Source of the DNA: Hexactinellida sp. DTS-2022
Lineage: Eukaryota > Porifera > Hexactinellida
Direction: 5' to 3'
Assembly (NCBI GenBank): GCA_028753945.1
Contig: JAPNXP010000001.1
Location: 2,470,501 to 2,534,500, forward strand
Length of the DNA stretch: 64,000 nt
The notes below the pieces were generated by a model that was not told the DNA's origin, searched no databases, and saw only the letters and a program-made list of their open reading frames with translations. Both the position numbers and the translations under genes were made by a program. Positions 1-64,000 of the stretch are shown here, in pieces (position 1 is the first letter of the stretch; the number at the start of each line of letters is the position of its first letter).

Positions 1-322
1 ATTCTTTTCGTGTTTTTTTAACTAATTTCTCTGTAGTACTTTATTTATGACAGAAGGTATTTACACTATCAAACGATACCTAATAGATATCATTATTCAT
101 ATATACTACGTACAAGTATACTTAACATGTTTGTATTATTTAAGCTATGTTAAATATTTGTTGTTTTGTAATTGGTGTCTATTAAAGACATATACTATTC
201 AGTAAATATTATTTCTTAAGTATTATCCAGTAGTTAAGAGAAAATGATCCTATCCAATTCCAGGATTTAAATCATTTATACGTAGAGGAAAATACTTCCG
301 TCGGAATATTTTAAACCGTCTG

Positions 323-719
323 CAAGGCTGGATTCGGTTAACCGGCTAACCGGTTAACGGTTGGAGATTTTATTAACCAGTTAGCTGGTCTGTTGAATAT
401 CAGCAAGTTTTTGGAAAATTAATGTATACAGTATTAAATTTTTTGGAATTTTATCAGAATATGTTGTCCTAATCAATTTCTCATCACCACTTAATATATT
501 TCTTAGACAACATTGATTTAAATTTACCTAAACACGAAATGTATCAGTTAATATACTTATGCGGTTATACTTTATGCAGCTGAGTCTTATTCTGTAGTAT
601 ATTCAAATTTTTATAAAGGATTTATTGTATTGAGTAGGATGGGCGGTTAACCGGTAAAACTGTGGTGAGAAATCGAATTGTAACCGTAGCCTCAGATCGG
701 TTAACCAACCCCACCCTTG
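323..719. mobile_element. MITE with GGTTAACCGG-rich interior
   Basis: The ends are inverted (CAAGGCTGG... and ...CCACCCTTG) and are flanked by a 7-bp direct repeat CCGTCTG at 316-322 and 720-726. The interior near both ends carries repeated GGTTAACCGG-like motifs. There is no coding capacity. It resembles the hAT-like MITEs elsewhere in the window but starts CAA rather than CAG, so the superfamily is uncertain. Confidence 0.7.
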
Positions 720-1171
720 CCGTCTGAACACACGTTAAAACATTTTGCTGCTAAAGAATTTCAGGTTAGAATAAACCATTTTTGAGTTCGAACACTTCAT
801 CTTCGACCGCATCCATGTCACCAAATTCGTAATTTACTGTTAGGCCTTATGTAAAGTAGGCTATGGTAATACGTATTATACGTATCCCTTACTTATATTA
901 TCGCGCTCATTGAATTTTCTTTGAAGAACTTTCGAATTACGGTAATCTTTTTTATTTTATTTTAAAAGACTCATAGTATTACCTGTAAATATAAATTTGA
1001 TTATTTGCTAGCATCTTGTATTTACAATAAGATTTTTATATTTAATACTGAATTTACCTCGAAAACATCCCTGGTTGATCATAGATTTAGTATTTACCTA
1101 TTAATTTCCATAATCTCACCTTATATGTACTTATGCTAGTACTTTTATAGATATTTGAATTTTACATTTAG

Positions 1172-1429
1172 GTGAAAAATGCAGAGATTTCCAGGGGAAA
1201 AGAACGACGTCTACTGATCAGAGAAAGAAAAGTTGAGGAAGAGCGTTTTCATCAAGATGAAAGAATGAAAAGATCAATTGCAAGGGCAAATGCAAATCCC
1301 AGAATTTATACTGGAAGGAAATTGAGATTTAGGTCTCTTCCACCTAAAGATAAACGATTTGAAACTCATAATGGGGTGAAGAGGGTTAATAATAAAGATG
1401 AAGATGATCAGTTGTATTTTTTTTCTTAA
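1172..1429 (+). CDS. Probable last exon of an unidentified host gene
   Basis: An 85-codon open frame begins exactly after a good splice acceptor (T-rich tract ending TTTAG at 1171) and opens with GTG, so this is more likely an internal exon start than a translation start. The peptide is very basic and charged, with an RE/K-rich, probably helical first half (ERRLLIRERKVEEERF) and a tail with GRKLRFRSLPPKDKR followed by an acidic end and a stop at 1427-1429. An ATTAAA polyadenylation-like hexamer lies about 15 nt after the stop. The charge pattern recalls C-termini of coiled-coil ciliary proteins, but I do not recognise the family. Upstream exons would lie before base 1171 or outside the window; none is convincing within it. 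Confidence 0.5.
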   Translation: MKNAEISRGKERRLLIRERKVEEERFHQDERMKRSIARANANPRIYTGRKLRFRSLPPKDKRFETHNGVKRVNNKDEDDQLYFFS

Positions 1430-3627
1430 TCAATTGTTGTTTAATTAAACTTTAGTACAACTTGAGTTTGTCTAAATTGTTACTTTTTATCCATACTATT
1501 TGCAATGTATGGGTATTACTAATCGACATAATTTTCTTATACATCTTTTCATATCATACATTTCATGATCATAAGTAATTGAACACACAATTTCATAAAT
1601 ACTAATTCATTTACTACAACATATTTTGAGAATATTGCTCAATGTAATTATACACGTATAGCTAAATTACTCTGATTCAATCATTTAGCATGTAAAACAA
1701 ATTTGAATTCAAATTTTAAAATGTTAGCTCAAACTTTCACTATAATGAATGTAGTACAAATTGTCCTTAGAGAATGCATTAAAATCAATCTTCCCGATAT
1801 TCACAATTCTCAACTTTAAAAGTTAAAGTTGTTTACTTATTCTTTCAAATATTATAGCGTGCAGAACACACCACTTTTGCAGTTCTCGTGTCTTTTCATT
1901 ATCATACGTTAATTATCTCTTAAATAGGCTTAATGAAGCAACTGCCGATACGAAGAGCGGAAGCTACAAACACACGTGGGACAAAATGGCTATTTAGGAA
2001 TATATATTACCGTAAATTTTTCTATGCTTACTAGCTCTATATATTAGCTATGGCTATTCGACTGAAATGATCATAGTTAATATATGGCTTGATTTAGTGA
2101 GTTATGATGACATAACACATTTAGTGATTTTTCATTTGGAGAAATTAAAAAAGCAAATTGTAAGCATGTTATATTTACTCGAAATTGTTGACATCCGCGT
2201 AGTCAGGGTTTCAGACCTCCTGTAAACGACTTAGGTTTGGGGGCCTGAGACGGCCCTCATTTTAGTAAACAATTGTAATACGTACTACAAAATCTAAATT
2301 ATAAAATAATTGTAATATACTATAAAATCTAACCCCTGTGTAAGATTTCGATAAAAACAGAAAATATCTGATTTTCTGTCAAGAAAAGTGCAGAAATATT
2401 TATATGTTCGACCTTTAACATCAATACAAGCTTACAAGCTACAACCTTCAATACTTAAGTAACTATAAAGTCTGAAATTTACTCCTCTCTCAATTTGCAA
2501 CGCTGTTTGCCGATCTTTGAATTTCACTATTGCTCTGTAAAATCGCTTATTGTATAGCTCTCGCAATGTTTAATCGGGAACTTGCGTGCCCTATGCTACA
2601 ACTAATTTCCCTTTTTCCGTATTCGGCACTTTTTCCAATGCTACTTCATTATTCTTGCTAATTTCCACACAGGTATGCAATGTTATTCTAGGATCTATGT
2701 TAGTATAATAAAAATTATACATCTATAACCTAAATCAAGTCCTCGGTACACACTCACCAAAAGTATTCATACAAATCAATAATTTCCACGTTCATTTCGA
2801 ACATTCACCAACATTTCAATAGAAGTAGACACTAATATGGTTTATGACGAGATCATAAAATGGTATACGAAGTTTGAAACTACCCCAGATATATCATTGT
2901 CTATAAAATATCAGTATCATAATCAGTTACTAAAATGTGTACTGAGATAAACTACAACCGCGTTTATCTTTGGGACCAGCCAAATTAGTAGATTTCGAAT
3001 ATTGAATAATTGAATCAATGATCGAGTTCGTTCTGTACTTACTAGTAATATTATTACTGTAATACCAATTTGTAGCTACTACTTATCCTTAGAAGTGTTT
3101 CGATTTCTTCAGATAAGGCCAATATTTAAGATTTCGTGTCGGGTTATTCCATTGATGATGCACATATTCCTAGTGCAAAAAGATCAATGCACTGAATCAT
3201 GGAATAAACTTTAAAGGATCAGGATGATGCCAATAAGTTAACTCAGGAGGAAGACACGTGGAATTTACGTAAGACCACCAAAAATAAATTACGTCTATCG
3301 TCATCCAGAATTTCTTTATAAAATACCGACGGAGTGTGGGATAATTTTTATTTTTCAATTTAATACTTGAAGGATTCCAACACTAGTCCAACAGTATACA
3401 GAACATTATTCAATTAATAAATTAAGATACCCTATTCCAATGCCCATGTAAGCAATACTTACACTAGTATAAAGCCAATATTTAGCAAGTGTCTAATGTT
3501 CATGAGGTAGTAATAAATGTATCCGGATAGAGGTTACATATTGGACAGAATGAATCGTCTTCATATGAAAACAATTTTTATTCCCTTGAGGTATAAATGA
3601 AAGAACCATACTATAGTAGAACCAGGC
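1430..3627. other. Non-coding AT-rich stretch
   Basis: No convincing open frame on either strand. A short imperfect inverted pair at about 2204-2265 (CAGGGTTTCAGAC / GCCTGAGACGGCCCT) could be a tiny hAT-like MITE remnant. Nothing else is recognised. Confidence 0.4.
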
Positions 3628-3782
3628 TTTCATCCAGTCAAATTTTTCTGCGCGCCTAGGTTAAGTTTCAGGTCGCTCACACGCGCCTAAAATACTCAAT
3701 TTGTATTATGTCATTGGGAGCATCTCTCGAATTTCGCGAACCTAGAAATGTTTCCTTTCAAAATTACTCGATGGAAGGAACC
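3628..3782. mobile_element. Truncated copy of the CAGGCTTTCATCCAG MITE
   Basis: It starts CAGGCTTTCATCCAG and contains the GCGCGCCTAGG / ACGCGCCTAAAAT motifs and the 'minus-strand-like' GGGAGCATCTC segment that also occur at 37963-38146 (complete copy) and 56596-56800. The other end is not found here, so this copy is truncated or interrupted by the next element. Confidence 0.55.
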
Positions 3783-3784
3783 CT

Positions 3785-3951
3785 GAGTAGAACCTCTCTA
3801 ACACGAACAAAATTTTGAAAGAAATTTTTTTGTTAGCTTTTTCTGGAGTTCGTTTTAATCGGAGTAATACCCATTGAATAGCCATTTAGGGACCTAATTT
3901 GTGGAACTCTTTGTTCATATTAACCGTGTTAGTTCTAACGAGGTTCTACTG
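3785..3951. mobile_element. Small pogo/Tigger-like MITE
   Basis: The inverted ends are AGTAGAACCTC near 3786 and GAGGTTCTACT near 3940-3950, with further inverted similarity inside (CTAACACGAAC versus GTGTTAGTTCTAAC). End sequences of the AGTAGAACCTCG kind are typical of pogo/Tigger MITEs. No clear TA duplication survives. Confidence 0.5.
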
Positions 3952-6558
3952 TCTGTAGTATAGAATGCCTGATGTGTTATTGTTTCCCTATTATCGGTTA
4001 ATTATGCTACCTTGAGTTTTACCGAACCCAAAAAGGTATAGTATCATCTGCCTTGGAAAACTTTCAAACAAAAACCAATGTTACCAATTCAGACTAAACA
4101 TACCGCTACGAATTTAATATTTTAGGTAATTCTACTCAAACTTTGAAGATAATCTAGGCGGTAACTTACTATTCAAAAGAAGAAGTCTGAATGTAGAGCT
4201 CAGATGTAATTGTTTTTTGTGCTGATTCTCAAAATAACTATTATTCACGTTAAATATTGAACACATCATATGGAAACTTTCGATGTACATGTAGATTTTA
4301 GATTCAGGGAGCTAGAGATGATAATATACTATGAGTTGTGTACTCAACTAACATTGTTACTATATATATGGTACCGCGAAGGGTGGTACTTTCACAAGCA
4401 GATGAACCTCTAGTTTTAGGTTATCACCCGTTACCATAATTTCCACGTTGCCCCACTAAGGTTATGAGAGAGAACCATTCGCAGCGGCAGACTATCTACG
4501 ACGTGACAGCACTACCTGGACTGAAATTATGGCATATCCATTCAATGTACCACATCAAACCATATTTCTAAATTTGATTTTGTCCAAACCAAGTATATTA
4601 TTACATAAAACCTATTTTCCTTTTATTATAAGGTCTATATTATCAAGATATTCACAAAGAGACAAAATATATTTTGTGTGGATTTTATGTTTGGGCTTAC
4701 AATGCCGGACACCCTTCTTATGGCTGTAAAAGAAAACAACTACCAATTCCAACTTTTCAACATTTGTAAACTTCCTTTCATCCTACAGTAAAGAAAATTC
4801 GTAGTCCTTCATGTAGTATTGGTTCATTAGTTCTCTGGTATGAAGAGAATGGTAAACTGTCCCCTGACGATAATAGCCACCGGATTACTTCAGATTATTT
4901 GTCAGCACGCGCTATTACTCCTTTGCTGATTACAGTGATGCTACTTCTAAACTTATCTGGAGGTTTTGTTGTTGTAGTAACAGACAGTGAAAGGCATTTC
5001 ACCAATTAGGTTTTTGGGATATGCAGTATCGAATATACTGAAGATTTTCGATCATGATTGTTTCCAAACCTGGCTTGGGGGGGGGGGGCTACTATTCGAG
5101 TACTTATTAATATATACTATACCATTGCTTCATTTAGGTGATGGCTCTCGCCATCCTTTGCATCCCTGCCTTACAGCGTGCTTCCGCGCGCGGTCATATC
5201 CTCGCCATCCCTTATTCCTGAAAACCATAATTTTGCCATCCCATGAGTCAATGTCTAAATGAAATCCTGTGTACTTAAGGTATTTGTTTTTTGAGAAATA
5301 GAAAGTTTAGAATGCGAATCTTGAAGCATTTCAAAAGATTGGGTGAAAATTAATCCAAGTTGGTATCATGGCTATTGCTTAGGAAACCCATTACTACTAG
5401 CAATGCTCTAGAGATGTTTTTTTTGCATCGATAAAGAGAGACTTTACGCTTAGGAAGAGATTGACCCTAGGACAATATCTTCAATTTCTTAAAAACATGG
5501 TCGGTAATTAGTTAATTAATCGTGATTTCTGCTATAATCCTAAACATTGTAATAAGTTTGATACAGAACCCTTTATAACCTTAAAGCGAAGGACAGAAGC
5601 TTACAACTGGTCTCGTCAAAACAGCAATGTTGAATTAAGAGTGGAGTGTTATGCAGAGCAAGAAATTTCGAGTTTATCACGACTAGTATCTAGTAATCTC
5701 GGATTACGGAACTTTGGGTCCCATTGTATCATAACGCAACTACTTGTTTGTGTCATAAACATGGCAGATCGTGGAAAGTCTTTGCTTTTTTCGCTGCTCC
5801 AGGCTCCACCTGACGCTGTCCCCTAGCTCGCTGCTGTATTATGAGTTTTTTCCATCCCAAATGATCGTTCAAGTCTGTTACAACTTTAAACAAATTCTGC
5901 TCCTGTCCATCAATTTGACTGTTAATGAGTCACACTTAAAGTTGGTAATCGACCTAGCCAACCACAATCCATTTCTTGGTGTCCCAAAATCATGTTTAAA
6001 GCAAGTCTCTTCAACCCCTAGAATTACAAGTTCTCCGGCAGAAGCACGTCCCAGAAATCAAGACCTTAGAACTAACGCTCTTGATAAAATTGATGACTTT
6101 GATTCTTTTTATACATTCATCAAACAGCGCGCAAAATCATCTTATTATTCATGATGGTGATGATCGTCGTCCAGTTTCTACATTTCCAACTTGTGAAATC
6201 ACTATTTGAATATTTGTGTCTTAAATGTGTTGAGAAAAATGGAAAGGAAATACTTAAGTCGTATTTTTTCGAAGTTGGTTTCCTACAGAAGAACAGCCTC
6301 ATCAGCAAACGTTCACAGTTCAATAGCATTTTAAGTATATCCTTGGATCTCAGCTGATAGTAACTATAGGCAATACATAATTTCGTGATTTATTTACTAT
6401 AAATCATAAAAACTTGATCGAGGAAATAGTCGGTTAATTAACCAAAATTATGGCGAAACAAGATTTCATAGAAAGAATCTAGTCTCTTCCAGTTACGAAC
6501 CGGTCTGAGCAGGTCTGAGTTATTCTCATCAGTTGACATCCAGGATAAAATTACTTTC
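3952..6558. other. Unresolved stretch, possible decayed coding pieces
   Basis: Several short open frames (for example 5771-6154 +) have no recognisable motif. The end of the 5771-6154 frame (DKIDDFDSFYTFIKQ) resembles a tail read downstream of the integrase C-terminal region at about 55.2 kb (DDEFDSFYSSI), so part of this may be an eroded integrase-element tail. A G12 run lies at about 5078. I cannot assign genes here. Confidence 0.3.
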
Positions 6559-7125
6559 ATGTCAGACCCCGAACCACAGGAGCATTCTTCTAAGCTTCGA
6601 TGGCAGAGACTCCGTATGAGGTTCAAAATCTTGCCTTATCAAAGTGTAAAGGTCCTATACCTCCGTAACAAGGATTCAAGTATGCCTGATAAACGAGTCC
6701 TGTCAATTGATGAGATGTATGATGTTCTTCTGCGATTACATCTAGAGCAGAACCACGTGAGGAGGATTGGCATGTATAAGTGAGTGTCACAGGAGTTCTA
6801 TGGCATCACAGAGAAAGCTTGTAACATCTTCTTACAAGACTGTGAAGAGTGCCATTTAAGAAAAGCAAAGAAAAACATCAAGTCGCTTGTATGTAGTAAA
6901 GCCAATATCTTCTAAGGGATTCCTCTCTCGTTGTCAGGTAGACCTCATCGACTTCAGAGACATGTCAGAGGAACACAACAAGTCTGAGTCTGGTATTCCA
7001 TATCGTTGGCAGCTGGTGTATCAGGATCACTTCACAGAATTCATCCGTTTACGTCCTCTGAAGAATAAGTGTGCAGAAGAGGTAGCTGATGTGGTAGAGG
7101 ACATAGAGGTGAATAGACAACAACA
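6559..7125 (+). pseudogene. Broken integrase, KRBA2/Ginger-type N-terminal half
   Basis: The frame at 6559-6780 encodes an H2C2 zinc-binding region (LHLEQNHVRRIGMY) and stops at TGA 6781. The same frame continues with CEECHLRKAKKN, completing HxxxxH...CxxC. After a frame change the protein resumes at 6887 with VKPISSKGFLSRCQVDLIDF (first catalytic Asp in QVDLIDF) and YQDHFTEFIRLRPLKNK, then ends at about 7125. The second Asp and the Glu of the DDE core are missing. This order of motifs is that of gypsy/Ginger-derived integrases such as KRBA2. It is clearly dead: one in-frame stop, at least one frameshift and 3' truncation. A P-like relic starts about 250 bp downstream. Confidence 0.7.
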
Positions 7126-7379
7126 CGAAGTTGTGAGAGTTGGTTTGCTAATACTATGTCTCAAAATCTCACGCGTCTCATTTATAAATTAAATTCCTAA
7201 TAAAAAGTAAAATAAGCCAAAAATCCTTTTATAGTGTCCCAAAATATCACTGTATAATTTCTAATAGCACATCCATGGTTTGCTAGTAGTAATGTCTCAA
7301 AATCTCACGCGTCTCAAAATATCATGCACAGACCTACTAGTCTCTTAAGAGTATTTAAGCATATTTTTCTCAAATGACG

Positions 7380-7771
7380 ATGAACATGCTGCTAGTTTTG
7401 AAGTAGATTCCTATTTGTCAACCTTAAATGAAATCAGCCTTCCGGAAATGGCAACATCTCAAGTTGAGTGCATCGCATTTGTCGATGGCTATGCTGTATT
7501 TTCTTATCTCAAAAAATCTATTGATTGTATATTGTGCAGGCAATTTCTATGTACTGAAAATCCTTACAAGTGAATGATGACATGGGCAGTCAGTCTATAC
7601 TTATAGAATTGTTAGATAGGGGATCTCTCAAATATCCATCGAGCCATGTTCTTGAAGGATTAATTAAGGTAATTTTTGACATATTTAGCAAAATTGACAT
7701 TCATAGGGAACAATTTGACAACGTTTATTCTCGCTCTTCCCGTACGAAACTCGTTCAACTGGCATGGGCTA
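7380..7771 (+). pseudogene. P-like (type-2) transposase relic, 5' half of split copy
   Basis: The translated fragments match the C-terminal third of the type-2 P-like transposases at 46.6-49.6 and 58.8-61.7 kb: an IAFVDGYAVFSYLK block near 7466-7510, a CxxC block, then LIELLDRGSLKYPSSHVLEGL (7600-7660) and RTKLVQLAWA (7740-7770). The reading frame is cut by an element at 7772. It continues at 11528: joining the two sides with one GCTA removed gives an uninterrupted frame through W-A-M-E-L-E-H-I-T-L-W-K. Stops within the relic show it was already decaying. Confidence 0.8.
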
Positions 7772-8300
7772 CTATCACGGGTGTAATATATTTACGAAAT
7801 ATTAAGAAAAATTACCAACGCAAACCACCTTATAAACCACGTTCCTTGATGTCCATAGAATAGGAATCCAAGTTTATCTCACTCTGGTGACGTCAATTTT
7901 TTTATATATTTTGATTTTATCATGTGACGTCATTATTTTTTTGGGGAAAAATATTTTTATTTATTTTTCATTAAATATATATTATATCTACATATTTCTT
8001 CAAGAATTATTAATAACTATCATATATGGTATATATTTATGTATTTTCTAAATTCCCTTGCCAAGTTTAGGATTTGTCAACTATTAACCTCTATTTCTCT
8101 GAGACACAAAATTATCTTTATTAGCTAATTATCTGGGCTATTATCACACTATATTTAAAACTCTACTTATTTAAAACTTAATATTTTAATAGAAACACAT
8201 AATTAGTACAATAATAGTTATTCTTAAATAAGTTTAGATAGGAATCAAATGTGATGATCTTAGATTTCGTGCGAAAAATATTCTGTAATTTCAATATCCA
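7772..8300. repeat. Left long terminal inverted repeat
   Basis: Inverted counterpart of 11005-11527. Recognisable paired blocks include TTATAAACCACGTTCC, TGACGTCA sites near 7890 and 7925 (partners near 11372 and 11408), and AGGAATCAAATGTGAT near 8240 (partner near 11050). Confidence 0.85.
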
Positions 8301-8383
8301 TTATTTATTACTCTGCATTCATTGTAGAAATAGTATGAGACAGTTATAATAATTGAGTAATTAGCATGTTATTGATTTCTTAA

Positions 8384-10654
8384 TCAATCAGTATCACTTT
8401 CATCCGAGTATTCAGAATCAGTTAACCAATTATGTAGTTCTATTCTTTCTTCATCATGCTCGTTTGAATTCCCTTCACTATTGAATTCTTCGATTGAGTT
8501 TTGATCTTCATCCGGATTTCCTACAGATCTAATTGCTTTATCCCACTTTAAGTTATAGTTGTATGTTACCATGCAATCCACAAGACGTTGAGAAAATATG
8601 GGATTTTCTGCCTTAGTCTTGAATCGTAAATCCCACACCTTTTGCAACCTGGAATGTAGCATTTCTCCACTTTGTTCTGAACTAATTGCTGCCCCTGCAT
8701 TAGCGATATTCTCATAACGGGTGAAGTATTCTTCATAATGATCAGATAGAATATGTGATTTTAAGGACCATGATAAACCTGTAGCATGCCATGCCTCCCT
8801 AAATACTCTGATGCTGCCTTCCCATCCTTCTTTCCTTACCGTCCCTAGGAGATTGTCTTTTACATCTTTCAAAGCTTTTAATGCTTTGACGAATTTTAGT
8901 GAGGTGTTTGGGAAAGGAATATCGTCTAAATGATGTAAAAGTCTCGAGCATGAATTACCCTCAAGAGTACCATTCCAATACTCTGAACGATAGATATTAT
9001 ATTTACATAATGCTAAGCAATGAAGCTTGTAGAGCTGACGACCTTTTCTATTTGATGTTTCGTGACTAGGTTTTGCTTCAGAAAAAAGCCTATTCACCAA
9101 ACCAAGCAGAACATGCAATGGCGCAAAAGCAACCTTTTCCATCACTGACTCGGACCAGTGTATGATTGGCTCGTTAATAACATTGTGACGCTTTTTTTCG
9201 AGGTCAACTATCATTTCTTCTCTCTTCCTAGAATGTCCAGGTAAGCCTGTGCATATAGTATTATTGCGCCATAAACAGAAAGGGCAGGGGTATTTGCTCG
9301 ATGCTTGCTGAATGCCGACAAGTAATGCTGCAACCTTAAAGTCACAAGATATTTGCACATGACTCTCGAGTGAAAATATTTTGCTTATGGATGGAAAACT
9401 AAATAATTCCTTCAGATTATGATAGTTCTCTGGACCATGACCCATTGCGATAACAAAATTAGAAAGTACGCTATTTAGTGTTGGAGAATAAAGGCAACAA
9501 GCCTTCATTGAAACAATGTTCAAAGAAACTTTCAGGAATTCCTTACCTCCATCAACTTGTAACTTCAGTCTAGAAATCTGATTCGATTGATTGTGTGTGA
9601 TGATATCGAGAAGATACTTAACGTCTGTACAAAATCCGAATGGAGTAGGTTTTGGGGTAATAGTATGATTTTCTCGAATTATAGGAAGGATAACTGGAGA
9701 AAAGATGCTTCCAAAAATAGACCATTTTTCATCCCATGCCTCTTTAATTCCTCCTGGGGGAAAAGAGATCCCATCTCGACGTAAAATTATGGCCAATTCC
9801 CAATAGGTCTGTTTTCCAAGACCTAGATGTCCTAGCCTCTGTATATCCCGTGCAGATTCCACGCTCAATTGTTTAAGTACAGTATTTCTACCTTTATATC
9901 CAACTGTTGTTACAGCTAGCATGTTATTAAAGCCATAAGGATGATTGAGACTGACTAGAGGCTTGGAAGAATTTGAGTTATTAATAATATTACTGTCTTC
10001 TTCCAGTGTATGTTTAAGGAATTCAGCTGCTACTTTACTTGTAAAACCTCGAGCTTCTACCCTCTCAGCGAAAAGTTTACCAGCTTCGTAAGAGCTTTTG
10101 GGATGTTTTATAATATTTCTACAAAATCTTTCATCATGATTTTCCATATAACTCCCACATTTACTACACATCACCTTACAAGGTGACTGTTCCAAAGGTC
10201 TTCCGGGTCGTGGACCAAAGGTATTCAATTTGACTATGAAGTTGTTGAGGGATGATCCATTGATTTGGCAAACATGACAACGATTATCTACCTTACAGCC
10301 CACTTTACTGCGAATGGAATATTGTTGATCTTCAAAACTAGGTAAGATCTCAAGTGTTTGACGATCGTTCTCAAATTTACACAAAGCAAGTTTGCCTGTG
10401 TCTAGATTCGCAAGCCTAGTACGACAACCGCAACAAAGTACTTTGGGCTTTGTCATATCTGAAAGTTCAAACTTGAAATATATCTGGTAGTACTTTTCAG
10501 CTCTTTCAACGACCAGTTGAGTAAGGGGTTTTCTAATGGATTCCTTCGGTAAAACTTTGGAAGAAATTCTGTTGAAACAAAAGCGACAAACACGATACAG
10601 GTTGTCAATATGATGACTATCATAAAGATCTGTCATTTCATTAGGAATTGCCAT
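8384..10654 (-). CDS. Transposase with N-terminal zinc clusters, superfamily unassigned
   Basis: An uninterrupted 756-aa frame from ATG at 10654. The N-terminus has paired-cysteine clusters: VCRFCFNR near residue 23 with CCGCRTRL near 104 (arranged like a ZAD or the RAG1 N-terminal zinc region), then CHVCQ and MCSKCGSYM near 127-165. The middle has VDGGKEFLKVSLN (Asp368), a plausible first catalytic acid of an RNase H-like fold, then SCDFKVAALLVGIQ (Asp438) and YPCPFCLW (Cys457/460), a CxxC insert of the kind found after the second Asp in several animal transposase families. The C-terminal tail is acidic. It presumably binds and cuts the long inverted ends around it. Frame integrity suggests recent activity. 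The family resembles uncharacterised transposase-like proteins of invertebrates; a link to N-RAG-type elements is only a guess. Confidence 0.7.
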   Translation of the reverse strand: MAIPNEMTDLYDSHHIDNLYRVCRFCFNRISSKVLPKESIRKPLTQLVVERAEKYYQIYFKFELSDMTKPKVLCCGCRTRLANLDTGKLALCKFENDRQTLEILPSFEDQQYSIRSKVGCKVDNRCHVCQINGSSLNNFIVKLNTFGPRPGRPLEQSPCKVMCSKCGSYMENHDERFCRNIIKHPKSSYEAGKLFAERVEARGFTSKVAAEFLKHTLEEDSNIINNSNSSKPLVSLNHPYGFNNMLAVTTVGYKGRNTVLKQLSVESARDIQRLGHLGLGKQTYWELAIILRRDGISFPPGGIKEAWDEKWSIFGSIFSPVILPIIRENHTITPKPTPFGFCTDVKYLLDIITHNQSNQISRLKLQVDGGKEFLKVSLNIVSMKACCLYSPTLNSVLSNFVIAMGHGPENYHNLKELFSFPSISKIFSLESHVQISCDFKVAALLVGIQQASSKYPCPFCLWRNNTICTGLPGHSRKREEMIVDLEKKRHNVINEPIIHWSESVMEKVAFAPLHVLLGLVNRLFSEAKPSHETSNRKGRQLYKLHCLALCKYNIYRSEYWNGTLEGNSCSRLLHHLDDIPFPNTSLKFVKALKALKDVKDNLLGTVRKEGWEGSIRVFREAWHATGLSWSLKSHILSDHYEEYFTRYENIANAGAAISSEQSGEMLHSRLQKVWDLRFKTKAENPIFSQRLVDCMVTYNYNLKWDKAIRSVGNPDEDQNSIEEFNSEGNSNEHDEERIELHNWLTDSEYSDESDTD

Positions 10655-10814
10655 AGATGTAAATGATCAAAATTGGAAATATAGTAAGTCTGAAAATCAG
10701 TGTTATATAATCTCAAGTATTGGTTAATCTATTTATTATATAAATTATATCTCTACATCTGACTTATAAGTATTCAAAGTGTATATATTAAGAGAAAACT
10801 ATAGTATTTGTGGA

Positions 10815-10910
10815 ATTAGCATGTAATTGATGAATCTTTCTAAATCAGAATTGCTTCATCCGAGTATTCAGAATCAGTCAGTTCTATTCATTCTTCATTA
10901 TGCTACCTGA
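10815..10910. repeat. Direct duplicate of the transposase 3' end
   Basis: About 95 bp matching 8358-8470 in the same orientation: TAGCATGT-ATTGAT, then CATCCGAGTATTCAGAATCAGT, then a TTCTATTC/TTCTTCAT block. The stop-codon end of the gene is thus repeated between the gene's ATG and the right inverted arm. Confidence 0.75.
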
Positions 10911-11004
10911 TTTCTTTTCAAAACAGGCATTTGTATTATATTTTTCATCACCCGTATTGATTGTAAATGTTTTCTGGCTTCGTTAAAGAGTAAGAAAAAG
11001 TGGC

Positions 11005-11527
11005 CATAGAAATTACAGAATATTTTCCGTCCGAAATATAAGATTATCACATTTGATTCCTATCTAAACTTATTTAAGAATAACCTATTATTGTACTAAT
11101 TATGTGTTTCTATTAAAATATTAAGTTTTAAATAAGTAGAGTTTTAAATATAGTGTGATAATAGCCCAGATAATTAGCTAATAAAGATACTTTTGTGTCT
11201 CAGAGAAATAGAGGTTAATAGTTGACTGACAAATCCTAAACTTGGCTAGGAATTTAGAAAATACATAAATATATACCATATATCATAGTTATTAATAATT
11301 CTTGAATAAATATGTAGATATAATATATATTAAATGAAAAATAAACAAATTTTCTTTGTCCCCAAAATAATGACGTCACTAATAAAATCAAAATATATAA
11401 AAATTTTGACGTCACCAGAGTGAGATAAACTTGGATTCCTATTCTATGGACATCAAGGAACGTGGTTTATAAGGTGGTTTGCGTTGGTAATTTTTCTTAA
11501 TATTTCGTAAATATATTACACCCGTGA
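11005..11527. repeat. Right long terminal inverted repeat
   Basis: Inverted counterpart of 7772-8300 (see that entry). It ends ACACCCGTGA at 11527, followed by the GCTA duplicate. Confidence 0.85.
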
Positions 11528-11660
11528 GCTATGGAACTAGAGCATATCACACTTTGGAAGTCCGTTTGTAAATGTAATGAATCGCGGTGGGACATTCTAC
11601 GAAAACTTTATATAGCACTGTTTCCAACTGTTTGTTTCTAATAAAGTTAAGAATTATAAT
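11528..11660 (+). pseudogene. P-like (type-2) transposase relic, 3' part of split copy
   Basis: It continues the relic at 7380-7771: after GCTA the frame reads ATG-GAA-CTA-GAG-CAT..., giving ITLWKSVCKCNESRWDILRKL. This matches the C-terminal W..NCPSC...GWSLLRKIL block of the 58.8 kb copy. After a frameshift, VSNKVKNYNA matches the terminal NKVRNVNS/NKVKNVNA block of the other copies. It ends near 11660. Confidence 0.75.
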
Positions 11661-11829
11661 GCACTAGTATTGAAGCGTGATAATAGTAAGCTTAAAAAAC
11701 AAGAATTAACTTTTCTTTATTTCTTTTAGTTTTATTCAGTGAATCTTGTGCTGTTCCTATAGAATATAGGACTCGTCGTTTTAATATGGAAATAATATGT
11801 TGTCAGGGTGATTAGGCTAGCTAAAATTA

Positions 11830-11886
11830 ATGGAAATATTGAACAAATTACCATTTAATAAATGGTAATTTGTTCAATATTTCCAT
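11830..11886. repeat. Near-perfect hairpin, 27-bp arms
   Basis: ATGGAAATATTGAACAAATT... pairs with its exact reverse complement after a 3-nt loop (AAT). There is no sequence between the arms to act as an element core. It could be a cruciform-forming palindrome or the fused ends of a deleted element. Confidence 0.8.
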
Positions 11887-12100
11887 AAATGGCATTTATT
11901 AAAGAAAATGTATGTTTGAAGTGCTTAACCAATCCCGGTCCTTGGTCCAAAGTTATTAGAACCACCATTGCCTTAGTATATAGAATTATATGAGTAGGGA
12001 TTGGACTCATCGAATAATCATGCGTAATTCTTTCTTTATTTTTGATAAGATATTTATTTCAAAATGATCAATACATATTACAGAAGATTTGCTGGGCTCA

Positions 12101-12267
12101 CAGGGTTGCATACAGGTTTTTAGGTCAGGGGGGGCAAATGGGGTTGGTTAAAGAAATAAGGGGGGCGAAGCCCATCCAACTAAGGGGGTCCGGGGCAGCC
12201 CAGGGGGGGCAAAAGGAAACCCAGGGGGGCGAAAGCCCCCCCCCACCCCCCCCTAAATGCAGCCCTG
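12101..12267. mobile_element. G-rich hAT-like MITE
   Basis: Ends CAGGGTTGCAT and ATGCAGCCCTG. GCTCA is repeated directly on both sides (12096-12100 and 12268-12272); an 8-bp reading GGCTCACA/GGCTCATA is also possible. The interior is runs of G on one side and C on the other, with GGGGGGCAAA motifs. Non-coding. Confidence 0.65.
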
Positions 12268-12439
12268 GCTCATAATAATTCCTAATTAAAAATTCTAGAC
12301 ATTTTTTGAGAGTAATAGATCCTGTCGAAATTTGAAAACTAGTTTCGTCTGAACTCGTAATTAGTGCTACATCCAGGAACTGAACATTTGTTGGGCATAT
12401 TTGGATAAAAAATCTTTTGAAGGATACTACTGTATTTCT

Positions 12440-12565
12440 CGGTCAATTATCCGATTCGGGCAACCAATTATCCGATTCGGGCAACCAATTATCCGATTGG
12501 GTCAACCAATTATCCGATTCGGGCAACCAATTATCCGATTGGGTCAACCAATTATCCGATCGGAA
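12440..12565. repeat. Tandem subterminal repeat, left end
   Basis: Head-to-tail copies of a ~20-21-bp unit CAATTATCCGATT(C/G)GG(G/T)CAAC with two variants alternating (CGGGCAAC and GGGTCAAC). They probably form an array of transposase binding sites. The inverse array is at 13898-14020. Confidence 0.85.
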
Positions 12566-12675
12566 TTACTTTTGATTTTCATTGGTTTATCTATTTAGGA
12601 TCCTGGGTTGATATGTATAAAACAAAGTAATACGAAATAAATATATTCCTAAATATTCAATATTCATCATAAATT

Positions 12676-13791
12676 ATGGCTTCGAGTTCATACGATGCAG
12701 GACAACACTCTGCCACATCATCTACAGTTGCTATTTCACGAGGTGGGAGAGCAATTTCAAATGAATTACGGCAAAGACTTATCGGTGCCCACGAGTCGGG
12801 AGTAACCTATAAACAGATGACCAGATTTTTTGGCGTTAAGAAGGATACCGCTTACAGAATTTGTAGCACCAGACAATATTCTACCAAACTTCGCGGTGGT
12901 CCAAGAGGAAAAAAGTTGGACGAGGATTCGAAAAGTCTTCTCTTAATTTCCATTGAAGCCCGTCCCGATATCACTCTTGGCGAGATGAGAAATAAACTAA
13001 TTCTCGAACGAGGGATAACTGTTTCGATATCTACGATCGCTCGGTGTCTTGAAGGATGCTTAATTACAGTAAAAAAACTTGAATTACTTCCGAGTGTACG
13101 TAATTCACCCGCAAACATGGATTGTAGAAGAACTCATGCTCTATGGTTGCAAGAACAGCATGAAATAGGAGCAAGATTCTGTTACGTTGACGAGTGTGGA
13201 TTTGGCTTATATACCGCTCGGAATCGTGGTCGATCAATTCAAGGATTGCCAGCTCGAAGGGTTGCTGACAATCAACGAACTCCCCATGTCACTCTGATAT
13301 GTGCTATCTGTCCAGGTGTTGGACTCGTCCATTCAAAGATCCTATTCGGAGGTGCTAAACAAACACATTTTGATCAATTTATAAGTGAATTATTCCATCT
13401 CTCGTTTGGTTTGGCATTGGAACCAAGTAGCTCAGTTGACACGGCATTTATCGTACTTGACAACGCTCCTTGTCACCGTGGGATTGAAAATAGACTTGAA
13501 GCTTCTATCCCTTCACACATCGAATTGAAACGCCTCCCTCCATACAGTTGCGAGTTGAATCCGATTGAGTTGTGCTTCCAAAGTCTAAAATCCTATATAA
13601 AACGAACTCTCAGCGCTCAAGGACCAATTATACCAATTGAGGGCCAAACTATGGTAAGTGCAAGGAGAGATAAACTATTGCAATTATGCCCAAATGCTTT
13701 GGCTCAAATTACTCCAGCAACTTGCCTGAATTCGTTCTACCATGTATTGACAGCAACAGTTCCGAGAGCAATACGCCTTGAAAATCTCTAG
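12676..13791 (+). CDS. Tc1/mariner (IS630-like) transposase, DD35E spacing
   Basis: 371 aa, start ATG at 12676. The N-terminal third holds a helix-turn-helix region (SNELRQRLIGAHESG...YKQMTRFFGV) for end recognition. The catalytic triad of the RNase H fold is visible: Asp172 in YVDECGFGL, Asp262 in VLDNAPCHRG and Glu298 in ELNPIE, with 35 residues between the last two. The RGRSIQG motif follows the first Asp, as in Tc1/IS630 proteins. Length is normal for the family. The frame is intact and sits centrally between matching ends with a TA duplication, so the element may be active or recently active. Confidence 0.92.
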   Translation: MASSSYDAGQHSATSSTVAISRGGRAISNELRQRLIGAHESGVTYKQMTRFFGVKKDTAYRICSTRQYSTKLRGGPRGKKLDEDSKSLLLISIEARPDITLGEMRNKLILERGITVSISTIARCLEGCLITVKKLELLPSVRNSPANMDCRRTHALWLQEQHEIGARFCYVDECGFGLYTARNRGRSIQGLPARRVADNQRTPHVTLICAICPGVGLVHSKILFGGAKQTHFDQFISELFHLSFGLALEPSSSVDTAFIVLDNAPCHRGIENRLEASIPSHIELKRLPPYSCELNPIELCFQSLKSYIKRTLSAQGPIIPIEGQTMVSARRDKLLQLCPNALAQITPATCLNSFYHVLTATVPRAIRLENL

Positions 13792-13897
13792 TAGCTACAT
13801 TATCCAATATATATATCCAATAAATCACTTTATCCTATATTAATTAACTGCATTCATTATCACTATTATATCAAATATATCACTATAATTGTTGATT

Positions 13898-14020
13898 GCT
13901 TGAATCGGATAATTGGTTGCTCGAATCGGATAATTGGTTGCCCGAATCGGATAATTGGTTGACCCAATCGGATAATTGGTTGCCCGAATCGGATAATTGG
14001 TTGCCCGAATCGGATAATTG
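13898..14020. repeat. Tandem subterminal repeat, right end
   Basis: Inverse array of the left one: copies of (C/G)AATCGGATAATTGGTTG(C/A)CC. Copy variants are not in exactly the same order as on the left, so the two arrays have diverged or recombined. Confidence 0.85.
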
Positions 14021-14039
14021 ACCGAGAAATACAGTAGTA

Positions 14040-15224
14040 GAATAAAAGAGAATGTATTTTATGACTACAGAGGTGGTTTCCAAATTTTGTCAAGTGTTTA
14101 ATGGAATTTCAAATTGATTAGTAATTTATATTCCACAGAAGCTCGAATGTTATTTTTGTCTGCCACATTTAACCACATTATGCATCTTCAATAGATCTGA
14201 ATTTATTCGTATGATTATTACTTCACTTTCTTATTGTCTGTTGCCTGTTGTCTATTGTCTAATTTTCTGATTTTGAATTTATTTGTATGTTTAACTTCTA
14301 CTAATTTCATTCGCATAATAATAATATAATAATAAAACAATATAGTAAATAGTATATGCTGACCTCATCATTAAATGGAGCCTAAATAGCTTAACCACAA
14401 ATCTGAGATTCTCAAAAGTGGTTATATGGACTCGCAAAGGTTAATTATCCCAGATACAACCCAAATAATAATATTAGGAGGAATAGTTTATCCTAGAATG
14501 AATTTTACAAACTGGCCTTCTATTTCTTTGGCCTCTCAGTGACATACACGGCCGTTTATTAAGTAGGCCATGGTTGCACTAATTTTGACCATTTATTTGG
14601 ATTATACGTCCAAAATTGTCATAGATAACTAGTCCGGCATTAATTTACTGTAGTAAATATATGTGATTTGGTCAAAAAACTATTGTGTCGACTAGCCGCT
14701 ACACCTATAGGATCTTGTAATGCATAACGATGCAAAGATAGTACCTATTTAATATACGAAAAATAGTTTTGTTCTCCTTATCGTCGTCTACGACGAGTGT
14801 GAAGTTAGCAAAAGATTCAAACGAACACTTCAAACGTCAATTTGACCCACTTATACATGCTCGATTGACTTGATCTTGGAAAAGTTTGTTAGATAATTGT
14901 CCATTTTTAATTTGAGCTACAAATTTATGTAACAGTTAATTATAGATCTCAAAATGTCATGAATAGATCAGTATTTCCCACTTCTGATCATTCAAAGTTT
15001 AATTGAGGTTTTTCTACTTATTCACTTACAATTGTAAATCTAAGACCTTCAGAATCTATTGATGCCATTCGATACAATTTGAAATAGTAAGTTAATTCAT
15101 ATTAGACAACATTTAGTAAGAATAATAACTAATAATGATAATAGAGACTAATAATATGCACAGAACTGTATAAACTATACAATTCCCCACTAAGTATTTA
15201 TATATAATTTAGATGTAGAGTAAG
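14040..15224. other. Non-coding stretch with an interspersed repeat
   Basis: No gene seen. Bases ~14780-14880 (TCGTCGTCTACGACGAGTG, GAAGTTAGCAAAAG, CTCGATTGACTTGATC) recur inverted at ~22210-22325, so this is part of a dispersed repeat. The rest is AT-rich and unassigned. Confidence 0.5.
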
Positions 15225-15690
15225 TATTAACAGCTTTTTACTACTCCTAGAAAGGATTCATAATGATTTCCTGTGTAATGAATGTATAATATACTCCCTA
15301 AATAAATAGATGGTGGTGATTGTATCACTTCACCTATACTTTTCCCTGATCCTGAGAATATTTCCCATTTGTTTCCAACTGAATAGACCCAAATATCAGT
15401 TTGTAAAATTAAGGCCGCGAAAAACAATCCAGTATCAGTTGTCCATATTCTGTCTCTTCTCATTCTGATTTTATTTCCGGAATTTATGGTACTTCTGAAA
15501 CCACTGACTGTGACTGGATACTTGTTTTTAATATAATTATAGCAGACATCCCTATGTCCCTACCATATGGTCTATTATTATATTGCGTACTGTCGCTTGG
15601 TCTTCAACACTACTAATTATCCAATAAATAACGATGAAAATAGACAATTCCCATCTCCTGCAATTGTTTTATACCTGCAAGGACTACATT
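15225..15690 (-). pseudogene. OTU-type cysteine protease relic
   Basis: Reading the minus strand from ~15690 gives QECSPCRYKTI-AGDGNCLFSSLF, the OTU catalytic-Cys signature, then after a frame change SVEDQATVRNIIIDHMVGT. Further on comes an open block (15463-15227) FFAALILQTDIWVYSVGNKW...LYIHYTGNHYESF, whose NHYESF carries the expected catalytic His. Stops and at least two frame changes separate the blocks. A plausible acceptor (TATTAG at ~15690) precedes the first block, so introns are possible. OTU domains remove ubiquitin; here the piece could come from a host gene or from an element such as the integrase-OTU gene at 54 kb. Confidence 0.6.
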
Positions 15691-16376
15691 CTTGTAAACT
15701 AATATTTTTTGTTATCAATATTAGAAATATAGTATTCTATACAATTTATCATATTGAGCTTAAGATCTTACACATGTTGCTTTGGCATAATGGTGTAGGA
15801 TGAAATGGAGGTAATATGCTGTAGTGTAGTCAATTGAAATTTCAACTAAATCACAATCCAATATAATATTGTCATCTTGGATAGGTATTTTGAAAGAAGA
15901 AATATCACTTCGATGTTCCTTGTAAAGTATATTAGCTTTGGGTGAATTCAAACTAGGTGTTCTTTTAATAGATTAGACATTGATGAATTATTGCAAAGTT
16001 GCAAAGTATTTTCTAGTTGGTTTTACAAACCTTTTAGTCACGTTGCTACAATGTCGATTTGTAGGAAATTGTCCAAATGCTTTCTTAAGAATTCAGGGAA
16101 TGAAATGTTCACGATCGGACAGAATTGACGCAATTCAGTTCATCTTAAATTTACGCACGTTCAGTTCGTTCAAGTTCACTTCCTAACTTCAGCTCCACCA
16201 GCGTTCGTTCAGTTCGTTCACGGGCTAACCCGCGTTCGTTCAATTCGTTCAATCCGTTCAATTAAGTTCGTTCAGTTCTTTCAATTAATTCAGTTCGTTG
16301 AGTGTACAGTCAGTGGGTCGAATTATTCCGTTTATGATATACTGTTCGATCCTCTAAGCTGTTATTTAAGTTCAGG

Positions 16377-19300
16377 CATAGACTACTTAATACACAGACT
16401 GGCAACTCACCGAAATCGCAAATAAAAAGAGAGGCCAGTTTATAATTTTCACTCGAGGGTTGGACTCTTTATTGAAAGTTACAATTTCGATATAAATGGG
16501 GTAAAAAGTCATGGCGAATCCATTGGGAAGGTTTTTGAGATTCTCAGAGTTGCGGTTTGGGCGCCATTTATGATGATTTGGCATTATTTAACATAAAAAT
16601 AAAATGGCAAATATTTGTTATTATTTAAACTCATATTCTTACATATTCACCTTTAAGTTTTAGCAAATTGCTTAGATGTGTTTATAACTCGCTGAAGATA
16701 TTTTACTGAGAATATTTCACAATTTGGCAATTCTTCGAAAACGAGAATAATATATTGTAAAGCAACCATATGTCATATAAATATTAAATTTACCTTTACT
16801 GTTTACAAAATTCATCGTTTATTTTGAATGATTTTCTTTATTTTGTTTAATTATTATGTTACAGATGCACTTTGTGCCCGCACTGGCCCCGCATCTCCCC
16901 CATGCGGGAGCTTAATATCCATTATTATCCGAAATGTATTTTAATAACCTCTTATTTTCTGTTACCTTTAGTTAATTAATTAGCTGATGCCTTTTAAATG
17001 TTCTGTGGTAAATTGCCGTTTGGTTATATTGGCAGATCTGATCGAGCAATGTTTTCATTTCCTCAAAATGCTGATCTACGACAACGGTGGATCGCATTTC
17101 TTAACCGTGATGGTTTCGAAATTACTTCTTCATCGCGAATTTGTATGGAACACTTTGACTCGAAGTATATATCGTACCATCAGCACAAAACGAGGCTCAA
17201 CATGTCATTGAACCCAATCCCAACAATACATCCGACTACAATTCGTCAGAGCCAAGCCATTATTCCAAAATCTGTTAGAAAACCGCCCGCTAAACGCGTT
17301 CTGCAACCTGATCAGCTTCATCTCTTCAAAAAACGATTCGCGGTCACTAACTTTGACGACGTTGTTAAATACATAAAATCTGCTAGTGAATACCGAAAAT
17401 TCACGCATTGTATTTCTGAAGCTAGTATTACTACCTATCGTGTGGAAATTTCTTCAGGCATTGCTCAGGTGAAAGAGTGTATTCACATTACAAGTGACTT
17501 ACATGTTAAGTTAAGCTTTGAAAGTTCTCCTATACCTCTACCAGAATATATAATGAACTCAGCTAACTGCAAAATTACTTCCTTGGATATGCTCACCAAT
17601 TTGCCGAATTATTGCAAGAATCCATCTCATAATTTTGACATAGATCCTGTTAAAGAACTCTTAAATCTTTGTAATTATTCTCCTAAGGGCTGTACATATT
17701 TTTCGCATGTTCTTCGATTCGCTCTTCAATTACGCTACACATCTCATGCTGCATATATATTTCTACATCGCCACATGCCTCTACCTAGTGTTCGATTATT
17801 ACGCAAACTCAAGTCAAACTCTATTGACAGTCTTAAAGCACTTTGTAAACTTCGAGACGAAGGATGTATTGGTAATGACGTGGTTCTTCTCTTAGATGAA
17901 ATGCATCTTCAGCAGCAAGTGCAATTTGATGGCCAAGATATCATCGGTTGTAATGAAAATCTTGAAATGTTCAAGAGCATTCTATGCTTTATGGTTATTT
18001 CTCTCAAAAAGACCGTACCGTATGTCATTAAAGCTGTTCCAATTGTGAAATTGTCCTCAGATATTATCTTTGATTGGATACTCAACTGTCTCAAGGTTTT
18101 AAGTGATGCCAATTTCCAGCCTCGTTGCGTGATATCGGACAATCACCAGTGTAATATTTCTGCTTTCAATAAGCTCACAAAAAAATTTCCTATTGAGAAC
18201 AAAAACTATTGCATGAGAAATCCTTTTACAGAACGAATAGTTTTTTTGTTTTTTGATACCGTTCACCTCATAAAGAACGTTAGTAATAATTTACTCAACA
18301 ATCGTTTCTTTACCATCCCTAGAGTTGAGTTACCTCTCCTGGATTCATTGATATGTGTTCCAGACGGTCACGTACGTTGGTCTAGCCTCCACAAGGTGCA
18401 TGATTATGATCTCTCATTGGGCTGTCACCTTCGTAAAGCTCCTGCACTTAACTACTCAGTACTCCATCCTGGAAATAATAAGCAGTCAGTTTCTCTTGCA
18501 TTAGCTATTTTTGATTCTAAAACAACAACTGCAATGCGCCAATATCTAATGGGAGACGATTCTGTAACACCAGCATTTCTAGAACTTATGAATGCATGGT
18601 GGCTTATTGTCAATGCGAAGGAGCGGTATCACCCTAACCCGATCGGTAATGCGATCGATTCGAATACTTGTGAGAATAAAATCGTGTTTCTGCGGGGAAT
18701 GAACGAATGGCTTACAACTTGGAAGCAGTCAGAAGCACTCGGTTTTTCCAAACAAACCTTTAATGCTATGATCACAACTAACAATGCTATTATCGAACTG
18801 TCGTCTGCATTGATCCGAGATGGTTATGAGTTTGTGTTAACAGGTCGATTCCAAACAGATCCTCTGGAAAGACGTTTCTCACATTACAGACAAATGAGTG
18901 GAGGTCGTTTCCTTGTTAGTTTGACAGAGGTTCTCCGTTCAGAATCGATTATTTCTTACCAGGCGCTGCTTAAACGCGAAATTGATTTTATTGAATTACA
19001 GCTCAATACTAAAGACGACATCAATCAACAAATTGAGGAGTTTATTTTTGGTGTTCACTCTAACCCTCTTGAGCAGCTTGTTTTATCAAATGATACAAAA
19101 GATGTAGTTGTGTATGTTTCAGGATACATTACCCGTTCTCTCCTTAAATACTCTGAATGCCAAGATTGTTCCGAGCTTCTTCATAAAGATCCAATTGAAA
19201 CTTGTTTTATTAGCGCATTAAATAGGGACGGCCTTCAGTTACCATCTTCAATCCTTTATAGTTACGTAGAAAGCGCGTTTTGCTGTGTTGAATATTTAGA

Positions 19301-19960
19301 AACAAGGATGCTTGCAACCAAGATACCATTGAAACTTCTTATATGCAGTCTACTTAAAGAGCTATCAAACCAATGGGACACAACCTTTTCTTGTGAATTA
19401 CATTATCCTGAATGCCGAAATCGAATAAATTCCATCATTGCTAACTTATACCTTACAGGAATATCAAGAGAGATTAGTGAAACTAGACGCAAAGACCAAG
19501 TGGAATCGTTCAAGGCAAATAATCGTAAAAGTGCTTTGTAATTTTTATAAATTAATCTTCAATGTTTATAACTTTTACTATTATAAACTATTATCTCTGA
19601 ACGAGTACAATTCTATTTGTGACATTATAATTCAATAATTAATGCACTAGCTGATCATCTCTTATTTAGAGACTTCGGCGGTTGCCAGTTGTGTATTAAG
19701 TAAGTAGACTATAACATTTTGTACTATCTGCATATAGTACATATTAAATATGATGCCAAGTCATCATAAATGGCGCCTAAACCGCAACTCTGAGAATCTC
19801 AAAAACCATCCCAATGGATTCGCCATGACTTTTTATCCCACTTATATCGAAATTGTAACTTTCAATAAAGAGTCCAACCCTCGAGTGAAAATTATAAACT
19901 GGCCTCCCTTTTTATTTGCGATTTCGGTGAGTTGCCAGTCTGTGTATTAAGTAGTCTATG
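16377..19960 (+). mobile_element. P-like element, type 1 (copy 1)
   Basis: 3584 bp. The inverted ends start CATAGACTACTTAATAC and extend about 210 bp (16377-16592 and 19749-19960). A perfect 7-bp TSD GTTCAGG lies at 16370-16376 and 19961-19967. The same tips and a 7-bp TSD recur in the copy at 39138-50215. A degenerate second copy of the right tip (GTTGCCAGT-TGTGTATTAAG) lies just inside at ~19680-19716. Confidence 0.9.
16987..19541 (+). CDS. P-like THAP transposase, one frameshift in THAP
   Basis: Cut-and-paste transposase of the P-element/THAP9 superfamily. Translation from ATG 16987 reads MPFKCSVVNCR, the start of a THAP zinc finger (Cx4-5C). The rest of the THAP (RAMFSFPQNADLRQRW...RICMEHFDSKYI) lies in another frame, open from 16998 to 19541 (847 codons). 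Numbered on that frame, the DDE residues are Asp300 (LLLDEMHLQQQ), Asp381 (VISDNHQCNIS) and Glu624 (TDPLERRFSHYRQMSGGR). A VHLIKNVSNNLL block and a C-terminal CQDCSELL zinc-like pair are also present. No other stop is seen. Either a small indel has disabled the DNA-binding finger, or translation uses the inner ATG and yields a protein lacking the first cysteines. Confidence 0.88.
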
Positions 19961-20237
19961 GTTCAGGTTAAGAAGCTAAAATCTAAGCTAAGAGACATGA
20001 ATCCACTAGGGAAGTCCGGAATTAGCGCTTTTGCAGTCACCTATTATATTTAATGGATCTATATTAATAATTTATCTTTATTCAGTACAGTTCGTTCAAT
20101 CCGTTCAATTCGTTCAATTGCCGTTCGGAAACCGTTGGCGTTCGTTCAGTTCGTTCACAGTGAATCTACTAAAAGCCGAGCGTTCAGTTCGTTCAGTTTA
20201 AGTTCAATAAGTTCGTTCGTGAACCTTTCATTCCCTG

Positions 20238-23097
20238 CTAGAATTGCATTTCTTTAGTTTAGACCATTTTTCATAACAAAGTTCCTCTTCAGGGATAACT
20301 TCCTCTTCTTAGGTACAAATAATTTTTCGCTATAGCCCCAAAGTCAAATCTAAATGCCGCAACTCGCTCTTGAATATTTGTCGAATAAAATCTGCAGCTT
20401 TAATATTTAATTTGCCATCAAAAACACTGTATTTAACAATCATGAACCATATTCAAAAGGTGCATTATTATCTGTAGGATGATTATCAGGTTGTATATTG
20501 ACAAATAATTAGCCCACTACAAAAGGAACTAATGGCATTAATAATGTGAGGATATGATTAAGATATTAGGATTAAAACAGGTATTATAATTTAATTTGGT
20601 TTTGATAGATTTTCATAATTCTGTATGTGATTAATACATTCATTCCACATGGAACTAAAATGTCGACCAAATAGCGATTTTTCTTTATATGTTTTAGCAT
20701 TTTCATTGGATTCGTTCTCTTTATCAATGTCCTATACATTCGAATCAAAGGAATACTCCCCCTGTATTAATGATTCTAGGACAATCAAATGTTCACTCAT
20801 TGAAGGAAAAATAATTCACTAGCCAGCACATAGCATAATGAGGTATAGAAAGTATCAAGTTTTGAAATTTGTTTACACGAAATCATTGATCCTAAACATA
20901 CAGTATCAATTATTTTAATTTCTTGTTAAAATCTATGCAAAATGAGTGTTGAACAAATGTGAAGGACTGGTTCCAAATTTAGTTCTTCTTTGTTGACGAT
21001 AATACGCCAGCACTTTTCTAGGTAATCAACCAAGCTAGATTTATTAAACAAAGTACATGCGCTTTGTAAAATAGACCAACTGTGATCCATCTCAACTTGG
21101 GATATATTTAGGTCTTTGGAAATAAGTTTTTTGCATGTTAAATCCATCTGATAGGAAATGGGTTATTTCAGCTGTTGTATGGTAATTACTTATCATTTCT
21201 GCAACTGGAACCGGGCTCATTTATACTTTGGTGTGTTGCAAAGTTAAGGCGTAGTAAAATATTCTTGTAGAACCAGGAAAGGGTTACTGATAATTGATTC
21301 AGTTGCATCTAAATTGAGTATTACCAAATATTTTTTATAACAATTAAATAACCAAATCTGTTATTATGTATGCACATGTATTACAAAAGGATGTTGAGCA
21401 AAGTATTATATATATTCTGACATTAAGCTACCAGGTTATAATTGACAAAAATATGCCCGTGTTTCCGTGCTTCATTACGAACTGCAAACTCTATTATCCC
21501 GAATGTTATGGACTGGCTGCTAAGTTAATTTTCGCTTTGAATATTAACTCCTAACTAAAATCCCTAGCAATGAATCAAAGAACTTACCGAAGACGTTGAA
21601 TTGGATTCCATTTTTATGTGGAGGTACTTCCATTACTCTGAATTTGAATGTCGAAAATTAGTTCTTAATCAAAGTATAAAATGTTCTGTTTTATACTAAA
21701 GAACAATTTACCTGTAGATAATAATACACATCATTCAAAACTGAAGTGAGAATTGTTAGTTAACAAATAGCACTCAAGGGACATCATCAAGGTTGGGGCC
21801 GATTACGATTATAATCCTCATCTATTTAAATTGATCACACATTTAGCCATTATCCTAATAGTGATCATCATGTCTTTACGTCAACGTATATATAGACAAT
21901 GCTAAATTATTGACACATTAATCATCTAATAGTGATGAAGAATTAATTGAGCAACAATTGACTATCGTATTTTACGCAAAACATAAATAATGTAGAACTT
22001 TAAATTATCCTTGGTTGGAAATACTGATCTAATCATGACATTTTGGAATCTATAATTCACTGTTGCATAAATTTGTAGGCACAAATAAAAAATTGACAAT
22101 TTTCAAAAAACAAACATTTTCAAAAGAATTGGAAATTTTATGGAAATTTTCTACAAATTTCACACCTTTTTGTGTAAACTATGGGATATTCCTAATCCAC
22201 TTTATCCCATCTTTCAAGAAAAATAAAGATCAAGTCAATCGAGCAAGTATAAGTGTTAAATTTGCGTTTGAAGTGTGCTCGTTTGAATCTTTTGCTAACT
22301 TCACACTCGTCGTCTACGTCGTCTTAATCAGCTCATTATCTCGATAATTAGAGTTGGGGCCGATTACGGTTACAATCGTAATCGTTACACATTTCGCTGT
22401 AATCATAATCGTATTCGTAATAAGATGATTTTATTAGAGTGTAATCGTATCGTTATCGTAATAATGCTAATTTATTAGCGTATTTATCTTTGAAATTTAG
22501 GATAAATTATCTGGTAACACCGATTAATTATATGGCCAATGTACTGTAATTAAATTGGTGTGGTCGAATACATTGTCCATTGACTGCATGTAATAAGAAA
22601 GCATTCTCCTTTCATGATGTTGTAGCCCACGGTAAACATCCACTCGTAGACTTATTGCAATCCGTCAAAAAGTTTGGGAGCGCATCAAAAACGGAGGGTG
22701 ACATTCTCGAGCCTACTTTAGAATGTGATAAAGTAGTTTTAGGTATGTCTGTGGTCTTCTTTAACTGTCTGATAGTAAAACGTTATTCATAGGTATTCAT
22801 TATACGATACAAGGTTGGTTTAACCCAGGTTGTGGTGGACCCTCATATATAGAATGCTCTCTTGGCCCACATGCCCTTGTTTCCAGAGAAACCATTTATG
22901 ACACTACGCTTCCCTTAAACAAATTTCCTTAATAGCAAATCAGTGGACATTATTTGATGGAAATAAATATTCGAACTATATTTGGAAGAGTCGAACACAA
23001 TACGCCTATCATGAGATCTTATAATAAGTTACATAATTATAAGACACGAAAATAAAGCCATAATCAGTGGCTGAGCCACTTTAGGGCCAGAGTTGCA
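20238..23097. other. Mostly non-coding, repeat fragments
   Basis: No recognised gene. Two direct copies of GTTGGGGCCGATTACG (21793 and 22354), each followed by ATTACGATTA/TAATCGTAATC-type iterations, look like left ends of a CAG-less or truncated MITE family. Bases 22210-22325 are the inverted copy of 14780-14880. A short minus-strand frame (21147-20926: WSILQSACTLFNKSSLVDYLEK) has protein-like composition but is not recognised. Confidence 0.4.
22568..22755 (+). other. Possible exon, unidentified
   Basis: An open frame with protein-like composition (CNKKAFSFHDVVAHGKHPLV...GDILEPTLECDKVVL) runs into a good splice donor, TTTTAG|GTATGT, at ~22742. No family recognised and no partner exon identified, so this is a weak call. 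Confidence 0.25.
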
Positions 23098-23906
23098 CGC
23101 GGGCCAAATTTTTGTAACCGCAGCTCGCCATTTAGGTTAAACTGACCCGCAACCCGCACGGGCCGCGGGCCGATATGAAAAATAGGCCCGAGGCCCGCCC
23201 CGCAACCAGCAACCGGAAAGTACATTGTGTATTCCCTTAAATTTTCATAACGAAGTACATTGTAAATGCTCGGAAAGCGCAATATACTTCAATGCATGCA
23301 ATCAAGGCATGGCCCTGGTTTAATATAATAATGATTTAATTCTAAAGTTTAGACGAACAAAGAACAAACACATAACAAGGAGTTATGAGCTGAAAATAGT
23401 AATTACAGTAAATTGGGGTAAATGGCTAAAGTTTAAGGCTCGACTCACACCTTAAGGACGGAGGCCCAGAACATTGATTAAACGTATATTATTGCATATT
23501 CTGCATGGTCTATAGATGGGGTATATTCACAGGAATTTTAATCTGGAAATTCCAAATACTTTAGGAAATATACCACCTTGCGCCACTGACGTAATACAAA
23601 ATTTGGTGGGGATTTCGTCGCAATTTAGAGTGAAGTTATCTAATTTATATAGCTTCATCATACTTCACAACATTTAATTAACAATATGTTGAGTTAATTG
23701 GTCATTGAACTTCTTGAGTGTCCTGACCGTTGTTGAGTATAGCGTATTGTGTGTGCCTAATTCGGTGTGTTGCGGGCCAACGGCCCGCAACAAAGATTAT
23801 CAGCCCGAAAGTCCGCGGCCCGATAATTAAACTCGGCCCGCATTCGCGGGCAGCCCGAGGGCTAGCCTGCGGGCTTGCGGGCCAGCCCGCCCCGCGTGCA
23901 ACTCTG
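23098..23906. mobile_element. GC-rich hAT-like MITE
   Basis: Ends CAGAGTTGCACGCGGG and CCCGCGTGCAACTCTG. Flanking 8-mers TTTAGGGC and TGTGGGGC agree at six positions, so it is an old insertion. Both arms are built of GGCCCG / CCGCGGGCC iterations, in strong contrast to the AT-rich surroundings. Apparent ORFs here are by-products of the GC bias. Confidence 0.75.
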
Positions 23907-23914
23907 TGTGGGGC

Positions 23915-24922
23915 ACACGACATTAATATTAAGCCCGTGGGAGACACTAAACACTAATATTAAGGTTAAATTGCGGCAGATTCAGCCAAAAAAACACATA
24001 AATTTCGTTTTGAAGTTAGGTGTTTGATTTTCACATATATAATAAAAGACATTATAGCTAGATCCAAACTGAAAACGAAATAAAGTCATCTTCCATAACC
24101 TTGATTTATGGGCGTGCAATTTTTATGCTAATACAAAAGTCCCATAGGGGGATTTCGTCAGACTCCACCTGAAAGAAAAGTGGATTTGAGTATCTCGATT
24201 TGCTAAAGGCATATTCTGAGCTATGTATCACATAGATCATCGTTATGGGCGAAAGGTGACTGGTTTAGAATTTTGATTCAACCTAATTTAAAAAAATAGT
24301 GACCTTTTGTACTCAAAAAATGAATAAAAAGGTAATTTCTTTGTGGGATATTCAATAAAATGGTTGAAAAAAAATACTGTGTCATAATTCAAGAATGCAA
24401 ACCGACTACCTACTACGTACGCTTATAATCTTTAAATATTGATTCTGAGAACAAACATAGACAGCCACATTGCCAAAATTTATTTTATTTACTACCACCA
24501 CTTTACAGGAAGTCCCTTATGGGATTTGTATTAGACAAGTTTTGAAACCCACAGTAAATAAAATAAATTTGGGGGGGGGCCATTATTTAAATGAGTCATC
24601 AAAATAAAGTGAGCGAACGCTCAATCTATCCTTATTCAAAATTATTGTAGAAAAATTTTTCGGGGGGGGACCATGCCCCCCCATGGCAACGCCCATGCCA
24701 CCCTCCCGCCGCCCCTGTCCATCATGAAATATGATGCTATAAAAATTAGTAGTCTTATCTATTTGGGAGGACACATATATTGAATTGAAAGAATATCGCG
24801 TGAAATAATGTTTTGCTAAAATTATGATGGAAGACTAGAGTTATTTGAGTATTTCGAGGAGATCAGGGATAAAAATTAGACACTTTCCGAGTGGTGCTCT
24901 TCATAACTGATACAAATCTTAA
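23915..24922. other. Intergenic, one partial G-rich repeat
   Basis: Downstream flank of the caspase-ROCO gene. Bases ~24570-24722 hold opposed G and C runs ending GCCGCCCCTG, which looks like the right end of a G-rich hAT-like MITE whose left end is not found. Nothing else recognised. Confidence 0.4.
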
Positions 24923-27900
24923 CTAGAAATATAATTTCTTTCTTAAATGGCTAATGTCCTCAGTGCACTGTGCATATGTTTTGGATAAAAGAGATACCCT
25001 TCTCCTAACTTCTGTCATAATGTGGAGGAATTCCTCGTAACGGCAATATTGTAATACTAAGCAAAATGATTGAATGAATATAGAACCTTGAGATGAATCT
25101 CTGAAAGAAGAGTATCTTTGGACGCTTGAATTACCTATAAAAGTATCAGCTAATGAAGACAAATTTTCAGGTTCTTCATCAATGGATTGAGATGAATTAA
25201 GTCTATTACGAAGAGGCCGAATAGTCGGGTGTAGCTGCACTTTATCCATGGCAGTCACTCCAGATTCAACAGTGATCTTTTGATACCATCTTAACTTCTC
25301 ATCAAACTTTCTGGATAGTTTATATCTTTGAGAATTTAGTCCTGTAAATTTTACAAACTCAATTTTAGAACCTCGACACGCCTGAAGAATAAATATCTTA
25401 GGTTTCCCTGCTAAAGATTTACAATAAATATTTGAAAATTCAGATGTTATCTCATCTCGTGATATTTTCTTACCATCTGCTAACATAATATTATCATTTT
25501 CATCGCCATGGGACATGACAACGCAGAAGAATGAATCATAACAAGTATGGTCTAAACGTGCAATTCTCACCAATTCTCTCTTAAATTCAGCTTTGGTTAA
25601 GTTTTCACTAACCATCACTATGTATTGTAACTGCTCGAATGTTTCACGGAGAGAAATAAGATCCAATTTTGAACCCTTTCTTATCGCAGCATGATCAGTT
25701 GCAAATAACTCTATGTTGACCAAGAATGCAATGCCGTGCGGATTCGAGTTCATCCTATACCTATTATGATAAGTAGTAAAATCCATTGTCTGAGGGATAT
25801 GGATGTCTAAAGGCTTGATAAATCCTGTAGTAATATTTTTGTCGATTAAACTGCGTAAAAATTGATGGCCAGGATTCCTATATTCCCTACTAAGTGCGAC
25901 ATAAAATTTAATTGCCCATAAAGGTCCCTTGTGAACAAGTTCTTCTAGAAGATTATTACTTTCCCTTTGATAAATGAATTGATTGTTAATTGCGTAAATT
26001 CTTTCGGAGGATGCTAGTCCAAATTTATAGAGGAGTGGGGAAAGGTCTCTGAAATTAATATGCTTAATGAAGATGTCTTGGTGATTAAAAATAAACTTAG
26101 CCAAAGCAGTATTATCATAAAATTTGGTCATATAGTCCAAAAGAAAATCATTATCATTAAAAAAATTATTCCACTCAATTTGAGAATTGCTGTTGTAACA
26201 CCAAGACTGTCTGTATCCTGAATTAGTCAACAATAATTGGTCCAAAAATATACATGGGCTTTCCATTTGTTTCAGTTCTGATAGCCTACCACAAGAACAA
26301 TCTAACGCAATCTTCGCCAAGTTTCCAGAAGGAATTAGTTTTCCTTGAATATCAACTATAAGCATTTGAAGAAAAAATAAATAATCCATAACTTCTGACT
26401 TTATATATTGTTTGGTGAAATTATCCTCCTCGTCAGAGATTATTTCAGAAAATAATATTTTTATATAAGGTTTCTCCTTTGTGTATTCAAGAGCAACCAA
26501 TATAAAAGGACATATAAAGAAATAAGCACAATCAAATCCTAATTTAGGTGCAGGCAAGTTTTTTTCACCATTTCTACGGATACAGTATGATAAAAGTGTG
26601 AAATAGAGAGATGCAGGAATAAAACCATCAGGAAAATAAAGATAGAAAGTAGATATGAAATGATGTTTAGGTAGTTGTGCTGAAATTTCGTCAAATGAAC
26701 TAGTTAACAAGTAAGGAACGTAGAAATATTCTGCAAACCCTTGTACAGATTGACAATCAATTAAAATACCAAATAATTTTAGTAATTTTATGATGGAATC
26801 TTTTACTATAAATAGATTCAAAAATTTTAAGATACAATCAAGCATAATGCAAGATAACTTAGCCTCATCTTGACAAATCTCCAAATCTCTTTTAAAAAGT
26901 ATTATATTTTTCCCCGGAAAATGCTCAAACAAATCATTTCGGCATTGTGGCGAAACAATATAATAAATTGAATCTAGAAACTGTTGCACATTGTTAATAA
27001 TTGTATCTTGCTTGTAATAGAAAAATCCTATATCATGGAAGAGATGTAAGAAATACTCCAAATCTTCAGCACACTGACAAGACTCGGCTAAATAGTAAAT
27101 CCTTTTGTAGTTCACAATTGTATACTCTTCCCGCAAAATTACTTTTGCAAGTTCCATCCATTTTATAGGAATTGATTGTTGAAAAGCTATTTGGTCAGAT
27201 AAGTATTTAATAGTATCTTTAAGAGTAGAAATTTCAGCTAAATAAGGAGATTCAGGTAGACAACTTATCAGAAAGACGCCATCGTCTTCATGAACTAAAC
27301 TAAATGAATTATTTCGTTTACTCATATGACACCTTATCGTTTCTATGTGCTTTTCTGCTCTCTCTCTTGGATTAGTTACACAGTCACACTTGCTGAAAAT
27401 TAAGAGTATTTTCGCAGGTCTTTGATAAACATCAGTAGATGCTGATTTACAAACCGAGAATATTGCGTTCATCCAAAATTCTATTGCTTCCAAATAAGTT
27501 CTAGGAACACCAATCTGTGACCTCAGAACATTTCTATCTCGCCTCTCATTTCTTTCTATGATAGGATCAGTGAGTTCCTCAACAGAGAGGTCAATAAGTA
27601 GCAAGTATATAGCTCTAGGTGAAAGAAAGAGAGAATGAAAACTATATAAATATGACTGTCCTGCAAAGTCCCACGCAGTTAGAAAGTCAGATTTTGACTT
27701 TAGCACTTCGCTTCCTTTTAAGGTAGCATTAAACTTTAGAACTACATTAATAGATTGATCAATAGGAACTTTCTCAAGTAAAGTTTGATTATCGTAGATG
27801 TAATTTTCATTAAAATAAATTTTACTATTGTTGTTTGCCACTAGATCATGATGTTCAAATTCAGATTTAGTCGAAAGCATTCGTTCAGAAGTACTAGAGC

Positions 27901-29944
27901 TTAATGTCTGTTCATCAGATACAATATTAGAGGCGTTTGTTGTGTTTGGTCCTAAAGGTTCACATAGATTAATGTTATTATCTAAATCTCGCAAACCTTG
28001 AGTCATATAATTTACAAGCATGTCTTGTTTGGTGTCTTCTAAGTTGTTAACATAGGTTTTTAAGTCTTCAATTTGATCCCAATCATTAGATATCTTATGC
28101 ACCTGGAAATCAAACTTGTTTAGTAATGGAGTGCTCTCTTGATTTTCCTGAAATGGCAAACCAATGAGATGGCGAAGAAGAGAAGTTTTACCCACTCCTT
28201 CAGGGCCAACAACCATCAAACGAAAGAAACGGAAAGGTTCTGATCCTTCCAAACAAGCCAACTCATAAGCTCTTCTGAATTTTTCATTATCCATGTTGTA
28301 TTGAGAGGGGAGACTTGTATTTGAAAAGAAATAAAAGTTTCGGTTTAGCCCATCAATTACTTGTATGAAAGTAGATCTGTATGACCTATTCATAGCACTG
28401 TATATCATTGAATGTAAATCGACAAAATGATTTCGCTCAAGAGCATGAATAAAGTTTACTATAAAGGAGGAGTTAATATCTGATAGTGATTTATCTATAG
28501 CGTGAACTATAAACATGTTTTGGTAACTTTCATGGTTAAAATAAATTGTGGACTTTTTGTTATATTCAAGGCACTCTTCTAATATCATTTGACTAATAAA
28601 TATTACTCTAGGTATGTTGGGGAAAGAATTTGCCAGTTCCTTGGTAAAAGCATTCACTTTAAGATAAGTCTTATCCTTTAGAGAAACCTGATGGGGCTCG
28701 AGATCACATGTAAGGATAAACACCACTACTGAACAACAATTTTGACATAATATCTTGTTTTTATTTATCATTTGCGAATAACTAGATTTACCAACTAGGA
28801 GAATATCTTGAGCAATTTTGAAATTCATCGACTCAAATTCAATTTTAATATTTTCAATTAATTCTAGAATAATATGACTAGGTTTACTTTGAGCAAAGTT
28901 CTGATTCGTTAGAACCATAAAAAGTCCTTGCTGAAGAATAATTGAATTTTCATCATCAGTGCTTTTAGTCTGAATTTTTTCATTTTTTTTTAGATAAAAC
29001 GATTTATTAAGAGTGTTTTTTATGTAGAATACATTAGATTTGAAGGAAACGTGATTATCTAAAGGAAAAGAATTAAAGTATTTATTTCTGATATCAAGTA
29101 ATAAATCTAACAGTTGACATTGCATTGGAAGTTCTCTGAGAGCTTCTAAAAGAGAGAGAGCAAAATGATGAGAGGCGACATTAGGTGGCAGTGACGATAC
29201 ATTAGTAGAATTATAACAGATGCAAGTATTAGTAATAAAGTTTTTCTCAGGTGTGAAGGGAGAATTAATTTGAGAAAAATAGTTAAAGAAAAGGAGAACA
29301 GGTTGAATAGATCTTGACATCGCCAAATGTGTAAACTTGTCAATGAGAGATGGATGAGAATGAAGAGGTCTTGGGTCTATGCACTCATGGACCCTGTAAC
29401 TTAAAACAAATCTGGAATCTGTATTGATCACTGCTTGGCCAATGAAAAAAACAATGAGAGAATTGTACGAAACTGAAGATATAATTGCCTCATCAATCAT
29501 TGAGTAAAGTGACATAAATCTACTAGTAAAAAGTGGAACTGGATTTTCAGTGAAAAAACTAAGTCTCTCATCTCTTACCTCGACAGTGTCCAAAATTTTA
29601 ACATGAAAATTAAATAAAGTAAAAATATTTTCAATCTGTTTCGATTTAATTCTTGCCTGAACAAGGTCTGTTGCAGAAGTTTCAAAAATCAATATCAAAC
29701 ATAAACCAATATTTGATGCTTGATTATCTTGAATACTAGAATCAATAGATAGAGCATCTATGGTTTCAAGTTCTTCGTTGCAACTGAAAGATCTAGTAAA
29801 CGGACTTGGACTTGTTTTGGATTTTAACAATCCAACAGGGAAATCCAATTTAACTATTTCTTCATCACTCTCATGATATAGCGGGGGAGTATCCCCTCTT
29901 GAATAACTAATAAAACTTTCAGATGCCATTAATGTCTTGTTCAT
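24923..29944 (-). CDS. Caspase-ROCO protein: two pseudocaspases, ROC-COR, active-type caspase
   Basis: A single open frame of 1673 codons from ATG 29944. The frame stays open 31 codons further upstream without a Met, and a splice acceptor (AATTTCAG, ending ~29956) suggests an upstream exon. Residues ~75-300 and ~335-530 each follow the caspase p20/p10 pattern (strand-helix, 'DIFF' region, p10 helix), but FFIGQ/FFNYF and LTC/ISQM replace SHG and QACRG: degenerate caspases. A ROC GTPase follows: P-loop G580-S588 (GPEGVGKTS), WDFAGQ at 758-763, SKCD ending Asp854, with a ~150-residue Asn/Ser-rich insert between G1 and G3. A COR-like region starts near 925 (IPIKWMELAK). The C-terminal caspase has p20 from ~1402, His1479 (SHGD), Cys1523 (QACRG), the S1 Arg in AIRKGSKLD, and p10 from ~1610 (SFRDSSQGSIFIQ). 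It is probably a nucleotide-regulated death or defence protease. Domain calls are by motif reading. Confidence 0.85.
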   Translation of the reverse strand: MNKTLMASESFISYSRGDTPPLYHESDEEIVKLDFPVGLLKSKTSPSPFTRSFSCNEELETIDALSIDSSIQDNQASNIGLCLILIFETSATDLVQARIKSKQIENIFTLFNFHVKILDTVEVRDERLSFFTENPVPLFTSRFMSLYSMIDEAIISSVSYNSLIVFFIGQAVINTDSRFVLSYRVHECIDPRPLHSHPSLIDKFTHLAMSRSIQPVLLFFNYFSQINSPFTPEKNFITNTCICYNSTNVSSLPPNVASHHFALSLLEALRELPMQCQLLDLLLDIRNKYFNSFPLDNHVSFKSNVFYIKNTLNKSFYLKKNEKIQTKSTDDENSIILQQGLFMVLTNQNFAQSKPSHIILELIENIKIEFESMNFKIAQDILLVGKSSYSQMINKNKILCQNCCSVVVFILTCDLEPHQVSLKDKTYLKVNAFTKELANSFPNIPRVIFISQMILEECLEYNKKSTIYFNHESYQNMFIVHAIDKSLSDINSSFIVNFIHALERNHFVDLHSMIYSAMNRSYRSTFIQVIDGLNRNFYFFSNTSLPSQYNMDNEKFRRAYELACLEGSEPFRFFRLMVVGPEGVGKTSLLRHLIGLPFQENQESTPLLNKFDFQVHKISNDWDQIEDLKTYVNNLEDTKQDMLVNYMTQGLRDLDNNINLCEPLGPNTTNASNIVSDEQTLSSSTSERMLSTKSEFEHHDLVANNNSKIYFNENYIYDNQTLLEKVPIDQSINVVLKFNATLKGSEVLKSKSDFLTAWDFAGQSYLYSFHSLFLSPRAIYLLLIDLSVEELTDPIIERNERRDRNVLRSQIGVPRTYLEAIEFWMNAIFSVCKSASTDVYQRPAKILLIFSKCDCVTNPRERAEKHIETIRCHMSKRNNSFSLVHEDDGVFLISCLPESPYLAEISTLKDTIKYLSDQIAFQQSIPIKWMELAKVILREEYTIVNYKRIYYLAESCQCAEDLEYFLHLFHDIGFFYYKQDTIINNVQQFLDSIYYIVSPQCRNDLFEHFPGKNIILFKRDLEICQDEAKLSCIMLDCILKFLNLFIVKDSIIKLLKLFGILIDCQSVQGFAEYFYVPYLLTSSFDEISAQLPKHHFISTFYLYFPDGFIPASLYFTLLSYCIRRNGEKNLPAPKLGFDCAYFFICPFILVALEYTKEKPYIKILFSEIISDEEDNFTKQYIKSEVMDYLFFLQMLIVDIQGKLIPSGNLAKIALDCSCGRLSELKQMESPCIFLDQLLLTNSGYRQSWCYNSNSQIEWNNFFNDNDFLLDYMTKFYDNTALAKFIFNHQDIFIKHINFRDLSPLLYKFGLASSERIYAINNQFIYQRESNNLLEELVHKGPLWAIKFYVALSREYRNPGHQFLRSLIDKNITTGFIKPLDIHIPQTMDFTTYHNRYRMNSNPHGIAFLVNIELFATDHAAIRKGSKLDLISLRETFEQLQYIVMVSENLTKAEFKRELVRIARLDHTCYDSFFCVVMSHGDENDNIMLADGKKISRDEITSEFSNIYCKSLAGKPKIFILQACRGSKIEFVKFTGLNSQRYKLSRKFDEKLRWYQKITVESGVTAMDKVQLHPTIRPLRNRLNSSQSIDEEPENLSSLADTFIGNSSVQRYSSFRDSSQGSIFIQSFCLVLQYCRYEEFLHIMTEVRRRVSLLSKTYAQCTEDISHLRKKLYF

Positions 29945-29958
29945 GGGGCATAGTCTGA
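29945..29958 (-). promoter_or_regulatory. Probable 3' splice site before the first Met
   Basis: On the minus strand a pyrimidine-rich run ends TTAATTTCAG immediately upstream of ACTATGCCCCATGAAC. This fits a short 5' leader exon further upstream (coordinates above 29960) joined to the large coding exon. Alternatively coding continues in that unseen exon. Confidence 0.45.
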
Positions 29959-30037
29959 AATTAATAAATAATAGAATGGATCTATACTCAGCACTAGTAT
30001 AACCGCTTTTTAGTGTTTTAAAATTTAATTTCTGCAA

Positions 30038-31524
30038 CTATGATAATCTCCTTGTAACAGAAAATCTAATTAACACCAGTGCAGTGCTATATTTTAAAAT
30101 TTTATCTTACGAAGATATTTTTAGAGGCAGTATATTATGGTGGTTGATTGATAGTGCCCCCACAAGGAAGTAAACACCGGGAGGGCTGAGGCTTTCAACT
30201 CCCAACAGATTTGGCTCATATACAGTATCCCACGTTTCAGTCCCACTTTAAAAAATGTGTTTACAACACTGATTCATAAGAACAGCTGGGATTTACTACT
30301 TTAACCCTTGGCGCAATGTATTTAAAGCAAAAATAATTTGTGAAAGTTAATTATATTGATTCTCTATACATTAATTAAAATAATTATATAAGTTACACAA
30401 GTTATCCCTCGGATACTCTGGTGGTAAAAGTATAAATAGAAAAATAATTAAATTCAATTAAACAACGCATAAGACACAGTGGTTTAGAACCAAAGAATAG
30501 GAAAAAAATAGAATTCGTTTCTAAGCGATTCAATTGATTACTTATTGTTTGAATAAAGCTCATTTCAAATTTCTAAGCAATTGAGTGCCTAGAAGCAATA
30601 CAATTGCACTCCAAATATGCATGATCATTTTAGCTGAAATTGTAGTTCTAGATAATTTTAAATTTAGCTTCACTTCAAATACAAGCGAGAACATTTTATA
30701 ACTATCCATTACGACAAATTAAGTTTAGTTTATACATTTCAAGTATGCTGAAACTGAATAACCTGTTTTCATTAATGTATTTTCACAATATTTCGTTTGA
30801 GAAATCAAATTCTATATCTGTTGTTACATTTGCATCAAATTTTAATTGATAAAAACTCAAAAGTGCCCATAATAGTAAACTTCACAAAACTTCAATTAGA
30901 TATTGATACAAGATATCCTTAACTATATCTAAATTCATAGTTTAAACTGACACGCCCCGAAACAGTGCGCAACATTAAACATTTTAGCGAATTCCATTGT
31001 CACTTTGTGTTGCTATGAAAATGCTAAAACTAATTATTCGCTACTATTCAGTAGTATATCTTATTTGGTTACCCAAATGTATGTAAATATTGTATATTAA
31101 GAACAACTGAGCACTTAAGTACAATTTCATCAATGAGAGCAGCGAACTATGAACTCATATTGGGATTTTGATATTGAAGCAAGTTAGTTAGTTTTGCACA
31201 ATTCGGAGGTTATTTAGTGTGATGCGCAAGTGACAGCTATGCTAGAAAAAGTCATCTAGGGCTTATATGAGTTCTAATACACATTATAATTACATTCAAT
31301 AACCATCTACCCCCTTAACATGAGTGTACAAATCCTTATATCCTTTGGGGGCCGGACTTTTACGAAATATTCCCAATGTTCAAGATATTTTAACAATAAC
31401 TGTGGGTGAGTATTAAAAGATTGTTAACAAACCAAAAAATTTGTGTTTAATTGATTTACAACAAATCGCCCAGAACTAAACATAAAAGAGTGAATACATC
31501 ATTTTTGACGATACCATTCAATTC
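30038..31524. other. Intergenic, AT-rich
   Basis: The 5' flank of the caspase-ROCO gene. No convincing ORF, inverted repeat or recognised element. It would hold the promoter and leader exon, but I see no diagnostic promoter motif. Confidence 0.4.
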
Positions 31525-31621
31525 GCAGCTATCAATAACCCATATGCATTTAATACATTTCATATGTCTATCTGCAACCAGGATACCTATTCTTTACTAA
31601 CTCCCAATTTAAACCGCTGTG
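31525..31621. mobile_element. Isolated Transib right end
   Basis: Homologous over ~97 bp to the right end of the complete Transib (44838-44937): ATTCGCAG-TATC-ATAACCCATA, GTCTATCTGC, GGATACCTA, then AAACCGCTGTG at the tip where the complete copy has AAACCACTGTG. Its orientation is opposite to that expected for the minus-strand relic just to the right, so it belongs to another copy or a rearranged one. Confidence 0.65.
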
Positions 31622-31979
31622 TAAGATCTTGGCTTAAAGAAATGAAAAATTTGACTGAAGCTTCAAATCGGGTAAAATAGACACCTGACGGTAAAAAGTG
31701 TATTGCATGCATCCTACACATATATAAATGTATAAATTGGAAATGAATTATCGACTGTTAAGAATCGACTGGTGTCATTTTTTAGTACATACAGGTTAAA
31801 CAAAATTATGACGACGTCGGAAAAAACATCGAAAATACATTTATTCAATAATGAACTTACCATTGATTACTGAAGAAAATTAGACATGGATAAAGCTGGA
31901 ATAACAAAATTTAACCAATCTAAATATTAAATTAATAAATTATCTTGTTCCGTACAGTAAAAAAAGTTTTACAAATCAG

Positions 31980-33180
31980 TTTGCAACTGTGGTCGGTTCT
32001 CCACATTTTTTGCAAACAACGTGATGCCTAAATGTCGTCAAAACTGGGTCGCTTTGTGATGCAATACGCACAAATATATATTTTTTAATAACCAGCCGAA
32101 TTGTTTTTTTTGAGAGAGATGTTCACAATATTTGTGAATAAACTTGTTACTTGATTTGATCTCTTCTTTAGAAAATTAATTTTTCCCAAACACGTTGTTA
32201 CATTCCCTAATTAACTCAGTGTTATAAGCTAATAACTTGTGGCGGGATGGGATTATATTTACCCATGGGAATTTTACTAAGATGAATTTGTATGTTTCTC
32301 GACATGGAAGACCTTGGGTATTGGTATTTATCATCCTACTACTAATGAAAGAGCAGAGTATAGCTGAGAGATTGTTGAGAATTTTAGTGAGAGAATCGTG
32401 GAATCCGATGGAACTAACGTTGTAATCAAATTATGTTTATTGCTAAAACATTCACGAGCTATGTTATCGGTAGATGTTGTACCTCCACCACTAGAAGGTT
32501 GATCAGTTTCTAGGCCTGTTTTTCCTGTTCTACTTGTGTATGATATTAAATCAATGAAATGTAGCTCTGCGAATGTAGTTGTGCGCAATTGGCATTTTGT
32601 ACCCCCAGAACCGGTTAGGATACCCGACATTTCCCCATCGAACATACTACGGTAGACACCACAACACACAAGCCTTTGCGGGAGATCAATTGTACTTGCT
32701 AAATTATTTTAGTTTCCAGATTAATAAATGTCTCCAATAGGAAACGCACATTTCCTGGCTATCTTTAATGGAAATTAAAGCAACAAGTCTAACTTAAAAT
32801 AGGAATTAGGTAGGGAATTTATCCAAACATCGTTGTCAAAAGTATCTTTAATTGGAAGTAGTTTGAAAGCAAAGAACAAAAAGTTTTTCAAATTAAAATG
32901 TACACTGTTTGTAGTTAATTAGAGATTTGATGGATACCAGAACCATCAAGGCCATCTGATATTCTCAGCGCCAAAGGAAATTGACTATCGTTTAAATTGG
33001 CGAGTGTGGAGAGCAAGCGAACAAGTGTTAGTTTCAGCATTATTCGATATGCTATACAAATGTCAACAGTAACATGAGTTGAGTTGTACACAACTGGAGA
33101 TCATTAGAAGCGTTTTCTCAGCGTGGTGTAGAGCTACCACTTTGTATGCTGGAAGAAAGACAATCTGCTTTTAATAACCT
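31980..33180 (-). pseudogene. Transib transposase relic
   Basis: The minus strand gives fragments matching the Transib protein at 42487-44604 in the correct order: RISDGLDGSGIHQIS (first Asp conserved, near 32970), RSMFDGEMSGILTGSGGTKCQL (near 32620), TGLETDQPSSGGGTTSTDNIARECF (near 32490), then a frameshifted C-terminal piece with SNKFIHKYCEHLSQKK (near 32130) and CKKCGE-like remnants. Stops, frameshifts and a ~200-residue deletion between the third and last blocks show it is dead. Confidence 0.8.
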
Positions 33181-34754
33181 CAATACTGCAATATTAATGG
33201 GCTCCACATTTTTCTATAATTTGTGACAGTATTTTTTAAATATCAGTAGAAACATTGGTAGATTGATGAAAATTATACATTATCTGGTTGTTATGATTGT
33301 TCAAACAACCAGAGCCGTGGATTCTTCTTAGTCACTTGTTGTTGCACTAAAGATATTATTAGGGTGACCAGTTGGGTTTTACTGGGAACTTCGTAATACA
33401 GAACTCACAACTACTTTGGACCATGGATGGTAAGTAGATGGCATTGTATAATGAGTAATTTTGAAGCAGATGAGTATTCATAATTTCGACACTTAAAACA
33501 GATAACATATGTATTCAATCAAACACCGAAACAATTATATTATTTAAAGATTGAAATTTCTTCAATTTCCTGTCGTCTTCAAAATTAGAAGTTCGTTTTG
33601 AAAAACTGAGTGAATTTAAATTGCGAACTATATTTGCTAGAATGCAATTAGAGATAATACAAAGTATTTTCTTCAATAGATCCCATTTAATCATGTGTCA
33701 GTTGTCGCTATTGCATCTCCAAATTCTGTCAAAGATGATGTATCTTCTATTTTGATAGTAGAGAGATACAAGAATTTTTCGCGGGGTTGATGAAATAAAT
33801 TTGCTGAATAATATCTGTTACTCTTCAATTGCATTAAAGATTTCCAAAGGAGAATGCACGATTCTAGAACCTCCATTGCTGGATACTTTAATGATAGTTT
33901 ATACCTTCCTCGATCTATTATTGAATGAGTAGATTCACACTATGTTGATTTTCAAAATGAATATCTCTCTGTTTGGTTAAACTAGCAAAGCATTCCCCAC
34001 ATCTATCTTTGTATTTAGAGTATGTAGAATGGACAGCGTATCCAGCTACAAATGCCAATGCTAGGAGAGTAGGTTCATCTACTTAAAGAAGGGGATTAGC
34101 ATTGTCCAACAGCGAAAAGAAATCTTCTAATGGAGTAATTTCAACCGGTTCTTCTTCCGAGGTAAAAGTCTTAATAAAGTCTCTAAGTGACATTCTCCAA
34201 AAGTATCTTCTGAAATAACTTTAAAATTGAAGAATGCTTTAGCCTGCGCTCACTTTCAAGAATTTGGAGGACAGATATAGTATACTGAGCACCTGAAATT
34301 TGTCGATAAACGAAAAACGGTGTACAAGTGGATCGTTCTGAAGACGGGAGGATAGAATATAAGCGAAACCACATGTGTCACTTGTAAGATAGTTAACTAT
34401 TTAAGGTAGTACTCAAGAATGTCTGAAACTAGAGAAAGTTTGGGGTGTTAACTTTCTAACCTTACCAGGAAGCAATTTTCAAGTAACTAGCAATTGAACA
34501 CATTACTAAGAAATGAATAGAAAAGGTTCATTATTTTTATTGAGTGGGTTTGAAAAGGAATCTCTTAAGCGGATACCTTTCATTGGACTGTTAACATTAA
34601 AGAATTTACAAATACGAATTATAACGTCTAAAAATTCGTGAGTCTGAGTTAGAATAGCAGCACCCTGCAGTTGTTTATTTAGCCTCACGTTTGTCAATTC
34701 GCTAAATACAGCCAACGCAAGATTAACATTTTCCTCTCTAAATTGGTAGGCCAG

Positions 34755-35298
34755 GGCCCGTATTCACTAAGAAGTTAAGTACATACTTAAGTTACTAAGT
34801 ATATACTTAAGTCATATTCACTAAGATTTAAGTGTGTACTTAAGTACATACTACAAAAACTTAAGTAACCTACTAAGTTAACTTAACTTATAAGAATTTA
34901 CTTTTATTGACCCTTAGACGTTGGTGTTTGATTAGAACATTGTATTATATTTCTAGTAGTACTTCCTTTACTTTAGGGGAAGTTTATGATTTTATTTTCA
35001 ACATTTATTACCATTGGTTGTTGTTTTCTAAAAATTTCTGTTTTTTCTCAATCACGCAAATCGCAGGAACTTCAAAGAGAATATTATTTTTAAAGTTAAA
35101 AGAATACAGCTATTACAATAGCATTCCATACGGTAATATGCTATGATATTAATTATAATTGAATAAATATAATTCAATTTCATACGTAAGTAAGTACTTA
35201 GTTAAGTATGTACATAAGTACAACAATATTTCTTAGTGAATACGACTTAAGTACGAACTTAGTACTTAAGTACTAAGTAATCTTAGTGAATACGGGCC
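34755..35298. mobile_element. MITE with AAGTACTTAAGT iterations
   Basis: Ends GGCCCGTATTCACTAAG and CTTAGTGAATACGGGCC. A 3-bp direct repeat CAG can be read on both sides, as for a Harbinger-like element, though the assignment is open. Both arms are made of repeated TTAAGTAC/GTACTTAAG permutations. The central ORFs are not meaningful. Confidence 0.7.
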
Positions 35299-36234
35299 CA
35301 GCAAACCTTTGCAGTCAATTTATATGCTTACTTCAAGGTGGAAGAGTGCTCAAGTCTGTATTGATCCTAATATCTTCAAAGGATGCTCTGGATATAACAG
35401 CTGGTGAATTAAGTTAATAGTATCATCAAATGAAGGAAAAATAAAACAACACTGAGAATCATGTTGGTTAAGCCAATTGTTAAGAATACATTTAATGATG
35501 TGGACAAAATGAAAATGAGGAATAATGGACGATTGGAATTACAAGGATGTGGAACTGATCGATAAATTAGATGCTTGCGCGAGAATAATTAGAATAAATT
35601 TTGATTTAGCGGTATGTTGTCTGAATATAATACCACAACATTGAGATAGCACTATTCAATATCAGCTATGACAGTCGTCAGTCACTATCTCAAATACTTC
35701 AATAGCATCCGTAGAGGCTACATTCGAGCTGGATGAGCCATAAAATTTTCATCCTTTATAGTTAAAGTGAGACTGTACATAAACCTCATTGATGTTTAAT
35801 ACGAGCTGACGCTGTTTAGTAAACTTCACCGTTGATTTAATTAGAAATTTTATAGATTCATATTCAACCAGATTTTGAAGTAAGATTTCGTAATGTACAT
35901 TGATGTGGAAGTGTAAGACATTGAGAAGTTTAAAGGAAACTATAACAAGTAGGAGAATAAGTTGGGCCTTTAAAGCAAGTGTAAGAGTAATTACATTGTA
36001 CCGTATCTGAAGTAATGAGTAATCACATTGTATCTGAAGCAAGATATTTTCGAGTTGGCACAGTGTAAATTGGAGACAAGGGATTGTAATAATGTATCAG
36101 CTTCCTGATTAATTTCAAACTTATTAATTGAAGATTGAAGAATAGCGATAGCTTGTTTGATTTCTTTTGGGAAGAATATTGATGGTAGCTCGAAATATCC
36201 TTGATGTATATATCAATTTCACGAATGTCTTTAA

Positions 36235-37098
36235 GGAGATAGACAGGTCGATTTTCGACACCCGATGAGCCGCAATTATTATTGCGTTTTTGAACAGTTA
36301 AAATTATTCTAAGAAGGACGTAGATACTCATAATTTTAAAAATCAAAAAATTTGAATTAGATTTTGATAGTTTAAAATAGCGTAATAGTAAATCCATACT
36401 AGTCATTCTAAATTCTAGCTATTTACTCTATTTGGCGCAAGTTCTATTCTAGTGCAAGTTTAACATTAGTGGAAGGGATTATGCCACACAGAATTTGCGA
36501 TATCGATTTGATTCTTTTTATCTATAGATTTTCAAATAATCACTCGATTTTATCATAAATTTGGCATTATATAATTATTAACTCTATAACTTTGTATCAA
36601 AGTTGAAAATCGATACGGCATAATCCCAAGAACAACTGACAAGGATCATTTTTGAGGGATAATTTTTTTCTCTACGACTTATACTTTTTGAGATACACAT
36701 AAGAATACAAAGGTCACTCCTCGGAAATTCTACCGGAATGTATTTGTACAAAATGACAGTGATTTTGACCTTTGGTGACGTCAAAAAGGTAAAAGAAATG
36801 TCCGAATCAAATTTTTCTTTTCGATTAGGAAAGATAGTATCTCAAAGTATAGCTAGGAGTGGTTAAACAAAATTTACCGTTTTTTATTGAATTTACAATT
36901 CTTTACCCCTCTATGGCCATATTATTCTATAAGAAGATGATTTTGACCTTTGGTGACGTCAAAAATGTAAAAAAAATGTCCGAATCGAAATTTTCTTTCG
37001 GAATTGGATTTATAGCATGTCAAGGTACAGCGAGGTGCATTTATCATACATTATTTGGATCCAACGTTCGATTGACAAATTGACCGGTATATATCTCC
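36235..37098. mobile_element. TTAA-flanked non-autonomous element, copy 1
   Basis: 864 bp between TTAA (36231-36234) and TTAA (37099-37102). The tips GGAGATA... and ...TATCTCC are inverted. Removal of the element plus one TTAA restores the P-like frame ISLQHVKDIREID. The same family, inverted, is at 61823-63253. TTAA duplication is characteristic of piggyBac and Kolobok families. Direct repeats inside (TTTGGTGACGTCAAAAA at ~36770 and ~36950) are shared by both copies. Confidence 0.85.
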
Positions 37099-37391
37099 TT
37101 AACGTGTTGCAGAGATATAGCCACCTGAACATGTTCATAAAATCCTAAAGAAACGAATTTTATAAATGTGTTCTAAATTTCTAAACTACGAAGGAATAAA
37201 TTAGAGTGTCAATCAAAAATGGAAGTTGGGTTGCAACAAAAAGTACCGTAGTTTCGGTTAGTAAAAAATTCCGAACATATTAGGCAGAATATTTTCTATA
37301 TAAACTATTTGTAGAATTATATTTTAACGTATTAAGTATTTCCCGGTACAAATAAACTAATCTATAATCTATGTATGTATATGAACTAATC

Positions 37392-38187
37392 CAGTGGTTC
37401 CCAACCTGAGGTGCATGAACCCCTTGGGGGTGTACGGGACACGTCTCGGGGGTGCACGGGACAAGGAGTGGAGTGAATAATGAGCATTTCAAATAGAGTT
37501 TTAAAAATATAGTTATAATCTATCAGTTAAATTCTGATTACTCGACTAGTATATTGATTTATTACTATTGTGTTCTGTAAGTTACCCGACGCTTTTTCTA
37601 AGAGGGCTTGGTCCGTACTGGTCCATTTACCATAACATACCTTTGGGCATTCTTCCCCCACCCGCCAATATTGGTGCACCTCATAATTTATACTCCTAAA
37701 TCAGCAAAATATTATTGTCATAAATTGTTAGTAATAATCAATGATATTTGAAAATCCTCTTGACCCCAAAATTTTTCTCGCTCGCTGCGCTCGCTCGTCT
37801 AAAAATCCATGTATAGATACTGACGCTTTTCATCCTAATGAGACCATATAATTTTCACCCCCATCCTGTTTTTATAATCGATGCCCTTATCAATAGAATC
37901 CTTCAGACTTAGGTATGTCCTGGGGGTGAACCACCAAATTTTCAGGTATCAGGGGGTTCACGCAGGGTTTCATCCAGGGTATGCGACGCGCCTTCAGGCG
38001 CGTAATTTAAAAAGAAAACTTTTCTAGGCGCGTGAAAATCAAGAGATGCTCCCATAGACGTAATACAAATTGATCATTTTAGGCGCGTGTGAGCGAGCTC
38101 AATCTTAATCTAGGCGCGGGGGAAATTTTGCCTGGATGAAAGCCTGGGTTCACCCGTTCACGAGTTAAAAAAGGTTGGGAACCACTG
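37392..38187. mobile_element. hAT-like element, CAGTGGTTCCC ends
   Basis: Ends CAGTGGTTCCCAACCT and AGGTTGGGAACCACTG with an exact 8-bp TSD AACTAATC (37384-37391, 38188-38195). This end sequence is classic for hAT families. No transposase remains; it is non-autonomous. It contains a further MITE at 37963-38146. Confidence 0.9.
37963..38146. mobile_element. Nested MITE of the CAGGCTTTCATCC family
   Basis: Ends CAGGGTTTCATCCAGG and CCTGGATGAAAGCCTG, with 8-bp flanks GGTTCACG / GGTTCACC (seven of eight). Several GGCGCGT motifs inside. Relatives are at 3628 and 56596. Confidence 0.8.
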
Positions 38188-38822
38188 AACTAATCCTTTC
38201 AACTAACAATTTGCGCAGAGAATTGAATCTATAAGATATATGATTCAACGTTAATTAATAAGTGATCCAGAAAGCCGAGTATAAATATACTCAAAGTTGT
38301 ATATGAGGGATACCATAAGAACCAATTATCTGGTAATTCAAATATACGGTTCAAATATACGGGGAATATATATCCATGTAGGTAGGCTGGCGGTCTGGAA
38401 ACAGTTTCACTGAATCATCAGGTTGCGGTATATCGATGGTCAAAAGTAGATCTTCCTCTCTGAAATGTTTAATGCAGTCATAAATTGTTCGTAATTCAGA
38501 AACATCCTCACGACATATCTGCTTCAACCACATTTTAGCTAGATCGGCATCTTTTGGCAATGAGAAGACATTGTAGATATTCTCCGATCCCGGATGATTA
38601 CTTTACAATTTGGCATCGTGAATTAAGCTACGTATATCCAAGAACTGAGTAAAATGAAATTAGCATTAGGTCAAGAATAATTAAATAATCATGAGCAATT
38701 GAATATAGCACAGTTTGTGAAAGTGGGATTACAATATATTGAATTAATATCTATGTAGATAGATCAGTGAAATCAAAATTGCAATCCATACCTACTTCTA
38801 CTATAAATTTGCATATCAAATA

Positions 38823-39011
38823 TATACACTTAGAACTTGGGACGCAAGACTTTTTAGTGATGAAATCAACTTTCAATTAGATGCAAAGGCGATGACTTGG
38901 CAAAAAAATTATGATTTTTTCAAAAAGTTCTGCCAAGTCATCGTCTCAGCGTCGAATAGAAAGTGGACATAATTACCAAAAAACTATTGAGTCCCAAGTT
39001 CAAAGTGTATA
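38823..39011. mobile_element. Small mariner-type MITE
   Basis: Inverted ends TATACACTTAGAACTTGGGAC and GTCCCAAGTTCAAAGTGTATA, consistent with a TA target. A second inner inverted pair, GCGATGACTTGGCA / TGCCAAGTCATCG (38888-38945), makes it a fold-back sequence. Non-coding. Confidence 0.75.
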
Positions 39012-39581
39012 GAAGTATTCTATATCGTGAGACTAACATGTTATCAAGCGATATAGAAAATAGCAGTGGCGTCGAACTAGTATTACATTTTAGGTAAATC
39101 ATGCCGGGGCGAGTTATGGATTTTTTTTAATTTCACCCATAGACTACTTAATATACAGATGGGCAACTAACCGAAAATGGAAAAAAGCCATTCTTGAATA
39201 CTCTCTCTCGTGTAATCTAGTGCTCTTATCACCTAGATAATATCCACTACTAGGTAGTCAGGTATGGCGAATCTATTGGGACCATTTTCGAGGTCCTTAG
39301 CAATGTAGTTTTGTGGTTTTGGCCCTATTTTATGATGACGGTAGCATTATTTCTATTCATTAAACATATTCAAATATCTCGACATTAATTCATATTTTAT
39401 ACTGCAATTCTATAAATTGTTGAAAGCGCTACTATATAGCACTTCCTTCTCTATATTAGTAGTTCAACTTCAGCATGAAATTTGTGTTCATTTAGAGGAA
39501 ACAGAACTATAATACTACAAAAAGTAAACATAGAACTACCATTTAAACAAATTCATAATAGATTCTTTTTAAGCTTGTTAG

Positions 39582-40126
39582 CAGGCCTGGGGTCAATTAC
39601 TCTAAAATGTAATATATTACTATTACTATTACTTATATTTCTTCCTATTACTATTACTATTACAATTACATTATAATAATATGTAATATATTACTATTAC
39701 TATTACTATTACTATTACTATTACTATTACTATTACTTTTAATATTACTATTACAAATTACTAGACATTTACTAAGACTCTGCTATGATTCAGAATGTCT
39801 GAAGTTTATTATTTTAATTGATTATCCCACACAAACAAAACATATATTATCTAACCTAAGCAAACAACTAATTTCAATAAAGTGACAAATTCAAATCGAT
39901 AATCATTTTGCCTTAAATTTATTTTAACAACTTCCTATTTCTTCACGAAAAATCAAATAAGCCAGTCCGAAGTTGTAGAATTGTAATAGATAATTCCTAT
40001 TACAATAGGTTCTATTACTATTACATCCTATTTGAAACACTATTACTTATTACTATTACTATTACTTCTAAAATGTAATCGTTACTAATACAATTACTAT
40101 TACATATTACTATTACCCCAGGCCTG
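39582..40126. mobile_element. hAT-like MITE with (ATTACT)n interior
   Basis: Ends CAGGCCTGGGG and CCCCAGGCCTG, exact 8-bp TSD CTTGTTAG (39574-39581, 40127-40134). It is inserted in the last codons of the P-like gene; removing it restores FKANKLKKNLL. The two flanks of the interior are runs of TTACTA/ATTACT iterations (39600-39770 and 39990-40115), with ~200 bp of unique AT-rich sequence between. Confidence 0.92.
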
Positions 40127-41882
40127 CTTGTTAGCCTTAAATGCTTCTACTTGATCTTCACGCCTAGTTTCACTGATTTCCCTTGAAAGTCCAGTTAGGT
40201 AGAGGTTAGCAATAATATAATTTGTTTGATTTCGGAGGGAAATGTAATGTAATTCACAAGCAAATGTAGTATCCCATTGGTTTGACATCACCTCAAGTAG
40301 ACGGTAAATGAGAATCTTCAATGGCAACATAGTAGCTAGGATCTTTGTTTCTAAATACTGAACAACGCAAAATGCTGTTTCTATATAACTGTGGAGGACT
40401 AACGAAGGTAATTGAAGGCCGCCCCTATTTAATGCGCTAACAAAAGAAGTTGTCATGGGATCTTTATGAAGAAGATCAGAACAGTTTTGGCATTTAGATT
40501 GTTTAAGAAGTGAACGAGTAATATAACCTGAAATGTAGGCTACAACGTATTTTGTATCATGTGATATTACAAGCTGTTCGAGTAAGTTACTATGGAGATT
40601 TATAGCCAAAAACTCAGTAATTTTCTTAGTGATAGCATCAGTTGTAGAGTATTGTAATTTGCTATAATCTATATCGTGTTTGAGTAATATCTTGTACGAA
40701 AAAAATAATTCAGACCTAAGAACTTCAGTCAAGCTGACTAGGAAACGGCCACCACTCATTTGCCTGTATTGCGAGAAACGCCTTTCCAAAGGATCCGTTT
40801 GAAATCGGCCAGTTAACACATATATATAACCATCTTGGATTAATTCAGATGACAAGTCAGAAATAGCATTGTTGGTGGTGATTAATGAGTTAAAGATTTG
40901 TTTCGACAAACCAAGTCTTTCAGAATCTTTCCAAATTGTAAGCCATTGATTCATGCCTTGGATAAACTTGCATACCATGTTGTCATAGGTATTGGCATGT
41001 ATCGCATTACCAATTGGGTTTGGATTATACCGTTCTTTCGCATTAACAATTAACCACCCTGCATTCATAAGTTCTAAAAAAGCTGGGGTTACGTAATCTG
41101 ATTCCTTTAGATATTGCCTCATTGCAGTCGTCGTTTTAGAATCAAATATGGCTAGCGCTAGAGGAACTGATTGTTTGTTATTACCTGAATGTAATACTGA
41201 ATAGTTCAGTGCAGGAGCTTTGCGAAGGTGACAATTCAAAGAATGATCAAAATCGTGCACTTTGTGGAGGCTACACCATCGGACATGACCCTCTGGAACG
41301 CTGAATAATACATCCAAGAGAGAGAGTTCAAATTTAGGGACAAAAATGAAACGCCTACCAAGTAAATTATTTCGAATATTCTTTACGAGATGAACAGTAT
41401 CATAAAATAAGTAAATAATTTTTTCTGTCATAGGATTCTTCATGCAATAGTTTTGCCATTGATAGGGAAATCTTTCATTAGTGTATTGAAAGAGGAAACA
41501 TTAGACTGGTGATTGTCCGAAATTACACAACGAAGTTGGAAATCAGCATCATTCAGAATCTTGATACAATTGAGTATTCCATCACATATGATATGTTTTG
41601 ATAACTTGACAATCGGTATCGCTTTAATAATATAGGGAATTGATTTTTTAAGAGATACAACCTTGAAGCATAGAATGCTCTTAAACATCTCAAGACTTTC
41701 GTTACAACCAATGAGATCTCGGTCATCAAATTGCACTTGCTGTTGAAGATGCATTTCGTCTAAGAGAAGCACCACATCATTCCCACAAAACCCTTCATCT
41801 CGAAGTTTACAAAGTGCACTAATACTGTCAATAGATTCTGATTTAAGATTAGGCAATAGTCGTTCACTAGGTAAGGGCATGT

Positions 41883-44800
41883 CACAGTGGGTTATGCACA
41901 GGAAGTAGGGTGATTTTGTGTTGTGTTCGGATCGCCTCGTAAATAACTTAATCTGATTCAGGATCACTTCAAACCCTAGTGAACATATTTTTGTCGACTT
42001 TAACGATAATTTCTGAACTAAATTTTTGATTACATGCCTGCATATTTTGACTATCATAAGTTTCATTTTCTGGCTTCTTAAACTGAGAAATACAGTATAG
42101 TATGTATTGAATAGGCATTGTTTTCTGGTTTCCTCTAATTTTCACCAGTGATATTTATGGCTATTATGATTTCAAATATTTGCTTTAGATGATCAAATGA
42201 CGGTACTAGGTAGTGCACAATTGTTTCAAAATTTCAAAAATTATATACATTCGGACCTTTAGCCCCCTGGCTTATTAGTAACGAAACTTATAGTGCAGCA
42301 TCGTGCCGTTTTTATTGTCATATATTTTTCAAGTAGTCACCCGAATATCTCTAAATTAGAACTGTTTCCAGCCCCGCACAACCCCGCACAGTCACTCATT
42401 TTTGGAATTCCACGAGGAGACCTGGAGTTTACCGTTTTATTAAAAAAAAATTAATTCAATTATATTAGATATCAGTCTTCATTATAATGAATAATAAGGA
42501 AGCATGGGATTACCTGCAATCTAAAGAGTCAGAACGAGCTGCTGCCTTGTCATTTGTACTCGACTTTCAGTTGGATGAAGGAGAATTATGCAATCTTCGA
42601 TATAAATTCTCTAATCTCAAATCTACTCGAGAGTATGCAAGCAAGAAAACAGACCAACCAATGTGGGAAGACTTGCTATTTTATTCCTTCTTACCCACTA
42701 GTCCACCTAAGAAACGTTTAACAGAGGGGAAAATCATAATTGAATCAGATCTATCATTAGAACCAAGGAAACCTCTTTCCCAAATAACCTTAAAAGCCTT
42801 AAGAACTAGACTAAGTCCTCTTCTAATTCTTATTGAAACAATTGCTAATAAAGAAGGAGTTGATTCCAAAACAATATCCGCTTATGCATTAATGCTTATT
42901 TCTAATGAATCGAAAGATGTAAATACCTCTCATATTTGCAAAGAAATAATACGCAATGGAACATTTGCAATTGAGGCCATGACCATGCCTATCGATAAGT
43001 CAGCATTTTTCCTTGACCTGCTTGAGATAGGAAGACGAAAATATACAAACTTTAAGCGTCTTTGCAAATCAGAACAGATTAAGTTTCCATCCTATTCGAA
43101 ACTCGCATCATATCGTCATAACATAACTCTAACAAATGAGCTACGTTTTGTACATAATGAAATGAATATAGCCATTGGAATTGCCATATCCTACAGAAAC
43201 ATACTACACCAGAGTTTGTTACGCTTATTCGAAATTCTCCCTCCACTAAAGGATTCTCAATTTCCTTTAACGATTAAAATCGCAGATGGTCTAGATGGCT
43301 CAGGATGTCATCAGATATATAACCAATATGAAATAAATCCAACTCCAAGCACCAAAAATTACATTTTATTCGCTTTTAAATTACTATCTATCATGGACTC
43401 TGCTAACATTCAAGTGTGGATAAATAATGTTCCAAATTCTCAGTTTGGAGTCAGGCCTGTTGTATTGACAGCTCAAAAAGAGTGCATCGATAATGTCAAG
43501 TTCATTATGGAAAATCTAATTAACCCAGAGGTTAAGCTAATTGAACAAGAAGGCTTGCAGCTCCCAGAAGGTCATGTACAAGTGAAAATTATACGTAGCA
43601 TGCTCGATGGCAAAATGTGTGGAATTTTAAGTGGGGCTGGAGGTGCACACTGTCAATTATGCACAGCAAGCTTAAAAGACCTCAAGGATATCGAAATGGT
43701 TCGTGCAGGATTTCCTATTAACAGAAGCATTTCGGATACCATAGAACTATTCTCTTTTGTTGACAAAGATGACTATCTTAGTCTGCCATCCAACAAAAGG
43801 TTAGGAATAACCCACGAACCTATTTCAGAAATTAATATTATGTCGGCATCACCTCTTCACAGTTATACCTGTGTTTTTCGTTGGTTTATGCTTTTAATAT
43901 ATCATTTACAAGCAGGAAAATTCACATGGTCGCCTACATCGAAACATATTGAGTCATCAAAAAAAATTTCTACTGATTTCCTTTTCGAGAAAACAGGTTT
44001 AAGAATAGATCAGCCTTCCAGAGATGGTGGAGCAACCTCAACAAGAAATATTGCACGTGAGTGCTTTTTAAATAAGAACGAATTTATATTTTACGCATCT
44101 TCACTCGTACTACAAGCAGAATTTAGAGATAATATAACCATCATTCAAAACAATCTTTCAGCGATATTAGGTGTTTACAAGAGCCACCGCGAAATTCATA
44201 TCGAGACATTAGATAGTTGATGCAAAGAGACTTACGAACTAATACTAACAGCTTTTCCATGGGCTAATATAACTCCTACTCTACATAAACTTCTAGCCCA
44301 TTGTATGGAATTAATACGAGACTGTAACGATGGATATGGGTTAAAGGAATATTCAGAGGAAGCAGTTGAAGCCTGTAACAAGCTAATTCGCCGATTTCGA
44401 GAGCACATTTCAAGAAAAAACTCGTTTACTTTAAATGTCAAAGATGTATTTATCCGTCTCGTTAGTCAGAGCGATCCCCTCCTTTCTAGCTACCGCAGAA
44501 CCTTGGTATGTAAAAGCTGTGGGGAAATAGGACATATCAGGAATAACAAATGCAAGGGTAATCAATTGCCAAATTCGGATCAAGAAAACTGGTTGAATCG
44601 TTGATGTTAAATTAGCTTGTCATTTAACTTAGCCTATAGGCTCTAGCGTTACATTATCTAGATGATATATCTAACCATGCATTTATTTAGAGTTCCAGAT
44701 GAATGAATTAGCTCTAGTTTAATTGAAAATATGTCATTTAGGAAATTTTTGTGGAAACTATGGGCGTCTAAAAAAATAGTGTGACGTCATAACTCAAAAA

Positions 44801-44937
44801 TAAGAAGCCTTACAAATTTTCTGAGTCCATTTATGGATTCGCAGGTATCGATAACCCATAGGTATATAATACATTTGATAGGTCTATCTGCCCTGGAAAT
44901 ACCTACTTCCTGTGAATGGCCCAAATAAACCACTGTG
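41883..44937 (+). mobile_element. Transib element with CACAGTG ends
   Basis: 3055 bp. The left tip reads CACAGTGGGTTATG and the right tip, inverted, CACAGTGGTTTATTTGGG; both are followed by CACAGGAAGTAGG. The spacer between the CACAGTG heptamer and this shared block is 7 nt on the left and 16 nt on the right. The direct repeat GCATGT flanks it (41877-41882, 44938-44943), i.e. 6 bp as read where 5 bp is usual for Transib. The insertion point is proved by restoration of the interrupted P-like frame. One gene inside, with one premature stop. Confidence 0.93.
42487..44604 (+). CDS. Transib transposase (RAG1-core homologue), one in-frame TGA
   Basis: 705 codons from ATG 42487 with a single TGA at codon 578 (44218-44220); the frame is otherwise open through 44604. 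It shares the RAG1-core landmarks: first Asp in IADGLDGSG (Asp267); RSMLDGKMCGILSGAGGAH followed by a CxxC zinc pair (Cys389/392); a DQPSRDGGATSTRNIAREC block typical of Transib; HKLLAH (His600/605), matching the RAG1 ZnH2 pair; and SEEAVEACNKLIRRFRE, where Glu628 aligns with the RAG1 catalytic Glu962. The second acid is probably in KECIDNV (Glu332/Asp335), uncertain. The tail has Cx2Cx3GHx5C (675-689), resembling the CCGHC C-terminal zinc motif of RAG1-like transposases. No RAG2/Kelch partner gene lies inside the element. The TGA removes the zinc pair and the Glu unless read through. Confidence 0.92.
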
Positions 44938-45996
44938 GCATGTGATGATGTAGTAATCTATATGGGGGATGAGATGTGTAACGTAATTGGAGAGCGAATC
45001 TAATAACACGTGAAGAATATTTACAAGACTTAGGGTGGTAATTACTAATTACAAAGATGGAGGAGTTCTTTAACAGGCTCATAATCAAAATTATGTATAA
45101 AGTTTCTGCAATAGTTTGGTAAATTGGTGAACATGTCTAAAGAGGTAATTTTAGAGTTCACTGATTTGGTAATCTAATCTTGCTAGTGGTATGGAAGAAC
45201 TTTGAAAACTTAGCTTAACATGCAAGTCACTAGTAATGTGAATGCATTCTTTTACCTGAGCTATTCTTGAATTGATTTCGACGCGATATGCAGTGACACC
45301 ACTTTCTGTTATACAATGAGTGAAATTTAGATATTCTCTTCCGTGTTAATATATTTTACAATGTCCTCAATATCAGCACACCTAAATTGATCTCGGAAAT
45401 AGAGGAAGTTGGTCAGACTGTACAACACGTTTAGTAGGTGGTTTTCTGATGGATTTAGGAACAGTTGCTTGGCTTTTAGGAAATGAGTAATGATGAATAG
45501 TGGTATAGGATTCATTGCCATATTGAGTCTAGTTTTGTATAAATGACGTAGAATGTACTTAGATTCGAAGTGATCGATACAAATTCTTGAAGAAAAAGTA
45601 ACAGAAAAACCTTCACGGTTAATAAATTGCATCCATCTTTGTCTGAGATCAGTATTGGAAGGAAATGAAAACATTGGTCTCACAGGTCCATTACTACAGA
45701 ACATTTGTGAGGCATTATCTAATAATCAAAACGAAATAAGAAAATTAGTAAATGAGTCCCAATGGAGACGAAACATTTATATTGTATATTATATAATGAT
45801 GCGTGACCTACGTAACATAAGGCCTAGGCACACAAAAACCATGGATAGTCATCAAGGGTATATTTATATCAAACCATAATTTTCAGAAAATATTGTTTAC
45901 TACTTTTCTTCGTTAGCTGTTCCAACTATTAGTCTATTTTACTACTGATTATTAGCAATTGTCTTCTTTACTGTTCGTTTATCTCCTCATGTTTTT

Positions 45997-46571
45997 TCAT
46001 GATATTCTAGACGAGGCAACTGAAACATTATGTCCATTTCCTGAGAGTTGTAACAGGTAAACAGTGTCACTATCAGAATTCCATCGAATGTAGTTGTCAG
46101 GTAAAGTCATCCTATGGAGCCTTTCGGTCAGGTCCTTGAAGTCAATTATCTTGAACATTTCCTCTTCAGCAAATTGTTCGGCAATACTCAGTTTTAATGC
46201 CTTATCGAACAATTCTTGTTCCTTAGATTTATAAGATAGCCGAGTGGGCTTTGAGATACTGGTAGAGAGGTATGACGGACAACCAGGTAGAATACAAGGA
46301 ATAGCATTGTCTACAAGTTTAGCCATTGAACGAGCTATGTGTTGTATAGAGCCATCAGCTTGATGTATTTCAAAGGTTCGTAAAATATCTTCTTCACGAA
46401 AATGCTTAAAATACAAAAGTACATGGAATTTAAGTCAGAAGTACCCTCCCTGCATATTGTTCGTAGCCAATTGTTCGCCAAGTCTGGAGATGTAGGTATT
46501 GAAAATACTGGTGTATACTCTTCACCTTTGTAATTAGATCTGCAATGAGGGACAGAACATGTATTGGGCAT
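45997..46571 (-). pseudogene. Inverted THAP N-terminus of type-2 P-like transposase
   Basis: From ATG 46571: MPNTCSVPHCRSNYKGEEY, VFSIPTSPDLANNWLRTICRE, then after a frame change KHFREEDILRTFEI, giving the full THAP C2CH set (Cx4C...C..H) and its AVPF-type end. It continues through ILPGCPSYLSTSISKPTRLS to NVSVASSRIS at 45997. The homologous part of the 61.7-60.7 kb copy flows directly into the region that here lies on the other strand, starting near 46660. Confidence 0.85.
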
Positions 46572-47222
46572 TATTAGAGACCTTGAGTTAGAGAACAACC
46601 AAAGTGAGCTAATATTGAATAAAAATAACAAAATGTAAAGGAGATATATAATTATAGTTATCAGTAGTTCACTTGGCGTCAGAGCTTTCCTTAAGGGTGA
46701 AAGTATCGAATTATCTCTTGGCATTATCAGTGATATCAGACAAATTGAGACCATTATCGGTGAAATTTCGGCAAGGATACAGTTACTGACCTCCCCAACA
46801 GCATTCACGAAAAGATTTCCAAAGTTACATAACTCCTTAAGCAGTCTATAGAGTTACTTGAAGCAATTTCTAACCCACATCTCACTTCTGAGCCAGAATC
46901 TAATTTTCAATCTGCTGATGAATATTCTGAAACATTTAACAAATTGCTCGTTTACAATTCATTTTGTGCCAGTTAGAGAACGTAACTGTTCATAAGAAGA
47001 GACGTAGATATAACGTTATCACACAAGTTATCGCCTTGAAATCTCATCTCATCTCTCCTATTTGCTATCATTATTTACAATCTCTAGATTGTCTTTCGCT
47101 TCCACATCACAGAAACATACAGAAATTGTACACAAATGTTGGGATAGATAGTGACTATATTACATTCCTCAAACAAGCAACAGTAATTTTACTCTTCAAC
47201 AACGTTATGTGATTGTTCAGAT

Positions 47223-47580
47223 CAGGCTTGGATCGGGTCATCGGGTCAACCGGGTCACAATATTCGCTAAAACTCCGGGTCACTACCGGGTCCGGCTTGG
47301 ACTGGGTCACCGGATGACCGGGTCAACCGGGTCACTTAATTTTGATTTTACCCGATTCTTCACAGTAATGCTAATTAAATTTTATTGGTTTGTAGAATTA
47401 TAACTTAGAAAGATTCATTTAATATAGTAAGTCGTTTAATATTTATGAGACATAGTACTTCAATTGAAATTTCTTTGGTATCGCTGGTCACTGTATACTT
47501 ACTTACCGGGTCAGCCGGGTCACCGGGTCTGAGCTTACCGAGTCGACCGGGTCATGAAATCTTGACCCGGTCCAAGCCTG
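47223..47580. mobile_element. hAT-like MITE with CCGGGTCA iterations
   Basis: Ends CAGGCTTGGATCGGGTCA and TGACCCGGTCCAAGCCTG, exact 8-bp TSD GTTCAGAT (47215-47222, 47581-47588). Arms are iterations of ACCGGGTC(A/G). Confidence 0.92.
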
Positions 47581-48647
47581 GTTCAGATGGATGAGATTCA
47601 CGTGAAATCTGATCTAACTTACAAGGATGGGAAGGTGATTGGGTCATCCGGAAGTCTCAATGAAACAACTTGTACTATTTTAGCCTTAATGGTTTCTAGC
47701 TTGTACAAGAAGTGGTCTACTATCGTTCGACTTATTCCTTGCTCTACAACAACTGCCCGAATCATTTTTCCTAAAATTGAGAGAATTATTCGTGATATTG
47801 AACTTTGTGGTCTACAAGTTCAGGTTTTGTGCACGGATAACTATCCTTTGAACGTTAGTATCTTCAAACAATTCTCTCCAGATAAAACTCTGGATTGTGC
47901 TGTCCCGCATCCTTGTGATTCTAATTGTTTATTGTTTCTCATGTTTGATTTCGTTCACATACTGAAATCTATACGAAATAACTGGCTCAATCTAAAAGAC
48001 TTCAATAAAACTTTTCGATACCCTCAGTTTGATAACATGGACATGATCAACATTGCGTCATTTGAAGAAATTCGTCAACTGTATAGATCAGATCAAAATA
48101 AGATTATTAAATTAGCTCCACGTCTCACAGCAAAATCCTGCTGGCCCTCAACTTTAGAACGTCAAAATGTTGGTATTGCTCTAAAAATTTTTGATGAATC
48201 TACTTCAGCAGCTCTAGAAATTCAGAATTCTTCGAAAAGTAATCCGAAATATCAAACAGAAACTTCGGATTTTATAAAAAACATATGTAACGTATGGAAG
48301 ATATTTAATGTTAATACCCCCTTCAAAGGAATACGCCTAAAGCACCCTTATTCCCTACGACTTACAAACAATGATCCAAGATTTTGTTTCCTCAGTAATG
48401 TTGTGACATGGCTTGATAATTGGAAAGATTCTCCAGAAAGTGGAAAGTTAAGCAAGCAAACGTTCACAAGTTTCAAACATTCATCAGTTGCTCTAATGAG
48501 AATTGTTAATTATCTAACTGGATCTTGCGGATTCGAATATGTTCTAACTTCTTTTCTTCAAAATGATCCGTTAGAGCATCATTTTGGTCTATACCGAATG
48601 ATGGCTGGTGGACACTATCATATCACTTATTGCCAGATACTTGAGAC

Positions 48648-48861
48648 CAGGGGTGGATCTAGGGGGGGGGGGTGCGCACCCCCCCAAAATCTTTATCCTA
48701 TTAGAAAATTTCATTCTATTTTGAATTGTAGTCCCATTTTGTTGAACACTTGGCCGAGAATATTTAATAAAAAAACTCATCCAAAATTTGCACCCCCCCA
48801 AACTACACCCATCCAAAATTTGCACCTCCCCCCCAAATTTTAGTGGCTAGATCCACCCCTG
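48648..48861. mobile_element. hAT-like MITE with G/C-run arms
   Basis: Ends CAGGGGTGGATCTAG and CTAGATCCACCCCTG, exact 8-bp TSD CTTGAGAC (48640-48647, 48862-48869). A short palindromic GGGGGTGCGCACCCCC sits near the left end, and CCAAAATTTGCACC is repeated at the right. Confidence 0.92.
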
Positions 48862-50405
48862 CTTGAGACTGAGCACAGATTGAAACTAGCAAGTGTTTTG
48901 AAGTTATTCAATACTACTGGTACTCCTGAAATAGGCTTAAAAGAATTTCTTGCTTCATTTTCTTCTTCTGTAAAAGAACATTCTGACTCCAACTTGAATC
49001 TGACCGACTACATAATTGAACTAAAGGATATATCTTTTATACAACTTGATTTGACAACTTTACAAAGTTTGGCATTTGTCGCTGGCTATACAGTACACCC
49101 CTATTTCAAACATTCAAAATGCGAGGCATGCCTTAAAGTATTATCTGAGCTCAAAACCTTTGAATTCGAAGAGACTACAGAGAGTAAATTCGTTTTAATA
49201 TCATTGCTTGATAGAGGATCTCTTACTTGGCCTTCTGATCGCGTACTTGAAGCCACTATTTACCTCTGGAGAATATTCGTCAAAATTGAACAACATCCCA
49301 CAATAATGGGAAACTTGATAGCTGGACCTTCTAGAACAATTCTTATTCAGCTTGCTTTACATTTTATTGCTGAAAATGAAAGTGAAGATTGGCGAGATAA
49401 ATGTCTAGTGTGTAAGAGATTGGGATGGGATGTGGTACAGATATTACTTAAATCAACAACAAATTGCTTACTATCTAACAAGGTAAAGAACGTGAACGCT
49501 CTAATCAGATCAAGAGGCGAAGATAAACGTAAATTAAAGAAATTCAAAATCGCTTAAACATAATATTACATTGATTGTTTGTAATTTGTAGAACTCCATT
49601 ATGTATCTTTACTTATGCAGATGATATTGTAACTTGTACAATAGTACAAATAAACTCAAATTACATCTAAATGATGTACTATTTTATTAATGGTCCTCCA
49701 TAGGCTTGATTAAATTCTCAATTGAGAAATAAAATGATGAAAATTGAACCCTTAATATAACATCACTATTACCCTTGTTACACATCCCTGGTCCCAATAT
49801 ATATTTTAGTGCCTAGGCCTTATGTTACGTAGGTCACGAATGATGGTTATGTTATGTTGTTCTAAATTTCATGCAAATTAGTTAATAACTCCCAGAAGGA
49901 AGTGCTATATAGTAGCGCTTTCAACAATTTATAGGATGGCAGTATAAAATATGAATTAATGTCGAGATATTTTGATATATCTAATGAATAAAAATAATGC
50001 TACCGTCATCATAAAATAGGGCCTAAACCACAAAACTACATTGCTAAGGACCTCGAAAATGGTCCCAATAGATTTGCCTTACCTGACTACCTAGTAGTGG
50101 ATATTATCTAGGTGATAAGAGCACTAGATTACACGAAAGAGAGTATTCAAGAATGGCCTCTCTTTTTTTTTTTCATTTTCGGTTAGTTGCCCATCTGTAT
50201 ATTAAGTAGTCTATGTTTCACCTAGTATAAAACGTGTTTTCCGAAAAGTTGTTTTCACGAAATAGGTTCGTGTCGAACTAACCGTATGAATATTTTTCCA
50301 GCGATGTTCGCAGTGGGTCCAAACATGCAGGAAATTTGCTCAAAAGAGTTCAGAACTAATAGAAAATAGTAATCCATGATGGATACATCCATATTATCAC
50401 GAAAC

Positions 50406-50580
50406 CAGGGTTGGGATCAAATACAAATGTATTTTGTATTTGATGTATTTTCCCATGTATTTGAGATGTATTTAAATACTTTCTATATTTTTGTGAAAGT
50501 ATTTGTATTGTAATTTAATACTTTTGAAATGTATTTGTATTTTGTTCAAATACATTTAAATACTTTATATTCAACAACAC
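50406..50580. mobile_element. Truncated hAT-like MITE, GTATTTGTATT iterations
   Basis: Left tip CAGGGTTGGGATCAAATAC is followed by TGTATTTGTATTTGATG-type iterations and then ATACATTTAAATAC. No matching right tip is found, so the element is truncated near 50580. Confidence 0.6.
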
Positions 50581-50713
50581 TAGTCAGTCGGCATAGTACT
50601 ATTAGGGAATAATATTGAACTTGTATTAGTACTGTTGCATAGAATTCTGAGAACCCTGTATTAAAAAACCATGGACGCAATAGTAGCGTAGAATTCTGAG
50701 ATTTTTATGTTAA

Positions 50714-50870
50714 TACATACCATAGAATTTTGAGATTGTGTAGAATAATGAGGATTACTCAGGTATTTTACATACCATAGAATTCTGAGATTGTGTAGAA
50801 TAATGAGGATTACTCAGATATTTTACATACCATATAATTCTGAGATTGTGTACAATATTGAGTTTGCACT
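50714..50870. repeat. ~55-bp tandem repeat, nearly three copies
   Basis: Unit ACATACCATAGAATTCTGAG + ATTGTGTAGAATAATGAGGA + TTACTCAGGTATTTT. The second copy is almost identical; the third is partial and diverged. No coding role is apparent. Confidence 0.85.
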
Positions 50871-51204
50871 ATTATTTTGTTCAAGTACGATGAGTTTCTT
50901 CAGTTTATTACATAAGTCAGATATATTACATCTTATTTTTACTCCCTTAAAATAATATATATAGCTACTATCTTGTGATTAGTTTTTAATTTCAATTTAA
51001 AACACAATAATAAGAGTGTTATTTTAATGAAAAATTCAAAATATAACAAGCTACAACATTTATAATAAAACAATTTACGAACAATCTAAAAGATCAAATG
51101 CTAGAGGGAAAAATTTCCAGTAAATTAACAGGTTATATGTCCCATACTACAATAGTTATTAGTTATACTCTACTAATTATTAATTACCGCTGGAACATAA
51201 ATAC

Positions 51205-53421
51205 GCGACGCCGGAATTAGACCAACATCGAGGTAGGAATTTGATCAATGTTTGAGGTAGGAATTAGACCAACGCAGAGGTAGGAATTAGATCAACGTAT
51301 TTAAAAAATTATTATACAATACGTAGATTTAGAATTGAAACAGTGCAACCATACTAAAATGTAGTCAACAAAGGTGAATACATTTTGTTATTTCTCATCA
51401 AATTCGACAAATTAGGTTGTTATTGTTTCAATAGCACTTATTTACAAAAATCACTAGCTGTACTAGATTGTATGTTTACTCATAGGTATTCTATAAAAGT
51501 CAAAGGAAATGTTACATGATTACATAATGAACTTTGAATTAGTTGAAGGAAAAAGGCTTAACTCCTTTATCAATCAGGAGGTTATCTATACCTAAAAGTC
51601 AGAGCTTCCAAAAATTTACTTACGTGAGGTGTACACTTTATAAAAACCCAGGGTGCAAAGGATTTGCTAAAATAGACGATGAATCTAATACATTATTATT
51701 AACTCATGATCATGATCATGATGAGAATGCTTATAGACAAACGAATTCGTATTAAAAAATAAACTGAAACGGGCTGCTGAAACTTCTTCAGAGAGACTAA
51801 GCCAGGTGTTCAATGAAACCTGTCGTGAAGATCCCGCTAACATTTCAGTAACGTTTAGACAGATGGAGAGTAGTATGTGCAAACGGAGAAGAAAATTACT
51901 CTCACCTCTCCCTCTGAACCCTGGGGATTTTTGTCAGTTAATACCAAATTCGCCATTTGTTCATTTGTGCAAGGGAGCGTTAACAGTGGTGGAGCATATG
52001 CAGTTATATTTGCTCGGACTTTATGCTGATGAAATTGAAAGTTGCTGATCAAATCCAATTTGATGCAACTTTTTACACAGTACCGTAAATTTTTTATCAG
52101 CTCTTTACAATCTTCATATCGTTTCACGGACATTGTATTCCAGCCATTCACGTATTAATGCAAACTAAAACGGAGGACTTATATGCTATTGTTCTGATGA
52201 AAATACGCGAGATAATTCCTGAATTTTCGCCTAAGATTGCTGTTTGCGATTTTGAAAGAGCACCTCGCAATGTATTCTCCCATTATTTCCCTGAGATAAA
52301 TATTATAGGCTGTTGGTTCCATTTTACACAAGCAATCTGGAAGAAAACGCAACTCTTAGGCCTTGCATTAAGGTATAAGACTCATCAAGTATTCGCGAAT
52401 TGGCTTAGGAAACTAATGGCACTGCCACTATTACCTGAAAGTGAAATTTTAGGGGCCTTCTCCATATTAGAACAGGAAATATTTTATCATGATGAAATAG
52501 AGGATCCGCTGATCAGAAAGTTGAAGGTATATTATAAAAAGACATGGATCATAGGACAAAAGGAACTTTCAGTGTTTTCTGCAGAGACTGCAACAAACAA
52601 TGGTGGAGAGGCCTTTCATAAAACTTTGAAATCCGTCATCACAGTTCACCATCCAAATATATGGAAGTTTTTATCTGATTTGAATAAGGTCATACTTGAT
52701 TTTGAATTGGAATACCAAAGATTAGAGCAAGGCCTTGAGATAACAAGAAAACCAAAGAGACAAACATTGGAAAATGCTGCCCGCAGAAATAGATGTAAAG
52801 AAAAATTACAAGGAGGAACATATTCAATTACTCAATACCTCGCTGCTGTCTCAGCAACAATTGATGGCTGTGGAAAACATGCTCTTGGACAGTTTGCAGA
52901 TATTAACACAGAAATTTTAGATGAATCAAACTGTGATGATGGTGATTATACTTTCCACAATACTTATATAATTTGTTGTCATCCAAAACAAGGAACATAC
53001 GCTCTCATTCCTTGTGGTCACGCTAATCTATGTCGAGATTGTGGCCGGCATTTTATTGAAGAGAACATGCTCTGTCCAATATGTCGAACAGAAATAAACG
53101 ACTTGATGCAAATATTTCAATGAGTGTTAAACTCACTTATTCATCACTCATTAATTAATTAACATGATACGCATTTCATAATTATATTTATACTAACATT
53201 ATATAACTTCTTACATAATTATTCAATAGTATATAAATTATTATATTACAAAGTCAAGTCCCAAATATGGTTGGTCTAATTCCTAACTTTAAAAATACGT
53301 TGATCTAATTCCTACCTCTGCGTTGGTCTAATTCCTAACTTTAAAAATACGTTGGTCTAATTCCTAGCATCATGCTAGTTGGTCATATTCCTACCTAAAA
53401 GTTGATCTTATTCCGCTGTCC
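51205..53421 (+). mobile_element. Mutator-like element (MULE)
   Basis: 2217 bp with an exact 9-bp TSD CATAAATAC (51196-51204, 53422-53430), the length expected for MULEs. Tips GCGACGCCGGAATTAGACC and, inverted, GGACAGCGGAATAAGATC. The subterminal zones carry direct repeats of GGAATTAGACCAACG + CAGAGGTAGGAATTAG (51215-51300) and their inverse (53265-53400, with a ~40-bp period including TTTAAAAATACGTTG). Confidence 0.88.
51543..53123 (+). pseudogene. MULE transposase with FLYWCH finger and C-terminal RING
   Basis: The first block, 51600-51725 (FTYVRCTLYKNPGCKGFAKI...THDHDHDENAY), is a FLYWCH-type zinc finger. After a frame change, LKNKLKRAAETSSERLSQ to ADEIESC (51745-52045). After another, DQIQFDATFYTVP with the first catalytic Asp, a TAA stop at ~52086, and FFHGHCIPAIHVLM. 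The 321-codon open frame 52158-53123 gives the MULE core (AVCDFERAPRN...GCWFHFTQAIWK) and a long helical region. It ends in CCHPKQGTYALIPCGHANLC + RDCG...CPICRTEI, a C3HC4 RING of the IAP type. Two frameshifts and a stop make this copy defective although its ends and TSD are intact. Confidence 0.85.
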
Positions 53422-53430
53422 CATAAATAC

Positions 53431-53959
53431 ATGTAATATTCTTCTAGAAAGGTGGATAGTATACTCCCTTATTGCCTAATTAGTGTTCATAAAGTTTATA
53501 GGTATATATAAGGTAGTAGGAAACTCATGAAAGTACCGCCATTCCAAGTATGGTAATGAAAAGTGGTCCGGCTCAACCGCCCAATCGTCCATACAAGTAA
53601 CGGTTTTTCCGGACTAGCCAAACCCCTTATTACGGCCATGTATTATAATTACTATTAAATTATATAAACACACAGTATCAGACACTACAGCTCAGAATAC
53701 ATGCTTACCAATTTAATTAGACGCTCACTGACCGGCATTCTTGCCAGTCTCAATTAGTCCACTCCGGGACGAAACACTAGACTGGAATGAAAGAGCAAGT
53801 GAGTTCGTCTTAATTAAATAATATAGTTGTCAGTGTGTTTAAATAAATAAATAAATATCAATGAAAAGTAAATTAATTTGATGTGAGAATGACCATTGAA
53901 GGAATACTATTCGATTACGCTAACTCCGCTAAGGTTGATTCCATAAGTTGGCGTCTCAC
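53431..53959. other. Intergenic spacer
   Basis: Lies between the MULE and the integrase-OTU gene. No gene or clear repeat seen apart from short AAATAAATA runs near 53840. Confidence 0.4.
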
Positions 53960-54822
53960 TAATTGTCATAGAAGTGACAGGCTCGTAATGATTATCATAG
54001 TTAGCAATGTATAAGGAAATTTAGGATCTCGACTAACTCGAATTAAACTCCACCTTGCTTCTAGTCGTAGGGGTCCACCACTTTTATACTGATTGTTAGC
54101 AATGAAGATATCAGCATCTAAAATAGCAGAAGCTGCCATTATTTCAACATCCCCTTCCCAAGTCTTATCGTTGAGGGTGCAGTGCTCATTCAAAAAGTAG
54201 TTGACTGGAGAAATGCTTTTAGTTCGAAAATACCAGCCTATTTTTGTTGTACCATCGCTCGCTATAAAGCTGGTGATAATATAACGAAGTTGAGCGTGGC
54301 TTTCTTGACATCCAGTAATTATCTTGGAAAGACAATGAAAGAGACAATTACCATCCCCAATAATACTTTCAGTTTCACAGGGTTGGTAGTCACTAAGTGA
54401 GTGTTCAACGATGTTTGCTGGTTGTTTTAAGGGAGACTGGTATAAGAGACCTAGCTTTTCACACAATTCTCTCTGCCATGTTGTAGGTATTATAGAAATT
54501 TTGGGTTGCCTTTCAATCTCAGGGCCTTTATGGAAGTCATTTTCAGGAAATGTATCCCAGAGTACCTTATTGAGGTGTTCCATCGCCTTGTAAATACAGA
54601 AGTGATACAATATAATAAATATAAGAAGAAATAGCATAAATGTCTCACTAACTTACCACTCCATACAACACCTTTTCCATGTATTTTGCTGCTTTTGTGT
54701 CTCCGAAGTTTGGGTAGATAGTCGTGGTGAAACTCAGCAATTTTTCTCGTAACTCCGCTTTCTACAAATTAGATCCCACAATTATTTTAGCTTTATCAAT
54801 TGCATTAATATAAATGTAAATA

Positions 54823-54923
54823 CAGTAAACTCCGCTTAATAGAACGACCAGTTAATTGGTTCTACCATTAATTGGGTCAAACTACTCTCAGACCAAAGTG
54901 AGCCAATTAAGCGGAGTTGACTG
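54823..54923. mobile_element. Small pogo/Tigger-like MITE
   Basis: Ends CAGTAAACTCCGCTTAAT and ATTAAGCGGAGTTGACTG, TA on the left. The same tip, CAGTCGACTCCGCTTAA, occurs at 61805 and 63753. Confidence 0.7.
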
Positions 54924-56473
54924 CATATCAAATCATATACCATCTCTGTTTCTGTTGTATCCTTGAGAAACGAAAATAACAAGGTATTTGGCGCATAATA
55001 ATGGAATCTGTTAAGTTTTGTATGTAAGTCATTGTGCAAAGGTGTCAAGAATGTATTGTTTTGCACACTTTGTTGTAGAATTACCTAAGTTCAACAATTG
55101 AATTGGAGACATAATTAGCAATGATAAAAATTTCAAATTATTATTCATAGTATAAACATACTTTGAAGTCGTCGAGTTCTGAGAGAATTGTTTGTTTAGA
55201 AAAGCCAAATAGATTTGACTACAAAGAATGTATTGAACTGTAAAATGAATCAAATTCATCATCACTTTGAATGCTAATCATATTTACCTTTCGGGATTTT
55301 TTGCTAGGTGAATGAATAATATTTTCACCTTTTCTTTTTTTGCGACCAGCGGAATGGCTAGATTTCGCATCTCGTTCGAAATAAGGTCGTACGATATCAA
55401 TAGGAATCTTCTTTTATTTATTCTTTCCAGGTTTGGGATTGGAGATGTACGCGTGACTATCAGTGATTCTCGAAACTGTAGATGGCCCCAAATATTTGTT
55501 TTGTTGTTTGGCAATGGGAATTTTCTTCAGCTTGGGCATGTTCGTGTATAAAATTAAGTCTCCTTCCTTAATCTCAGTTCTAGACAAATTATTAATAATT
55601 TCTATTCATGAGTAAATCTATTTATATTATGTATATATTCTAACTTTCTATAATATATAATCTATCTAATACGATTAGTAATTTTGAATTATTAAGTACG
55701 GTACCTATTTAGATTGACTTTCTTATCGTACCAAGATGACCAGCCTAGAGTTACCTCGCTGCCTCTAGAGCAACCACCTGAAGAAATTGCACTCACTGAT
55801 TATGGAGAGAGAATCAATGATTTGGCTGGTGAAAACATTCGTACTGAACAGCTGAAGCAGAAGAGGCAGAAATCCAGGTAATCCAGAGCAAAGATAGATA
55901 CTTTTGTCTCTCTATCTATTTTGTTAGAGATTGAAATATCCTTGATAGAAGAAAACAGGTCTTGGTATCGAGAATCTCTTCCAAACATCACACGGAATGG
56001 TGTATTATTGTGAGATATCTTCCTTGTGGAGTTCATACAGAGAACTACTGACTTCAAGAGCTGAAACCAATTCTTGCCTGATTGAAACTGCATACTGTCC
56101 AACTTTCTAAGGCAAGATGGTAGTACGTAAATACCTAGTTCCAAAATACTGTAATTACCATAAAATACTTTTACTTTTTAGTATTTTGTTATGAGCCTCT
56201 ACCAACCCATTAGCCATTGGATGGTATGCACGAGTACTCCGATTATCGATCTTCAACTTTTGATTGAAGTCCTTGAACACCTAAAGAAAAGTTATGTATT
56301 TATTATAGATATTGACAGTTAATAAGACTAATTATCATCACTTTCGTATTATTACCTTCGATGTGAATTCTGGTCCTTGATCGTGCTGAATGATATCAGG
56401 CAATCCCAGCTCTAGATAAATATCTTTCAACTGGTCGATCACTTCGTTGCTTGTTTTGCACTTCAGTGCTCTG

Positions 56474-57262
56474 CAGGGTTGGGTTCTATTATAATTGTAA
56501 TTAATTCAATTACAATTAATTACGTTTTTGACATAATTGTAATTGTAATTGAAAAGCACTAATCCATATCGGCAATTTTAAATGAAATAATTTGTTCCAG
56601 GCTTTCATCCAAGAAAATATTACCCCACTCCTAGATTTTGTTAGAGCTCGTTCAGTTTTCATTTTGTACGCCTATATTAGTCAAATTGTATTAAGTCTAT
56701 GGGTGAACTCTCGATAATGTAGCCCTATAATCGATTTTTGTACGCCTAGATTAAAATCCTGCCAATTACGCTCCTTTAGGCGCGCCCAGCAAGCCTGGAT
56801 AACACCCTGATTTGTTCTTAAATGTAGACGGAAAAATTGTCGATTATTTATAAGTGGAAACAAACGCTTAGATTGAAATTACTAGTATATTTTAGACTCC
56901 AGTGAGTAGACATTTAGTGTTCCTTTATGATAAAACTGGTACGTATGATTTTTCAGGGTTTGCCTTCAGAGGCGGATCCAGAGGCAAATCCGAGGGGGGA
57001 AGTATAGGGTGTTACTAGTGAACTAGGGGGCAGGTTATAATTCAGGGGGGCACGTGCCCCTCACCCCCCTTGGATCCGCCACTGGTTGAGTTCAATTGTA
57101 ATTGTAATTGTAATTGGAAAACTAAAATCCCTATAATTGTAATTGGAATTGGAATTGGAAACACAAATCCTTATAATTGTAATTGTAATTGTAATTGAAA
57201 TTCTAAAGATAGCGTAATTGTAATTGTAATTATAATTGAAATTATAATTGAACCCAACCCTG
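56474..57262. mobile_element. hAT-like MITE with (TAATTG)n interior and nested inserts
   Basis: Ends CAGGGTTGGGTTC and GAACCCAACCCTG, exact 8-bp TSD GTGCTCTG (56466-56473, 57263-57270). The arms are iterations of AATTGTAATTG. Nested within are a copy of the CAGGCTTTCATCC family (~56596-56800) and a G-rich MITE with CAGAGGCGGATCCA / TGGATCCGCCACTG ends (56965-57084). The whole interrupts the integrase exon between the first and second catalytic Asp; joining the flanks with one TSD keeps the frame plausible. Confidence 0.88.
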
Positions 57263-57498
57263 GTGCTCTGGCTACAACATATTTAGAAAGGTAACAGACA
57301 GTTACTAGAATATGTTTAAAACCATCAGGAGTCTGAGGAAGATCGGAAATCAGATCTATCCCAATGTGCTTCCAAGGCCTGTTTGGTGGAGGAATTGGTT
57401 GTAACTTCTTTTGAGGCTGAGGTGGTAGAGCTGCTGTCTTTTGGAAAATAATGCAACTCTTCACCTAATAACAAGATCAGTATAAGTTGGTGTATAGT

Positions 57499-58049
57499 CA
57501 GGGGCGTCGGAAGCAAATTTAATGTGGGTGGGCCATTTCTATCATTCATATAAGTAGTTTTAGAAGCTATTTAATTAATATTTGGTGTCCTATTTTTATT
57601 TAATGAATTATTAAATAAATTGTTAAGTTTAACTCATTGAAAACAAATTTCAAAATGTGAATTAACAGAAATCTGAGTCCCAACAAATGGATCAGCAACA
57701 TCTATCAAGCTAGGTCCGTCTGTAATTTATATATGAATGTTCAGAATAAATTCTAAATAGGACAATATATATTTGGAGGTTTCGAGTTACAAGTACGGTA
57801 TAAAGATTCTGAATCCAAGTTGAACGATTAGGAACTAAATCATGAAAATAAAAGGAGTGTAACCAAAACAACAAAGGAAAGCGTAAATAAAGCGATGTTA
57901 CAACCATATCAAAGTGAAAATTTTATCGAGTAACTTAGGTGATATTTTGTTTTAGCAATTCCAATTAATTAAATTAAAGATGAAGAAATTTCAGAAAACA
58001 TTGGGGGCAGGGGCAGAGCTCCCCAGACCCCCCTGATCCGATGCCCCTG
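57499..58049. mobile_element. hAT-like MITE in an integrase intron
   Basis: Ends CAGGGGCGTCGGA and TCCGATGCCCCTG; flanks TGTATAGT / TGTTAGTA are only partly alike, so the insertion is old. It lies within the intron that starts GTGAGTG at ~58156 and ends TTATTAG at ~57465. Confidence 0.7.
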
Positions 58050-58390
58050 TGTTAGTAAATGTGTATTTAATTATAAAATTTTCAGGTACAAAAATTATAC
58101 AAAGAGATCCTAAGGCAAACAATATATATATTATACGTATACCATAAAAACACTCACGTATTTGGTAATTTCTGAATACATTCCAAGCCAAGTGTAATAC
58201 TGCTGTATTCCATTCAAAATAGAGTTGATTCCAGGGTGGCCAATTTGATCATGGAATTTTTCGTAATTCCTTGTAATTCTTCGCGTCGAGGAACTTCGCG
58301 CCTTTTCTCTTGACCATTCTTCGTCACTTTCTATTGTAAATACAAAATATTTAATTAATATTGAAATTTTATATTGCACTTAGTATATCA

Positions 58391-58757
58391 GTGCAATCTC
58401 GATTATCCGAACTGATTGGGACCAGTTAAGAGCATCACACAGAGGCAAAAAATTCATTTTATTGCTAATATGAAGAGCTTGTTCGTTAAACACGCTCGGA
58501 TAATATAAGTCGTGAACTACGTAATAAAAGGACTGGAATCGACAAAAAAATTGGACCATGGATGAACTAGAAGTGCATCCAATATTTTCACTAATTACTG
58601 TCTCTTATGAACATTAGATTATATATTTAACTGGATTATACTGTAAAAGCAAAGTGAATATCATTAACATTTCATTGAAGTTAATTCAGTGAAAGTATAA
58701 CGATTTTACATACAAGATAAGGAATTAGTATTACGCATACAGTACATAAGGAATATT
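58391..58757. other. Pogo-like end and type-2 P-like left end
   Basis: A tip-like CAGTGCAATCTCGATTATCC (pogo/Tigger style) at 58391 precedes a CGTGAACTACGTAATAAAAGG tip at 58511, similar to the type-2 P-like tip at 45802. About 125 bp from 58511 recur in direct orientation at 63496-63620. Confidence 0.55.
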
Positions 58758-61673
58758 TCAAATAGATTTAAATTTCTTCATTTTCCGGATATCCTTCTTT
58801 CCAGAATTTATTTCAGAGTTTACATTCCGAACTTTGTTGGCTAATATGCAATTAGCACATGTGCTAAGTATTTTCCTTAACAAACTCCACCCAGAAGTAA
58901 AACAACTAGGACAGTTATTCCTCCAATTCTCACTATACATATCAACCGATACGTTTTCAGCTAATTGAATTAACACCTTCTTGAAGGCGAGGAGTAGAAC
59001 AGTTTCTTTAAAACTTTGTCTTCGTCAATTTTAATGAATATTTTCCACAGTATCACTATTGACTCAATTACGATATCAGAAGGCCACTTCAAAGAACCAC
59101 GATCAATATATCTTACAAGGTCATACTTTTTTGCGTCTGTAATCTCGATATCTTTGTTTTCAGTAAGTAGCTGATTGCAATAGTGACAACTAGTTGTTTT
59201 AAGATACGAGTATACAGCGTAACCATCAATAAACACAATAGATTGGAGAACATGAATGTCCAGATTGACAGAGGTTAGATCATGAATAGCTTCAATATAA
59301 GGATCGCAATGCACATCAATGAACTCATCAGAAGTTGGAGAAAAGGTTTGTATAAATCGTTTAAGGGTAAGCTCGCTTTTGTTTTGTTGTAATGAGAATA
59401 ACTTAAGAATATTTGAAAGGTTCAAGCGACGTTGACTCTGCAATATCTGAGAGTAGGTAATGTGATATTGCGCGCCACTCATCATTCGATATAGGCCAAA
59501 TTGGTGCTCTATTGGATCATTCTGGAGTCTGGAGCTGAGAACATATTCGTATCCACAATTCTGAGTGAGATGTGAAACGATTAACGGAAGTGTTTTACAA
59601 GAATGCTGAAAACTTATGAAAGTTTGCGCGCTAAGTTTTCCATCCTTTCCAATTGTTGACTTCCACCGCTCAAGCCAATTAGAGATTAAATGAAGAAACA
59701 AAAAGCGCCAATCTTCGTCCACAAGGGGTCTAGAATACTCGTCATTCAATCGCGAATGTTTGAAAGGGGTATTTATGCTGAAAATCTTCCAAATTTGACT
59801 AATTGTGTCCACAAAATTTGCAGTTTCGTTTTAGAATGTGTCGTAAATCGTTTTGAATTTTAAGAGCTGCAAAATTGGACTCGTTGAAAACGCGAAGTGC
59901 TAGACTGTAGAATATTGTTCGCTCTTGTACAATAATCGAATATCATTAAATTTTGCCTCATTCAGTTCTGTAGCAGAAATAGAGGTCCAAGGATACAGAA
60001 GCATTTCTGGATATTTAAACGTTAGATCATAGTCCTTCACGTTTAACCAGTTGTTCCTTATAGACTTGATTATGTGTACGAAATCAAACAAAATAAAGAG
60101 TTTTCTTTCTGGGCAAGTTGGATGTTGAACAGCAGGAAGTAACGTCTTCTGGTCAAAAGAATATAATTTAAATAAAAGTACATTCATTGGATATATGGCT
60201 GTTATGAGTACTTCAACAAATAGTCCACACTTTTCAATATCATTAATTACAAGATTTACGATTGGGAAGAGTTCCTCAGCAGTAGAAAAATTTGATGGAA
60301 ATAACCTCACAACTTGTGACCATTTTTTCGATAAAGAAGAAATCATCAAGGCAAAAACTTTCTTAGTTGGAGTAGTAGGATCGATCTCACCTATAATATT
60401 TCCACCTAAACAATCGAATAAGAAATGTAAGCATAAATATATACATTTACTATATGTGATATCACCTATTACCTTGATAGGAGATTTCTGATGAAACGTG
60501 GATTTCGTCCATATTTAGAACAACATGGCGATCTCTTTTACAAAAATGTAAAGTTAAATTATTTAGTAAGTGTAGATATTCACTGTCCAATCCTATGCAC
60601 GAAGATAAAGCACGAAGTGATCTTGTAGTTGGAAGAATAAGACAATCCAAGGATTGAAAAAAACGATAGCACGCTGGTGAGATCAGTTGTGCCTTCAATG
60701 CAACAGTCTAGATTAAAATAAAAAGGTGAATAATGAAATTAATGAAATCAGAAAATACTAACCTGAGTAACTACGTTATATCTTCGTTGTTTAGCGCTAA
60801 CTAGTGAGTTTTCAAGTTGACAAGTAATAAACTGGAGGAGAGGTAATAAATGTGTACTTAAGTGTTCCTCGTCAGTCTGTTCAGTAGATTCTAACATTGA
60901 TATTGACAATTGCAATTTAGTGGCTGCTTCCTTGATACTTACAAGAACAAGGCTGAACTCAAGTAACTCTGGATTTGGCTCAAAATTTAAGATATTAACA
61001 ATTAGGGAGTCAATTTGTCGTAAGTCGGTTATACGATTGAACTGCAAGGGTATTTGGTATTGGCGAGTAACGGCTGAAACTGTTAAGTCTGACTGAATTG
61101 TTAGTGTAGATTGAATTTTAATAGTGTTGTTAAATAATTCCAGCTGTAGGATCTGCAAGGTGCTACTGGAAGAGTACCACGCCACCCAGTCTTGGCTAAG
61201 ATGTAAACGAGGCAACTTCATTTTAAGATCATCAAAGTTATCCAAAGCGAATTGTAAACGAACTTGTTGGTTTTGAACGATACTATCGTGAAGACCTTTA
61301 GCGAAGTTTTCTTCTTCCTTAGATTCTCGACTAAGACGCTTTGTTTTCTGAGCAGTTGAAGTAAAATAAGACGGGCAGCCTTGGAAAATAACTGGTACTG
61401 CGTTAATACGATAAGTTGGCCTAATTCGTGGTGTTTCAGTACAGGTACCATCAGCTTGGACAGTCCGGTCAACCCGTATAATGTCTTCCTCTCTGAAGTG
61501 ATGAATACAAATGAATATCTTATCTTCTGGGAGTTCAGTAGCCATATCCCTATGGAGAGGTCTAATCCATTTCTCTTTCAATTCGCGGGGGCGCTCGGCA
61601 ATTTAAACACAGTAGCACTGGGATGACCTCTGTAATTGGACTTGCATCCGAATACTGAACAAGTATTGGGCAT
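58758..61673 (-). pseudogene. Type-2 P-like THAP transposase, copy 3, with two small introns
   Basis: Start ATG 61673: MPNTCSVFGCKSNYRG...FKLPSAPA, a frameshift at ~61597, then KEKWIRPLHRDM, ICIHHFREEDIIR (THAP C2CH complete). The exon runs to RRYNVVTQ. Intron 1 is 60708-60762 (55 nt, GTTAGT...ATCTAG). TVALKAQLISPACYRFF to MDEIHVSSEISYQG (first Asp) follows. Intron 2 is 60416-60472 (57 nt, GTAATA...GTTTAG). Then IIGEIDPTTPTKK, VLITAIYPMNVLLF where the second Asp position is Ala-Ile (changed), FDFVHIIKSIRNNWLNV, a frameshift near 59905, and NDPIEHQFGLYRMMSGAQYH (Glu). The C-terminus is NKVRNVNSEI...KSI with a frame change at ~58975. It is the best guide to the family's exon structure. Confidence 0.87.
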
Positions 61674-61822
61674 AACGAGTTACGTAGTAAACTAATATAA
61701 ATATTTGTAGGTATAAATTAAAGAGAATTAAAGAGAAAAGTAAATAATGAAGAGAAATGCACCAAGAACAAACAAAATCGCTTAGAAAATTCAAATTCAG
61801 GAATACAGTCGACTCCGCTTAA

Positions 61823-63253
61823 GGAGATAGGTCCTCAAATTAATCACTAATGTTGCAAACGCAAAAATATTGTTTTTAGCACGCCTAGCTATACATTGAT
61901 ATACTATCTATCTAATTCCGAAAGAAAATTTTAATCGGACATTTTTTTTACCTTTTTGACGTCACTGAAGGTCAAAGAATGGGGAATTGTGCAAATTAGG
62001 GGGTAGGACACTCAATTATTAGTAAATCATGAAAAATTATGGATTATTGTTTAAGCACTCCCAACTATACTTTGATATACTATCTATCCAATTCCGGAAG
62101 AAAAATTTGATTCGGACATTTCTTCGACCTTTTTGACGTAACTAAAGGTCAAAGTCGCCGTTATTTTGTATTAAAGAAAATTCCGCAAGATTTTCTGAGA
62201 GTGACCTTTGTATTCTTATGTCTATCTCAAAAAGTATAAGTCGTTGAGAAAAAAACTATCCCTCAAAAATGATCCTTGTCAGTTGTTCTTAGGATTATGC
62301 CGTGTCGATTTTCAACTTTAATACAAATTTATAGAGTTAATAATTATATAATGCCAAAATTCTGATAAAATCGAGTGATTATTTGAAAATCTATAGAAAA
62401 AAAGAATCAAATCGATATCGAAAATTCTGTGTGGCATAATCCCTTGTACTAATGTAGTAGAGTTAAACTTGCACTATAATAGAACTTGCGCCAATTAGAG
62501 TAAATAGCTAGAATTTATCATAGATGCATTATACGTAACGTATAACGTATATATGGTGCCATTATACGTTAGGTGAACGTATAATGCCATCATACGTTAG
62601 AGGATCATATGGTCAAAACGTATAATCATCATACGACGTATAACGTATAATGATTTTATACGATTTTCATTATACGTTCATCATACGTTCATTATACGTT
62701 CATTATACGTTCATTATACGTTACCATACGTTATCATACGTTCATCATACGTTATCATACGTTCATTATACGTTCATTATACGTTACCATACGTTATCAT
62801 ACGTTCATCATACGTTCATTATACGTTCATTATACGTTACCATACGTTATGTATCGAAGAAACCTGTCTTCCTTAGCATCACTAATAGTCACGTTTTAGT
62901 TTTACTAAATTGACTAAATTCAGCTCAGTTTCATCGTATGATGGTATCATACGTTGGCCATTTGTTATACGTTGATTATACGCTCGAACGTATATATGAT
63001 CCATTATACGTATATATGATCCATTATACGCTCCCCGAACGTATAACGTATGATCGTATAATGCATCTATGGAATTTATAATGACTAGTATGGATTCACT
63101 ATTAGGCTAAACTTTGACTATGAATATCTAATTCAAATTTTTCGATTTTAGAAATTCTGAGCTTCTACGTCCTTCTTAGAATAATTAGTACTACTCGAAA
63201 ACACAATAATAATTAGGGGTTATCGGGTGTCGAAAATTTGAGGACCTATCTCC
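61823..63253. mobile_element. TTAA-flanked non-autonomous element, copy 2, with inner MITE
   Basis: Tips GGAGATAGGTCCTCAAATT and AATTTGAGGACCTATCTCC between TTAA (61819-61822) and TTAA (63254-63257). The target was itself the tip of a CAGTCGACTCCGCTTAAT pogo-like sequence. Without the MITE at 62519-63071 it would be ~870 bp, matching copy 1 (864 bp), to which it is homologous in inverse orientation. Confidence 0.85.
62519..63071. mobile_element. MITE with (TTATACGTTCA)n interior
   Basis: Ends CATAGATGCATTATACG and CGTATAATGCATCTATG, exact 8-bp TSD GAATTTAT (62511-62518, 63072-63079). The interior is almost entirely permutations of ATACGTT / TATACGTTCAT, with a short non-repetitive centre (~62850-62930). 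The paralogous TTAA copy at ~36400-36425 shows the empty site, with a single GAATTTA. Confidence 0.92.
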
Positions 63254-63257
63254 TTAA

Positions 63258-64000
63258 TAACAAGTGAGAAACTTAAAAGGGGCCGTCACCTCCCCCTGCC
63301 CGCCTCACCATTGGCTACCACTACCCTCATAAAGTCATATTGTTTATGTTATAGAAAATTTCCAAAATGTACATTTTTAACATTTAATTCATTTTCTGAC
63401 TACGTAGAGTGTAACCTAGATCAACCAAACTCTTCGATTATCCGACACCCTTGGCTAGTCCCAATTTTATTCCATAAATTAGGTAAGCCTTATACGTGAA
63501 CTACGTAATAAAAGGACTGGAATCGACAAAAAAATTTGGACCATGGATGAACTAGAAGTGCATCCGATATTTTCACTAATTACTGTTTCTTATGAACATT
63601 AGATTATATTTATGTAATTTTTAACCGGATTCGAACCTAAAAATGTCAAAAATACAATTTTCAGTGTAATTGTTTAAGGTATTATTAGCAACCCATAAGC
63701 TTTAAAACAACCTGACTACGTTATTCTATTATTTTCACAAAATTGAAATACAGTCGACTCCGCTTAATAGAGCCACCGGTTAATACATTTCTCCTCTTAT
63801 TGGCTCTAGTAACCTGGTCCCGTGGTGACTCTTTTAAGCATATCAGCGGCACATATCCAAATGCTTGGGATATTGGGTCCTCAGATGACATTAACAGTAA
63901 TACGCTCTAGAGCCCTTTTAATCGTATCTACCGTTATACGGGTATTGGAATGCACTGGGAAGGCCCCTTGTAGAAATTAAAATTACTCCGCTTAATGAAT
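63258..64000. other. Repeat ends running off the window
   Basis: Holds a second copy (63496-63620) of the 58511 sequence and a CAGTCGACTCCGCTTAATAGAG tip at 63753 whose partner may lie near or beyond 64000 (ACTCCGCTTAATGAAT at the very end). No gene recognised. Confidence 0.45.

What the first reader, a model, noticed from the sequence alone, without database searches (positions are those of the whole stretch)
24923..29944. Caspase-caspase-ROC-COR-caspase in one polypeptide
Seen: one 1673-codon frame holds a P-loop (GPEGVGKTS), WDFAGQ and SKCD of a ROC GTPase, a COR-like stretch, and a C-terminal caspase with SHG and QACRG intact. Two upstream segments copy the caspase p20/p10 layout but have lost both catalytic residues. 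Known: ROCO proteins (LRRK, DAPK1, MFHAS1) join ROC-COR to kinase or death domains; pseudocaspases such as cFLIP regulate active ones. Inference: an all-in-one protease in which GTP-driven ROCO dimerisation activates the C-terminal caspase and the two pseudocaspases scaffold or restrain it. I do not know this triple-caspase ROCO architecture from described proteins.
Basis: partly seen in the sequence, partly recalled or inferred. Interest (0 to 1): 0.9.

Follow-up and report, generated by a model that had tools for sequence, protein, structure and literature searches.

The report
Glass sponge caspase with built-in switch
A gene, most likely from a glass sponge, encodes one giant protein that joins an intact-looking death protease (caspase) to a GTPase switch and to two dead caspase copies, and relatives of the gene carry an immune-receptor-type module in place of the dead copies, suggesting a receptor and an executioner fused into one molecule.

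The parts
24923..29944 (-). whole open frame, 1673 aa plus stop (P0001)
29723..29944 (-). residues 1-74, predicted disordered; TPP (19-21) and KTSPxP (43-48) invariant in 7 of 7 orthologue rows
   Evidence: pLDDT under 50 over 1-77; alignment A4
29054..29722 (-). residues 75-297, first pseudocaspase (p20 about 75-223, p10 about 240-297); Q170 and Y222 at the catalytic positions
   Evidence: HHalign 93-97%, model and VIA, residues
28316..29047 (-). residues 300-543, second pseudocaspase (p20 about 300-457, p10 about 474-543); C413 and I454 at the catalytic positions
   Evidence: HHalign 81-98.7%, VIA, residues
27170..28231 (-). residues 572-925, ROC GTPase with a variable insert at about 646-748 (borders approximate)
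   Evidence: Pfam Roc; structure match; identity by domain
28181..28207 (-). P-loop GPEGVGKTS, residues 580-588
27656..27673 (-). G3 motif WDFAGQ, residues 758-763
27383..27397 (-). G4-like motif FSKCD, residues 850-854
26180..27169 (-). residues 926-1255, COR region (borders approximate)
25829..26146 (-). residues 1267-1372, CARD-like helical domain
   Evidence: helices in model; HHalign 95.1% to the segment of the NACHT paralogues that holds their Pfam CARD; no direct Pfam hit
25355..25762 (-). residues 1395-1530, caspase p20
   Evidence: Pfam, PDB caspase-3
25508..25510 (-). catalytic His1479
25376..25378 (-). catalytic Cys1523
25154..25354 (-). residues 1531-1597, variable linker between p20 and p10
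   Evidence: 37% mean pairwise identity against 80% and 84% either side
24926..25153 (-). residues 1598-1673, caspase p10 (S1-pocket Arg1615)

Best explanation
It is a ROCO-caspase of a glass sponge with the order pseudocaspase, pseudocaspase, ROC, COR, CARD-like domain, active caspase. The ROC-COR part dimerises in a nucleotide-dependent way, as proposed for other ROCO proteins. That brings two C-terminal caspase domains together in trans and activates them by induced proximity, as for initiator caspases (recalled). The two N-terminal dead caspases form one closed, p10-swapped unit that senses a partner or restrains the switch; in sister proteins NACHT holds the same place. Shown by sequence or model: the module order, the intact C-terminal active site, the loss of the catalytic pair upstream, and the family. 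Predicted by one model only: the p10 swap. Inferred: the organism's class, dimer-driven activation, protease activity, sensing, and a role in cell death or immunity.
Against: No activity, expression, nucleotide-binding or oligomer data. G4 is SKCD, not the usual NKxD. The swap rests on one AlphaFold2 model with 27 sequences; coordinates and error matrix could not be inspected, and VIA gives only first and last aligned residues. The C-terminal p10 is poorly modelled (block pLDDT 44-71 over the last 74 residues). The close-orthologue N-termini alone (7 rows) gave no HHalign signal (0.5%), P0008 alone 31%, and group C and its subsets 4-80%; detection leans on the second paralogue group and on the joint alignment. 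The whole chain was never modelled together. Seven relatives lack the caspase or the Roc domain in the precomputed Pfam column (P0026, P0028, P0029, P0057, P0058, P0067, P0068).
Confidence: 0.6

Rival explanations
1. cFLIP-like in-cis control: one of the two pseudocaspases pairs with the C-terminal caspase through the usual p10 face, and so switches it on or holds it off.
For: Both upstream copies keep p20 and p10 parts (alignments over 217 and 199 columns to animal caspases). cFLIP is a known protein with an inactive caspase domain (named in PMC8195603; its pairing with caspase-8 is recalled).
Against: In the model the two copies exchange p10 with each other. The NACHT paralogues keep the same ROC-COR-CARD-caspase core with NACHT in that place.
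Confidence: 0.2
2. Integrated decoy: the dead caspase pair is bait for a pathogen's or the cell's own caspase inhibitor, and its binding releases the ROC-COR-CARD-caspase core.
For: The bait position equals the NACHT position in paralogues. The N-terminal copies are less conserved than the core. Several paralogues share a contig-length value, as in local gene clusters.
Against: No ligand is known. Lower conservation also follows from relaxed constraint. Sharing a contig is inferred from equal contig lengths only.
Confidence: 0.15
3. The N-terminal copies are decaying leftovers of a duplicated caspase with no function, and the working part is ROC-COR-CARD-caspase alone.
For: The catalytic pair is lost. 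Conservation there is lowest among the folded parts.
Against: Kept as open frame at 48-56% mean identity in six orthologue rows, with invariant residues such as G169, Q170, Y222, S451 and Q452 in 7 of 7, and detected again in other paralogue groups.
Confidence: 0.05

Closest known systems
Bacterial AP-GTPase (ROC-COR) conflict proteins with a C-terminal caspase effector (PMC8195603, passage read)
   Same: ROC-COR followed by a C-terminal caspase effector in one polypeptide.
   Different: Those carry N-terminal LRRs, and the caspase is one of at least 24 interchangeable effectors. Here the caspase matches animal caspases (caspase-3 and -8, mainly caspase-6 among named rows), with a CARD-like domain before it and two pseudocaspases at the N-terminus.
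ROCO proteins LRRK1, LRRK2, DAPK1 and MFHAS1
   Different: The effector is a caspase, not a kinase. MFHAS1 and DAPK1 were not compared here.
Placozoan ROCO proteins with CARD and death domains (PMC4104024, passages)
   Same: Animal ROC-COR with CARD and death domains and ATPase domains.
   Different: No caspase domain is mentioned (the word occurs once in the main text, inside 'caspase recruitment domain'). Not searched here.
Demosponge NACHT proteins of Dysidea avara (PMC12909245, passages)
   Same: A figure legend lists caspase (CASc) and COR among the domains of its NLR survey.
   Different: Whether they sit in one protein was not seen; the figure and supplements are not held. A possible precedent for the NACHT paralogues that I could not check.
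CARD initiator caspases (caspase-9, caspase-2, CED-3)
   Same: CARD-like helices directly before a caspase.
   Different: The CARD is not reached by Pfam in this protein. It carries its own GTPase switch; that this replaces a separate apoptosome is inference.
cFLIP and other pseudocaspases
   Same: Caspase fold without the catalytic pair.
   Different: Two in tandem, predicted p10-swapped, fused to the active caspase; no DED found by Pfam.
NLR receptors (NACHT-LRR with CARD)
   Same: Eight paralogues join NACHT, ROC, COR, CARD and caspase; LRR passes its cut-off in 1 of 8 (P0062) and is weak in the other 7.
   Different: The window's protein has no NACHT or LRR hit; in the paralogues the caspase is part of the receptor-like chain.

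Membership tests
ROCO (ROC-COR) proteins | Roc GTPase domain | tested here: met
   Pfam Roc 42.1 bits against cut-off 27
ROCO (ROC-COR) proteins | COR domain after Roc | tested here: met
ROCO (ROC-COR) proteins | canonical G4 motif NKxD | tested here: inconclusive
   SKCD in P0001; S/T/N, K/R, any, D in the family rows
ROCO (ROC-COR) proteins | nucleotide-dependent dimerisation | not testable with these tools
   needs purified protein
Caspases (peptidase C14A) | His-Cys pair with SHG and QACxG | tested here: met
   H1479 and C1523 in P0001; His and Cys in 27 of 29 rows, the other 2 lack the domain
Caspases (peptidase C14A) | S1-pocket Arg, Gln, Arg for Asp specificity (positions recalled from caspase-3) | tested here: met
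   R1422, Q1521, R1615
Caspases (peptidase C14A) | cleaves after Asp | not testable with these tools
   bench assay
Pseudocaspases (residues 75-297 and 300-543) | caspase fold | tested here: met
Pseudocaspases (residues 75-297 and 300-543) | catalytic pair absent | tested here: met
   Both residues together in 0 of 25 rows that have both columns in copy 1 and 0 of 26 in copy 2 (29 rows examined); single His in P0003 copy 2 and P0026 copy 1, single Cys in P0014 and P0017 copy 1
cFLIP | tandem DED before the pseudocaspase | tested here: not met
   residues 1-74 predicted disordered; no DED in the Pfam scan
CARD caspases | CARD before the caspase | tested here: inconclusive
   95.1% by profile to the CARD segment of the NACHT paralogues, 20 shuffled controls 0.8% or less; no direct Pfam hit
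NLR receptors | NACHT and LRR | tested here: not met
   none in P0001 at E up to 1; NACHT in 8 of 8 and LRR above cut-off in 1 of 8 of paralogues P0059-P0066
Bacterial AP-GTPase caspase systems | N-terminal LRRs before ROC-COR | tested here: not met
   no LRR in P0001 at E up to 1

The most novel reading that the evidence does not exclude
A single-molecule cell-death receptor of glass sponges in which a p10-swapped pair of dead caspases serves as an integrated decoy for caspase-blocking factors, wired through a ROC-COR GTPase switch and a CARD to the active caspase on the same chain. Paralogues use NACHT as an alternative sensor, so receptor, switch and executioner were merged into one polypeptide in a class of which one member, Aphrocallistes vastus, is reported to have no bona fide NLRs (PMC12909245, passage).
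Probability: 0.13. Interest if true: 0.88.

Novelty: new variant of a known kind. Interest (0 to 1): 0.72.

Why it matters
Animal apoptosomes and inflammasomes assemble a sensor, an adaptor and a caspase from separate proteins (recalled). This family puts an exchangeable N-terminal module, a GTPase switch, a CARD-like domain and the caspase on one chain. A comparable ROC-COR-caspase order is described in bacteria and, in the searches made here, not in animals. It makes testable whether ROCO dimerisation alone can fire a caspase, what tandem pseudocaspases do, and how glass sponges, which are syncytial (abstract start of PMC5684314 in the listing; passage of PMC6040629), control local proteolytic death. 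Three Oopsacas proteins of this family are filed only as Caspase-3, caspase-3 and Caspase-3-like.

Tried and rejected
Considered and rejected: chance or pseudogene (six relatives at 55-75% identity over 91-100% of the length). Separate genes joined by an accidental open frame (Roc and caspase in one chain in 25 of 28 relatives by Pfam; end-to-end alignment of the orthologues). The gene being part of a transposon: tblastn of 46 proteins (P0001-P0031, P0041, P0055-P0068) at E 1e-3 gave matches only starting inside 24000-31000, and none of the eight self-repeats listed overlaps the gene. Direct CARD detection by Pfam failed.

Results against my reading: the 7 close-orthologue N-termini alone gave no HHalign signal (0.5%), P0008 alone 31% and 5%, the P0011 pair 46%, group C 80% and its subsets 75%, 63% and 4%. 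A sequence-profile search of the PDB with the whole family hit caspases through the C-terminal domain only (best stretch of all 60 rows shown, and both alignments shown). Single catalytic-type residues sit at aligned positions in four pseudocaspase copies of relatives. N-termini of the second paralogue group are about 20% identical to the window's, so those columns are approximate. A figure legend in PMC12909245 lists caspase and COR in a demosponge NLR survey, a possible precedent that I could not check.

Led nowhere: search of the window's own genome was answered as busy each time. tRNA and Rfam scans were empty. Literature searches, with papers found: caspase+hexactinellid 29 (20 listed), caspase+ROCO+sponge 10, Oopsacas minuta+genome 43 (20 listed), caspase+ROC-COR+CARD 51 (12 listed), pseudocaspase+tandem+caspase domains 0, glass sponge+caspase+NACHT 1, ROCO protein+caspase domain 2, decoy caspase 2, swapped-subunit terms 3, Roc+NACHT+caspase domain+sponge 1. 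Of these I saw titles and abstract starts, and passages by word search in PMC8195603, PMC7159879, PMC4104024, PMC10280926, PMC10282587 (no occurrence), PMC12909245 and PMC6040629; no paper was read whole and the library holds open-licence papers only. dN/dS was not possible, as no DNA of relatives was fetched.

Full report
Observation. The minus-strand frame at 24923-29944 is 1673 codons and a stop. Pfam finds Roc (E 1.2e-10) and Peptidase_C14 (E 1.6e-43) above their cut-offs, and nothing in residues 1-570 at E up to 1. The C-terminal domain matches caspase-3 chains at E 4.6e-31 and weaker and carries His1479, Cys1523 and the S1-pocket Arg1422, Gln1521 and Arg1615 (the pocket roles are recalled from caspase-3).

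Organism and family. A search with the whole protein found 28 relatives among 6414 candidates. Six are close: 55-75% identical over 91-100% of the length. The only named organism among these 28 is the glass sponge Oopsacas minuta (P0004, filed as Caspase-3, 61%; P0016, filed as caspase-3). The window is therefore most likely from another hexactinellid; this is inference, since the genome search was always busy. A tree of 28 of the 29 rows separates, with starred support, the window's orthologue group (7 rows), a second group (7 rows) joined by P0008, and a third group (13 rows). By the precomputed Pfam column 25 of the 28 carry both Roc and caspase; P0026 and P0029 carry Roc only and P0028 caspase only.

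Wider search. A search with residues 560-1673 found 179 proteins, of which 120 were listed; only the 7997 candidates sharing most words were scored. It added ten rows with both Roc and caspase (P0055, P0056, P0059-P0066) and four with one of them (P0057, P0058, P0067, P0068). The last 81 listed rows (P0069-P0149) carry Roc with COR-A and none carries a caspase. A search with residues 1255-1673 found 25 caspases, the named ones from fish, crustaceans and a snail, apart from one row named only caspase 7 and one only hypothetical protein.

A CARD-like domain. Residues about 1267-1372 form a run of helices in the model. All eight NACHT paralogues have a Pfam CARD above cut-off directly before the caspase (24.4-39.9 bits against 23.9). 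The matching segment of 26 rows of the pseudocaspase groups compares to theirs at 95.1% (88.8%, 91.5% and 91.8% for three subsets), against 0.8% or less in 20 shuffles. Pfam finds nothing in the window's segment alone, so I call it CARD-like.

What varies. Mean pairwise identity among six orthologue rows (P0007 left out, its C-terminus being broken) is 48% and 56% in the two pseudocaspases, 73-79% in ROC, 67% in COR, 78% in the CARD-like part, 80% in p20 and 84% in p10; disordered stretches are lower (28-43%). In the NACHT group the pattern is milder: NACHT and the stretch after it 69% and 63%, ROC 82-93%, COR 81%, CARD 71%, caspase 86-91%. Paralogues P0059-P0066, one from Oopsacas (P0065, filed as Caspase-3-like), have NACHT where the pseudocaspases sit, then ROC, CARD and caspase by Pfam, with SHG and QACRG. 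LRR passes its cut-off in P0062 only and is weak in the other seven. The core is thus constant and the N-terminal part exchangeable, as in receptors.

Mechanism. I think the ROC-COR part dimerises and brings two C-terminal caspases together, and the N-terminal module decides when. Sequence and model show the parts; activation, sensing and the link to death or immunity are inferred.

What is known. The Oopsacas genome paper (PMC10280926) and the Aphrocallistes genome paper (PMC10282587) hold no occurrence of the word caspase in the main text (supplements not read). [quoted passage not shown] its figure legend lists caspase and COR among domains in the demosponge Dysidea avara, whether in one protein I could not see (PMC12909245, passages). 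ROC-COR proteins with a C-terminal caspase are described in bacteria (PMC8195603, passage). ROCO proteins with CARD and death domains are described in Trichoplax (PMC4104024). The one paper found with glass sponge, caspase and NACHT (PMC6040629) speaks of gene families and NLR origins, not of such fusions, in the passages seen. My searches found no description of an animal ROC-COR-caspase or of tandem pseudocaspases fused to one. Hence: a new variant of a known kind, with an unusual N-terminal module.

Noticed in passing
P0059-P0066 (proteins): Proteins of 1717-1747 aa join NACHT, ROC, CARD and caspase by Pfam in one chain, with weak LRR matches (above cut-off in P0062 only); Oopsacas P0065 is filed only as Caspase-3-like. 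Possibly as interesting as the finding itself.
   Followed up: partly
   Followed up: no
   Followed up: no
29723-29944: Residues 1-74 are predicted disordered but keep invariant TPP and KTSPxP motifs in 7 of 7 orthologue rows, possible proline-directed phosphorylation sites.
   Followed up: no
16377-19960: P-element-like transposon with terminal inverted repeats of about 220 bases (96%), a 7-base flanking duplication GTTCAGG and an 847-aa frame with THAP and TNP-like RNase H matches.
   Followed up: partly
39138-50215: Inverted repeats of about 320 bases (93%) that begin like those of the element above, with a 7-base duplication TTTCACC, enclose 11 kb that holds further transposase frames.
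   Followed up: partly
42487-44220: 577-aa frame with no Pfam hit matches a solved DNA transposase (6pqn, E 2.3e-7), which I recall as the Transib, RAG1-related enzyme.
   Followed up: partly
7775-11527: Inverted repeats of about 540 bases (94%) flank a 756-aa frame (8384-10654, minus) with no Pfam match at E up to 1 and no PDB match at E up to 0.1: an unclassified DNA transposon, by inference.
   Followed up: partly
12676-13791: 371-aa transposase frame with DDE_3 and weak HTH matches, of Tc1/mariner type by my reading.
   Followed up: no
52158-53123: Frame with a MULE transposase match followed by a RING finger.
   Followed up: no
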